Assembly: GCA_964019135.1 (NCBI GenBank)
Contig: OZ025263.1
Coordinates: 26,721,639-26,785,638, forward strand
Length of the DNA stretch: 64,000 nucleotides
Direction of reading: 5' to 3'
Source: Arenicola marina
Taxonomy: Eukaryota; Annelida; Polychaeta; Arenicolidae
Shown here: positions 1 to 64,000 of the stretch, piece after piece
Layout: the number at the start of each line of letters is the position of its first letter
Numbering within the stretch: position 1 is the first letter of the stretch
Notes under the pieces: model-generated
What the model was told of the DNA's origin: nothing
The model's database searches: none
The model's input: the letters and a program-made list of their open reading frames with translations, nothing else
Position numbers and translations under genes: made by a program

Positions 1-327
1 TGATATCGACAGTTACCATAAGTCAATTTATAAGTTTATGAACCTGGACACACATTGACAACATTTAATTGCTAAGATCATATATTAAAGCTGCTCATAC
101 AGCACTTTGTCTCCACTTTCATAACATAGTACACCAGCAAAAACATTGTTTTAAACAATATGAACTTTCATGTATTGCATACCGGTGATACATATTTTTA
201 TATACACAATTAAGACCTAAACATATCAATTTATTTCATCTAAAAGTTTTTGAGGGGAACTACTGCAGTATGACTAGCTTTAACAGTTTATATTGAGAAT
301 TTATCTTTTAGTATAAAGCCAACAGAC

Positions 328-1051
328 CAGTGCTGGCAATAATTATGTCTCGCTCCTGGTGGCTTCTTGGAGGTGGAATGCTTTCCTTCTTGAAGTAGGC
401 TCGCTGCTCCTCCGGGGACATATTGGCATCCCTTTTAAGTTTTTCAAAATCTGGAAGATCCAGCTGCAAATACAATATATGTAGGATCCAATTCTGGTAA
501 TATCGCATCAATGAAACAAGGAAGGGAAGAGTGGCATGTCCCAGGGGTAACCCCCATTAAGAATGACATGGAATCTTTATCTTGCGCCCATACAGACATG
601 ACCACAGCGGGGCCTCCATCCAATGATCCACATGCTGTTAGGCTCTCAGGTGGTGATAATGCTAGACACAAGCGATCTATCCCACTGAGCTGTCTGGCGG
701 CCCTATATACATTATGGTAGTAGTACTGGTAATAATCTATGTACAAACTGTGTCATAAAATAAAGTTCTTAAGTTACTCCTGACACATCAAAAAGTCACC
801 AAAACTTTGATACAACAACTTCATAAAATGCATGAAGCACTTTAAAACTGATTCTAATAAGTAGACCATGTATTATTAGCATAACATTCAGGTTGAATAG
901 AAAAACAGATAACAGGCATGTCTTATCTACAGCGGAAGCCGATCTTTACCTTAAAAGTCTTCAGTTTTCTTTCTTTCTTGAACTTTGGGTTGAAATGCTT
1001 TTGCCTATTTGGCACATATACTGCAGCAGGTAAACCATTCTGGGTGAATGC
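328..1051 (-). CDS. MRPL45: Mitochondrial ribosomal protein L45, two internal exons (partial gene)
   Basis: Two exons on the minus strand, 1051-950 (34 codons) and 463-328 (45 codons plus one base), separated by a GT-AG intron that contains a SINE. Seen: the first holds NPKFKKERKLKTFK, the second SPEEQRAYFKKESIPPPR then ERDIIIASTG. Known: animal MRPL45 proteins have a basic PKFK-type segment followed by a proline-rich PP-R-x-x-x-ER-x-x-x-x-x-x-TG stretch just before a YVPPEGD motif; the order and spacing match, and the YVPPEGD exon should lie beyond the left edge of the window. The family member is a mitochondrial large-subunit protein with a TIM44-like fold near the exit tunnel, helping attach the ribosome to the inner membrane. 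Only the N-terminal extension is visible; the first exon with the targeting peptide was not found upstream. Identification is from memory of the family, without an alignment. The last donor (GTCTGT) is weak. Confidence 0.65.
499..705 (-). mobile_element. tRNA-derived SINE, near full length
   Basis: Read on the minus strand, this copy has a Pol III box A-like stretch (CAGCTCAGTGGGATAG), the tract CACCTGAGAGCCTAACAGCA, a degenerate box B, then a body with AAGATTCCATGTC, GGGGTTACCCCTGGGACATG and an ATTGATGCGAT end. It sits in the putative MRPL45 intron. It matches copies at 20.5 kb and 27.0 kb, which define the family, and is more diverged than those. Confidence 0.7.
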
Positions 1052-2158
1052 CTAAGAGAAGCAAAAGGTAACTAGGTATGAATATAGTCAAATTAAGAAT
1101 TTTAACATTGACACTGGGGTTGAGAAAAATACTGCAATGAACCGAACCACACTGGAATGGACAGGAACAAAACAGAATCAAATCGAACTGGAACAGAGCC
1201 AAATCTCAACTTTCTCATTGAAGATACGTTCAGATTTAAAGCTTGTCTGCATTGTCTCTTAGGTGTTTCATACAGAAGATATTTGTAGCTTTCGGAAGGA
1301 CGTGATGTATCATATTTTGGAGGGTGGTCGGGTCGTCAGTTCCTATGACCAGCTTTGAAGTATCAACATCATGAAGTGAAGCAGCAAATGTAGCAAAAAA
1401 TTGTGCACAAGACTCAAAGGTTAAATTTGTTCATCCAAATAAAGTACTACTCCAAAATCCTTGTTGTTTGTGACTTGTCTGATGAGGGAGTTGGTTCTAG
1501 ATATATTTATAACTTGCTGGAGCTGGTTGGCTAGATTTTTTAATGGTGTAGCAGCTCCAGGGTGTGATCAAACTGTCCGAAGGTTCAGGGTAATTCACCG
1601 ATATAGTTTTGATCTGTCAATCTATTTCGTTCCATAGTTTTTGGTGGGGCGATGATAACAAATGTGGTATATATGGATGGAGTACCTGTTCATTGCAGTA
1701 ATACATTGTTTTTGTAGAAGACTGGTATCCTACTTTGGTCCAGTTCCATTACCCTTTAAAAGGCTTCATTATATTTAATATAGATAGGTTCTACCTACAT
1801 TGCAAACTTATATATATCAATTCAGCTATTTTGATGTATCTAGATCAATATTCAAAATAAATCCCACATCAGCTTTCCGTAATACATATCTTTAGCTAAA
1901 TGACATAAACTATATGGCATACTATTCGGTTTGTTTAGGAACTCTCATTGTGACATGTGTCATTTCTATAACATTTTCACATCACAACTACTCAGTATCT
2001 TCGACAAAAAAAACAAGAAGTCAGTGAGGACACTGATGATGACGAAAATCGACTCTAGGTCGAAGAGCGTGTCTATCTGAACATGTTGATCGGAACCGCG
2101 ACCGCCCACGATGATTATTAAGGGAATGAGGGCCATTTCTAGATTACGATTTGAGCTG
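1052..2158. other. Unassigned AT-rich stretch upstream of the MRPL45 exons
   Basis: No convincing coding exon, RNA or mobile element was seen. The first exon(s) and promoter of the minus-strand MRPL45-like gene would be expected in or just beyond this stretch, but I could not identify a targeting-peptide exon with a matching splice donor. Confidence 0.3.
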
Positions 2159-2268
2159 AACAGCGCATATAGGGGGCAATTTTGGATAAACAGCGCGTAT
2201 ACGGGACAATTCGGGCTAAACAACGCGTACAACGGGAAATTTAACCCAAATAGCGCATTCATCCGACA
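2159..2268 (+). repeat. Degenerate 30-bp tandem repeat, about 3.5 units
   Basis: Units start AACAGCGCRTA and continue with a GGGRCAATTT-like core, repeating every 30 bp. Because the period is a multiple of three it opens reading frames on both strands (period of ten residues); these are not supported as genes. Confidence 0.6.
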
Positions 2269-3180
2269 ACGTGCGCACCGCAGGCTCTATTTTGCGCACC
2301 GCAGGTCGTGACGCGACACTGATTTTTGACGATTTTTTCAAGATGAACACAATCTCCATTCACTCATCATTGGCGGCCCCGCAAAGGTGTCGTCCCACTT
2401 CGGAGCGCTCTAGCACCATAACTAGACAACCTCCGCCTAATTAAAGCACTAAGTGATCTGAAGATGCTTATTGGCAACTAGTTGGCGAAAAGAATGCAAT
2501 TTTAGCATTTGTATTTGATTTCTGACGATTTTTCTTTAAATGGCCAGAATCTGTATGTTTATCATTAGGCCAGTGGCTTCGTTGCCATGGAAACAAAAAG
2601 TAATACAGAGATCGCCGGGTCTTTCTTATAAATTGCTTTAAGGTAATATTACCTCACTGTGTGGCGAAGGATTGTGGCAGATTTTTGATGATTTTTTGTA
2701 AGTACCGAAAGTGACGTCATCGTGACGTCACGTGACGTATCAGAAAAGTCTAAGATTCAACACAAGTCATCACAATTCATATTTCTATGACATATTTAAA
2801 CATAATAGCGATAGCTTGATGGCAAATGTGCCAAAAAGCGAAAAAACTGACAGAGGTCATTTAGTGCGTTTTCCGCAAAACCTATGATCTCGTTTTTCTC
2901 GAAAATGAGTATTACGCATCAAAAAGTAAACAATACCCGAAAACTGCACCTAAAAGAGGGGCACATTCTGAAACTAATTCGAGATCTCTAGCTTTAATAT
3001 TATCGGAGATATAAGCGTTTTTAGTTATTTTTTCAAAAAATCGCTGTGACCTTGACCTTTGACCTTTCGACCTGCGTGACGAGAATGTTGTAGCCCTATT
3101 AGCTGGCTATAAGATGTTAAAGATTGCGAAACGATACATGTAGCAGTTAGGCCACAAAGAGACTTCCCGTTTTCGAGTGG
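2269..3180. other. Non-coding stretch with dispersed-repeat character
   Basis: No gene seen. The right end carries a TGACCTTGACCTTTGACCT tract leading into a CATA microsatellite, a combination often found in dispersed repeats of marine invertebrates. Boundaries and family could not be set. Confidence 0.3.
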
Positions 3181-3183
3181 GAC

Positions 3184-3238
3184 AGACATACATACATACA
3201 TACATACATACATACATACATACATACATACATACACA
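3184..3238. repeat. (CATA)n microsatellite
   Basis: About 13 perfect CATA units, ending in CACACAAACACG. It lies just downstream of the TGACCT-rich tract. Confidence 0.9.
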
Positions 3239-4277
3239 CAAACACGACCAACCGACATATTCCGAAAATTGAAAATTTCAATTTTCGTCATAACAAGGCA
3301 AATCAGCCTGGCGGCTGAGAGCTTATGGCTCAAATGGATGTCTGATGACTGATGCATGGGGGTTGTCTCGCTACACATTACAATTCAAACCGGGATCTTC
3401 TGGGCCGATTATTAAAGAAATGACAGCGTTTTACATTTTCACATGCTGATGCCATTGCTGTCTAGCTCTAGTAGTAACCGGGAAATATGTTTTGGATGTA
3501 TAACGTCACCGTGACATTGATGTTTGACCGATTTCACCTGGCAGCGAACTTGACCTGAGATTAGACTTCAGGCATCTGTTGGCGAAGTTCGACAACGATA
3601 GCTACAAGTATTTGACAGTTATCGTACACACAGACAGATACATACACACATGTAAATAGAACTGAGTGACATGATGACGATTTTCACCATAAAAATCTTA
3701 AGCATGCATACATAATATGCAACCTCTTTCCCCAGTGGAAGCTGACTTCCGGTAGACTTCACCAGCTCATAACAGTATGGGATTCAGATATAGCTTTTTT
3801 TTATGTGTGTGTTATCTAAAGAAGCTTGCTATGATTAACTACCGTGTATGTATTGAACAAACTGACACTAGGAGAGGCAAAGAGGGGTCCAGTTCCCAAA
3901 TCATGAAGAACAAAATCTACACATACAATAGGAGGGGCTGCTCCTTGATATAAATTGCAAATTAATACAAATCTTGATGATGAAGGTCGGCTATTATCCC
4001 ATTCCCAGTTCGTGAAGAATTACTTTCCGCATTCCCAGTTCACAGGGAAATGAAAGGTCCGGTTTCCTATAGGCACAGAAATACTCGTTGACCACACTAA
4101 GTGACAGTTCCACAGAACTGAAACCATCAAACCATCTCTCTCTGCAGTTTTATGGTTTCGCGCAAACCGGTATCGGTTCTTCTCATACCGAACAGTCAGT
4201 TTGACAAACCGGTGTAAAAATAAATAGCTAGATTCTAAAACGAACTCAAACTTGAAAGTGTCTATTTGCCTTAAGGC
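3239..4277. other. No gene seen
   Basis: Mixed-composition intergenic DNA with a CACA-rich patch near 3,630. No splice-compatible conserved exon or structured RNA recognised. Confidence 0.3.
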
Positions 4278-4482
4278 CATGATACATCTAAAAAGTTTCG
4301 GTAACTTTGTGACTGAAACAAGTTTCTGACACAAAGTTGTGTCCCAAATTCAAACATGTTGAAACTTCAGGAACAATGTTTCGGTTACAAAGTTACCGAA
4401 ACATTTCAGGATACACCAGTGAAAAGTTTTGGAAATAAAGTTTCGGTCACAAAGTTATCGAAACTTTGCCAGATGTATCATG
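4278..4482. mobile_element. Small TIR element (MITE-like), about 205 bp
   Basis: The left end starts CATGATACATCT and continues into AAAGTTTCGGTAACTTTGTG; the right end is its imperfect reverse complement, finishing AGATGTATCATG. The middle carries further inverted copies of the GTTTCGGT-ACAAAGTT motif, giving a foldback structure. No open reading frame and no clear target duplication. Confidence 0.6.
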
Positions 4483-4927
4483 AGCTTTAGCAGGTCGAAG
4501 ACGACCCTTGATCGAGGGATATCCCTAGAACGAGGGTAAACAGCTACTTTTCCCTTGATCGAGGGAAGTCAACTGATGTCATCATATTCATTTAATTCCG
4601 CTCAACCATTTATGAGGCATGTTACAAAAGATATCATAGATTGAATTGTACCGAATCTTTTGATTCACCAAAAGTTTCTAAAATTAGTTCAATATATTAG
4701 GGACAGGTCAGGACCTAGTGACATGACTAAATTTGTTATGACAATATGTTCATCACCACTGTGGTCAGCTACATGCATAAAATACATTTGCAGGGCAGAA
4801 TTTAAACTTGGAGGGCATATGAAACTGGTAATACAACATGCAGAGTTAAAATTTCCACAAAACTGTCGACGCGATTTAAAATCCATCGACGCGATTAAAA
4901 GATATAGATGTTTTTATCCAGTGTAAT

Positions 4928-4983
4928 ATAATAACCTGTCCGGCCGTGATAACCTGTCCGGCCGTGATAACCTGTCCGGCCAC
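4928..4983. repeat. Three tandem copies of an 18-bp unit
   Basis: GATAACCTGTCCGGCCGT-type units occur three times in a row, the last ending in CACGC. Confidence 0.8.
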
Positions 4984-4997
4984 GCTTCTTTCATGCC

Positions 4998-5080
4998 ACT
5001 AAGCCTAACCAGAACCCTAATAATAACCCTGACCCTAACCCTAGCCCTAACCTAATCCTATCCCAACCCTAAACCTAACA
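4998..5080. repeat. Degenerate telomere-like CCCTAA tract
   Basis: About twelve imperfect CCCTAA/ACCCTA units (for example CCCTAACCCTAGCCCTAACC). CCCTAA is the C-strand of the ancestral metazoan telomere repeat TTAGGG. This is interstitial and diverged, not a chromosome end. Confidence 0.7.
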
Positions 5081-5366
5081 TACATGGGCTATTTACATAA
5101 CCCCATTCGCTGCGCATGCGCACACGCCAGCTGGACACTTTATCACGGCGGACAGGTGATCATGCTACACCGCTTACGTTACGGCATGCTGTGTCGGTCA
5201 TAATGCGTAATGACCTGATTTAAGGTGGCGTAATTATATTGTACTTATTGTTTAGTTCTTGACATCTGTGATGTAACAGCAATTAAACTAGTTCATATAT
5301 TTTGTTAACTTCGATAGCTTTTGGTATATATATGTTCAGTTTTCTAGAAAAATATTATGATATATA

Positions 5367-6193
5367 GCTTGTCAGGCAGTAGCGGATAACTTTTGTCTAA
5401 GGCTTGATTGGGAAGGTTTTCTAAGAAGCGGGTGCATCATCTTAGGCTCATTCTTTTCAAAAATGAAGGCTCTGTGAAGGCAACAACCTGTCTAAATATG
5501 GTCCATGTTGCAGGGTACTGTAGCAGGCAGTAACGGATCATTTTAGGCAGTAGCGGATCATGCCATCTAGCGGCCTGTTTTGATAGTGAAGTAGGTAAGT
5601 CTAAAAGTAGGTTGTCGACGATTTAATATTGCATATATTTTATAGTGTGATATAATAATTTACAGCTTATTTCGATAATTTCAGAGTACCGCTACTGATA
5701 TTGGGCCAATGATTGATGCCATGCCACCTGGCAGTAAAACTTGGCGGTAAAAGTTGGCGGCAAAGATGAGCATCACTGATCCCCTACTGCCGAGAATGCG
5801 GCGAATGCAATTCGCAGCAATTCTGCTTTACAGAGGAATCTGATTATTTTCTTGCAGGTTTAAGATATATACAGCTATCTAAAAATTACCTCAGTTATGC
5901 ACAGATGTATTCACTTTAACAAGAGTGGCCTGTTAAAATAAAAGTTGCTGTTTCGCGCGGGTATGAGCAGAGCAAAGAACTCGCTTCCGGAAGTGTATTT
6001 GAGGTAAAAAAGAATGTAAACATTGGTAGAACCTCGTGTTTTTGGACTTATTTTAACTAAGTGGTTAATTATCTTTGAAATGAGTCCTAATTTATTACAT
6101 TGAGTAGCCTTTAATAGAAACGATTCAATGGTAAACGTGAAGTGATCCGCTACTGCCTGTGATCTGGTGATGTCCGTTACTGCCTGACAAGCT
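5367..6193. mobile_element. Non-autonomous TIR element with subterminal repeats, about 827 bp
   Basis: The ends are AGCTTGTCAGGCAGTAGCGG and its reverse complement with one change (right end 6173-6193). A motif GGCAGTARCGGAT occurs at least five times: direct at about 5375, 5527 and 5548, and inverted at about 6141 and 6172. Clustered subterminal repeats next to TIRs are typical of hAT-like non-autonomous elements, but no clear 8-bp target duplication was seen, so the superfamily is a guess. Confidence 0.6.
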
Positions 6194-6213
6194 GTAGTGT
6201 ATATGGCTTTCCA

Positions 6214-6837
6214 CACGAGCACTCGAATCAGTACGCTCCTATCTATATATAATAACAGAGTATGCAACATCTCAGAGAGGCCTGACAAACATCATATATT
6301 TTAAAATATCCCATTGTTGTCCGGCCTTCCAAAACCACATCAAACCAAGCATTAGCGCTAAGTCTCACCTTTGACACCGAAAAAGAGTCAATGGACCTTG
6401 GTGAAGCTTAGAAATTGGGTGAAAACATCCAAATTGACAAACATACACAACTTCACTCGCCATTTGCCACTCAGCACGCATGCGCATAAGCTAACACTGG
6501 GGAAGTCCATCCTCATTGGCCCTGAATTATATGACGTATTTTGACGCGTTCAAGGCAGTCTTGGGATTTCTCTTTTTCATGCAGGTAAGGGTGGCGGTTA
6601 AACCGATTATTAGTCGAAACGTTATATTAAAGGTATCGTTTTATTATGGTCGACCTTGATCGGTATAACAACCGTAACTTACATTTAATAAATATTTGTA
6701 GAGATAAATTAAGTCAGTACACTTGAACCCTATTGACACTTGCTGTCAACAGATAAACTCTCAACCTAACTAGTCTCTGATTTACTCACACATGTCACTA
6801 TCTTGTCAAGCGAACGCCACACCCATCCTCCATCAAA
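6214..6837. repeat. Left arm of a near-perfect 624-bp inverted repeat
   Basis: It pairs with 7001-7623 in reverse complement with only scattered differences (for example GAAAAAGAGTC against GAAAATAAGTC). The 163-bp spacer is 6838-7000. The inner ends are CACCCATCCTCCATCAAA and its complement. It probably represents two opposed copies of one element or a foldback transposon; no protein is encoded. Confidence 0.85.
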
Positions 6838-7000
6838 TACGGCGGCCCACAATGTGAGTACCTCAAATGATAAAACTCTTGGTGGCTTTGAGAACACTTG
6901 CTTTTCCTTAATGATTCATTTCACTCTTCTTGGTCAGATAAAATATCGGTCCAGGACTCGCAGGCACTCCTTCGTCAAAACCGGCGCACCCATCGTTTTT

Positions 7001-7623
7001 TTTGATGGAGGATGGGTGTGGCGTTCGCTTGACAAGATAGTGACATGTGTGAGTAAATCAGAGACTAGTTAGGTTGAGAGTTTATCTGTTGACAGCAAGT
7101 GTCAATAGGGTTCAAGTGTACTGACTTAATTTATCTCTACAAATATTTATTAAATGTAAGTTACGGTTGTTATACCGATCAAGGTTGACCATAATAAAAC
7201 GATACCTTTAATATAACGTTTCGACTAATAATCGGTTTAACCGCCACCCATAACTGCATGAAAAAGAGAAATCCCAAGACTGCCTTGAACGCGTCAAAAT
7301 ACGTCATATAATTCAGGGCCAATGAGGATGGACTTCCCCAGTGTTAGCTTATGCGCATGCGTGCTGAGTGGCAAATGGCGAGTGAAGTTGTGTATGTTTG
7401 TCAATTTGGATGTTTTCACCCAATTTCTAAGCTTCACCAAGGTCCATTGACTTATTTTCGGTGTCAAAGGTGAGACTTAGCGCTAATGCTTGGTTTGATG
7501 TGGTTTTGGAAGGCCGGACAACAATGGGATATTTTAAAATATATGATGTTTGTCAGGCCTCTCTGAGATGTTACATACTCTGTTATTATATATAGATAGG
7601 AGCGTACTGATTCGAGTGCTCGT
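7001..7623. repeat. Right arm of the 624-bp inverted repeat
   Basis: Reverse complement of 6214-6837. Similarity ends at GTGCTCGTG; beyond this the two flanks differ. Confidence 0.85.
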
Positions 7624-7701
7624 GGCTTTCCATACAAGATAAATCCTGGCACGGCAAGCCCTCGCACGTGGTTGTGTTGTGCTAAAACCTTGCAATTGAC
7701 G

Positions 7702-8345
7702 GTAGGGTGCATCCGTCGAATGTCGGACGGGTAGGGTAATGTCGGACACCTATACAAAATAGCCTACAGGTTGCAAAATAAAGGTAAAATGGTTCAATTC
7801 TGCCCTCCATGTGTTTGTTATCATTCTGCCACATGCACTGGCACTTCCAGAAAGTACCGGAAAGTGCCGGAAATACCCGAATGGAACATAATCTTGCATG
7901 ACACGTCACCACCGAAATCTTGCCTGAACTTTTTTCGCGCCAATTTTTCTGAACTGCATCAGCCCGCGAAAGACCGTGCTCAATGTAAGCAATCACCGAT
8001 TTTAGTAAACAAATGATGATATTAGTGCAATTGCAACTCATTGAACCTGACATAGATATTTTTTATATATTTTTAATTTGTTACATTAAATAAAAGTAAA
8101 GCATAAAACAAGGAGTGTCCGACATTACCCCACCCCCGGCCAGCATTACCCCGCTCATGGGTGTTCACCTATATATTCGATTTCCGGTATTTAGATATCT
8201 GTTGAATGACGTAATTCTTATGTTTTCAGAGAGAAGAAGCGTTCCCTTTCCAGGAAAACCCCATTTGGAAGGGTTGACTCATTAGAATATTACGTTACAC
8301 GACTTTTAGCCCCAACGTGTCCGACATTCGACGGATCTACCCTAC
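7702..8345. mobile_element. Small TIR element, about 644 bp
   Basis: The 27-bp ends (7702-7728 and 8319-8345) match at 25 positions in reverse complement; the shared core is ATCCGTCGAATGTCGGAC. Further inverted GTGTCCGACATTACCC motifs lie just inside. No transposase is encoded. Confidence 0.65.
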
Positions 8346-10017
8346 GTGTCAACTTCCGTTTTCCCTCCTTCTAGCGATAACCCTCGTCTTCGACCTGTTT
8401 AGGCCTACTTACTGGCCGCTACTTACTAACTTAGTTTTCGACCACATCCCTATTTTCGCCCACAAAAAAATAGATTGTAGCCCCATGTATATGCTGAACC
8501 CTTGAGAGACATATGAGTGGGTCGAAAACAACACAATTACTAACTCCAGAGCCGCCACAAAAGAAACATATTAAAAGTAGTTACCCTAAATTTTAGGCAA
8601 TTTTGACAAAGTCTTCCAACGACACCCATGTGAGCCGCCATATTTGTCTTACGGATACAAATGACCTTCACCTTACAAAAATTAAATAACTCTCTTTTTT
8701 TATTACAATTTCATGCCTCCTTATGTATCCTTTTTATATGATAAGTTGCATTATAATCTAAAAAAAATACTATGTGCCAGTTTTCCTTGACTAATTTTTA
8801 ATGACCAATGAAATTAAGTGCATTTATTTCGCCACGTAGATGTTGCGCAAGTTCCGATTACGCGATTTACCGTATTACCGTAAAAATTATCTACGCGTAT
8901 AGTTCTTTTCGGCACACACATATGGCAAACATATATTTGGCCCTGACTTGTTGGGGAGTTTAACAGCAAAAGGAAAAGTTAGAGATTCGTTTTAGGAAGA
9001 AGATGTTGGTGAATTATTTTAGGAACAAGACGTTGATTATTTTTTTCAGGAAGAGGATGCTGGTGAATTTGTTTAGGAAGAAGACATTGGGAAAATGAAT
9101 TGAGAAAATTAAGAAGGATACAGCACCAAATATATGTTTCTCTGTACTTAAATACAGACGTTCCAGACGGACGGACGGGCGGGAAGCGGTGAAGGGGCCA
9201 GGGGGTTCATGCATACCGCCGATTGTAGATAATATAGCGTCAGATGGGTCCGGCCCACCGCGATCGATCGCGACCGCCAAGCTATAGCTTCTATTTCATT
9301 TTATTTATCTGGCCAATGAGAAAAAACATCAATCATATCAAAAATAATTAATAATCATCAGAATTGATAAGATGATCAGTCAAGGTTTTAACAAAGGCAA
9401 TCTTAATTGGTTAGAAAAACTTCCTCAGTTTTCAATATAACTCTGCAGTAGTGCGCATATGCTGGCATGCATTGATCGCCGCTATATGGCGTCGAAGATG
9501 AGGATATCCTTATTAGCAAGATCACAAACTCACGGGAAATTATTCTTGAATTATTCAACGCAATATACGTACGTATAGGCGTAAAAGTAATGATGGAATT
9601 ATTACCGGAGTTTTGTTTATTGCCAAGAAATGGCGACATTTTGCGGGTCCGGTATTAATTTCGACCGCTTTTGGGCACATTAAGGCTAAATGGGGCCAAT
9701 TAAGAACCGTCACAGGACGGGATGAAATCTGTCCTTACCCATACCCTCGGCCGGTGAAACTCCCCAGATGCAGGTGCCAGGGTTAAACATTTATTGGTGA
9801 TCAAAGGACATTGCTCCAAAATGTTATGAGATACAAATTCCTTTTTTTCGTATTTTTGGTCATTATTTAATAAAGCTTTTTTTTAAAGAGGTTTAGAATA
9901 CGTACATACACATTTTCATCTCAAATATAAATGCTTACCTCCATGTTGTCCGTCATCGGCGACAATCGCCAAATTCAAACGTATCTAGACCTCTATAAAT
10001 AAAATTCCGTTTAGGTT
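8346..10017. other. No gene seen
   Basis: AT-rich intergenic DNA. A short imperfect direct repeat of AGGAAGAAGA-type units lies near 8,990-9,090. No exon, RNA or complete mobile element could be supported. Confidence 0.3.
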
Positions 10018-10021
10018 TAAG

Positions 10022-10308
10022 GGTGTTTGTAAGCGGGACATGAAGGCTTTCGGTATCGATCCAGATTCTTGGGAGGACTTGGCTCCCCAAAAGAGGGGAT
10101 GGGCACGTGTCGTGCGTGACGGAATGGCCCACCACGACTCGCTATGGTCTGTGAAACTGGGCTTGAAACGCCAATCTAGGGAGTGAATCTATAGGCGTCC
10201 ACCTCTGAGCGAGCACAAACCAAGACCTATCGACAGGTCACCGTTGCGATGACTGCGGAAAGCTCTGTCCATCACAGATAGGCTTACTCAGTCATCAGCG
10301 TAAATGCC
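10022..10308 (+). pseudogene. Decayed C-terminal tail of a non-LTR (LINE) retrotransposon ORF
   Basis: From 10025 the plus strand reads VCKRDMKAFGIDPDSWEDLA, the standard tail of many LINE polyproteins. After a stop codon and a frame change it ends with DDCGKLCPSQIGLLSHQRKC, the Cys/His knuckle (C-x2-C, then SH-x-x-x-C) that closes such ORFs. No reverse transcriptase domain is seen upstream, so this is a short 3' relic. Confidence 0.75.
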
Positions 10309-11438
10309 ACGTTACGAATCGTATAACTTAAACCAAACAAAGCTGCAAATCCATCGTCTTTCGCAGACGGACGGATGCCAACCATCAATAAAATTCCGTA
10401 CTGTTCCTGGGCGACACAATAAAGGCACCAATTCGACAATTGACGGTAACTTTTGTGCCGTGCGCAAATATTTCCGGGTTTGTCCTTTCGTATTCCGCTG
10501 GAAAACTCGAAGCACTTGATACCATTTTTAAATCCGCATTTTCTCTTTTATTTGCTTTATACCTTCGTAAGTATAAATGTGAATGTCGGTAAATGCATAT
10601 TTTTGAACAGAAATAAATGTGGTATTTCGATGGAAGAAGTACAAGAATATATGAGTCCGGCTAGCGTCTATTCTTCTACCAAATCTGGCGTAGAATTTGC
10701 GTCGCTCGCGAGTCTCGACACGAGGCCGCATCTTGCCACTGATTTTGTCCAGGTTCTATTCGGGGATTGCTATAAGTGGGTGATAAAAACCTGCCTTTCC
10801 CTTTATTACTTCATCTGTTCGTAGTCCTACATAAAGCATCTAGTTAAATTTGACAAAACTCTTACCAGCGGCAGCAAGTAAACAGTGGCAAATGAAAGTC
10901 TGAAAAGTGCCATTCGAAAAACTTCTTTTTCTTCCTTAAAATCCAGCTGTGAATCCCAGCTTTAAAGAGCCCATGCCAGCATGTTGACAACTTAAGCAAT
11001 GAGCCAGCGGTAGTGTGGGGGAGGGGGAGGGATTTTCCAATTTCTGTGATTATCATACTGGAAATTTTATAGATCATTATCGAGCAAGCTGTTTAGATCT
11101 ATGTAATTCTTGATTTAATACGAGAAGTATTTTCACCCTCCACCATCCGCCGAAATATGCTTGTTCAGATATATTCCCCTCGTTCAGATACAGCAGATGC
11201 TCTATCCCATGGTTAGCCCTGTTGCATGCCCCTCCCTAGCCCAGAACCCTGGCCTAGGCTGTGTGGGCTGAAACACAGCCTAGTCGCATTCCATAGTAAA
11301 ATTCTGGTCTGGAACAACCCCATTTCAGGGTTGTTTGACTTTGAGCAAGTGTAGCTCTGATTCTCCTTTGCTGTGGGAAAAGTTTTATAACAGAAACAAA
11401 CCTTAATCCTTTTCTTATTACTTCTTGACAAGTATAAT
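10309..11438. other. No gene seen
   Basis: Contains short reading frames on both strands around 10,450-10,820 that have no recognisable domain and no splice support; not called. A CCTAGGCTGTG / CACAGCCTAG short inverted repeat lies near 11,250. Confidence 0.3.
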
Positions 11439-11778
11439 GACTAATCACACAAGTAACCTTTCTTAAAAGGCAAAAATAGTCCAGTCTGTCACCAGAAATT
11501 CATATGAAAACATGTGTTTTCACTGACCCAATGACTGGGTCCCTGAACAATGAACCAATTAGCATGGCTTATAATATCATGTGATGACCTTGCACATGTG
11601 CAGTGATCAACTTCCTGTAAAAAAAATGGTGGCATGTTGTTGTCCATTTTTATGCCAGTAGGCAAGTATGGCTCCTTTTGAAGAGTTCAACAACTTTGGA
11701 AGAGTTCATACATCAGTAATTGTATGTAGAAAAGTACTTTTACATTGTTGAAACTAATTATGATAGCTGTACTTAAAC
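11439..11778 (+). repeat. Dispersed repeat copy, inverted relative to 14,275-14,590
   Basis: This roughly 340-bp segment (GACTAATCAC at one end, GTACTTAAAC at the other) is present in reverse complement at 14,275-14,590 inside BZW intron 2, moderately diverged. It could be a MITE or the two ends of a larger foldback element. Confidence 0.7.
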
Positions 11779-12062
11779 AATTCAATTTGTCATGTGAAGT
11801 TGATTTCTCACTATAGAATGCTACATGGCTATGATTCTTCAACCATAGCCATGGATTCATGGCTAGCCCCTCCCTGGCTTATCCGTTCTGGGGAGCGGAC
11901 CGGAGAGCCATGAAGTAAATATTCAAATTTAGCGTTGATTAAAAAATGTGTACTCTTCAGGCAGCGATTACAGAAAAGTAGACAAATAAACGGTCCTTAT
12001 CCATGTGTCAAGTTATTCTTCATACCTTTATAGTTCCGTCGGCAAAGTGATTGAATACATAT

Positions 12063-12339
12063 AAATGTGATCACTTTTCGTACTTGCAAAACTTTCCAAC
12101 AACAATTTTTTACAACTTTTCCTCACGGCCTTGTTGCTGTTACGTCACAGTTCTTGTCGATCTCCCGGCAGACGGAGCTCATTCCTCACATCACACTTTT
12201 CCCTAAGACTATGGCGTAAGCGTAACGCCCTCTGCCGGGAGATGACGAGAACTGTGACGTAACAGCAACAGGGCCGTGAGGAGAAGTTGTAAAAAATTGT
12301 TGTTAGAAAGTTTTGCAAGTACGAAAAGTGATCACATTT
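12063..12339. mobile_element. Foldback element (MITE), 277 bp
   Basis: Almost the whole element is one hairpin. The left arm (from AAATGTGATCACTTTTCG through GTTGCTGTTACGTCACAG to CTCCCGGCAGA) is repeated in reverse complement on the right, leaving a small centre around 12,190-12,215. No target duplication is evident. Confidence 0.75.
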
Positions 12340-13687
12340 GCGTGTCTAACTACTACTGTATTGTTGTTGTGACAACAATTCTACCACGCAAAAACAAAAC
12401 GCTTATACCTTTTCCTGCAAGTTATTTTGGTAAGAGAGCATTGTTCAATGTATAGATTCACTGAGACAATGCAAGACATCCCAGCTCTTGTTGTCACTTC
12501 ATTCTGCTAATGAGCAGGGTGCACTTTGAAGCAAGATGTTGTTGAACCACTTTCCTGGTGAATTCAATTACTCCAACTTTCTGGAGAGTGTTACTCATTT
12601 GGCTTGTGACTTGAACTCTAGCCTGAGGTACCTCAGTCAGTCACACAAGTCGGTTTACCTCATGGAGCATCCTCATTTTTGATATGGCGGTCTCATCTGC
12701 TTTTTCTGGAGGGTTTACATTTGGGGTCTTCCAGTGTGTCATGACTCACTTGGGATTACATCTTCCATTGACTCCATTCCAGCACCTGGTGTATCCATCA
12801 CTCATTCTGCTCTAGGGTCTACACCTGGTCTGTCCTCAGAGTTTGACCTGCATTACTGTGTCCCTGCACCTGGTATGGCTGCACCTGGTGTCCCTTTCTC
12901 TGTACTTCATGTCATCCCTGCACCTTGTCTGGCTGCATCGGGTGTCCCTGCACTTCATGTGGATGCACCTAGTATCCCTATCCCTGCACCTTGTGTGATC
13001 ACCTAATATCCCTGTCTCTGTACCTTGTGTGACTGCACCTAGTGTGACTGTTCCTCACAGCCTATCTTTGGTGACTGGTTAGATATTACCATGCTTAGCC
13101 CATGTTTAGTCCCTTTCTCTGCACATCCACATCACTCTGGATGCTGTACCCCGGCACTCTACAGCTTCACCAGCCAGCCATGTCCATCCACCCAGCTCAC
13201 TCCATGCAGACTCCTCAATTTCAGCAGCACCACCAACAGGCAATAGGCCACTTGTTCTTCTCTCTTCTCCCCCTCCTTCTCTGCCCTTACACTCCAGTGT
13301 GGTGAAGAGTTGAAAAGTTTGATGCAAGGAAACCATACAATGCTTGCCAGTTGACTGGCTGACCATGTAAAAACCCTGCCCTACCATGTCCCTTACATGC
13401 AGGTGGGGTGGTGGGTTGTAACACAAGATAGCTTTCTCATTCATATCTCACTCTTGTTTATTTTAAAGTAGAATCTTTTACAATTCTGGAAAAATATGTT
13501 GATTGGAAACAACAATTAAAGTAAATCTGAATAGACAGTTGTACAGACTTCAAGCCACTTCTGCTAATCTGGAATCTTGGAATTCATTGAAGAAATAATT
13601 GACAGCTAAACATTGAAATCCGGTTCTAGTATTAATTCTTAAACATGTTAAACATATTCATAACTTTCTTAATTATCTTATTTTCAG
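12340..13687. other. 5' flank of BZW; first exon not located
   Basis: The coding start of BZW follows a 3' splice site (TTTTCAG at 13,681-13,687), so at least one untranslated exon and the promoter must lie upstream, probably here. A patch at 12,740-13,060 has imperfect repeats of CTGCACCTGGTGT and opens a short frame; I do not call it a gene. Confidence 0.35.
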
Positions 13688-13698
13688 AAGCATCTTTT

Positions 13699-16600
13699 AT
13701 GAGTCAAAAAGTAGAAAAGCCGTCATTATCAGGTCAGCGCCTAAAGACCCGGAAACGGGGTAAGTACTTCTGCTTTTTTGCAAAAGGTGTCACTGTGAAA
13801 GTGTTAACAGATATACCTTTTGTTTCTTACTCATTGTTTGCTTAGGATCAAAATATGCATCAGATTTATCAGGCTGAACTTCTGTGAACAGTTGCCTGAC
13901 AATAAGTAATATGGAGACGCAAGAGCTGTAATGTTTATATACCAAAAACTGAGTATGCAATTGACTGACCAAATGTGTTGAATGCTACTAGTACTTTAAA
14001 TGTTCTTGGGGTATTGAATGGTTGCATATTCTTGTATAGAATCATTGAATACTGTTGATGTTAGATTATTAATTTAATGTTTTTTTAATATAATTTTTAA
14101 ACTCTTCCAGATGAAAAAGAGAAATACGATCCTACTGCTTTCCGTGATGCAATCTTGCAGGGTTTTACCGAAGCTGGCGATAGTCTAGAGCAGGTGGGTT
14201 GCTGTACACTTCCATAAAAACTTGTAAATGGAGCTGAATCTGAGAGCCAGGGTCTTGGACTTGACTATTGGACTTGTTTAAGTATAGCTTTCATAATTAG
14301 TTTCAACAATGTAAAAGTATATAATTACTGATGTATGAACTGTTCCAATGTCGATAAAAGAAGCCATAATTGCCTACTGGCATAAAAATGGACAACAACA
14401 TGCCACCATTTTTTTACAGGAAGTTGATCACATATGCAAGGTCATGACATGATATTATAAACCATGCTAATTGGTTCATTGTTCAGGGACCTAGTCATTG
14501 GATCAGTGAAAACACATGTTTTCATATGGATTTCTGTTGACAGACTGGACTATTTTTGTTGTTCAAGAAAGGTTACTTATGTGATTAGTCACAAGCAGGC
14601 TATTCTTTTTTTTATCATGTTTTCATTGTGCAGTTTATCATTTGTCTGAACCCTAACTAATCAGATAAAGCTGACCTATGATAAGAGTAAGTGAATGGTG
14701 ATGCAATTGGAAAATCATTGATGAGCTAATTGATGAGGCAGTAGTAGTTAGACACTCCTTAATTAATGACCTGAGATTCCGTATTTTGCAGGCTTTGCTG
14801 TCAATTACTTTTAACTTTTTTATCAGAACTTTGCTCCTTAGCTAAATTTCAACTTGACAAATTAAAGAAATCTGATAATAACATAGTATAAACATATGGT
14901 AAGCCTGATAAATCTGACAGATTTATTAAAGGGACAACAAATATTGGTAACTGGGAGTGCTGATGTCTGTCACTTTTCATTTTACTGCAAGCTTACCACT
15001 TTTTGTTATTGGAAAGCAAAGCTAACATATTTAGTTCTAATTTTTAACAGATACCCGGCACTCCAGCTGGTTTCATCTCCGCTAGTCTAGGAAGGTATTA
15101 CATGTACATGTTCACATTGCTCTCCACTTGACAAATGATGACCATTTTTCCCCGTCTGATACATTTTGCAGACAACCATGGTTTATTTAGCCATAACAAA
15201 TCTGAGTCAAGTATGTTATTGAAGACTTAACCAAATAAGTTCTCTGTATCTGTCACTTTTCATATTACTGCAAGCTTACCAATGTATCTTTTTGTTATTC
15301 GAAAGCAAAGCTGACTTATTTAGTTTTAATTTTTAACAGATACCCAGCACTCAAGCTGGTTTCATCTCTGCTAGTCTAGGAAGGTATTACATGTACATGT
15401 TCACAGAATGTGTTTCTCTATACTTGACAAATGATGACCATTTTTCCCCGTCTGATACATTTTGCAGACAACCATGGTTTATTTAGCCATAACAAATCTG
15501 AGTCGAGTATGTTATTGAAGACTTAACCAAATAGGTTATCTGTATCTGTCACTTCATATCACTGCAAGCTTACCAATGTATCTTTTTGTTATTGGAAAGC
15601 AGAGCTGACTTATTTAGTTTTAATTTTAACAGGTACTTAACCTGGTTTCATTTCCGCTAGTCTAGGAAGGTATTACATGTACATGTTCACAGAATGTGTT
15701 TCTCTATACTTGACAAATGATGACCATTTTTCCCCGTCTGATACATTTTGCAGACAGCCATGGTTTATTTAACCATAACAAATCTGAGTCAATTATGTTC
15801 TTGAAGACTTAACCAAATAAGTTTTCTGTATCTGTCACTTTTCATATCACTGCAAGCTTACCAATTGGCTTACCAATGTATCTTTTTGTTATTGGAAAGC
15901 AGAGCTGACTTGTTCAGTTTTAATTTTAACAGGTACTCAAGCTGGTTTCATCTCCGCTAGCCTAGGAAGGTATTACATGTACATGTTCACAATGCTCTCT
16001 ACTTGACGAATGATGACCATTTTTCCCCGTCTGATACATTTTGCAGACAATCATGGTTTATTTAGCCATAACAAATCTGAGTCAAGTGCGTTATTGATGT
16101 TATTGAAGAAGTTATCCATATCCGTCACTTTACATATTACTGCAAGTTTACCTATTAATTTTTTTGTCACTGGAAAGCAAAGTTGACTTATTTAGTTTTA
16201 ATTTTAGCAGCTACTTAACCTGGTTTCATCTCCGCTAGTCTAGGAAGGTATTACATGTACATGTTCACAATGCTCTCAACTTGACAAATGATGACCATTT
16301 TTCCCCGTCTGATACATTTTGCAGACAACCATGGTTTATTTAGCCATAACAAATCTGAGTCAAGTATGTTATTGATGAAACTTCACCAAATAAGTTCTCC
16401 ATATCTGTCACTTTACATATTACTGCAAACTTATCTATTTATTTTTTTGTTATTGGAAAGCAAAGCTGACTTATACAGTTTAAATTTTAACAGGTACCAG
16501 GGGTACTTAACCTGGTTTCATTTCCGCTAGTCTAGGAAGGTATTACATGTACATGTTCACAATGCTCTCCAATTGACAAATGATGACCATTTTTCCCCGT

Positions 16601-19600
16601 CTGATACATTTTGCAGACAATCATGGTTTATTTAGCCATAACAAATCTGAGTCAAGTGCGTTATTGATGTTATTGAAAAAGTTATCCATATCCGTCACTT
16701 TACATATTACTGCAAGTTTACGTATTAATTATTTTGTCACTGGAAAGCAAAGTTGACTTATTTAGTTTTAATTTTAGCAGCTACTTAACCTGGTTTCATC
16801 TCCGCTAGTCTAGGAAGGTATTACATGTACATGTTCACAATGCTCTCCAATTGACAAATGATGACCATTTTTCCCCGTCTGATACATTTTGCAGACAACC
16901 ATGGTTTATTTAGCCATAACAAATCTGAGTCAAGTATGTTATTGATGAAACTTCACCAAATAAGTTCTCCATATCTGTCACTTTGCATATTACTGCAAAC
17001 TTATCTATTTATTTTTTTGTTATTGGAAAGCAAAGCTGACTTATACAGTTTAAATTTTAACAGGTACCAGGGGTACTTAACCTGGTTTCATTTCCGCTAG
17101 TCTAGGAAGGTATTACATGTACATGTTCACAGAATGTGTTTCTCTATACTTGACGAATGATGACCATTTTTCCCCGTCTGATACATTTTGCAGACAACCA
17201 TGGTTTATTTAGCCATAACAAATCTGAGTCAAGTATGTTATTGAAGACTTAACCAAATAAGTTATCTGTATCTGTCACTTTTCATATCACTGCAAGCTTA
17301 CCAATTGGCTTACCAATGTATCTTTTTGTTATTGGAAAGCAGAGCTGACTTATTTAGTTTTAATTTTAACAGGTACTTAACCTGATTTCATCTCCGCTAG
17401 TCTAGGAAGGTATTACATGTACATGTTCACATTGCTCTCCACTTGACAAATGATGACCATTTTTCCCCGTCTGATACATTTTGCAGACAACCATGGTTTA
17501 TTTAGCCATAACAAATCTGAGTCAAGTATGTTATTAAAGAAACTGCACCAAATAAGTTACTGATGTCTGTCACTTTTCATTTTACTGCAAGCTTACCAAT
17601 TTATTTTTTTGTTTTTGGAAAGCAAGCTAACTTAATTAGTTTTAATTTTTAACAGATACCCGGCACTCCAGCTGGTTTCATCTCCGCTAGTCTAGGAAGG
17701 TATTACATGTACATGTTCACATTGCTCTCCACTTGACGAATGATGACCATTTTTCCCCGTCTGATACATTTTGCAGACAACCATGGTTTATTTAGCCATA
17801 ACAAATCTGAGTCAAGTATGTTATTGAAGGCTTAACCAAATAAGTTTTCTGTATCTGTCACTTTTCATATCACTGCAAGCTTACCAATTGGCTTACCAAT
17901 GTGTCTTTTTGTTATTGGAAAGCAGGTACAGGTACTCAAGCTGTTTTGATCTCTGCCATTCTAGGAAGGTATTACATGTACATGTTCACAATGCTCTATA
18001 CTTGACAAATGATGACCATTTTTCCCTGTCTGATACATTTTGCAGACGCCCTTGGTTTTTTACTAAGCCATAACAAATCAGAGACAAGTATAGTTTAGGT
18101 ACTGCTATCTTAAACATTCTAAAAATAATGAACAAGTAGCGGTACTAAAGTTTCCTCCTGGGATGATGCATTTGTAGGCAGCCTTAGTCCACAATTATGC
18201 ATAGCTAGGCTGAGATAATTGTGAAGGTTATGAGAATTTTACCTTGTACAGCAGGTATCACTACGGTACCTACTATTTATTTTTATTTACTTATCTCTGA
18301 TGATCACAGAAGACTTTCTTGTAAATACTTGTTCCTCTGTATGTTTATTTCATCAATGATGGTTACTGACACTCGTGGTCACTTGTTGTGTGTTGCAGAT
18401 ATCCAAGTTCCTAGACACTGCAGGATCTCGCTTAAACTACAGACGTTATGGTGAACCCCTCCTGGATGTGCTGTTTGCTGGAGGAATTCTAGGTAAGTAG
18501 CAAACTGAATCCAGCAAGTTTGTACTTCTCTGCGCAGTAAGAAGCTCACATCAGTGTGTGTCATCAGTTACGAGATGAAAGGATGCGAACCCTAAACATA
18601 TATTCTCCAGTCACTTCCAATTGGCGGCTGTTTTGTGTATTTTAAAATTGTTGCTGTTCTCTTTGGGAATACTGGTTTGTTACACTGTAAGTCTTCCTCA
18701 CAGTAGGAGGAGCTTCGCTGATTGCCAGCTCAGGCATCCGGTGCGTGCTTCGAATCCCACCTGGGCAAATATCTATGCTTGTGCTTACATGATCCTTTCC
18801 GTCGTCGCGAAGTGACCAGTAGGCTAAGGCGGCCTAGGGTACACACAACCAAAAACCCTCAGCCTGCAGCACATAATCACAACCTGTTTTCTGTGTTTGT
18901 GCAGCGCCCGGCGGGTCCATATTGCAAGATAATGACCCAGGTAAGCCGTACCACACCAAGCTGTGCATCTTTGGGGCGGACAACACCATCGCCAGCGTCA
19001 AGGAGTACTACGGTGTGCTGTACAAGCTCATCCGCCGCTACAAGTACATTGAGAAGCAGTTCCAGGAAGAGCTGCTCAAGGTAACGTTTCTGTGTAGACA
19101 GGTGGCCTGTGGCCTGTTTCACGTCCGTAGTTCTGGCGACTACGGAGCTTAGACGGCTAAAATCGCCCATCGTTTACATGGTAACTTTAGCCGACTAAGC
19201 CCCGTAGTCGGCTAAACTACGTTCGTGAAGTCCGCCCATGGATTCATCCATCACTCGAATGAAAACTTTAAAAATGGATCTAAATCGTTGCTAACTAGGC
19301 AGCTGAGCTACTCTGCTTACGTTGGAGGGAGTCTCCTTAGCTCAGTCGGTAAGCAGGCTGAGCTGCAAATGAACGATCGGCGATACCGAAGTTTCATCCA
19401 GCGCCATTGTATTGTGCCCGGATGTTTCCTGGCGCAACTCACGACGGCTTAATGTGCACGGAAGCGGCCTAAAGCACCAATCTTTCGTTTAACTTTTCTT
19501 TATGTTGAATGTATAAATATAGCCATTGTTTTGAACCTTGCAGCTGATCGCCTTTCTGAAGGGCTTTGGGGTTGAGGAGCGACAGAAGCTTGCCATTGCG

Positions 19601-22600
19601 GTTGGCATCTGCCTGGCCAATGGACTCGGCAACCCGACTTGCCTCTCCGCGCTCTACGAAGAGCACCTGGTTAAGGAAGGTATGGAGCTGCACCTTGGTC
19701 CCTTTATGACTGCCTGGCCTAAGCTGTGTCTCTGGAGCCTGGTCCCAGGATCATGGCCCAATACAATTGTTGTATGGAAGCGTCGTCACTGTCTCTATGA
19801 TGATCTCCTTATGCTTGACATCTAGTGATAGCTTTTACTGATTTAATGAGCCTGAGAGACAGTGCCCATTCCACTATTGTAATCAGTCTACTGCCTACCA
19901 TGTATGAGACCATTCTACACATTCATAAAGTATTTTTTCTCCCAACATTTGGAGAGAGCAGTGTATTTATAAGGTAGATTATTTTTTGCATTTTTTAGAT
20001 CAGCGTCACATAGTACAAAAGTTGTGGATAGATGCTATGTCGCTAGTATTTCGTTGATGCCACGGTTTGAAAGCTTCTTTATTTCTGATGTGACTGGAGA
20101 GGATGACTAAATTGGACGAGATCTGATAGTGGCTTTTTAAGATATGTATTAAGACATGTTTAAGACTTTTAATACATGTATTCAATACCGGGCATTAATA
20201 ACCCTTTATGAGTGTCTCTGTGATGATCTTGTTCTGCTCGATATATAGTGAGAGTTTTACTGATTTAATGAGCCTGAGAGACAACTTCAAGACATTCTTC
20301 CATCTTCTATTATTTAGCATCCAGTTATGAATAGTTTGGTAACCTTTTTCTTCTTTTTAGCAATCTCTCTTTGTATAAAACATGTACTTTTAACACTGTG
20401 GGGGGGGGAGGGGGTTTAAGCGTGGCGTAAAATGCCAAACTACCCATCTCAGTAGGACTCTGTCCTATAAGAGGGATGGTAAATTAGTGTCAATAGGGGC
20501 CGGCCCGATAGCTCAGTGGATTAGAGCGCTCGTTTTGAGTGTTCTGGCCACCTGAGAGCCTAACGGCACGTGGATCGGTGGTTCGAGCCCCGCTGTGGCC
20601 ATGTCTTGTGTGGTCGCAGGATAAAGATCCCATGTCTTTCTTCGTAAAGAGTAGGAGGTTACCCCAGGAGACATTGGCTCCCCTCTCCCCTCCGTCTCCC
20701 ATTGACGCGATATGACCATATCAATTTCCTGACACAATGACCTGTTAGTACTGGTTAACTTTCCCACCGGTACTACATGTACAGGCGTATCTTTGGCCAT
20801 TGCAACAATAGACCACTGAAGCATCTGTTCTGTGCGTTGTCTTCAATTTAAAAGTTGTCGAACCCATGATATGATTGGATTATTATTCGGGGTATTTGTT
20901 ATTGAACGTCTCTATGATGATTACCTTTCTGTTGACCATATTGTGAGAGATTTTACTGATTTAATGAGCCTGAGAGACAAAGAGTAGGATCCCATTTATG
21001 TTTCGATGTTATACAGACCGAGCAAGCTCGTATGATGAAGTCCCTAATATTCAACGGTATCTGGGGAACTATTTCGAATTGTTAAATTCTGCCAGCTCTA
21101 CCCACGATGTTTTCAAGTATACCATGGGGGAAAACGCCGCTGGATATGTGTCTGCACCCCATAATCTAATATGTATGCTCCCTACAATCTACTGATATGT
21201 GTCTACACCTCATAATCTACTGATACGTGTCGGCACCCTATAATGTAACCACATGTGTCTGCACCCCAGAATCTAATCCCTGACTGTTTGTCTCTCCTCT
21301 GTGTTCGCCTCGTGGTTTCCCGCTGGCTGTGTTCTGACTCCCGCCTCCCCGTGTCGCAGGACTGTCACTGGACTTTGCGACGGTGATGTTCGATGCCTGG
21401 CTCCGGGAAAAAGACATCCAGAATGTCGCCAACGCCCTCAAGCGGGCCGGACTGGAGGGCAGGCTATCGGTAAGTTACAGATAATGGCGTTAAATTAAGG
21501 GCGAGTCCCTATATCAGTGCGAGGCCGAATCTAGAACAAGATCTCTATACAGAAATTTACGGTCCAATGGAAGTTATTGGCTTGATTATTTACTGATTTA
21601 TTGTGGTGTAGAACCTAGTCATAATCAAGGTATCTGTAGGCAGTAGCATGCGGGTCATTGTGTAGCCAACACGCTGCTCGAGTGCAATGTCATTCACTTA
21701 TTCAAGCCGGATCGTTTGACCAGTCCTAATGTTTCACATGGGAGTGTTTTGTGTTCGTCTCCTTCGGTATCTTTAGTTGTTTATAATAATTAGGTGTCTG
21801 CGAAACGTTGAAACTGACTGTGCCCTGTTCATGCCGTGGATTGCACATAGGTACTGCTTCTCATAGTTGCGGAATAAAAGTGTAGGTAATGGCCCAGTTA
21901 GCATGACAAGAAGGTAGTCTAAAAACTGCTGTCCATTCATCGTGTGTTGGGTTGGTGTAGTTTTCTCCGTCATTGATGAACAACTATCTGTCGTTGAGGT
22001 GTCTTGCTATGTGAATCTAACGCCTTGTGTATTGTGGCGGTTTTATCAACTGACATGTAATTATAAATATATATAATTTATATTCATGACGCCCGCCTCA
22101 AGTATTTGAAAATAGCGGCATTCCTGCTTTTTCTTTTCGAGGATATTGCCATTATCAACGCAATTCTTTGTGCCTTGTACACTTAATTTTACCTTGAACT
22201 GTCTTTATGATGATAGCCTTTTGCTTGATATTCGTGAGAGCTTTTACTGATTTAATGAGCCTGAGAGACAGTTCAACAGATATTTTAACGGCGTTGTTCG
22301 TCATTTGATTCAGCTATAACTGTTAAATAGCCCTAGTCTTCTGAACACGTAATGGTCGTTGATAGTGAGTGGTTTGGTTCAGATGTAGGAATTCCCCTGT
22401 TACCGGTAATGCGTTGTTCATACGAGATCCTGAATTGTTGTGTTCCTGATCGATACTTTACCAATTAAATACTTTACCTGATCGATGCTTTACCAATTTA
22501 AAAAAAAGGATAGTTTTATGTTTACAGTCTCTATGATGATATACTTTTGCTTGATACACAGTGAGAGTTTTACTGATTTAATGAGCCTGAGAGACTATCG

Positions 22601-25600
22601 CGTTGTTCGCTACTTTGGGGAGTAATGCATTGCCTGAAACATATTTAACATAGGGAGGTATATTGTAGCCCTGGCTAATTGATGGCTGACTTGTATTCCC
22701 ATGAACAATAAGTACACTCTGGCTCTAAAATTACTCAGCATTATCTTTGGTCAGGTTTATTATTGTCATATTGTCTCCATGATGACATTTCTTTTGCTTG
22801 ATCAACTTCTGAGAGCTTTACTGATTTAATGAGCCTGAGAGACATACGACATATGACAATATTATGGTGTCGTCAGCACATGTGACTGGCTGCACTGTTC
22901 TGTTATACCCATTCCACTATCCATGGAGTCTACCTGTCCTTCCCGTTGTGGTGCTCTGTCTGTCAATAACACTTGCGCTGATGCTTATTGTTGAATTACC
23001 GAAGATTTATAGCTTTATCTGGTTTTATCGAGACAATACTTGTGACAAAATGTCGTCATTTCCATGCTGTTCATTTGTTTCTATGCAGGATTTGTTGCCT
23101 ATCAACAAGAGGACGTTCGACAACTTTGAGAAGCACTTCAATGATGCCGGGCTGACTGTGATTGTGGACTACCAGGTGAGGGTAGTGCGTGAGGCAGTGC
23201 CCACGGTATCCACTGTCAGCCTTCACTCATCTACCTCTGGCATCCCGGAACTGCATTTCTGTATTGAAAAAGCCAGGGCGATAGGAATGGCCCTAGACCC
23301 GTAAAATGCCCCAATTTTGCCCAGATTCAGGGTTATTTAAAAATTGGGGCGAAAATGCGAAATCAAGGGCAGTTTACGGATGTGGGGCAGTTTTTATCGC
23401 CCTGTAGCTTTATACTTACGGCCCGGGCAGGAACATGGCCCTGGCCGGGGCAATGGTTACGTCCTGTGTTGGCCCCGTTATGCTTCCGGGCCCTGGCATC
23501 CCAGAGCTGTATTTCTGTATTGATAATAATAATGAAAGGAGAGATAAACCATGCGGAACTCTGTTGGAACGCTTGTGGTGCAAGTGACTGACAATCATAC
23601 CTTTTATCTTCCCTTATGTCAAGTTTCCTTGTTCCGGATTAGGAGTCTACCCAGCCGCAATGTTAACAGACTGAATCATGTATACCTATCATACTGCCCA
23701 TACATTCTGTCCTCGGGGCCTGCCTTATATAACAACCTCCCATTATCAAACCGCCCTATGTTTCTGCTCCTAGCGACTCCAGGCTTGTGTTCTGTTAAAA
23801 ACACCTCATTATCAAACCGCCCTATCTTTCTGCTCCTAGCGACTCTAGGCTTGTGTTCTATTAAAAACACCTCATTATCAAACCGCCCTATGTTTCTGCT
23901 CCTAGGGACTCTAGGCTTGTGTTCTATTAAAAATACCCCATTATCAAACCGCCCTATGTTTCTGCTCCTAGCGACTCTAGGCTTGTGTTCTATTAAAAAC
24001 ACCTCATTATCAAACCGCCCTATGTTTCTGCTCCTAGTGACTCTAGGCTTGTGTTCTATTAAAAACACCTCATTATCAAACCGCCCTATGTTTCTGCTCC
24101 TAGCGACTCTAGGCTTGTGTTCTATTAAACACACCTCATCATCAAACCGCCCTATGTTTCTGCTCCTAGCGACTCTAGGCTTGTGTTCTATTAAACACAC
24201 CTCATCATCAAACCGCCCTATCTTTCTGCTCCTAGCGACTCTAGGCTTGTGTTCTATTAAAAACACCTTATCAAACCGCCCTATCTTTCTGCTCCTAGCG
24301 ACTGAAGGCCAATGTGGAGGTTAAGAAGGAGCTGAACCGCAAGCTGGAAGAGATGATCAATGACGAGGCTCCCGTGAAGGAGGTAAGACTGCCGCCCGAG
24401 ACGCTGTCCACCGGTTGCCATGGCGCTGCTCCATGGCAACCGGTGGACGGCGTCTTCTGTATGTATATCAGATATCCTCACTGTGTCCGGGTTATTATAG
24501 GGTCTGTAAGTGACATCACAGACAGCGCGCGCCCACCTCCAGCGAATCCCGTTCTGGGTCCATGATACTTCACCGCCCCATATACAACGCATGGGGAGCT
24601 CCTTGTAATGGCGTGAAACGCACAAAGTGAAGGTACACCCCAAACATTTACTCCATATGGTTTTCAACTCTTTCAACAGTGCATTCATATCCAACACATC
24701 ACCGAGTCTAGTTTGAGGCCCATAGTAAAGTATAGCGACCCTCTGACGCGTTGTACCCAGAATGGTAGTTTCTAGAGGTGAGCGCGCGCTGTCTGTGACG
24801 TCACTTAGATACCCTATTGACCTCAGGTGGGCCGCTGGGTAGCCCGGTCGACTCTTACGGATTGTGCCCCAGCTAGGTCAACTCAGTGCCCTGTCAGTAG
24901 ACTTCATCTTGTTGAGTCGTCTGTGCTGGATGTTAACGTCTCGATATGTCCTGACACCAGGAACCATTCAAACAACTAATCATATAGTTTATTGACAAAA
25001 CAATTTATGGTTAACCTGGTTAGGCTCTTTAGCATCCGGTTATTCATCTTTCTCGAATGTAACCTAGGGCTTTGCATAATAGCCAACGTAACTTTCGGAA
25101 CAAGTTTAGAGATAATTGAAAGTATGTTTTTTGAGTATTGGTGCTCTGAACTGTCTCTGTGATGATATGCTTTTACTTGACATGCAGTGAGAGTTAATGA
25201 TTTAATGAGCCTGAGAGACGATGAATTTACCAAAATGCGGTAACTTCTATACTGATTTTACCATTGATCTTGTAAGGGCACCGCAGATATTATACTATGA
25301 GTCTCGCTGGTAACTTGATCTCTGTCTGACCTTGCAGATAATTCCCGTGGTGATTGAGCAGATGGAGAAGACTGGTATGACTGAACACGAGCTCGTCACC
25401 ATGGTGAGGCCCTCGAAAGTCATGACTTCTGTTTACTTAGCACTTAGAGCAAACTTATGTGTGATTGAAGTAATATATTCTGTAATTTGTGCATTAGCAA
25501 CCTCTTCTCCATGTTAAATAAGTATATTCTAGTTTGAATTTAAATCCTAAACGCATGTGGGCTATCCAGAGAGAAGCAAATTTGTTCACCGGAGCAGAAG

Positions 25601-28470
25601 TTTGTGGCCGGCTTTATATCCCTGCGCGCCTGTTCACTGTTCGGTATTCTGTGTGATGTCGACCGCAACTCGCTAGGACGTCCACGCGCGATAAAATAGT
25701 CCGCGCAGTTTTATGTTGAAATTGTTGCATTACAGACTCAACTAGATATAAAACATATGCATCATAATTTTGAGATACTTTTAGTCTTGGTTCTAAAATG
25801 TAACAAATCTAAAATGGCGCATGTGAGTAGGCTGCTTTAAGTGACACGGCTAGCTCTTGGCAGCGATCGTCCTCGTGAAATGCGGATTTAGGTTTACTTG
25901 GTGAGGTCTGCAATGACGCAGTAATTAGGCCGCATTCTACTACACGTGCAATGTCCATAGTATTTGTTACTCGTGCCTTCCCTCTGTTAAATGAAGGCTT
26001 GTGGGTTTAATATAATATTCTGACGTATGATGCTCTGATTGGCTGACCCGTTTCCATCGCGCTGGCCGTGGTTTTTACAGCACTGACCCCTCCCCTGGCC
26101 GTGGTTATACAGCACTGACCCCTTCCCCGGCCGTGGTTATACAGCACTGACCTCTTCCATGGCCGTGGTTATACAACACTTACCCCTCCCCTGGCCGTGG
26201 TTATGCAGCACTGACCCCACTGCTGGCCGTGGTTACACAGCACTGACCCCATTCCTGGCCGTGGTTATACAGCACTGACCATCTACTGGCCGTGGTTATA
26301 CAGCACTGACCCCTCCCCTGGCCGTGGTTATACAACACTGACCCCTCCCCTGGCCGTGGTTATACAGCACTGACCCCACTGCTGGCCGTGGTTATACAGC
26401 ACTGACCCCATTCCTGGCCGTGGTTATGCAGCACTGACCCCTCCCCCTGGCCGTGGTTTTACAGCACTGACCCCTCCCCTGGCCGTGGTTATACAGCACT
26501 GACCCCTCCCCTGGCCGTGGTTATACAGCACTGACCCTCCCCTGGCCGTGGTTATACAGCACTGACCCCTCCCCTGGCCGTGGTTATACAGCACTGACCC
26601 CTCCCCTGGCCGTGGTTATACAGCACTGACCCTCCACTGGCCGTGGTTATGCAGCACTGACCCCTCTCCCTGGCCGTGGTTTCAGGCGTGGAACACGATA
26701 ATGGCTGCTGTGGAGTGGAACAAGAAGGACGAGTTGGTGGCGGAGCAGGCCCTGAAGCACCTCAAGAGCTACTCGCCCCTGCTGTCGGCCCTCACCACCA
26801 AGGGGCGCTCCGAGCTCGTGCTGCTCTGCAAGATCCAAGAGTACTGCTACGAGAACATGAACTTCCTCACGGCCTTCCAGAAGATAGTCATCCTGCTCTA
26901 TAAGCGTAAGTTACCGCTACGAGAACATGAACTTCCTCACGGCCTTCCAGAAGATAGTCATCCTGCTCTATAAGCGTAAGATACCCGGGGTCTCCGGGAC
27001 GACGGCGCGACTATTGTATATTTGGGGGCCGGCCCGTTAGCTCAGTGGGTTAGAGCGCTCGCCTTGAATGCTCTGGCCACCTGAGAGCCTAACAGCACGT
27101 GGATCGGTGGATCGCGTCCCCCTGTGGCCAAGTCTGTGTGGTCGCAGGATAAAGATCCCATGTCCTTCGCAAAGAGTAGGGGTTACCCCCGGGGACATGG
27201 CTCCGCTCTCCCTTCCTCCCATTGACGCGATGTGACCAAGAGTGGTTAAAGCGTCCTGAGTATAAAACCTACTATGATATTTTTTATATAGATATATAAA
27301 TATTGCTTCATTTGTTGACTTCCGTTTAAGCTTCTGTGTTATAATTCTGTTTGCGAGAATTATTTGTGTGCTTCTCACTTTGACCGCAAGTAAAGGTAAA
27401 GTGAAATAGAATTGATGGGGTTGCTGTGGAATTTGATGTGAATACGTCATACGAGATGTTAGGGTATCTACACTGTATTTTGTTTTCATGTAATTGATTA
27501 TCAGTATCTCTTGTATGATTTACAGTGGAGGTTGCTAGTGAGAACGTGGTTCTAATATATTGTCTGTGTTTACAGTGGAGGTTCTCAGTGAGAACGTGGT
27601 TCTAATATATTGTCTGTGTTTACAGTGGAGGTTCTCCGCGAGGACGTGGTTCTAATATAGTGTCTTGTTTACATTGCAGGTTCTCAGCAAGCACGTGGTT
27701 GTAATATGTTTTCTGTTTACAGTGGAGGTTCTCAGCGAGGACGTGGTTCTAAGATATTGTCTGTTTACAGTAGAGGTTCTCAGCGAGGACGTGGTGCTAA
27801 GATATTGTCTTGTGTTTACAGTAGAGGTTCTCAGCGAGGACGTGGTGCTAAGATATTGTCTGTGTTTACAGTGGAGGTTCTCGGCGAGGACGTGATCCAG
27901 CACTGGTACAAGGAGGGCCACAGCACCAAGGGCAAGAGCGTCTTCCTCGGACAGATGAAGAGCTTCGTCGACTGGCTCGCCAATGCCGAAGAAGGTGCGT
28001 ACCCACGGCGTCACGTGACCTCATCGGGCACCTCACGCTCCTCGCAATGTGTCAGCAGTTTCTTTCCTCTCACCAACCTTGGGGGAGGCGGGGGGGGTTA
28101 ACGCCAGACCGACCTAAACGGCCGGTGCGTGGTTCGTGCCCCACCTGTGCACATGTCTGTTGGCGCAGGATAAAGATCCCATGTCTCTTTTTGTCAAGAG
28201 TAGTGGGTTACTCTCTACCTTGACCTTTCTCAGCGTAGCGACATGACATACAAACCTTGTTTAGTAAAGTTCGTGAACAAGTTTCAGCAGAAATGAAATT
28301 TTATATATGTATCTGGCATTCCCCATGGACTGTTACGTGAATCCGCTTTGCTGGCTGTAAATAATTCAACAGACGAAATAACCGGTACAAATTAGTCCTT
28401 TGAGCTTTTTTAACATTTTGTTCAATAATATCGTTTTTTGTTTGCAGAATCTGAGGAGGAGGAGGACTAA
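13699..28470 (+). CDS. BZW: Basic leucine zipper and W2 domain protein (BZW1/2, eIF5-mimic protein 5MP)
   Basis: Twelve coding exons: 13699-13759, 14111-14193, 18399-18492, 18905-19080, 19544-19679, 21360-21469, 23089-23175, 24299-24382, 25338-25403, 26686-26905, 27872-27994, 28448-28470. All junctions are GT-AG, phases agree, total 1,263 nt (420 aa; human BZW1 and BZW2 are 419). It begins [20 protein letters not shown]. Conserved blocks include [45 protein letters not shown] and [15 protein letters not shown]. The C-terminal half (from about residue 250) is the HEAT-like W2 domain, ending in the acidic EESEEEED tail that in this family contacts eIF2. Known role: cytosolic 5MP competes with eIF5 for eIF2 and tightens start-codon choice. 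Vertebrates have two paralogues; one gene here fits an invertebrate pro-orthologue. The exon at 24,299 was started at CGACTG because this restores the family spacing. Confidence 0.95.
14275..14590 (-). repeat. Inverted partner of the 11,439-11,778 repeat, in BZW intron 2
   Basis: Reverse complement of the upstream copy, with shared blocks such as TGGACAACAACATGCCACCA and GCTAATTGGTTCATTGTTCA. Its presence in the intron dates the insertion after the intron itself. Confidence 0.7.
15126..15212 (+). ncRNA. Box C/D snoRNA-like RNA, intron 2 family, copy 1
   Basis: The 7-bp terminal stem ACTTGAC/GTCAAGT encloses box C (AATGATGA) and box D (CTGA), with an internal CTGA about 15 nt after box C that serves as D'. 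Guide next to D' is CCATTTTTCCCCGT; guide next to D ends GCCATAACAAAT. This is the standard layout of an intron-encoded 2'-O-methylation guide acting in the nucleolus with fibrillarin, NOP56/58 and 15.5K. No firm rRNA target: the D' guide could pair imperfectly with GCGGGGAAAG in 28S rRNA, which needs checking, and the D guide matches nothing I recall. C' is poorly defined. Eleven conserved copies support a real unit, but tandem duplication alone would also copy a fossil. Confidence 0.7.
15422..15508 (+). ncRNA. Box C/D snoRNA-like RNA, intron 2 family, copy 2
   Basis: Boxes C, D' and D are intact. The 3' strand of the stem has one change (GTCGAGT), giving a G-T pair. Confidence 0.65.
15708..15794 (+). 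ncRNA. Box C/D snoRNA-like RNA, intron 2 family, copy 3
   Basis: Boxes intact. The stem is weaker (GTCAATT), and the D guide reads AACCATAACAAAT instead of AGCCATAACAAAT. Confidence 0.6.
16001..16087 (+). ncRNA. Box C/D snoRNA-like RNA, intron 2 family, copy 4
   Basis: Perfect 7-bp stem. Box C context is GAATGATGA; guide sequences match copy 1. Confidence 0.68.
16279..16365 (+). ncRNA. Box C/D snoRNA-like RNA, intron 2 family, copy 5
   Basis: Perfect stem and boxes. It belongs to the recently duplicated two-unit block and is identical in its core to copy 7 apart from the first stem bases. Confidence 0.7.
16571..16657 (+). ncRNA. Box C/D snoRNA-like RNA, intron 2 family, copy 6
   Basis: The stem starts AATTGAC, losing one pair. 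Boxes C, D' and D are intact. Duplicate partner of copy 4 at 570 bp. Confidence 0.65.
16849..16935 (+). ncRNA. Box C/D snoRNA-like RNA, intron 2 family, copy 7
   Basis: The stem starts AATTGAC; all boxes intact. Duplicate partner of copy 5 at 570 bp. Confidence 0.66.
17148..17234 (+). ncRNA. Box C/D snoRNA-like RNA, intron 2 family, copy 8
   Basis: Perfect stem, box C context GAATGATGA, both guide regions conserved. Confidence 0.68.
17441..17527 (+). ncRNA. Box C/D snoRNA-like RNA, intron 2 family, copy 9
   Basis: Perfect stem, with the same core as copy 1. Confidence 0.7.
17731..17817 (+). ncRNA. Box C/D snoRNA-like RNA, intron 2 family, copy 10
   Basis: Perfect stem, box C context GAATGATGA, guides conserved. 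Confidence 0.7.
18000..18087 (+). ncRNA. Box C/D snoRNA-like copy 11, probably decayed
   Basis: Box C is present but box D reads CAGA instead of CTGA, the stem end reads GACAAGT, and the D-guide region carries changes (CCCTTGG in place of ACCATGG). The last unit of the array is the most diverged, as expected for an edge unit. Confidence 0.45.
18690..18870 (+). mobile_element. Possible SINE fragment with box B-like sequence
   Basis: GTGCGTGCTTCGAATCCCACCTGGGC resembles a Pol III box B region (GGTTCGAATCC) and the tRNA-like heads elsewhere in the window (for example the GTGCGTGGTTCGTGCCCCACCTG tract at 28.1 kb). No clear box A; boundaries are uncertain. Confidence 0.4.
19135..19212. repeat. 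Short inverted repeat (small MITE-like hairpin)
   Basis: CGACTACGGAGCTTAGACGG near 19,137 is repeated in reverse complement at about 19,184-19,210 (CCGACTAAGCCCCGTAGTCG) with a few changes. It lies 55 nt downstream of the BZW donor at 19,081. Confidence 0.55.
19325..19450 (+). mobile_element. Possible tRNA-like SINE head
   Basis: TTAGCTCAGTCGGTAAGCAG matches a tRNA box A; a recognisable but poor box B follows (AAGTTTCATCC). It does not fold into a normal tRNA by eye and lacks the body of the main SINE family. Confidence 0.35.
19788..19863 (+). ncRNA. SNORD57: SNORD57-like box C/D snoRNA, copy 1 (18S A99 guide)
   Basis: An 8-bp stem ACTGTCTC/GAGACAGT encloses box C (ATGATGA) and box D (CTGA). 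Directly upstream of box D is the guide ACTGATTTAATGAGC, the exact complement of 18S rRNA GCTCATTAAATCAGT. By the box D plus five rule the methylated residue is the A of GCTCA, which is A99 in human 18S rRNA, the target of SNORD57/U57, whose guide reads the same. A CTTGA and a GTGATAG may be the degenerate D' and C'. It lies in BZW intron 5 and would be released by exonuclease trimming after splicing. Human SNORD57 is hosted by NOP56, so the host differs. Confidence 0.88.
20213..20283 (+). ncRNA. SNORD57: SNORD57-like snoRNA, copy 2
   Basis: Stem TGTCTC/GAGACA, box C GTGATGA, box D CTGA, full 15-nt 18S guide. Same intron as copy 1; the C-to-D' region differs. Confidence 0.87.
20496..20730 (+). 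mobile_element. tRNA-derived SINE, full-length copy
   Basis: The head reads GGCCCGATAGCTCAGTGGAT (box A) and GGTGGTTCGAGCCCC (box B) about 60 nt later, too far apart for a normal tRNA. The body has GTCGCAGGATAAAGATCCCA, GGTTACCCC and ends near ATTGACGCGATATGACC. It sits between two snoRNAs in BZW intron 5. The head and intact boxes suggest a fairly young copy. Confidence 0.8.
20908..20978 (+). ncRNA. SNORD57: SNORD57-like snoRNA, copy 3
   Basis: Stem GTCTC/GAGAC, box C ATGATGA, guide TACTGATTTAATGAGC, box D CTGA. Third copy in BZW intron 5. Confidence 0.86.
22197..22273 (+). ncRNA. SNORD57: SNORD57-like snoRNA, copy 4
   Basis: A longer stem, AACTGTCT/AGACAGTT, box C ATGATGA, full guide and box D. 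First of three copies in BZW intron 6. Confidence 0.88.
22526..22596 (+). ncRNA. SNORD57: SNORD57-like snoRNA, copy 5
   Basis: Stem AGTCTC/GAGACT, box C ATGATGA, full guide and box D. BZW intron 6. Confidence 0.87.
22772..22844 (+). ncRNA. SNORD57: SNORD57-like snoRNA, copy 6
   Basis: Stem TGTCTC/GAGACA, box C ATGATGA, full guide and box D. BZW intron 6, about 245 nt before the next exon. Confidence 0.87.
23734..24303 (+). repeat. 66-bp minisatellite fused to the 3' splice site of BZW exon 8
   Basis: About nine units of 66 bp contain AAACCGCCCTATGTTTCTGC then TCCTAGCGACT. The real 3' splice site is the last unit: CTTTCTGCTCCTAG followed by exon bases CGACTGAAGG. Every upstream unit therefore carries a copy of the polypyrimidine tract, the AG and the first five exon bases. 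Reading frames on both strands (22-residue period) are by-products of a period divisible by three. Confidence 0.9.
24400..24454. repeat. Near-perfect 24-bp hairpin with 7-nt loop, BZW intron 8
   Basis: Arms GTCCACCGGTTGCCATGG and CCATGGCAACCGGTGGAC extend to 24 bp with one mismatch; the loop is CGCTGCT. It begins 18 nt after the splice donor at 24,383. It could be a tiny foldback element, or a hairpin RNA that affects the donor; no known miRNA seed was recognised. Confidence 0.8.
24497..24817. mobile_element. MITE with about 43-bp terminal inverted repeats
   Basis: The left end starts ATAGGGTCTGTAAGTGACAT and continues CACAGACAGCGCGCGC; the right end is its reverse complement with a few changes, finishing ATACCCTAT. 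321 bp, no coding capacity, in BZW intron 8. The GTGACRTCA core recalls CRE-like sites. Confidence 0.7.
25153..25219 (+). ncRNA. SNORD57: SNORD57-like snoRNA, copy 7
   Basis: Stem GTCTC/GAGAC, box C GTGATGA, box D CTGA. The guide is a little shorter (ATGATTTAATGAGC, 13 nt to 18S). The only copy in BZW intron 8, and the most diverged. Confidence 0.8.
26085..26685 (+). repeat. 31-33-bp minisatellite running into the 3' splice site of BZW exon 10
   Basis: About 19 units of CTGGCCGTGGTTATACAGCA followed by CTGACCCCTCCC. The last unit is altered to CTGGCCGTGGTTTCAG, and the exon begins directly at GCGTGG. Each unit thus contains a TATACAG that looks like a 3' splice site. Unit length varies by one or two bases. 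Confidence 0.9.
26846..26980 (+). repeat. Tandem duplication of the end of BZW exon 10 with its 5' splice site
   Basis: 65 bp (GCTACGAGAACATGAACTTC ... CTCTATAAGCGTAAG) occurs at 26846-26910 and again, identical, at 26916-26980. The first copy ends the exon that fits the family. Using the second donor would add 70 nt and shift the frame, so it should be silent or give a minor, non-productive isoform. Confidence 0.92.
27025..27268 (+). mobile_element. tRNA-derived SINE, full-length copy, BZW intron 10
   Basis: Box A in CGTTAGCTCAGTGGGTTAGA; box B degenerate (GGTGGATCGCGTCCCC). The body contains TCGCAGGATAAAGATCCCAT and ends ATTGACGCGATGTGACC with a GTTAAAGCGTCCTGAGTATA tail shared with the 47.5-kb relic. 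Confidence 0.8.
27525..27890 (+). repeat. About 50-bp minisatellite duplicating the 3' splice site and start of BZW exon 11
   Basis: Seven to eight units read GTTTACAGTGGAGGTTCTCA then GCGAGGACGTGGTTCTAA and TATTGTCTGT. The real exon is the last unit (TTTACAG at 27,865-27,871, then TGGAGGTTCTC). Upstream units copy the acceptor plus about 25 exon bases and then hit TAA or TAG. The true exon reads GGCGAG where the repeats read AGCGAG. Confidence 0.92.
28105..28255 (+). mobile_element. SINE relic, BZW last intron
   Basis: GGTGCGTGGTTCGTGCCCCA (box B remnant) is followed by GGCGCAGGATAAAGATCCCA and AAGAGTAGTGGGTTACTC, the body of the main SINE family; the 5' head is missing. Confidence 0.6.
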
Positions 28471-29245
28471 GCCCCCACCCCCCCACCCCCCTCCTCCCCG
28501 GGACGGAAGGGGTGTAGGGGTGGGTGTGGGGAGGGCTGCCCGCCACCACCAGGGGACCCCTGAGGAGAAGAGGAGGAGGTGGGGGGGTGCCCCTGTCGCC
28601 CAGCCCTCCTCCAGTGCCTGGGTCCTCTCCCCAAGTGGGGTATATCGGGAGAGGCCGTCGCGCCCCACCCCCAGTGCAGACCCCGCCCCCCCCCCCCCCT
28701 TGGCGGCGCCTATAACGCCCACTGTAACCACATCGTCCAAATATTATAACAACGTTTATTACCACTACTACGATTCTCGCCTGATACTCGGGATCTGCAT
28801 TTTCGTATCTCAAGAAGAAGTGTGAAATGTTTCTGCGGGGTTCGGGTGGGTTATATTGATGTCCGTAGAATTCCGCGCTGTCTCTATGAGGTGGGGGGTG
28901 AGGGGGGAGGGGAGTGTTGTGGAGGAGGGGCCGCTGGAGACTGGGATCTGCCCCCCCCCCCCTTGACGAAGGAGCCGACGTCACAGATAGACAGCCTGGC
29001 CACCCCCAGTGGCTCAGCTGTCGCCGTCCTGTGACTGTCCCATGGATTGGCGTAGTTTACTTCATCACAACTATCAGGTTGTCTCAGCAGCCGTGTTTGA
29101 TATCAATCGAGTTTTATTCAGGTCGTGCCCCCCCCCCCCACCCCCTGGGCGGGGGCCTAGTGGCGTCTAGGTTTCTTGTGTTGTAAAAAAAAAAAAAAGT
29201 TAACCGTGAAAACGAAAATTAAATAAAGGAACCAAAAAAATGGGC
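28471..29245 (+). other. BZW 3' UTR (inferred) with homopolymer C and G tracts
   Basis: Follows the BZW stop. It has long C runs (around 28,682-28,698, 28,951-28,962 and 29,128-29,137) and G-rich patches (28,890-28,920) that open spurious frames. It ends after an A tract at about 29,186-29,199. Confidence 0.45.
29222..29227 (+). promoter_or_regulatory. Candidate poly(A) signal AATAAA for BZW
   Basis: First good AATAAA after the stop codon, in an A-rich context (AAATTAAATAAAGGAACC). A second AATAAA occurs at about 29,612. Choice between them is a guess. Confidence 0.4.
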
Positions 29246-29904
29246 TAAACAAAATCATCTCAGTTGTCCGCATTTTATTATAGGTTACGCCGATTTATTT
29301 TCAGTGTTTAGGTGTTCCGGGCTTTGCATGTATATTTGTCTCCCGTAAATCATTTTGTACTGAGGCGTTTAGTTTCGTTGCTCGTTGCGTTATTCCACGC
29401 GTTTTCCATGCAGAGACTAAAGTAGGATAACCACTATGTCAGTAAATCATAAACTGTTCTGTGACGAACAATGCTTTTGCCGAGTGCGCACGCGAAGCTA
29501 GTTGTATCCAGCAGTTTGATATTCCACTAATTCCTCCCACCAAGCTGTCAAATGTGAGTGGCTCAGAGCGGGTTGATTCTATTTATACCGATGGGATGAA
29601 TTGTTGATCAAATAAAGGAACATTTTACAAAGTATGTTTGCAGTTATTTTCATTGCATCGAACGAAATTGGCTTATCTGGATTGTTATCGTTAAATTCAT
29701 GGATGTGTTTGACTAATCTGCAAAGATCGATACGTTGCAAGGAGTTCATTTGCTATCACCCAGTATCACTTCGGAAAATGCTTTCCGTGCCTTTACAAAG
29801 AAAAAATAATTTTACCCAGAATTTTTTTCTTAGGCATTGCCTATCGCGGTTCGGTTTTACGGATAAAGCGAGGAGTTCTTATCCAAATCAGCCGCTGTTT
29901 TGTT
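29246..29904. other. No gene seen
   Basis: Intergenic DNA. A frame at 29,634-29,942 has no recognisable domain and runs into a SINE relic; not called. Confidence 0.3.
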
Positions 29905-30035
29905 GCGGACCCGCCTGTACATGTCTGTTCTGGGTAGGATAAGGATTTCTTTCTTCGCCTGCAGTGGGGGTTACTCCCGGAGACATTCCTCCACCTTGGT
30001 CCTTCGTTCCCAGTGACGCGATTTGACCTACAGAT
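29905..30035 (+). mobile_element. SINE relic
   Basis: GACCCGCCTGTACATGTCTG, GGGTTACTCCCGGAGACATT and CAGTGACGCGATTTGACC match the body and 3' end of the main SINE family with many changes. Confidence 0.6.
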
Positions 30036-31635
30036 GGCAGGAATCTCCGACGCGTAGTACCCCGACCAGAAACAGGGCCAACTTTGCTTAATATTTTAAA
30101 GATGTTTGTCCCTGAACCAAGTTAGTGTTTTCCTTTCTTTTCAAGTCCCATCAATGCAGTGCATATATCATTTCCCCTTTTTTTGTCATTTTGTGCAGCA
30201 CATGGGCGCCTGGGTTGGGTTTGCGTAGACCAAAGTTCAAGGTCATCGCAACGCCCAGTGGCCTTGAGCTAGGTTCATCAACCAGTTTCCGCTACTAAAA
30301 ATAGAGGTGTACCCATATGTGTCTTAAATGGGCCCCAAAGTACCCTTCATGTACAAAAACGTGGCCTGATACCCACAGATTTAATTTGTCACTGCCTTGC
30401 CCGGCGAGACACGTGTGTGCGAAGAGGTGGTCGGACAATTCATCAGTCTCAGTCTCTGCGTGTGGATGAGTCGCACTCAATCAATGAGCGTAGCGATTTA
30501 TAGATATTGAACATTCTAGATGAACGAGCATGGCTTCATTCATTATTTTCACTGCCGTTTGCGTTCGCCAGCTAGTGACCCAGGGAAAGGGCCAATTAAG
30601 AGGGTGACAGAAGGCCGCAAACATGTGTTGCGAACAGGGGGAAGAACAAATTATTACGCAATTTCTATAACGCAAAATCTACCGACATGAAATCGCGATA
30701 CGTTTTCCTCTCTCAGAAGGTCGGGATGAAAAATCACATCGACTATATATGTGATTGAATATTTTGAAATCTAATCAAAGGAAATGTTAAATTTTGACAA
30801 TGGCGGGGGGTGGGGGGGCTCAACCTCATTTTAAAACAAACCACGACGCAGCAGACATATATTTGTTTGCAGTGATGTGATATAACACAGCTATGCCTGG
30901 TTAATAATTTAATATAATGTCGCTGGCTAAAAAATATATCAATGCTAAGCTTACTTGTAACATAAGAAATAGGTGAAAGCCCAATATATAGGGCCCAAGG
31001 TGTGGATTGTACAGTAATTATAGGCGTGAGTCATACGTGTGTTTATATCGAGTCTGATAGGCCTACGTGAGTTTTGCTGAACCAATGGTTCGCCCTAACA
31101 TCGTTGGGGCCGAAGAGAACAAAATTGAGGCAACCCGCCCCCAGCAATGTCAAGCAGAGCGCCATTTTGCCGGAGCAATGACGCATATTGTGACTAATTA
31201 TATGGGGCCGCCTTACGTTAAAACTCGCGGAGAGAGAGATCAGGGCCGCGATTTACAAATGAACAGCGGCACCTCCAAGCCGCGCAGTAGCGCAAGATCT
31301 TAGTGTTTCATGGAAAAGTACCGTTCAAACAAATTGATATACGTCTTGCGACGATTGACTCCGCAACAATGCCATTATTGGAGTTGTAACAGCCCGCCAA
31401 TTTTCCTAATCGCGGACCATGAAGGGTTAATTAGCTTACATAGACCTAACGCCTAACTCGCGCTATTACTAATATTATTTCATACTCAAGTGTTTACCTC
31501 ACCTTTATGATGAGAGTAAACATAATATATCTTTGCTTCGTTAGTTACAACTTTCGAAATAAGCGGTTTACATTCTAGGGACTGACTCAATGGTTCGTAA
31601 AGCGCAAGGTCTCTCCGTCTTTTGAGTCAACCCCC
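30036..31635. other. No gene seen
   Basis: Intergenic DNA without a supported exon, RNA or complete mobile element on either strand. Confidence 0.3.
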
Positions 31636-31955
31636 GGGGGTGGGGCACTACATTACTACAGGGGTGGGCACTACATTACTACAGGGGTGGGGCACTACAT
31701 TACTACAGGGGTGGGGCACTACATTACTACAGGGGTGGGGCACTACATTACTACAGGGGTGGGGCACTACATTACTACAGGGGTAGGGCACTACATTACT
31801 ACAGAGGTGGGGCACTACATTACTACAGGGGTGGGGCACTACATTACTACAGGGGTGGAGCACTACATTACTACAGGGGTGGGCACTACATTACTACAGG
31901 GGTGGGGCACTACATTACTACAGGGGTGGGGCACTACATTACTACAGGGGTGGAG
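31636..31955. repeat. 24-bp minisatellite, about 13 units
   Basis: Unit GGGGCACTACATTACTACAG plus GGGT. Two units lack one G, which breaks the frame. Eight-residue periodic frames on both strands are artefacts. Confidence 0.95.
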
Positions 31956-32639
31956 TGCCATAGTGAGCACTTGGAGAGCGAGAGCAAGGTGCGCGATTTT
32001 GTGGTCCATGAGATAGAAATTTGTGATTAAAAAGGCATCTAAAATAGACTATGACAGAAATTTGTGGTTAAAAAAGCATCTAAAATAAACAATGACATTC
32101 ATGACAAAGTGTCTGGAGGCTAATTATTTTAACACTTTTGATATGAACTGGACTATATAGGCAAAAACTGCAATTTTGAAGAAAAAGGTCAGTGAGATGG
32201 GTTCATCGAGAAAAATTGTAGACTTCTGGGTCAGAGATTAAGAAAGAAAGACGAAAAATTGGGTCATTTAGGCGCACATATTATATATATATAACTACAT
32301 TCGGTTAAAAACAAAGCTACGAAGCTATCAATGTCCACCAAATTGAAAACCAATTATCGGACAAAATCCTTGAAGATCAAGATCACAGGATTTGTTTCCA
32401 ATTATCCTTAGAGCGATTAACATAAGAGAAAGTTTTATTTAACGTCGGTATATAAAAGTCAACAATAAACATTAGCACAAGTGCTATTGACCGACAGTGA
32501 TAAAATGACATGAGTTGATGTGATAAATGTATATATGATAATGAAAAAATAACAACCATTCTATCATCTATATAAACCTTACCCGTTAGCTATGTTGCAC
32601 AATGTGCACGAATTACAGTGACACATGAAAACATCCGAG
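31956..32639. other. No gene seen; probably 3' flank of a LINE relic
   Basis: AT-rich. The minus-strand LINE fragment at 32,640-32,880 would have its 3' region here, but no tail or end could be placed. Confidence 0.25.
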
Positions 32640-32880
32640 GTTAACAGCATTGTTTTCAATTTCTTTAGCAGATTTTATTAACTTTATTTCTTTGTTGAGC
32701 ATATTCCATAACTTGCTGCCTTGATACTTCACTGCATTTTGTCTTAACGCGTGGCATACATAGGGTTGGTCCATTTTTCAACACGTAATTGCTTTCCTTT
32801 AAATGATGCATGTCATGAAAGTAACTGACCCTCAATCTTGTGGCAATGTCTAAGAAAAATTCATATTTGTTATTTGGACT
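32640..32880 (-). pseudogene. Decayed LINE reverse transcriptase C-terminal fragment
   Basis: On the minus strand one frame reads FFLDIATRLRVSYFHDMHHL and the next frame continues ALRQNAVKYQGSKLWNMLNK, then EIKLIKSAKEIE. The YQGSKLWN block followed by KEIK is typical of the last part of Jockey/CR1-type reverse transcriptases (y-x-G-x-x-x-WN-x-L). A frameshift separates the two parts. Short and diverged, so the clade is not assigned. Confidence 0.5.
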
Positions 32881-33495
32881 CGAGAGCTATTCTAGGTTGA
32901 CGCCCTGCAAATAAAAAAAAAAGAGGTTGTATGTCATGAAAATAAGTCACTTAGCAAGGTGAGATGGGGATGTCCCAGTATGTGGTAAGGCCGACTTTAG
33001 CAATGACATATATATAGGCAACGCCAAGGCCACTTTGTAATAAATGTCTTTACGCATTGCTGAACCCTGGTCATCCTCACATGTTACCTTCATACATTAT
33101 CAAGGCCTTTGGGAGTGTCGTTCGCCAGGACTATTTTTACTTTGGCGTTACGTCTCTTCTTTTTTTATGCAGCTACATTCCGCTTGCTGTGCGTCATTTT
33201 ACACATGTTTTCAACATTCCATCGTTGTTAATTTGTACTTGTTTCTCAATATGTTAAGTCGATTGATTCATGTGATTTGACTGCCAGGGACTATATTGTA
33301 CATTCCTGGGATGGGGGGGGGGGGGTCCGCAGTAGTCCCCCCTATTTCACCTCCAAAATCCGCTCGGAAGGGGCGTTTTACCGCCAAAATCCGATCGGAA
33401 GTCCCCCCCCCCCTCTCCATCTCCGCAAGTTTTTAAATATTCGCTCAATAGGAGTATCTTTGTCATCACAAATGTCCGTACTCTCGGGTATCAAT
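32881..33495. other. Left flank of the 30-bp array; no gene seen
   Basis: Contains G and C homopolymers (33,312-33,326 and 33,403-33,412). No coding evidence. Confidence 0.3.
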
Positions 33496-36400
33496 GGGCA
33501 CCCGCTCGTGGCACTCCCATTCCGTCCATACCCTCTCCTGGCACTCCCATTCTGCCCATACCATCTCCTGGCACTCCCATTCCGCCCATACCCACTCCTG
33601 GCATTCCTATTCCCTCCATACCCATTCCTGGCACTCCCATTCCGCCCATACCCACTCTTGGCACCCACATTACCTCCATACCCATTCCTGGCACTCCCAT
33701 TCCGCCCATACCCACTCCTGGCACTCCCATTCCCTCCATACCCTCTCCAGGCACTCCTACACTGTCCATACCCACTCTTGGCACTCCCATTCTGCCCATA
33801 CCCACTCCTGGCACTCCCATTCGGTCCATACCCACTCCTGGCACTCCCATTCCGTCCATACCCTCTCCAGGCACTCCCATACCGTCCATACCCACTCTTG
33901 GCACTCCCATTCTGCCCATACCCACTCCTTGCACTCCCATTCCGTCCATACCGCCTCCTGGCACTCCCATTCCGTCCATACCCTCTTCAGGCACTCCCAT
34001 TCCGCCCATACTCACTCCTGGCACTGCCACTCCCTCCATACCCACTCGTGGCAGTCCCATTCCCTCCATACCCACTCCTGGCACTCCCATTCCCTCCATA
34101 CCCACTCGTGGCACTCCCATTCCCTCCATACCCACTCCTAGCACTCCCATTCCGCCCATACCCACTCCTGGCACTCCCATTCCGTCCATACCCACTCATG
34201 GCACTCCCATTCCGTCCATACCCACTCCTGGCACTCCCATTCCGTCCATACCCACTCGTGGCACTCCCATTCCGTCCATACCCACTCCTGGCACTCCCAT
34301 TCTGCCCATACCCTCTCCTGGCACTCCCATTCCACCCATACCCACTCCTGGCACTCCTATTCCCTCCATGCCCATTCCTGGCACTCCCATTTCGCCCATA
34401 CCCACTCCTGGCACTCACATTACCTCCATACCCACTCGTGGCACTCCCATTCCCTCCATACCCACTCCTGGCACTCCTATTCACTCCATACCCACTCCTG
34501 GCACTCCCAATCCCTCCATACCCACTCCTGGCACTCCCATTCCGCCCATACCCACTCCTGGCACTCCCATTCCGTCCATACCCACTCCTGGCACTCCCAT
34601 TCCGCCCATACCCAATCCTGGCACTCCCATTCCGCCCATACCCACTCCTGGCACTCCCATTCCGTCCATACCCACTCCTGGCACTCCCATTCCGCCCATA
34701 CCCAATCCTGGCACTCCCATTCCGCCCATGCCCTCTTCTGGCACTCCCATTCCCTCCATACCCACTCCTGGCACTTCCATTCCGGCCATGCCCACTCCTG
34801 GCACTCCCATTCCCTGAATACCTACTCTTGGCACTCCCATTTCCTCCATACCTACCCGTGGCACTACCATTCTCTCCATACCCACTCCTGGCACTCCCAT
34901 TCCCTCCATACCCACTCCTGGCACTCCCATTCCGCCCATACCCTCTCGTGGCACTCTCATTCCCTCCACGCTCACTCGTGGCACTCCCATTCTCTCCATC
35001 CCTACTCCTGGCACTCCCATTCCCTCCAAACCCACTCCTGGCACTCCCATTCCCTCCAAACCCACTCCTAGCACTCCCATTCCGCCCGTACCCATTCCTG
35101 GCAGTCCTATTCCCTCCATACCCTCTCCTGGCACTTCCATTCCCTCCATGCCCACTCCTGGCACTCCCATTCTCTCCATGCCCACTCCTGGAACTCCCAT
35201 TCCCTCCAAACCCACTCCTGGCACTCCCATTCCGCCCGTACCCACTCCTGGCACGCCCATTCCACCCATACCCTCTTCTGGCACTCACATTCCGTCCGTA
35301 CCCACTCGTGGCAGTCCCATTTTGCCCATACCTACTCCTGGCACTCCCATTCCCTCCATACCCACTTCTGGCACGCCCATTCCGTCCATACTCTCCCCTG
35401 GCACTCCCATTCCGTCCATGCTCACTCCTGGCACACCCATTCACTCCAAACCCACTCATGGCACTCCCATTCCGTCTATACCCACTCCTGGAACCCCCAT
35501 TCCGCATATATCCACTCCTGGCACTCCCATTCCGTCCATACCCACTCCTGGCACTCCCATTCCGTCCATACCCTCTCCAGGCACTCCCATACCGTCCATA
35601 CCCACTCTTGGCACTCCCATTCTGCCCATACCCACTCCTGACACCCCCATTCCGTCCATACCCACTCCTGGCACTCCCATTCCGCCCATACCCTCTCCAG
35701 GCACTCTCATACCGTCCATACCCACCTTTGGCACTCTCATTCTGCCCATACCCACTCCTGGCACTCCCATTCCGTCCATACCCTCTCCAGGTACTCCCAT
35801 TCCGCCCATGCTCACTCCTGGCACTGCTACTCCCTCCATACCCACTCGTGGCAGTCCCATTCCCTCCATACCTTTTCCTGGCACTCCCATTCCCTCCATA
35901 CCCAATCCTGGCACTCCCATTCCGTCCATACCCTCTCCTGGCACTCCCATTCCGTCCGTACCCGCTCCTGGCACTCCCATACCGTCCATACCCACTCTTG
36001 GCACTCCCATTTTGCCCATACCCACTCCTGGCACTCCCATTCCCTCCATGCCCACTCCTGGCACTCCCATTCCCTCCATGCCCACTCCTCGCACTCCCAA
36101 TCCCTCCATGCCCACTCCTGGAACTCCCATTCCCTCCAAGCCCACTCCTGGCACTCCCATTCCGCCCGTACCCACTCCTGGCACGCCCGTTCCGCCCATA
36201 CCCTCTTCTGGCACTCCCATTCCGTCGGTACCCACTCGTGGCAGCCCCATTCTGCCCATACCCACTCCTGGCACTCCCATTCCCTCCATACCCACTCCTG
36301 GCACTCCCATTCCGTCCATACCCTCTCCTGGCACTCCCATTCCGTCCGTACCCGCTCCTGGCACTCCCATACCGTCCATACCCACTCTTGGCACTCCCAT

Positions 36401-37980
36401 TCTGCCCATACCCACTCCTGGCACTCCCATTCCCTCCATGCCCACTCCTGGCACTCCCATTCCCTCCATGAGCACTCCTCGCACTCCCAATCCCTCCATG
36501 CCCACTCCTGGAACTCCCATTCCCTCCAAACCCACTCCTGGCACTCCCATTCCGCCCGTACCCACTCCTGGCACGCCCGTTCCGCCCATACCCTCTTCTG
36601 GCACTCCCATTCCGTCCGTACCCACTCGTGGGAGCCCCATTCTGCCCATACCCACTCCTGGCACTCCCATTCCCTCCATACCCACTTCTGGCACGCCCAT
36701 TCCGTCCATACTCTCCCCTGGCACTCCCATTCCGCCCATACCCACTCCAGACACACCCATTCTGCCCATACCCACTCCTGACACCCCCATTCCGTCCATA
36801 CCCACTCCTGGCTCTCCCATTCCTTTCATACCCACTCCTGGCACTCCCATTCCGTCCATACCCACTCCTGGCACTCCCATTCTGCCCATACCTACTCCTG
36901 GCGCGCCCATTCCCTCCATACCCAATCCTGGCACTCCCATTCACTTCATGCCCACTCGTGGCACTCCCATTCCCTCCATACCCACTCGTGGCACTCCCAT
37001 TCTGCCCATACCCTCTCCTGGCATCCCATTCCGCCCATGCCCACTCCTGGCACTCCTATTCCCTCCATACCTATTCCTGGCACTCCCATTCCGCCCATTC
37101 CCACTCCTGGCACTTATATTACCTCCATACCCACTCGTGGCACTCCCATTCCCTCCATACCCACTCCTGGCACCCCCATTCCTTCAATACCCACTCCTGG
37201 CACTCCCATTTTGTCCATACCCTCTCCTGGCACTCCCATTCCGTCCATACCCTCTCCTGGCACTCCCATTCCGTCCATACCCACTCCTGGCACTCCCATT
37301 CCCTCCATGCCCACTTCTGGCACTCCCATTCCGTCCATACCCACTTCTGGCACTCCCATTTCGTCCATACCTTCACCTGGCACTCCCATTCCACCCATGC
37401 TTTCTCCTGGCACTCCTATTCCGTCCATACTCACTCCTGGCACTCCCATTTCGTCCATACCCACTCCAGGCACTCTCATTCTACCCATACCCACTCCTGG
37501 CACTCCCATTCCCTCAATACTCTCCCCTGACACTCCCATTCCATCCATACCCTCTCCTGGCACTTCCATTCCGCCCATGCCCACTCCTGGCACTCCCATG
37601 CTGCCAATACCCACTTCTGGCACTCCCATTCCCTCAATACTCTTCCCTGACACTCCCATTCCTTCCATACCCTCTCCTGGCACTTCCATTCCGCCCATAC
37701 CCATTCCTGCCACTCCCATTCCCTCCATACCCACTCCTGACACCCCCATTCCGTCTATACCCACTCCTGGCACTCCCATTCCTTGCATTCCCACTCCTGG
37801 CACTCCCATTCCGTCCATACCCACTCCTGGCACTCCCATTCTGCCCATACCCACTCCTGGCGAGCCCATTCCCTCCATACCCACTCCTGGCACTCCCAGT
37901 CTGCCCATACCCTCTCCTGGCACTCCCATTCATTCCATGCCCACTCCTGGCACTCCCATTCTGCCCATACCCTCTCCTGG

Positions 37981-40900
37981 CAATCCCATTCATTCCATGC
38001 CCACTCCTGGCACTCCCATTCCCTCCATATGCACTCTTGACACTCCCATTCTGCCCATACCCACTCCTGACACTCCCATTCCGCCTATACCCACTCCTGG
38101 CACTCCCATTCCCTCCATACCCACTCCTGGCACTCCCATTCTCTCCATGCCCACTCCTGGCACTCCCATTCTCTCCATACCCACTCCTGGCACTCCCATT
38201 CCGCCCATACCCACTCCTGGCACTCCCATTCCGCCCATACCCACTCCTGGTACTCCCATTCTGCCCATACCCACTTCTGGCAATCCCATTCCCTCCATAT
38301 GCACTCCTGACACTTCTATTCTGCCCATACCCACTCCTGGCACTCCCATTCCGTCTATGCCCTTCCCTGGCACTCCCATTCCGTCCATACCCTCTCCTGG
38401 CACTCCCATTCCGTCCATAGCCACTCCTCGCACTCCCATTCCGTCCATACCCACTCCTGGCACTCCCATTCCCTCCATATCTACTCCTGGCACACCCATT
38501 CCCTCCATGCCCACTCCTGGCACTCCCATTCCGTCTATACTCACTCCTGGCACTCCCATTCCCACCATACCCACTCCTGGCACTCCCATTCCCTCTATGC
38601 CCACTCCTGGCACTCCCATTCCGTCCATGCCCACTCCTGGCACTCCCATTCCCTCCATACCCACTCCTGGCACTCCCATGCCCTTCATACCCACTCCTGG
38701 CACTCCCATTCCCTCAATACCTACTCCTGGCACTCCCATTCCGCCTATGCCCTCTCCTGGCACTCCCATTCCCTCCATATGCTCTCTTGACACTCCCATT
38801 CTGCCCATACCCACTCCTGACACTCCCATTCCGCTTATACCCACTCCTGGCACTCCCATTCCGTCTATAGCCACTCCTGCCACTCCCATTCCGTCCATAC
38901 CCACTCCTGGCACTCCCATTCCGTTCATACCCACTCCTGGCACTCCCATTCCCTCCATACCCGCTCCTGGCGCTCCCATTCTCTCAATGCCTACTCCTGG
39001 CACTCCCATTTCCTCCATACCCACTCCTGGCACTCCCATTTCGTCCATACCCACTCCTGGCGCTCCCATTCCGCCCATACCCACTCCTGGCACTCCCATT
39101 CCGCCCATACCCACTCCTGTCACTCCCATTCTGCCCATACCCACTTCTGGCACTCCCATTCCCTCCATATGCACTCCTGACACTCCTATTCTGCCCATAC
39201 CCACTCCTGGCACTCCCATTCCGTCTATGCCCACTCCTGGCACTCCCATTCCGTCCATACCCTCTCCTGGCACTCCCATTCCATCCATACCCACTCCTCG
39301 CACTCCCATTCCGTCCATACCCACTCCTGGCACTCCCATTTCCTCCATATCTACTCCTGGCACTCCCGTTCCCTCCATGCCCACTCCTGGCACTCCCATT
39401 CCGTCTATACTCACTCCTGGCACTCCCATTCCCTCCATACCCACTCCTGGCACTCCCATTCCCTCCATACCCACTCCTGGCACTCCCATTCCGTCCATGC
39501 CCACTCCTGGCACTCCCATTCCGTCCATACCCACTCCTGGCACTCCCATTTCCTCCATATCTACTCCTGGCACTCCCGTTCCCTCCATGCCCACTCCTGG
39601 CACTCCCATTCCGCCCATACCCTCTCCTGGCACTCCCATTCCGCCCATACCCTCTCCTGGCACTCCCATTCCGCCCATACCCACTCCTGGCACTCCCATT
39701 CCGCCCATACCCTCTCCTGGCACTCCCATTCCCTCCATACCCACTCCTGGCACTCCCATTCCGCCCATACCCACTCCTGGCACTCCCATTCCGCCCATAC
39801 CCACTCCTGGCACTCCCATTCCGCCCATACCCACTCCTGGCACTCCCATTCCGCCCATACCAACTCCTGGCGCTCCCATTCCGCCCATACCCACTCCTGG
39901 CACTCCCATTCCGTCCATACCCTCTCCTGGCACTCCCATTCCGTCCATAGCCACTCCTCGCACTCCCATTCCGTCCATACCCACTCCTGGCACTCCCATT
40001 CCCTCCATATCTACTCCTGGCACTCCCCTTCCCTCCATGCCCACTCCTGGCACTCCCATTCCGTCTATACTCACTCCTGGCACTCCCATTCCCTCCATAC
40101 CCACTCCTGGCACTCCCATTCCCTCTATGCCCACTCCTGGCACTCCCATTCCGTCCATGCCCACTCCTGGCACTCCCATTCCCTCCATACCCTCTCCTGG
40201 CACTCCCATTCCGTCTATACCCACTCCTGGCACCCCCATTCCTTCAATACCCACTCCTGGCACTCCCATTCCGTCCATACCCTCTCCTGGCACTCCCATT
40301 AAGTCCATACCCACTCCTGGCACTCCCATTCCCTCCATACCCACTCCTCGCACTCCCATTGCCTCCATACCCACTCCTGGCACTCCCATTCCGTCCATAC
40401 CCACTTCTGGCACTCCCATTTCGTCCATACCCACTGCTGGCACTCCCATTTCGCCCATACCCTCTCCTGGCACTCCCATTTCGTCCATACCTTCTCCTGG
40501 CACTCCGATTCCACTCATGCCTTCTCCTGGCACTCCTATACCGTCCATACTCACTCCTGGCACTCCCATTTCGTCCATATCCACTCCTGGCACTTCCATT
40601 CCGTCCATACCCTCTCCAGGCACTCCCATTCTCTCAATACTCTCCCCCGACACTCCCATTCCGTCCATGCCCTCTCCTGGCACTTCCATTCCGCCCATAC
40701 CCACTCCTGGCACTCCCATTCTGCCAATACCAACTTCTGGCACTCCCATTCCCTCAATACTCTCCCCTGATACTCCCATTCCGTCCATACCCTCTCCTGG
40801 CACTTCCATTCCGCCCATACCCACTCCTGACACTCCCATTCTGCCCATACCCACTCCTGACACCCCCATTCCGTCTATACCCACTCCTGGCACTCCCATT

Positions 40901-41370
40901 CCTTTCATACCCACTCTTGGCACTCCCATTCCGTCCATACCCACTCCTGGCGCGCCCATCCCCTCCACACCCAATCCTGTCACTCCCATTCCGCCCATAC
41001 CGTCTCCTGGCACTCTCATTCTGCCCATACCCACTCCTGGCACTCCCATTCCGTCCATACCCACTCCTGGCACTCCCATTCCGTCTATGCCCACCCCTGG
41101 CACTCCCATTCCGTCCAATCCCACTCCTGGCGCTCCCATTCCGTCCATACCCTCTCCTGGCACTCCCATTCCCTCCATACCCACTACTGGCACTCCCATT
41201 CTCTCCATACCCACTCCTGGCACTCCCATTCCCTCCATACCTACTCCTGGCACTCCCATTGCGTCTATGCCCACTCCTGGCACTCCCATTCCCTCCATAC
41301 CTACTCCTGGCACTCCCATTCCATCTATACCCACTCCTGGCACTCCCATTTCGCCCATACCCACTCCTGG
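37981..41370 (+). repeat. Higher-order repeat within the array, copy 1 (113 units)
   Basis: 3,390 bp that reappear, variant by variant, at 41,371-45,060. Diagnostic units include CAATCCCATTCATTCCATGC, the CCATATGCACTCTTGAC unit and ATTAAGTCCATACCC. Confidence 0.9.
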
Positions 41371-44300
41371 CAATCCCATTCATTCCATGCCCACTCCTGG
41401 CACTCCCATTCCCTCCATATGCACTCTTGACACTCCCATTCTGCCCATACCCACTCCTGACACTCCCATTCCGCCTATACCCACTCCTGGCACTCCCATT
41501 CCCTCCATACCCACTCCTGGCACTCCCATTCTCTCCATGCCCACTCCTGGCACTCCCATTCTCTCCATACCCACTCCTGGCACTCCCATTCCGCCCATAC
41601 CCACTCCTGGCACTCCCATTCCGCCCATACCCACTCCTGGTACTCCCATTCTGCCCATACCCACTTCTGGCAATCCCATTCCCTCCATATGCACTCCTGA
41701 CACTTCTATTCTGCCCATACCCACTCCTGGCACTCCCATTCCGTCTATGCCCTCCCCTGGCACTCCCATTCCGTCCATACCCTCTCCTGGCACTCCCATT
41801 CCGTCCATAGCCACTCCTCGCACTCCCATTCCGTCCATACCCACTCCTGGCACTCCCATTCCCTCCATATCTACTCCTGGCACACCCATTCCCTCCATGC
41901 CCACTCCTGGCACTCCCATTCCGTCTATACTCACTCCTGGCACTCCCATTCCCATCATACCCACTCCTGGCACTCCCATTCCCTCTATGCCCACTCCTGG
42001 CACTCCCATTCCGTCCATGCCCACTCCTGGCACTCCCATTCCCTCCATACCCACTCCTGGCACTCCCATGCCCTTCATACCCACTCCTGGCACTCCCATT
42101 CCCTCAATACCTACTCCTGGCACTCCCATTCCGCCTATGCCCTCTCCTGGCACTCCCATTCCCTCCATATGCTCTCTTGACACTCCCATTCTGCCCATAC
42201 CCACTCCTGACACTCCCATTCCGCTTATACCCACTCCTGGCACTCCCATTCCGTCTATAGCCACTCCTGCCACTCCCATTCCGTCCATACCCACTCCTGG
42301 CACTCCCATTCCGTTCATACCCACTCCTGGCACTCCCATTCCCTCCATACCCGCTCCTGGCGCTCCCATTCTCTCAATGCCTACTCCTGGCACTCCCATT
42401 TCCTCCATACCCACTCCTGGCACTCCCATTTCGTCCATACCCACTCCTGGCGCTCCCATTCCGCCCATACCCACTCCTGGCACTCCCATTCCGCCCATAC
42501 CCACTCCTGTCACTCCCATTCTGCCCATACCCACTTCTGGCACTCCCATTCCCTCCATATGCACTCCTGACACTCCTATTCTGCCCATACCCACTCCTGG
42601 CACTCCCATTCCGTCTATGCCCACTCCTGGCACTCCCATTCCGTCCATACCCTCTCCTGGCACTCCCATTCCATCCATACCCACTCCTCGCACTCCCATT
42701 CCGTCCATACCCACTCCTGGCACTCCCATTTCCTCCATATCTACTCCTGGCACTCCCGTTCCCTCCATGCCCACTCCTGGCACTCCCATTCCGTCTATAC
42801 TCACTCCTGGCACTCCCATTCCCTCCATACCCACTCCTGGCACTCCCATTCCCTCCATACCCACTCCTGGCACTCCCATTCCGTCCATGCCCACTCCTGG
42901 CACTCCCATTCCGTCCATACCCACTCCTGGCACTCCCATGCCCTTCATACCCACTCCTGGCACTCCCATTCCCTCCATACCCACTCCTGGCACTCCCATT
43001 CCGCCTATGCCCTCTCCTGGCACTGCCATTCCGTCCATACCCACTCCTGGCACTCCCATTTCGTCCATACCCTCTTCTGGCACTCCCATTCCGCCCATAC
43101 CCACTCCTGGCACTCCCATTCTGCCCATACCCACTCCTGGCACTCCCATTCCGTCTATGCCCTCCCCTTGCACTCGCACTCCGTCCATACCCTCTCCTGG
43201 CACTCCCATTCCGTCTATACCCACTCCTGGCACCCCCATTCCTTCAATACCCACTCCTGGCACTCCCATTCCGCCCATACCCTCTCCTGGCACTCCCATT
43301 CCGCCCATACCCTCTCCTGGCACTCCCATTCCGCCCATACCCACTCCTGGCACTCCCATTCCGCCCATACCCTCTCCTGGCACTCCCATTCCCTCCATAC
43401 CCACTCCTGGCACTCCCATTCCGCCCATACCCACTCCTGGCACTCCCATTCCGCCCATACCCACTCCTGGCACTCCCATTCCGCCCATACCCACTCCTGG
43501 CACTCCCATTCCGCCCATACCAACTCCTGGCGCTCCCATTCCGCCCATACCCACTCCTGGCACTCCCATTCCGTCCATACCCTCTCCTGGCACTCCCATT
43601 CCGTCCATAGCCACTCCTCGCACTCCCATTCCGTCCATACCCACTCCTGGCACTCCCATTCCCTCCATATCTACTCCTGGCACTCCCATTCCCTCCATGC
43701 CCACTCCTGGCACTCCCATTCCGTCTATACTCACTCCTGGCACTCCCATTCCCTCCATACCCACTCCTGGCACTCCCATTCCCTCTATGCCCACTCCTGG
43801 CACTCCCATTCCGTCCATGCCCACTCCTGGCACTCCCATTCCCTCCATACCCTCTCCTGGCACTCCCATTCCGTCTATACCCACTCCTGGCACCCCCATT
43901 CCTTCAATACCCACTCCTGGCACTCCCATTCCGTCCATACCCTCTCCTGGCACTCCCATTAAGTCCATACCCACTCCTGGCACTCCCATTCCCTCCATAC
44001 CCACTCCTCGCACTCCCATTGCCTCCATACCCACTCCTGGCACTCCCATTCCGTCCATACCCACTTCTGGCACTCCCATTTCGTCCATACCCACTGCTGG
44101 CACTCCCATTTCGCCCATACCCTCTCCTGGCACTCCCATTTCGTCCATACCTTCTCCTGGCACTCCGATTCCACTCATGCCTTCTCCTGGCACTCCTATA
44201 CCGTCCATACTCACTCCTGGCACTCCCATTTCGTCCATATCCACTCCTGGCACTTCCATTCCGTCCATACCCTCTCCAGGCACTCCGATTCTCTCAATAC

Positions 44301-45060
44301 TCTCCCCCGACACTCCCATTCCGTCCATGCCCTCTCCTGGCACTTCCATTCCGCCCATACCCACTCCTGGCACTCCCATTCTGCCAATACCAACTTCTGG
44401 CACTCCCATTCCCTCAATACTCTCCCCTGATACTCCCATTCCGTCCATACCCTCTCCTGGCACTTCCATTCCGCCCATACCCACTCCTGACACTCCCATT
44501 CTGCCCATACCCACTCCTGACACCCCCATTCCGTCTATACCCACTCCTGGCACTCCCATTCCTTTCATACCCACTCTTGGCACTCCCATTCCGTCCATAC
44601 CCACACCTGGCACTCCCATTCTGCCCATACCCACTCCTGGCGCGCCCATCCCCTCCACACCCAATCCTGTCACTCCCATTCCGCCCATACCGTCTCCTGG
44701 CACTCTCATTCTGCCCATACCCACTCCTGGCACTCCCATTCCGTCCATACCCACTCCTGGCACTCCCATTCCGTCTATGCCCACCCCTGGCACTCCCATT
44801 CCGTCCAATCCCACTCCTGGCGCTCCCATTCCGTCCATACCCTCTCCTGGCACTCCCATTCCCTCCATACCCACTACTGGCACTCCCATTCTCTCCATAC
44901 CCACTCCTGGCACTCCCATTCCCTCCATACCTACTCCTGGCACTCCCATTGCGTCTATGCCCACTCCTGGCACTCCCATTTCCTCCATACCTACTCCTGG
45001 CACTCCCATTCCATCTATACCCACTCCTGGCACTCCCATTTCGCCCATACCCACTCCTGG
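41371..45060 (+). repeat. Higher-order repeat within the array, copy 2 (123 units)
   Basis: Matches copy 1 at an offset of 3,390 bp up to about 42,930, then 3,660 bp, then 3,690 bp. Differences are whole 30-bp units: a net gain of nine units around 42,931-43,260 and one at about 44,611. Almost no point differences, so the duplication is recent. Confidence 0.9.
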
Positions 45061-46925
45061 CACTCCCATTCCGCCCATACCCTCTCCTGGCACTCCCATT
45101 CCCCCCATACCCACTCCTGGCACTTCCATCTCGTCCATACCCTCTCCTGGCACTCCCATTCCGTCCATACCCTATCCTGGCACTCCCATTCCCTCCATGC
45201 CCACTCCTGGCGCTTCCATTCCCTCCATGCCTAATCCTGGCACTCCCATTCCCTCCATACCCACTCCTGGCACCCCCATTCCTTCAATACCCACTCCTGG
45301 CACTCCCATTCCGCCCATATCCACTCCTGGCACTCCCATTCCGCCCATACCCACTCCTGGCACTCCCATTCCGCCCATACCAACTCCTGGTACTCCCATT
45401 CCCTCCATACCCACTCCTGGCACTTCCATTCCGTCCATACCCATTCCTGGCACTCCCATTCCGCCCATACCCTCTCCTGGCACTCCCATTTCGTCCATAC
45501 CCTCTCCTGGCACTCCCATTTCGTCCATACCCTCTCCTGGCACTCCCATTCCGCCCATACCCTCTCCTGGCACTCCCATTTCGTCCATACCCTCTCCTGG
45601 CACTCCCATTCCGCCCATACCCACTCCTGGCACTCCCATTCCGCCCATACCAACTCCTGGCACTCCCATTCCCTCCATACCCACTCCTGGCACTCCCATT
45701 CCGTCCATACCCACTCCTGGCACTCCCATTCCGCCCATACCCTCTCCTGGCACTCCCATTTCGTCCATACCCTCTCCTGGCACTCCCATTCCGCCCATAC
45801 CAACTCCTGGCACTCCCATTCCGTCTATACCAACTCCTGGCACTCCCATTCCACCCATACCAACTCCTGGCACTCCCATTCCGCCCATACCCTCTCCTGG
45901 CACTCCCATTCCCTCCATACCCACTCCTGGCACTCCCATTCCGCCCATACCCACTCCTGGCACTCCCATTCCGCCCATACCCACTCCTGGCACTCCCATT
46001 CCGCCCACACCCACTCCTGGCACTCCCATTCCGCCCATACCCTCTCCTGGCACTCCCATTCCGCCCATACCCTCTCCTGGCACTCCCATTCCGCCCATAC
46101 CCACTCCTGGCACTCCCATTCCGCCCATACCCTCTCCTGGCACTCCCATTCCCTCCATACCCACTCCTGGCACTCCCATTCCGCCCATACCCACTCCTGG
46201 CACTCCCATTCCGCCCATACCCACTCCTGGCACTCCCATTCCGCCCATACCCACTCCTGGCACTCCCATTCCGCCCATACCAACTCCTGGCGCTCCCATT
46301 CCGCCCATACCCACTCCTGGCACTCCCATTCTGCCCATACCCACTCCTGGCACTCCCATTCCGCCCATACCCACTCCTGGCACTCCCATTCCGCCCATAC
46401 CCTCTCCTGGCACTCCCATTCCGCCCATACCCACTCCTGGCACTCCCATTCCACCCATACCCTCTCCTGGCACTCCCATTCCGCCCATACCCTCTCCAGG
46501 CACTCCCATTCCGCCCATACCCACTCCTGGCACTCCCATTCCGTCCATACCCTCTCCTGGCACTCCCATTCCGTCCATACCCTCTCCTGGCACTCCCATT
46601 CCCTCCATACCCACTCCTGGCACTCCCATTCCGCCCATACCAACTCCTGGCACTCCCATTCCGTCTATACCCTCTCCTGGCACTCCCATTCCCTCCATAC
46701 CCACTCCTGGCACTCCCATTCCCTCCATGCCCTCTCCTGGCACTCCAATTCCCTCCATACCCACTCCTGGCACTCCCATTCCCTCCATACCCTCTCCTGG
46801 CACTCCCATTCCCTCCATACCCACTCCTGGCACTCCCATTCCGCCCATACCCACTCCTGGCACTCCTATTCCCTCCATACCCACTCCTGGCACTCCCATT
46901 CCGCCCATACCCACTCCTGGCAATC

Positions 46926-47534
46926 ATTGCCTGCTTGTCCTCTCCTGACACTCGATCTTCCCTCCATTTCTGCGTTGTAGCAATGTCGTAATAAAGTCGA
47001 TCTTGTTTCCTCCTTGGGGGTAATGAAGTTACTCACAGAAATCAACATGTAATTGAGACATATCCCAATGTTGTTGTGCTCCGTGTCGACCTGATTGCGG
47101 TACATTACTTGTGAAAGAGCATATAAACTCTCAGTTTATCAGATAAGAAGTAAATTACATACATTAAAACACATTTAAATACATATCCAAACGCTTCTTG
47201 CACTCCGTTTCGCTCCGTTTCGGTGTTTTTATGCACCCTAAAGTCCGGTCTAGACGATAGGGTTTTCCAGCGGGACTTTGATACATCACTATACATATGA
47301 TGGGATTATTTATCCTATGTGTCTTTTTCTTATTACAGAATCACATCAGTCAGCTTCTACCATGTGACGGAAAGACATGCACTGATTGGCCAGAGATTTG
47401 ATGACCTATAGGTTTGACATAGCGAATAGCCCGTCGACAAGACCTACCGGTCAATAAAATATCCCATTCTCGTGGGAAGCGAGGGCGGGAGCGACCCCCA
47501 GCGGCCCACCCAATGTCTCATGGGTTGGTTGGTT
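46926..47534. other. Right flank of the 30-bp array; no gene seen
   Basis: Begins with one broken unit (CTCTCCTGACACTCGATCTT). No exon or RNA recognised. Confidence 0.3.
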
Positions 47535-47625
47535 GGTTATTCAAGACGCTTTAACCTCTGTTGGTCATATCGCGTCAATGGGAGAAGGAAGGGAGGGAGG
47601 AGCCATGTCCCCGGGGTAAGATCCA
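47535..47625 (-). mobile_element. SINE relic (3' half)
   Basis: On the minus strand: GGGGACATGGCTCC, CCCATTGACGCGATATGACC, then GGTTAAAGCGTCTTGAATAA and a run of AACC repeats, which appears to be the 3' tail of the SINE family. Confidence 0.65.
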
Positions 47626-47886
47626 TCCATTTCGAAAGATGTTTTTGTTGTATTAAATACACAGAGCTCGTTATTTTTATTGTTTTATTTATGAAAATTA
47701 TAATGCAAGAAATTACAGCTGAATTTTCAAGAATCTTGAAATTTGCCTTCGGACGACAGCAGCGGTAAAAGCGGAGCTTGCTTAGCGCCACCGGAGCATT
47801 ATTAATCTTTAGGGTCCAAACCATTCCGTTTCTCCACTGGAGCACAGGATAAAAATCGTTTCTGTCTGCGCCGATGCACCCCCTGC

Positions 47887-48475
47887 TTCACATTGCGGCC
47901 AGAGCGTCACGTGGTTCACCTTCTGCTTCACATAGCGGACAGCGCGTCACGTGGTTCACCTAACCTTCAGCTTCACATAGCGGCCACAATGTCACGTAGT
48001 TCACCCAGCCTTCTGCTTCACATAGCGGCCACAGTGTCACGTAGTTCACCCAGCCTTCTGCTTCACATAGCGGCCAGAGCGTCCCGTGGTTCACCCAGCC
48101 TTCTGCTTCACATAGCGGCCAGAGCGTCCCGTGGTTCACCCAGCCTTCTGCTTCACATAGCGGCCAGAGCGTCCCGTGGTTCACCCAGCCTTCTGCTTCA
48201 CATAGCGGCCAGAGCGTCCCGTGGTTCACCCAGCCTTCTGCTTCACATAGCGGCCAGAGCGTCCCGTGGTTCACCCAGCCTTCTGCTTCACATAGCGACC
48301 AGAGCGTCCCGTGGTTCACCCAGCCTTCTGCTTCACATAGCGGCCAGAGCGTCCCGTGGTTCACCCAGCCTTCTGCTTCACATAGCGGCCAGAGCGTCCC
48401 GTGGTTCACCCAGCCTTCTGCTTCACATAGCGGCCAGAGCGTCACGTGGTTTAACCAGCCTTCTGCTTCACAATA
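47887..48475. repeat. 45-bp minisatellite, about 13 units
   Basis: Unit TTCTGCTTCACATAGCGGCC plus AGAGCGTCCCGTGGTTCACCCAGCC split over the period. Early units are diverged, middle ones nearly identical. Open frames with a 15-residue period on both strands are by-products. It ends about 100 bp left of the MULE insertion site. Confidence 0.95.
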
Positions 48476-48570
48476 GGGCATGCAAGTGAATCTCGTTTTA
48501 TGTGTGCGATACCTCACGAGATCAGATTTTGGTGACAACGACTTTATATGCGACCTTAATGTTTCACCGC

Positions 48571-48579
48571 GCAGCTCAC
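48571..48579. other. Left copy of the 9-bp target-site duplication (GCAGCTCAC)
   Basis: Exactly repeated at 58125-58133, directly outside the right terminal repeat. Nine bases is the normal duplication length for Mutator-like elements. Confidence 0.92.
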
Positions 48580-48667
48580 GGTGCGCCTTAAATTCGCCAG
48601 AAAACCTCGGCATGAATATTCATGAATGTTACGTCACCAGCGGGTCACGCTACATCAATATTCATTG
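48580..48667 (+). repeat. MULE left terminal inverted repeat
   Basis: Starts GGTGCGCCTTAAATTCGCCA and ends CATCAATATTCATTG; the gene's ATG lies 19 bp further in, so the promoter is probably within the repeat. Confidence 0.92.
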
Positions 48668-48685
48668 CTGCCCTGGCCAGCAGAA

Positions 48686-51600
48686 ATGGCGGCCGGCGTA
48701 GGAGTTATGCCCGCGTCGGGCTTGATCCTGACATCTGCTGCTGCTGCTGCTGAGGAAATTCGCTCCCACGAAGAAGCAACAGGATTTCACTATGTCGCAG
48801 ATTACTGTTATGCGGCATGCAATAGTGAGAAAGGTATCTAATGATGATATTTTCTACTTTATGTCTACTATAGACTACAACACAGTGCTCACAACCCACA
48901 GGCACAGTAAATCAGTAGAGGGGGGAGGGGCGGGGGTAGGGGGCCCCCTAAACACACTGTGTTTAGTATACGTTGTGGGGCCCCCTACAGTTGTTTGCAA
49001 GTACCACCCCCCCCCCCCCAACCCCACCGCGCGGTGGCCGCCTTCGTCCCTCCACTGATTTGCTGTGCCTGTGATACAGACTGAATATTATATTGTCACA
49101 GATAATTTTGTGTCCGGCTTCATTAAACAAATTTCAATTCAAGATAGAAATTTTACTTACTGATATATACATATACTTGATACATACAAGATGTTGAATC
49201 TACAGGCTGAGATCTATGACAATGACATAATTTATAACTTATATATTAGTAAGCTTATAGATCCTAGATCTATATCATTAGATCTAGAATCTATATGATA
49301 TTAAATTTACCGGAATTCATTTTTTTAGTTCTTTTCATTTATTCCTTATTATGATAAGCCTACTTAAGTTTATATACTATCGGTAAGCCAGATTTGGTAT
49401 ATTTTAGATATGAATGGAGACCAGTTTATTCGATGGGAATTAGGTAAAGGAAGCAACAGTGGGGTTGATCCTGCTGTACATATACCATTCGACAAGATAC
49501 CTTTTGTCCTCGTGGAGACAAAGGTTTACATGTGTCACCAAGGTCGTGACAGAGGTATGTCTACAAAGCGTAGGCAGGCCGAAGCTAGACAGCAACAGAT
49601 GGTAGGTAAAAGGTTTTTCACTACCAATAGTATATATATATATATGCTAAGCAGGGATAGTCTCCCGATGTAGGTCTATAGTTGTTGTATTTCCTTAATT
49701 TATATCATTTTATTATAGACTGGTAATGCTGCTTATAATTGAAGATTGTCTTGGTGCATTAAGACTTACATGCCTGTGTTCTCTGTCCAAATTTTGAAAA
49801 TCACATTATTTTTTTAGGAAGATCACTCTTTCAGAAAAATGAGGTGTAATCCACAGCCTACAAAAAAAGTAGGCTGTCCAGCTAGAATAGTGTCAAAGAA
49901 AATTGTCAAATTTCCAGACTTTCAGGTTTGATATATCATATGTGCGATGTTTCTGTTGACAGTTTGGTGTTATTCCTATTTACTGCATGCAATCAACCTG
50001 CCATCTGTGAAATTATATCAGTGTGATGTTGAAATTTATTTTAGTTCCACATTTTAATGTTTTTTTAATTATCTTTTTCTTGCTTGGAATGTTAATTTAT
50101 TCTTACAGTTTAATTGCTGTTCTATACCCCATAGATCTCATGTGAAATACCACTGGATGTACTTTAGAATCATTTCAGAAAGGTACCAGTAGTATTGAAT
50201 CTTCGAGCTATGGCTCAATCAAATCACCCTCATTTGAGCATTTTTTGTTGAGCTATTAATTAAAACTGCCTATTTTTCAGTAGCAATCAGAGGCAAAAAC
50301 ACTTTAAAACCGATGTAACATATGTACCAATGTAGCATAAAATATTCTGTGTTTGTTCTTACTGGATAGAGTAGACTTATAATATTTCCATTTGACAAAG
50401 AAAACAAATGACTTTCATTGCTATCACAGTGAAAGGGCAGTGGAATTGTTAATGCCATGTTCATGCGCATATCCCTATTCAGAAATCTAGTTTCGGGGGC
50501 ACTGTTTGTACCCAGCTGGGTAGGCGTACTTGGGCTGACATGATTCGTCAGCTGTGACGCTGATTGATGCTATATGGACCCTCACTTTTCAGCTGTCGGA
50601 GGGTGCCTCTAACGCCGAGCGAATGAGGAAAGAACTTCGAGCGAGACTAAAATGTGGTAAACCTGTCAGAATGGATGTGCAGTACCGACTGTTTCTTCCG
50701 GATGCACAGCACCAGACTGGTCATTTGTCAGGAGATGTATGTTGACCTGCTTCATTATATATGTGCACGTTCTTGTACAAAAATCTTTGGGGTTTGCTGT
50801 TGAGCGTGGCAGTACATAGGATAAGTTAGCTACATTACATGTAATTGAATTTGGTGTGTTTGGTAAGGCTGATGGTGGTAATTTTGAGCCCGAGCAAATA
50901 TCAGTTTGTAATACTTAAAATGATCCTATGATACGTACAGCTCCAAGTGCGACATCAATTGGTTCTGTAAGTATAAAACTGCTTATGTATCTTTGAACTT
51001 ACATTGCATTTGACAGATGTTGGGCTACACTGAACCTGTCGATGTCAGGGTGCGGGACAAAATAATGGCGCTCTTGGCAAATGGTGTTACCGCTCGTCGT
51101 GAAATTGAAGCGTGTGTCAGGGAGTACGTGACGACAACGTTGTTTCACGGACAGGAACCTCCCAAACGATCACGCCGAAGGTTAATATATTTCATTTTAA
51201 CTTCTGTTTGGCGTTAATGAGCCTCTGTATTTGGAAGTTGTATTGTGTCAACGTATTTTGAATACTGTACGTCTCACTGAGTTGCCAAATGTTGAGGTTA
51301 TATCAAGCATATCGAGTCCACGAAGGACATTTACATGATTCATCTAACTCTGTGTCAATGGCGACATGCATTATTCGAAAGAGTATAAGACTTAGTCATT
51401 TATTCCAAAGGGTATGATCTATGTGTCTGAAAATGCTTTTTACGATCTACGCTTATAATTACAGGTTCTACCCTCACCCCAGTGACATCGAAAACATAAT
51501 CACAAAGTACAAGGGGCAAAGGCGACTTTCTAAGATTGACCAGGTTAATGTACAACACTTGGTCGCGGAATTAGATGGTTCAAAATTCTTCCGCCCATGC

Positions 51601-54600
51601 CAAACAACCGTTGACGAAATAAAACCGCAGCCAGGACCACACAGCGAGGAGGTCGGGGGTGAAGAAGAAGACGTTGGCGACATGAAAAAGTGTCTGATTC
51701 CGGGAAAGAAGTTTCTGTTTGTATATCAAGTAGGTCATTTTCAGTTGTCTAAACCTGAGAAACGCAATAGTGATAAGGGCAATCGAAAGTCGTTGCTGGT
51801 GAAATCTGCTTTTACCACCTGCATACAGATTTCAAGTACTTTTTTTGTATGAGATACCAACTGTGTCAACTTGATCATTCTTCTGTCTTTAGAGCCCTGA
51901 GATGAAACATCTTTACCAGATTTACGGAAAGCAAATGGTGCTCTTGGATGCAACATACAGAACCTGCCGGTATGCCCTGCCAGTATTCTTCCTGGTAGTT
52001 CGCACCAATGTCAACTATCAGCCAGTGGCCGTATTTGTGGTGGAGCAAGAGACAAAGGATCTGATACAGGAGGCTCTCGAAATTGTTCGAGAGTGGACGC
52101 CGGAGGTGACACCGCAGTACGGCATGGTCGATTTCTCGCATGAAGAAATTGAAGCCCTGGAATCTACTTACAGTGGTAAAGATACCGCTTCGCTAATCAT
52201 GCTTGCCACAACATTGAATATTGTATAAAGTGTTCCATTAAGGGAACGAGTGACGCCACCGCAACAGAAGTCTGATCTGATGCTTGATTACATAATTCCT
52301 ATAATTAAATATAGACAAATATACATTTAGTGGCCATATGTGAATGTCTATTTATGTTACCCCTCACATTCACGAAATAGGAATAATGGCAACATTATAA
52401 ACCTTTGACACCGAAATAACTAGATCAATACGACTGTGCACTTATGTAACTAGTTTATCAAGCCGTGTATAATGCTTGGGTCATAGGTATCAACGTATTT
52501 ATCTGCGACTTTCATCGGGAACAAGCCTGGACCCGCTGGATTGCAAAAGGCACAAATGGGATTGCCTCCTCAGAAGAAGATGTCACTTTAGTTAAGCGCT
52601 TGTTGCGTCGCGTAGCCAATGCCAGCGGCAGAGATGAGGTCGACCAAGCGATAGAGGCACTGAAGACATCTGAGTTATATCAGGAGAATGAGAAGCTGAA
52701 AAATTGGTTTGACAAGCATTGGGAACCTGCGATAGCGGTAAGGCCTACGCTTTTTCCGCCATTGTTTGAACATTGCACAAGGTGTAATGCCTGTCTCTTA
52801 AAAGTGCGTGCTGATGTAGTCAGTCGTTCTATTGAGCTGTAAGGCTGTCAAGTATATGCATTCACAAAATGGATTATTGTGACGTATCTAGCCAAATTTG
52901 GACCCGCTGCCCCTTCACGTGCAGAGACAATTATGTATTATGGAGGAAAGAAGCCTATGACCTTAATTCCTTGGTGATGTCACATGCGAGGCTTTTTTTC
53001 ACTGAATATGTATTTGCTGCAGCGTTGGAGCAATGCGTTTCGGCCGGACAGTTTGCTTCTCTCGGTGAACACCAACAATGGGGTGGAAAGAATAAATGAG
53101 GACTTAAAATATGGCTTCTTGCAAAGAAAGCGGCAGTGCAGCTTGAGTGAGCTGCTTGAAACTATCACAAAGCAGTTTTTGCCTGCAAAATTTCAAAGGT
53201 TTGCTGTTGCTAATTTCGCTTTTCACTTGCACGTCTGCTCTTGTTCGAAAGTTTGCAACTTTCCCTGGGTTATGTTGATGTTATATGTTTTCACGCGAAG
53301 AGACAGTGAAGGGGTTTACATTTCTGTGTCAATGAAATGTTAAGCCTCATTCTATACCCAGTGGTCTCGCAAGAGCAATTGTCTGCACGTTGTAACCACG
53401 AGTTAAATATCCAGTCATTGCGCAAAGACAGCCGTCTCAAACTTTTGAACCCACGTGCCTTGAACCCTTGAACCCATGTGCCTATATATGCGGCTGACGT
53501 AATTTCTCCAGAATGTTGATATTCGACATGTATTTTCGTATGTACCACCGCTAGCTGTCAGTGCTCTCCAACAAATTACATTTGATGCACAACGGTACTC
53601 GGTCTCGGTAGCCCTGTGTTTGTCCTGTATTAGCCCTTTGTTTTTTCAGCTACGTTGAGCAAAACGTTCGCTCCTGCGGCATGTACCGCAAATGGGATAA
53701 CAGCGTTCCCAACTGGCTCAGGGAGAGACCAAGGGCGGTGTTTATGGATGCGCGTTCCAAAATGGCACACTTAGATCCCAAGCAGGTGACAATGACTTAA
53801 GTTTCCCCCTTCGAGCAAAGAAATGTTACATTCCTATAAATTTTGATTTATAATTTTGCACAGGTTTTCAATTTTGTTCTGATACATTATGAAATTCTGA
53901 ATGAATTCTGAATGAATGAGTATGAATTTCAGGTTGAATCTGTGAAAATGGCTACGTCTGGAACCTTCTTCGTGCGAAGTGAAATGCAGCAAGAGGTGGT
54001 ATATGAGGTTGACTTCGGAGACGACTCAAATGTGTGTTCATGTACCTGCCCTTCCTTCAAGAGAGAGCGAGTCCTCTGCAAACACTTCTACGCCGTTTTT
54101 GCCAGGGCTGACGAACACGGACACTCTTGGGACCAGATCAGTTCAATTTATAGGCTCAACCCGGTTCTGAGTCTGGACTGGGGAATCCTGCAACAAGATC
54201 GGCCGTTGGACGGCGTTGCGACACCGGAGAAGTCGCGAAGTGATGTCATGCAAGCCGCCGCTCCTCCGGGGCCATTACCGGATGACGCGTGTCTTCCACG
54301 TCGAACATCTCAATTTAAGAGGAGGCTGATGGAAGCCCGTTCGAAGTTAAAACTCATGCTGGACTACACTTATCGAATGAAGGACAACGACCGGGAGGAT
54401 GACCTGGGTGATTGGTTGGAAACCCTTGACGTTGCCACAGAGAAAGCTGCGCTATTGGTGGAAACGGATAACGGTTTGCCACTCGAAGTTTCAGAAAAGA
54501 AACGGAAGATTTGTCTTGAGACTGACATTAAAAACATTGGAACTTTGCCCATGCCTCCCAAAAAGCACATTGCTTCAGGACGTGTCGGCCAGCGCGCTGA

Positions 54601-56683
54601 AACCATGAGGGCTCTATTCAAGCCCAAGGTTACAGCAGCTGACAACGGGACTGTTCCCGTTCCCACCATGCCCATTCCCCATTGCAAGATCGGGATAGCC
54701 AAAGCTTCCGCAGGTATGAAATTAACTCGCTCGGCTGTATGTACGTTCTTCAATCGGTACGTCTTGGAACATGAGAAAATTGTTTTAAAAATGTAAATTA
54801 TGTGCTTTAGTTTACAGACAATTTACGCATTTTTATTTTGTGTCGTATTACTGCACAATAGACCAGACGCCGAAGACCAACAAGCTGAGTCTAACAGCAC
54901 GCCGTGTTAAAAAGAAAAACGACACGTCGTTGAAATTGAAATACGCAAAAGGTGGGTCTTCACCAATATCTACGTATCTCAAAATAATACAATGGACATA
55001 ATGTGTAAAGACGCGTCCACAACCGTGGGTGAGTAGTTTTCAAGATAATGTAAATATATTCGGTATACATACGACGAAGTTTGTACATTACACGTTCTAA
55101 TTGTCTTTTATTCCTGAATCCTTGTCTCTTTCAGCACCTGTCACAATCGGATCAAGAGTTCGACTCGGACAAGGCTCTCCAGCTGTCCAGGACGTACTGT
55201 TGGCGCGCTACAAGTTTGTCGACCAAGGCCATCCCGCGCCTCGCACAGACTTGCCTGGTCTGTCTCTTCAAGATGTGCAAACGCTCCAACCCGGACAGTG
55301 GCTCAATGACAAGGTACACTGTGATGGAATAAGTATTTCCTCAACATAAATATGTCACACAAGTCCCATTTAGTAAACAGTAAATTCTTGTTTCAGGTGA
55401 TACACGCGTATCTTGAAAAACTGTGTCAAGAGAGGCCGCGCGACTTGTTCGTCCTGCCGTGCTTTCTGGCGAACGTTTTGAACGAGAGACGCGATATGAG
55501 CGGATGGCTCTTCCCAAAGGTGATCCTCTTTACAGTTGGTTTTGAGTATTGGCGAATAGAGTCGCCTTTATACGCATATATAACAATTCGATTTTGTATG
55601 TGCGTCAGCCGCCCCGGCATCGCCGACAGTGCTTAATGCACCGAGTTTTAGATGCGATATTATGACAGTCCTTTGATATGTAATGATGACCTAAACGTTA
55701 TTGTGTGTGTGTGTGGCGGGGGGGGGGGGCTAAGGTTACGATCAAGCATTCCTTGAATCCATTCGTGGCTCACTACTTAGTTGTACCTTAGATTACTGGG
55801 CAGCACTATACACACACTTGTTCTCACGTAAATAAAGCTGCATTTGTTTCTTATATTTCAGATGAACGTACAGGATCATCGATTGGTCATGATGCCAATC
55901 TGCTCGTCTAGCCATTGGGTCTTGCTGGTGGCCGAAACCGAACGTAACACGGTTGCGTTGCTGGACTCGCTGCCTCAGTCGGTCGCTAAGCCAGCCCGGT
56001 ACAGGCGATACGTACAGCTATGGAAGTGAGTGCAAGCGTCCACGTCATTTTCATTTCTCTTCGTAGAAGTTCTTGAGGTGTGTCAATAAGTCGTCTTGAG
56101 GTGTGGGAATAAGTTGTGTTGAGGTGTACCATTATCAATTATCTTGCAGCGCTTACATGGCGGTACGGGCCATTTCCCATGGCATTTCCCACCGAGACTG
56201 GACGGAATCCGAGCTTGCCTCGAACATCCAACTGGATGGCAACAGCTGTGGAGTGTTTGTGTTGATGGTAATTGACTTCAATGAGCGTCAGTATCAAAAT
56301 TAGCTAGATTGAAACTAATATTTTGGAGCAAAAGATATGTATATACGTACTTTGTTTCTGGAACTATATTCATGAATATAAGAATATAAGATCACACGGC
56401 AAGTGCTTAAAGTAGCAGCTCGCAAAAAACCACTCTGCGAAACCTTTGCCTCAAAAATGTTGCTTTTAATGGGAAAAAGCGAAAAAATGCGAAAGCCTCA
56501 TGTAACCAGTAAAAACGTGTCTTAGTGTACAAATAAACAACCATCTTATTTTAGAATGCCGAAGCCCTCGTCTGCCGAGTTCCGCTATCGGAGGTGTCGC
56601 CCGATAGGACCGCCCTCTATCGCCGCTTCCTCTATGCACGCCTAGCTGGCGGCGTGTCTGCACTCGGCGATGAACATTATTGA
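48686..56683 (+). CDS. MULE transposase with SWIM finger and C-terminal Ulp1/C48 protease
   Basis: Seventeen exons: 48686-48833, 49408-49601, 49818-49925, 50593-50736, 51017-51180, 51465-51729, 51893-52175, 52487-52737, 53023-53198, 53650-53785, 53933-54713, 54862-54951, 55135-55313, 55397-55519, 55862-56025, 56150-56267, 56555-56683. All are GT-AG, phases agree, 3,453 nt, 1,150 aa. N-terminal Cys-rich region with MCHQGRDRG and VGCPARIV (about 90-150) resembles FAR1/WRKY-GCM1 DNA-binding domains. DDE core: D360 in LLDATYR, D421 in MVDFSHEE, C442/H445 in CDFHREQAW, E541 in TNNGVERIN. SWIM: C660-x-C662...C672-x-H674. A basic linker with KKRK follows. Protease: PGQWLND, then H1032 (SSHWVLLV), D1049 (LLDSLPQ), Q1096 and C1102 (QLDGNSCGVFVL), the full C48 set. 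Transposition of the element is expected; the protease role (SUMO or related substrate) is unknown. The join between exons 12 and 13 that fuses the two halves rests on phase only. Confidence 0.85.
48897..49073. mobile_element. Small foldback element nested in MULE intron 1, 177 bp
   Basis: Ends CACAGGCACAGTAAATCAGT and its reverse complement ACTGATTTGCTGTGCCTGTG (one change). The interior has further GGGGCCCCCT and CCCCC/GGGGG complementarity. No clear target duplication. Confidence 0.7.
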
Positions 56684-58038
56684 TTTATACTGACAACTTA
56701 GACCTCAACCCGGTCATGTGCTGATGTATTATGAGGCTTCGATATTTTGCTCACGACACCACCGTAGCAAAGAGACGTAGCCCCTCCCCATCCCTCGGGA
56801 GTACCGCTACATTTAACCCACGCGGGGCCCGCCCCGAGCTCCCCGTAGGACGCTCTGACACCGTCAGAGCTTGCCCCTCCCCTTGCTTGGTGTCATCCCG
56901 GTGTGTTTTCCGGCTAAAGATATGCCGCCCCCACCCAGCGCATATTGTGGCTGGTCTCCCTCTCAAGTGGTAGGGGCCCGCTCGCTGGACTTCTATCCCC
57001 GCGGGTGCCTTACACAAACTAACGCCCCACTCCTCTAGGCTACGGTATATAACAGCAATCTGTACCATGGACGAAAACTCTTATGTATAATGCATAATGT
57101 CTCAAAATTGATTGTCATTCGTTATTAACCATACAAACATGCTGCAATAAAAAAAATTGTGAACAGAAATGAATTTTGTTATACATGTATGCCCTAAAAA
57201 TTATTTATTATTTTCCCCTTTGTGCGTAAATGCATTTAGGGGCAAGCGCTTTATTGGATACAGTTATAACTTTCTGACCTCGTTCTCTTCTGACCTGAAG
57301 TATTGCATCACGTCACAAATTGCGACCACCCCCCCCCCCCCCCGGCCACCGCCCCCTATTTCCCCTTTTACAGTGAATGCTCGAGCTTCCGAGGGGAAGT
57401 GTTGCAACCCCCTCCCCCACTCTTACAAAGTTAACATATGTAGTATTTCTGGTCCCAGGCCCGAATGGACGCCGAAAGTTCTACCCGCCTGGCTAGAACT
57501 TTCTACCCAGGCGGGTTTCGAACCGGCGACCTTCCGCATCCCGAGCGGACACCTTACACGTTAGGCCAAAGGGAAATTTCCCATTTGGCCCGAGGCGCTT
57601 GGTGTCTTTCATCCACCGGGCCTGGGCCGAGATATCACATATACACTGTATAAAAGTGCCGTTCTCTAAGCAACCCCCCCCCCCCCCCCCCCCCCGCCGC
57701 CTGGTCGCGCAAGTTTTCAGACCGCAACCCCTCCCCTCACCTTTGCTAATTCCTAGTTCCGCCCCTAACTACCCTGTCCTGTCTCAGTGTAGCCCTATAG
57801 TACAGGCACAATCTGTGACGAAGAGACCGTCTTTGTCAGTATAAATATCAGGTGAACGTTTTCACTGTCAATGACATATTTCGTGTGGAAAAGATTATTT
57901 GATAAGTTTGTAGCAGATGTTGCGGTTGCGTAGGATCTGAACTCCCTTTATATCAGGCTGTATCCAATATACGGCGTCACGGGAAAACACCTTGATGTGC
58001 TTTGACAAGCGCAGCTGGGCACGCCGATGTAAGGGTCA
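56684..58038. other. MULE 3' non-coding region
   Basis: Contains C homopolymers (57,329-57,343 and 57,667-57,693), a GC-rich stretch at 56,760-57,010 and a SINE. No second gene seen. Confidence 0.5.
57440..57615 (-). mobile_element. tRNA-derived SINE (second family) inside the MULE
   Basis: On the minus strand a box A-like TGGCCTAACGTGTAAGGTG is followed by box B GGTTCGAAACC with tRNA-like spacing. A CCAGGCGGGTAGAA inverted motif lies downstream. It differs from the main SINE family in the window. Confidence 0.6.
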
Positions 58039-58124
58039 CAATGAATATTGATGAGACGTGACGCTGGTGATGTAATAAGCATGAATATTCATGTCGAGGT
58101 TTTCTGGCGAATTTAAGGCGCACC
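58039..58124 (-). repeat. MULE right terminal inverted repeat
   Basis: Reverse complement of the left end, finishing AATTTAAGGCGCACC. Confidence 0.92.
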
Positions 58125-58133
58125 GCAGCTCAC
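58125..58133. other. Right copy of the 9-bp target-site duplication (GCAGCTCAC)
   Basis: Identical to 48571-48579. Confidence 0.92.
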
Positions 58134-59666
58134 TCGCTCCCTGCTGTCATTCTAGTCACGATTTGGGACGTGGAACCAGGCAACGTGCGCGGCGGGCTCG
58201 GCGAGAAGAGGGTGGGTCCCTTCAGGACCTCTACACAAGTTAAATAAACATCTGTTAACTATCTAGTGACAATATATTGTTGAACGACACTTTTAACTTG
58301 TATTTTGCCGTATCAATAACTACGGTCAGTAAACTTGGCGCACTACAGCCCGCTGAAGACCCAATATTTGCGCTGGCCTGACGGTGTTGCCGACAGCCGA
58401 ATGACAGATGACAAGCGGAATAAACCATAATTCGCGAAAATAGTGAGACGCCTATTGTTTCGACATATCGATTTATATTTTTCAAAGTAGGTAATTGACG
58501 AACACATATCAAATGTTTCTTATAATCATACTGCTCACGCATATGGGTGATTTTATGAGCAGATATGATAGAGCCACTTGAGCTCAATAATACTTATAAT
58601 TGTTATTTTACCGCAAATGATTTTATTACAGTTTTGTCCAAACCAAGAAATCAATCCTGAAGGTTTTGACAAATTATAACTAACCTTTATTTAAATAAAG
58701 CTTTGATTTTGAATGGGAATAACATAATGAAATTTAAGAAACACTTGACTGTATTACCTTAAATATTGTGACATTATAAAAATCCTCAATCATGCCCTTT
58801 GTATTTAGCAAATATTTGCTGTCAAATAATATGTACAATGTACCTACATTTTTGTCAGATCTATATTACACATAGATATAAATCTAAGAATATGGGATAT
58901 GATATGTCCTTACATACGTTTTTATCTTTGATTAATTTTTCTTCAATTTGTCAAATGTTAGTTTCAAGTGAACATACCAATAAAAGATTGCAAAGTATGT
59001 AAATATTAATTTGTACAAGAGTACAAAGTATGTGGATGCAAATGTCAACTAAATCTATGACGAAATGTAAAAGTTCACAGCCTGCATAAAACTCCATTTA
59101 AAGAAAATTGATGAATTTGCCAATGTCATGAATAATGTTTGTCACAGAAAGCAGAAAGTTGATTATTATAGCCTACTGAACTGTAATGTCTAGTTATATT
59201 TTAAATGTTGTAAACTGGTCTTTTCAAATAATGGAACACATTATAATATATACTATAGCCACCGAGCAGAAGTCTGAAAAAGTGATTATACGACACCAGT
59301 TTATATATTACAACTCGTCGCTTCATTGGTCAGCTGTCGGTCTTCGCTCATCGTCCGACGTGAGTCTTCCTTTATCATCGGATACCGTGACTGATGCTGT
59401 TTACTGCTGTATAATCTGACTGTTTTCTTCCCCCGTGCTGATTGTACAGAAACACTTGATCTGATGTATGTGGCAATGAGGTGTATATTTCAAGTGGTAC
59501 TGAGTTTTGCAGACGGTTCCGCTGAGTAGCCGGTTATGCACAGAGAAGCGGAAAGTGCAGAGGTGAAAGGTGAATATAAGTACAGTAAGTGAAACTTATA
59601 ATTCTGAGCTGGGTCAATCTGCATACTTTCAATTTTTGTTTTAATTCGTGAGAAGCACAGTGCAAA
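58134..59666. other. AT-rich spacer, probably including the 5' LTR of the next element
   Basis: No gene seen. The 5' LTR and primer site of the Gmr1-like element should lie in the right part (roughly 59.1-59.6 kb), but without the 3' LTR in the window its limits cannot be set. Confidence 0.35.
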
Positions 59667-62600
59667 ATGAACAATAGTGAGTTAAAAGCCCTCGTAGAGG
59701 TTGGAAAAGAGTTGGGCTATGCCGGAAAAGAATTACAAGAGTTTGTAGACAAAGAAAAGAAGGAAAGATTAGAGAATCTTAGGTGGGAGGATGAATAGAA
59801 CGAACGACGTATGAGAAGAGAATTTGAATTGACTAAACTAGAGAAAGAGACAGAGTTGGCCAAGGCGAATCAAGATGTTAAAATGGTAGAGAGTAAGGAT
59901 GCCAGTAAGAAAGTGCGACAGGGGTCGTTGCCAAAATTACCTCCCTTTCATGATGGTAAAGATGATATGGATGCGTACTTAAATAGGTTTGAGAGGTTTG
60001 CTAAGAATATGGGTTGGCCGGAGACTGAATGGGCCACGGATTTAAGTGCCTTATTAACTGGAAAAGCGCTGGAAGCGTACTTTAGAATGTCTCCTGAAGA
60101 TTCTAACGACTATAAATTGGTAAAACAAGCCCTTCTGCACAGGTATAATCTTACTGTAGACGGTTACAGGGCGAAGTTTTTCGAGACTCGTGTTGAAGAT
60201 GATGTAACACCAGGTGAACAGATTGCTCGAATGAGTAATTATTTGACTCGTTGGGTCGAACTGTCAGAGACTCAGAAAACTTATGAGGATTTGAGTAAAC
60301 TTTTGGTTGTTGAACAATTCATTCGTTGTTGTCATAAAGGATTGCAGGATTACATCCGGGAAAGGGAACCAGGCTCAATCGCTGAAGTGACTGAGTTGTG
60401 TGATAGGTACATTCAAGTACACCAGTGTACGCTAGATGGTAAGAGAAATGCCAAGACTTATGTATCTAGATTTAAGAGCGAGCATGATACTCTTTCTAAA
60501 CGGTGTTACCGATGTAAAGGTAATGGCCATACTGCCGATCGATGTAAAACCAATTTGAATAAGGTAGAATACTCACAGGTACGAAAGGAGCCTCATTTTC
60601 GTAAAGAAGAAAGGCGTTGTTTTATGTGTGACAAAGTTGGCCATATAGCGAGAGATTGTCGGAACGCTCGACAGAAGGTACCGACAAAAGCCATGGGAAT
60701 GTCAGAAGTAACTAGCAATGAAGAGGTTACGAGTGGTGTCAAAACAGAGTCCGCTGGATGTTGTATGACTAGAATTGATGAAAACCGCTTTGCTGAGTGT
60801 ATACTCGAAGGAGAATTGAAATTAGCAAATGGAGACTCCATTCCTGTTGTCAGTGGAGGGTGTTCCGAGACTAGTACTCAAATTCCAGGTATGCCCGTTT
60901 GTAAAGGTCTCATTGGCAGCACGGTTGTGGAGACGCTGCGTGATACAGGATGTAGTGGCGTGGTAGTACGTTCAAGTCTAGTGAAACCTGAACACTACAC
61001 GGGTGAAAGCCACGTGTGTTTGTTGATTGATGGTACTGCAAAAAGATATCCTGTAGCAAAATTGCAAATTGACACTCCGTATTTCACAGGTAACGTAGAT
61101 GCGTTGTGTATGCAAAGTCCCCTTTATGATCTGATCATTGGGAATATTTCAGGGGCCAGAAATCCTAACGATCCTCTGCCTGACTGGAATCAACTGACTG
61201 ATAGTAAGGTCTGTAATGCTGTTGAAACCAGGTCTCAGCGGAAGCAACGCAGTGACGAGACTGTTCCTTTGCCAACGTCAAGAACTGTAGGTGACGACGT
61301 GACTTTTGAATCGCTTGTAAGTAAACAACAGAATGATAACTCTCTGGAAAAGTTATGGCTTTTAGCTCATTCTGTGAGTTCCCCGAAGGAAAACAAAACG
61401 ACTACTGTTTGTTTCAGGGTTCATGGAGGTTTGTTGTACAGATTGGTGGAGTCTATTATTCCAGGTCGTGAATCTGTAAAGCAATTAGTGGTGCCTCGGT
61501 CCATGCGTCAGCAAGTGCTCACTTTGGCTCACGAGTCACTCATTGGAGGTCATCTGGGAATCAAGAAGACGTGTGATAAGATCCTAACTCAATTTTATTG
61601 GCCTAGTTTACAGAGTGATGTATCAAGATTTTGTCAGTCGTGTGACATCTGCCAACGTACCATCCCCAAGGGCAGAGCTGGTAAAACTCCGTTGACTCAA
61701 TTGCCTTTAATTGACAGGCCTTTCAAGCGTGTGGCAGTTGATTTGATTGGTCCAATTCAGCCATCCACAGATCGTGGTCACCGGTTTGTGTTGACTGTCG
61801 TTGACTATGCGACCCGGTATCCAGAGGCCGTTCCTTTGAAGAGGATTGACACCGAATCCGTTGCCGAAGCACTGTTGAGTATTTACAGTAGAGTAGGATT
61901 TCCTGATGAGATTCTTAGTGACATGGGTTCCCAGTTTACTTCTGATATTATGAAGGAAATTTGCCGTTTGGTCTCAATTAAACAATTAACAACTACCCCA
62001 TACCATCCAATTTGCAATGGTCTTGTAGAGCGCTTTAATGGTGTACTTAAGCAGATTCTGAAACGGTTATGTCATGAAAAGCCCCGTGAATGGGATAGAT
62101 ATCTGCCTGCGGTCTTGTTTGCTTTTCGTGAAGCGACCCAAGAAAGCTTGGGTTTCTCTCCCTTTGAAATGTTGTATGGTCGCACAGTTCGAGGGCCGTT
62201 GCAGGTATTGAAAGAGGTATGGACGAAGGACATTGATTCTGACGAAGTTAAAACTACTTACGAGTACGTTCTTGACTTAAGAAATCGACTGGAAGAAACT
62301 TGTAAGTTGGCACATCAAGAGTTGACAAAAGCACAGAAAAGACAAAAGAGATATTATGATAGAGGTACCAAGGAAAAGCTTATAAAGATGGGAGATAAAG
62401 TGCTCATATTGTTGCCAACGTCTAATAACAAGTTGTTAATGCAGTGGAAAGGTCCTTTTGAAGTGATGCGATGTGTAGCTCCCAATGATTATGCAATTAA
62501 TGTGAATGGAAAACTCAAAGTGTACCATGCGAACTTGTTGAAAGTGTATAATATTCGCACTGACGTAGATTGTGAGTTTGCAGCTACAGCCATAATTGAA

Positions 62601-64000
62601 TGTGATGAAGAGGATGGTGACGAAGATTTGTTGCATTTACCTGGAGGGTCCGGCAAGGAAACCCTAAAGGATGTGATGATAAACCCAGACCTTACAGACG
62701 AACAGAAAAGGCAGGTAGGCCTTCTGCTAGAAGAGTATAGGCACATCTTCTCAGAGTCGCCTGGTTCTACTCATCTTGTAGAACATAAGTTGTCTTTGAC
62801 ATCGAGTGAGCCTGTGAGATCAAAACCTCAACCTTTACCTTATGCTGTTCGCGCAGATGTCAAACGTGAAGTTGAGAAAATGTTAGAGCTTGGTGTAATT
62901 GAGAAAAGCAATTCACCGTATTCGTCTAACGTAGTAATGGTGAGAAAAGCAGATGGAACTTACAGAGTCTGCATAGACTTTCGTAAACTTAATCAAATCA
63001 CTGTATTTGATTCGGAACCTATGCCCTTGGTAGATGACATATTTGCCAAAGTTCGCGGTGATACATACTTTTCGAAGATTGATTTTTCAAAAGGGTACTG
63101 GCAAATACCCATGGAGGAAACTTCTAAGCCGATGACGTCATTTGTCACAGCCGAAGGTTCGTTTCAGTTTGTCAAGATGCCATTTGGGATGGTAAATGCT
63201 AGCGCGACATTTAATCGTATGGTAAGGAAACTGCTGGAAGGCATGTCTCAAGCGGAAGGGTATGTTGACGATGTGCTCGCCCACACGCGATCTTGGGATG
63301 AACAAATGAATGTGTTGCGTGAGCTTTTGGATCGGGTGAGTCGCGCCAACCTGACTATTCGCCCAAGTAAATGTTTTATCGGATACACGGATTTAAAATT
63401 CGTCGGTCACCAAGTGTCGGGAAATGAGATTAAGCCTCATCCTGACAAAGTGTCAGAGATGCTAGAAGCCCCTCGTCCCGTGACTAAAAGGCAAGTAAGA
63501 TCCTTTTTGGGAATGATTGGATATTTTCGGAAATTCATGCCAAATTTCGCTGCTATCGCTGTTCCGTTAACCGACTTGACTCGAAAAGGTGAACCGAATC
63601 GAGTAAAGTGGGGAGACGCACAAGAAAAGTCTTTCTTCAATTTAAAGGCTCTGTTATCCAAGCAACCAGTGTTGAGAGTTCCAAATTTTTCGAAAGCATT
63701 CTACTTGCAGACAGATGCTTCTGATGTGGGTATCGGTGCTGCTCTGATGCAGGAACATTCCGATGGGAAATATCCCGTTGCATATATCAGCAAAAAATTA
63801 ACTTCCCGAGAAAGAGCATATTCTGTTGTTGAGCGTGAATGTCTGGCATTGATTTGGGCTATAAAGCGCTTACAAACTTATCTTTATGGAAGAGAGTTCA
63901 TGCTTGAAACTGATCACCAACCCTTGATTTATATTCACAAATGTAAAGTCACGAATAGTCGCATCATGAGGTGGGCTATGTTCTTACAAAACTATCGATT
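59667..64000 (+). mobile_element. Ty3/gypsy LTR retroelement, Gmr1-like, cut by the window edge
   Basis: Coding parts in order: gag (about 59.67-60.47 kb) with a SCAN-like capsid segment; two CCHC knuckles (about 60.5-60.66 kb); aspartic protease with a DTG motif (about 60.9-61.15 kb); integrase (about 61.5-62.25 kb) with its HHCC zinc region and DDE core; reverse transcriptase (about 62.75-63.5 kb) with the YVDD box; start of RNase H (from about 63.69 kb). Integrase lies before reverse transcriptase, the reverse of ordinary Ty3/gypsy and the mark of the Gmr1-like group known from deuterostomes. The visible part looks nearly whole, with about one break, so it is probably young. The 3' end and LTR are outside the window. 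Treated as a fossil. Confidence 0.88.

Follow-up and report, generated by a model that had tools for sequence, protein, structure and literature searches.

Mutator-like (MULE) DNA transposons make target-site duplications of 8-11 bp and carry SWIM fingers in several animal groups (PMC6446971; here and below, papers are cited for the accessible parts of their text), and one of them, the mosquito element Muta1, is active in yeast, where its insertions are flanked by 8-9 bp duplications and its DDE residues are required (PMC5225508). The animal groups Phantom, Ghost, Spectre, Curupira, MULE-Mollusca and MULE-Cg (Dupeyron et al. 2019, PMC6446971) have a MULE core, a SWIM finger in some cases, inverted repeats in several and duplications of 8-10 bp where these are given. 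An association of such transposons with Ulp1 proteases has also been described. Ulp1 is encoded by Mutator transposons of hydra and lancelet, according to a paper that cites Repbase Reports of 2008 and 2009, and the legend of its Figure 1e places Ulp1 domains in 'Mutator TPases', leaving unstated whether these are animal or not (PMC2836005). In the Kaonashi-MULEs a C48 protease domain is likewise found with the MULE domain; these elements are without inverted repeats and have the protease reversed relative to mudrA, and in other ULP-bearing plant MULEs both orientations occur (PMC2528002). Finally, Ginger1 is an animal DNA transposon whose transposase carries a C-terminal Ulp1 (or OTU) domain behind a core of the Gypsy-integrase type (PMC2836005).

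The element described here, defined by its terminal inverted repeats, occupies positions 48580-58124 of the window, i.e. the whole 64,000-nucleotide stretch of Arenicola marina DNA that was analysed. It is predicted to encode a single protein that joins a CaRF-type DNA-binding domain (ALS2CR8), a MULE transposase core, a SWIM finger and an Ulp1 protease (see the table). We regard the ALS2CR8 domain on a MULE as the new point, the protease being of a kind already reported: the suggestion of an earlier note on this DNA that an animal MULE with Ulp1 might be an undescribed lineage is only partly supported, and such a MULE is not new as a kind, given the hydra and lancelet Mutators, which are animal Mutator elements with a Ulp1 domain like this one, as compared by description alone. 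The Kaonashi elements, to which the same note had likened it, are a poor fit: the present element has inverted repeats, its protease lies in the orientation of the transposase (as in some of the other ULP-bearing plant MULEs) and both belong to one predicted fusion, which places it outside the Kaonashi definition. It also differs from Ginger1 in having a MULE core, and from the animal groups of Dupeyron et al. in that Ulp1/C48 and ALS2CR8 are named in no row of Table 1 of that paper, a silence that is weak evidence because plant groups known to have Ulp1 are also listed there without it; the same table includes unnamed DUFs and inserts. Nothing on Ulp1 in MULEs was met in the accessible parts of PMC12221973 (on placozoan chromatin loops), PMC12062965 and PMC3424704.

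Features of the element and of its predicted gene (positions in the window)
Feature	Position	Strand	Remarks
Target-site duplication, left copy, GCAGCTCAC	48571-48579	.	9 bp, abuts element end
Terminal inverted repeat, left	48580-48674	+	about 95 bp
Gene model	48686-56683	+	17 exons, 1,150 aa; start codon uncertain
Exons 1-6	48686-48833, 49408-49601, 49818-49925, 50593-50736, 51017-51180, 51465-51729	+	
Exons 7-12	51893-52175, 52487-52737, 53023-53198, 53650-53785, 53933-54713, 54862-54951	+	
Exons 13-17	55135-55313, 55397-55519, 55862-56025, 56150-56267, 56555-56683	+	
ALS2CR8 (CaRF-type DNA-binding) domain	49416-51510	+	aa 53-268, exons 2-6; Pfam PF15299
RNaseH-like DDE core	51718-52515	+	ZSWIM1-3_RNaseH-like and MULE Pfam matches
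E541, proposed third catalytic residue	53086-53088	+	within NNGVERIN, exon 9
SWIM zinc finger, CxC-x9-CxH	54002-54106	+	aa 647-681; Pfam 5.4e-7
Ulp1/C48 protease domain	55296-56593	+	aa 968-1121, exons 13-17; Pfam 2.1e-12
AATAAA, candidate polyadenylation signal	57146-57151	+	463 bases 3' of the stop codon
Terminal inverted repeat, right	58032-58124	-	about 93 bp
Target-site duplication, right copy, GCAGCTCAC	58125-58133	.	9 bp, abuts element end

Ends, gene and transposase core of the element

The 9-mer that flanks the element is found exactly twice in the window (counted on the plus strand), both times flush with an element end, and a flush 9-mer match would arise by chance with a probability of about 4.7e-6 at the composition of the window. 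The two inverted repeats are identical over their outermost 27 nt, agree at 92% of positions in an ungapped alignment over 64 nt and at 88.7% over the 97 columns of the full alignment; roughly one column in nine is therefore mismatched, suggesting that the copy may be old. When this 27-nt terminus was searched on both strands with up to 3 mismatches, exactly two matches were obtained (none in 100 shuffles), and no further copy was found within the window.

Between these ends, a gene of 17 exons can be assembled in which all 16 introns have GT-AG borders and the 1,150-aa frame runs without internal stop to a stop codon that ends at 56683. Since the splice sites of this computational model were picked by eye to maintain the frame, the open frame by itself is no independent proof of a gene; independent support comes from the domain matches, which run across exons. 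G+C content is 50.4% in the exons vs 37.2% in the introns. An ATG at 49410 is an alternative start candidate.

Three minor features lie in the non-coding parts of the element. An open stretch rich in His, Tyr and Trp codons in intron 3 (50109-50182), perhaps an alternative exon or a remnant, was omitted from the model because no in-frame exon could be built from it. Intron 1 contains a palindrome with 33-nt arms (85%) at 48897-49073, possibly a small nested element; no direct repeat of at least 5 bp was found to flank it. A tRNA-like B box, GGTTCGAAAC, lies at about 57515-57524 on the minus strand in the 3' non-coding part and possibly belongs to a nested SINE; ARAGORN returned no tRNA there at default settings and a poorly paired candidate at a relaxed threshold.

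A Pfam scan of the predicted protein with curated cut-offs returned five families above threshold, namely ALS2CR8, ZSWIM1-3_RNaseH-like, MULE, SWIM and Peptidase C48, and the matches to the first three persisted when the regions were scanned separately. Gemini_AL1_M and Peptidase_C57 (whole protein), as well as Gemini_AL1_M, rve_3 and DUF5575_C (separate regions), stayed below the Pfam cut-off and were taken as chance or cross-matches. In the catalytic region, the ZSWIM1-3_RNaseH-like match covers aa 338-436 (E=3.8e-10) and the MULE match (PF10551) aa 357-445 (E=1.1e-8, 35.8 bits against a cut-off of 27.6, rising to 37.8 bits for the core region alone). The core contains D360, D421 and a C442-x2-H445 motif, the latter between the second and the third proposed catalytic residues; from the patterns familiar in MULEs, we take D360, D421 and E541 to be the catalytic triad.

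The DDE core, the 9-bp duplication (8-11 bp are expected of MULEs) and the inverted repeats of about 95 bp are, with the SWIM finger, what identifies the element as a MULE. Other DDE transposons of animals and fungi must nevertheless be considered, in particular those of the KDZ (Zisupton) type, for which a link with Ulp1 exists and for which Pfam includes models. That the element is one of these is hardly credible: KDZ families gave no match at E<=1 with the protein or at E<=10 with the core, where Pfam gives the MULE and ZSWIM1-3 cores. Moreover, Zisupton duplications are 8 bp long (PMC12730594) as against 9 bp here, and a KDZ/Zisupton identity was rejected on both grounds.

We thus conclude from the sequence, with considerable confidence, that the element is a complete and probably autonomous MULE, of which one copy is seen in the window. 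It is unlikely, by comparison, that the element is a host gene derived by domestication, or a relic, in which transposon ends persist and mobility has been lost. The single copy visible in the window, the 88.7% identity of the inverted repeats and the existence of host genes with the same domain families (CaRF and ZSWIM1/3, judging by the Pfam names) could all be read in that sense; however, insertion is what leaves inverted repeats around a gene and a perfect 9-bp duplication flush with them, and the motifs of both enzymes are present. Most of what the earlier note had claimed on these points is upheld, i.e. a MULE with a SWIM-finger transposase, encoded by one spliced and apparently intact gene (as far as the open frame goes) and flanked on either side by a perfect 9-bp duplication. 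It was also right that terminal inverted repeats are present, but their length, which it gave as about 87 bp, is about 95 bp in the alignment.

Searches of virus and prokaryote collections brought no relatives to light: none of the 453-aa transposase core in viral contigs (one pattern match), none of the 228-aa C48 region (one pattern match), none of the 234-aa DNA-binding region in bacterial and archaeal genomes (71 pattern matches), and no match of a 30-nt repeat end. As these collections hold viruses and prokaryotes, nothing follows on the distribution of the element in animals. Rfam gave no match at the gathering threshold.

The CaRF-type domain and a proposed origin of CaRF

The strongest domain match of the protein, which had escaped the earlier note, lies N-terminal to the DDE core. 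PF15299 (ALS2CR8) is matched with E=2.7e-34 and 119.6 bits against a cut-off of 28.9, over positions 6-231 of a 235-position profile, and with 7.1e-36 when the region is scanned separately (the window coordinates of this domain in the table derive from the exons of the gene model). No solved structure was found to match the region, the sole match at E<=10 having E=2.1. We take ALS2CR8 to be the gene name of CaRF.

CaRF is a vertebrate neuronal transcription factor with an activation domain, and was reported in 2010 to resemble none of the families of transcription factors; orthologs were recognised in vertebrates, lancelet and sea anemone, each species having one CaRF-like product, and proteins of this type were reported from animals and not found in plants (PMC2877716). 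The predicted protein of the element matches the ALS2CR8 family over almost its full length and yet differs from CaRF in having both a transposase and a protease, neither of which is described for CaRF in the accessible text of PMC2877716. Among the papers listed by a literature search confined largely to open texts, we found no published link between CaRF/ALS2CR8 and a transposon, and met none in the accessible parts of PMC2877716 and PMC3235121. A precedent of another type exists: animal transcription factors of the FHY3 and FLYWCH types have been proposed to be domesticated MULE/Mutator transposases. The terms 'CaRF' and 'SWIM' are absent from the main text of that study (PMC10027918), whereas the domain of the present element is ALS2CR8.

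The finding that the transposase of a MULE carries an ALS2CR8 domain suggests that such an enzyme was domesticated. We lean slightly towards a scenario in which CaRF arose by domestication of the DNA-binding half of a Mutator transposase from this lineage, and the catalytic half may have given rise to ZSWIM1/3; the descent of CaRF from such a transposase is itself likely. Several points weigh on the other side. A Pfam match tells homology and not direction, and the transposon could instead have picked up a set of CaRF exons. The ALS2CR8 family of Pfam may itself include many transposon proteins, which would count against the domestication reading. A living transposon family might have yielded several CaRF-like products, and the single product per species known in 2010, lancelet and anemone included (PMC2877716), argues in the same direction. 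Finally, CaRF sites, which we had predicted in the transposon ends, were not found there above chance. This prediction was our own and not a rule of the family; three published motifs (PMC2877716) and their common six-base core were scored over two lengths of each element end, and in none of the 16 motif-by-region tests did a CaRF-site (CaRE) match in the terminal repeats rise above chance, 103-283 of 300 shuffles scoring equally high. A CGAGG present in each end was dropped as evidence, since the shuffles equalled the real ends in all 16 tests. For CaRF, described as an orphan factor without a homologous family, a transposon that carries its domain next to transposase parts that look complete offers a concrete and testable origin. 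If domestication did occur, a complete-looking transposon would still have both halves, joined to a SUMO protease.

The Ulp1 domain and a possible mode of action

The claim that a Ulp1 protease is built into the element proved correct. In addition to the Pfam match, the protease region matches yeast Ulp1 (1euv_A; phmmer 2.4e-8) and SENP2 (2.2e-7), and H1032, D1049, Q1096 and C1102, which we presume to be the catalytic residues of the C48 domain, follow each other in order and in register with yeast Ulp1 in the alignment. The further claim that transposase and SUMO-type protease are made as one polypeptide agrees with the predicted protein, which has both the MULE and the C48 domains. This is the point at which a different reading has to be weighed: transposase and Ulp1 may belong to separate genes, with the protease derived from a captured piece of a host gene that has its own transcript, as in a pack-MULE. 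Capture of host genes by MULEs is known (PMC2528002), the 265-aa stretch between SWIM and C48 matched no Pfam family, and exon 12 (90 nt), which forms part of this linker, is weakly supported. Even so, we consider two genes improbable because (i), transposase and protease lie on the same strand (ii), exons 11-17 are joined by GT-AG introns and their frame is open whether exon 12 is kept or not, as it is in the whole model and, (iii) the protease domain is unbroken across five exons. These arguments are not decisive, since the splice sites were chosen by us. We retain a single predicted fusion protein, one more intact-looking case of a kind already reported, and the element provides a testable system to understand why SUMO proteases are kept by transposons.

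A mode of action may be suggested from the domain content. The N-terminal ALS2CR8 domain and the SWIM finger would bind the terminal repeats, and the D360-D421-E541 core would excise the element and insert it with a 9-bp stagger, by analogy with Muta1 in yeast. The fused Ulp1 domain could remove SUMO either from its own transposase or from host factors present at the site that act in repair or silencing, and this removal would favour transposition. Vertebrate CaRF would, in the same proposal, be a domesticated relative of the DNA-binding half of the transposase.

Neighbouring sequence in the window

Other features of the window lie outside the element. Two open frames on the plus strand (22825-23304 and 26566-26973) partly resemble a 5MP/BZW (5MP/eIF5-like) gene, with HEAT_5MP1_2 at 1.5e-5 and W2 at 0.002, both below the Pfam cut-off. 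A very large minisatellite with a 30-bp unit, about 447 copies and 87% matches, in which several frames are open, extends over 33500-46922, and a second one (47883-48472; 45-bp unit, about 13 copies) stops about 100 bp short of the transposon. On the other side, an open Gypsy-type retrotransposon frame on the plus strand (59799-63998) runs past the end of the window; its domains are arranged in the order SCAN, CCHC, integrase, reverse transcriptase and RNase H, and the position of the integrase ahead of the reverse transcriptase is that of the Gmr1 type.
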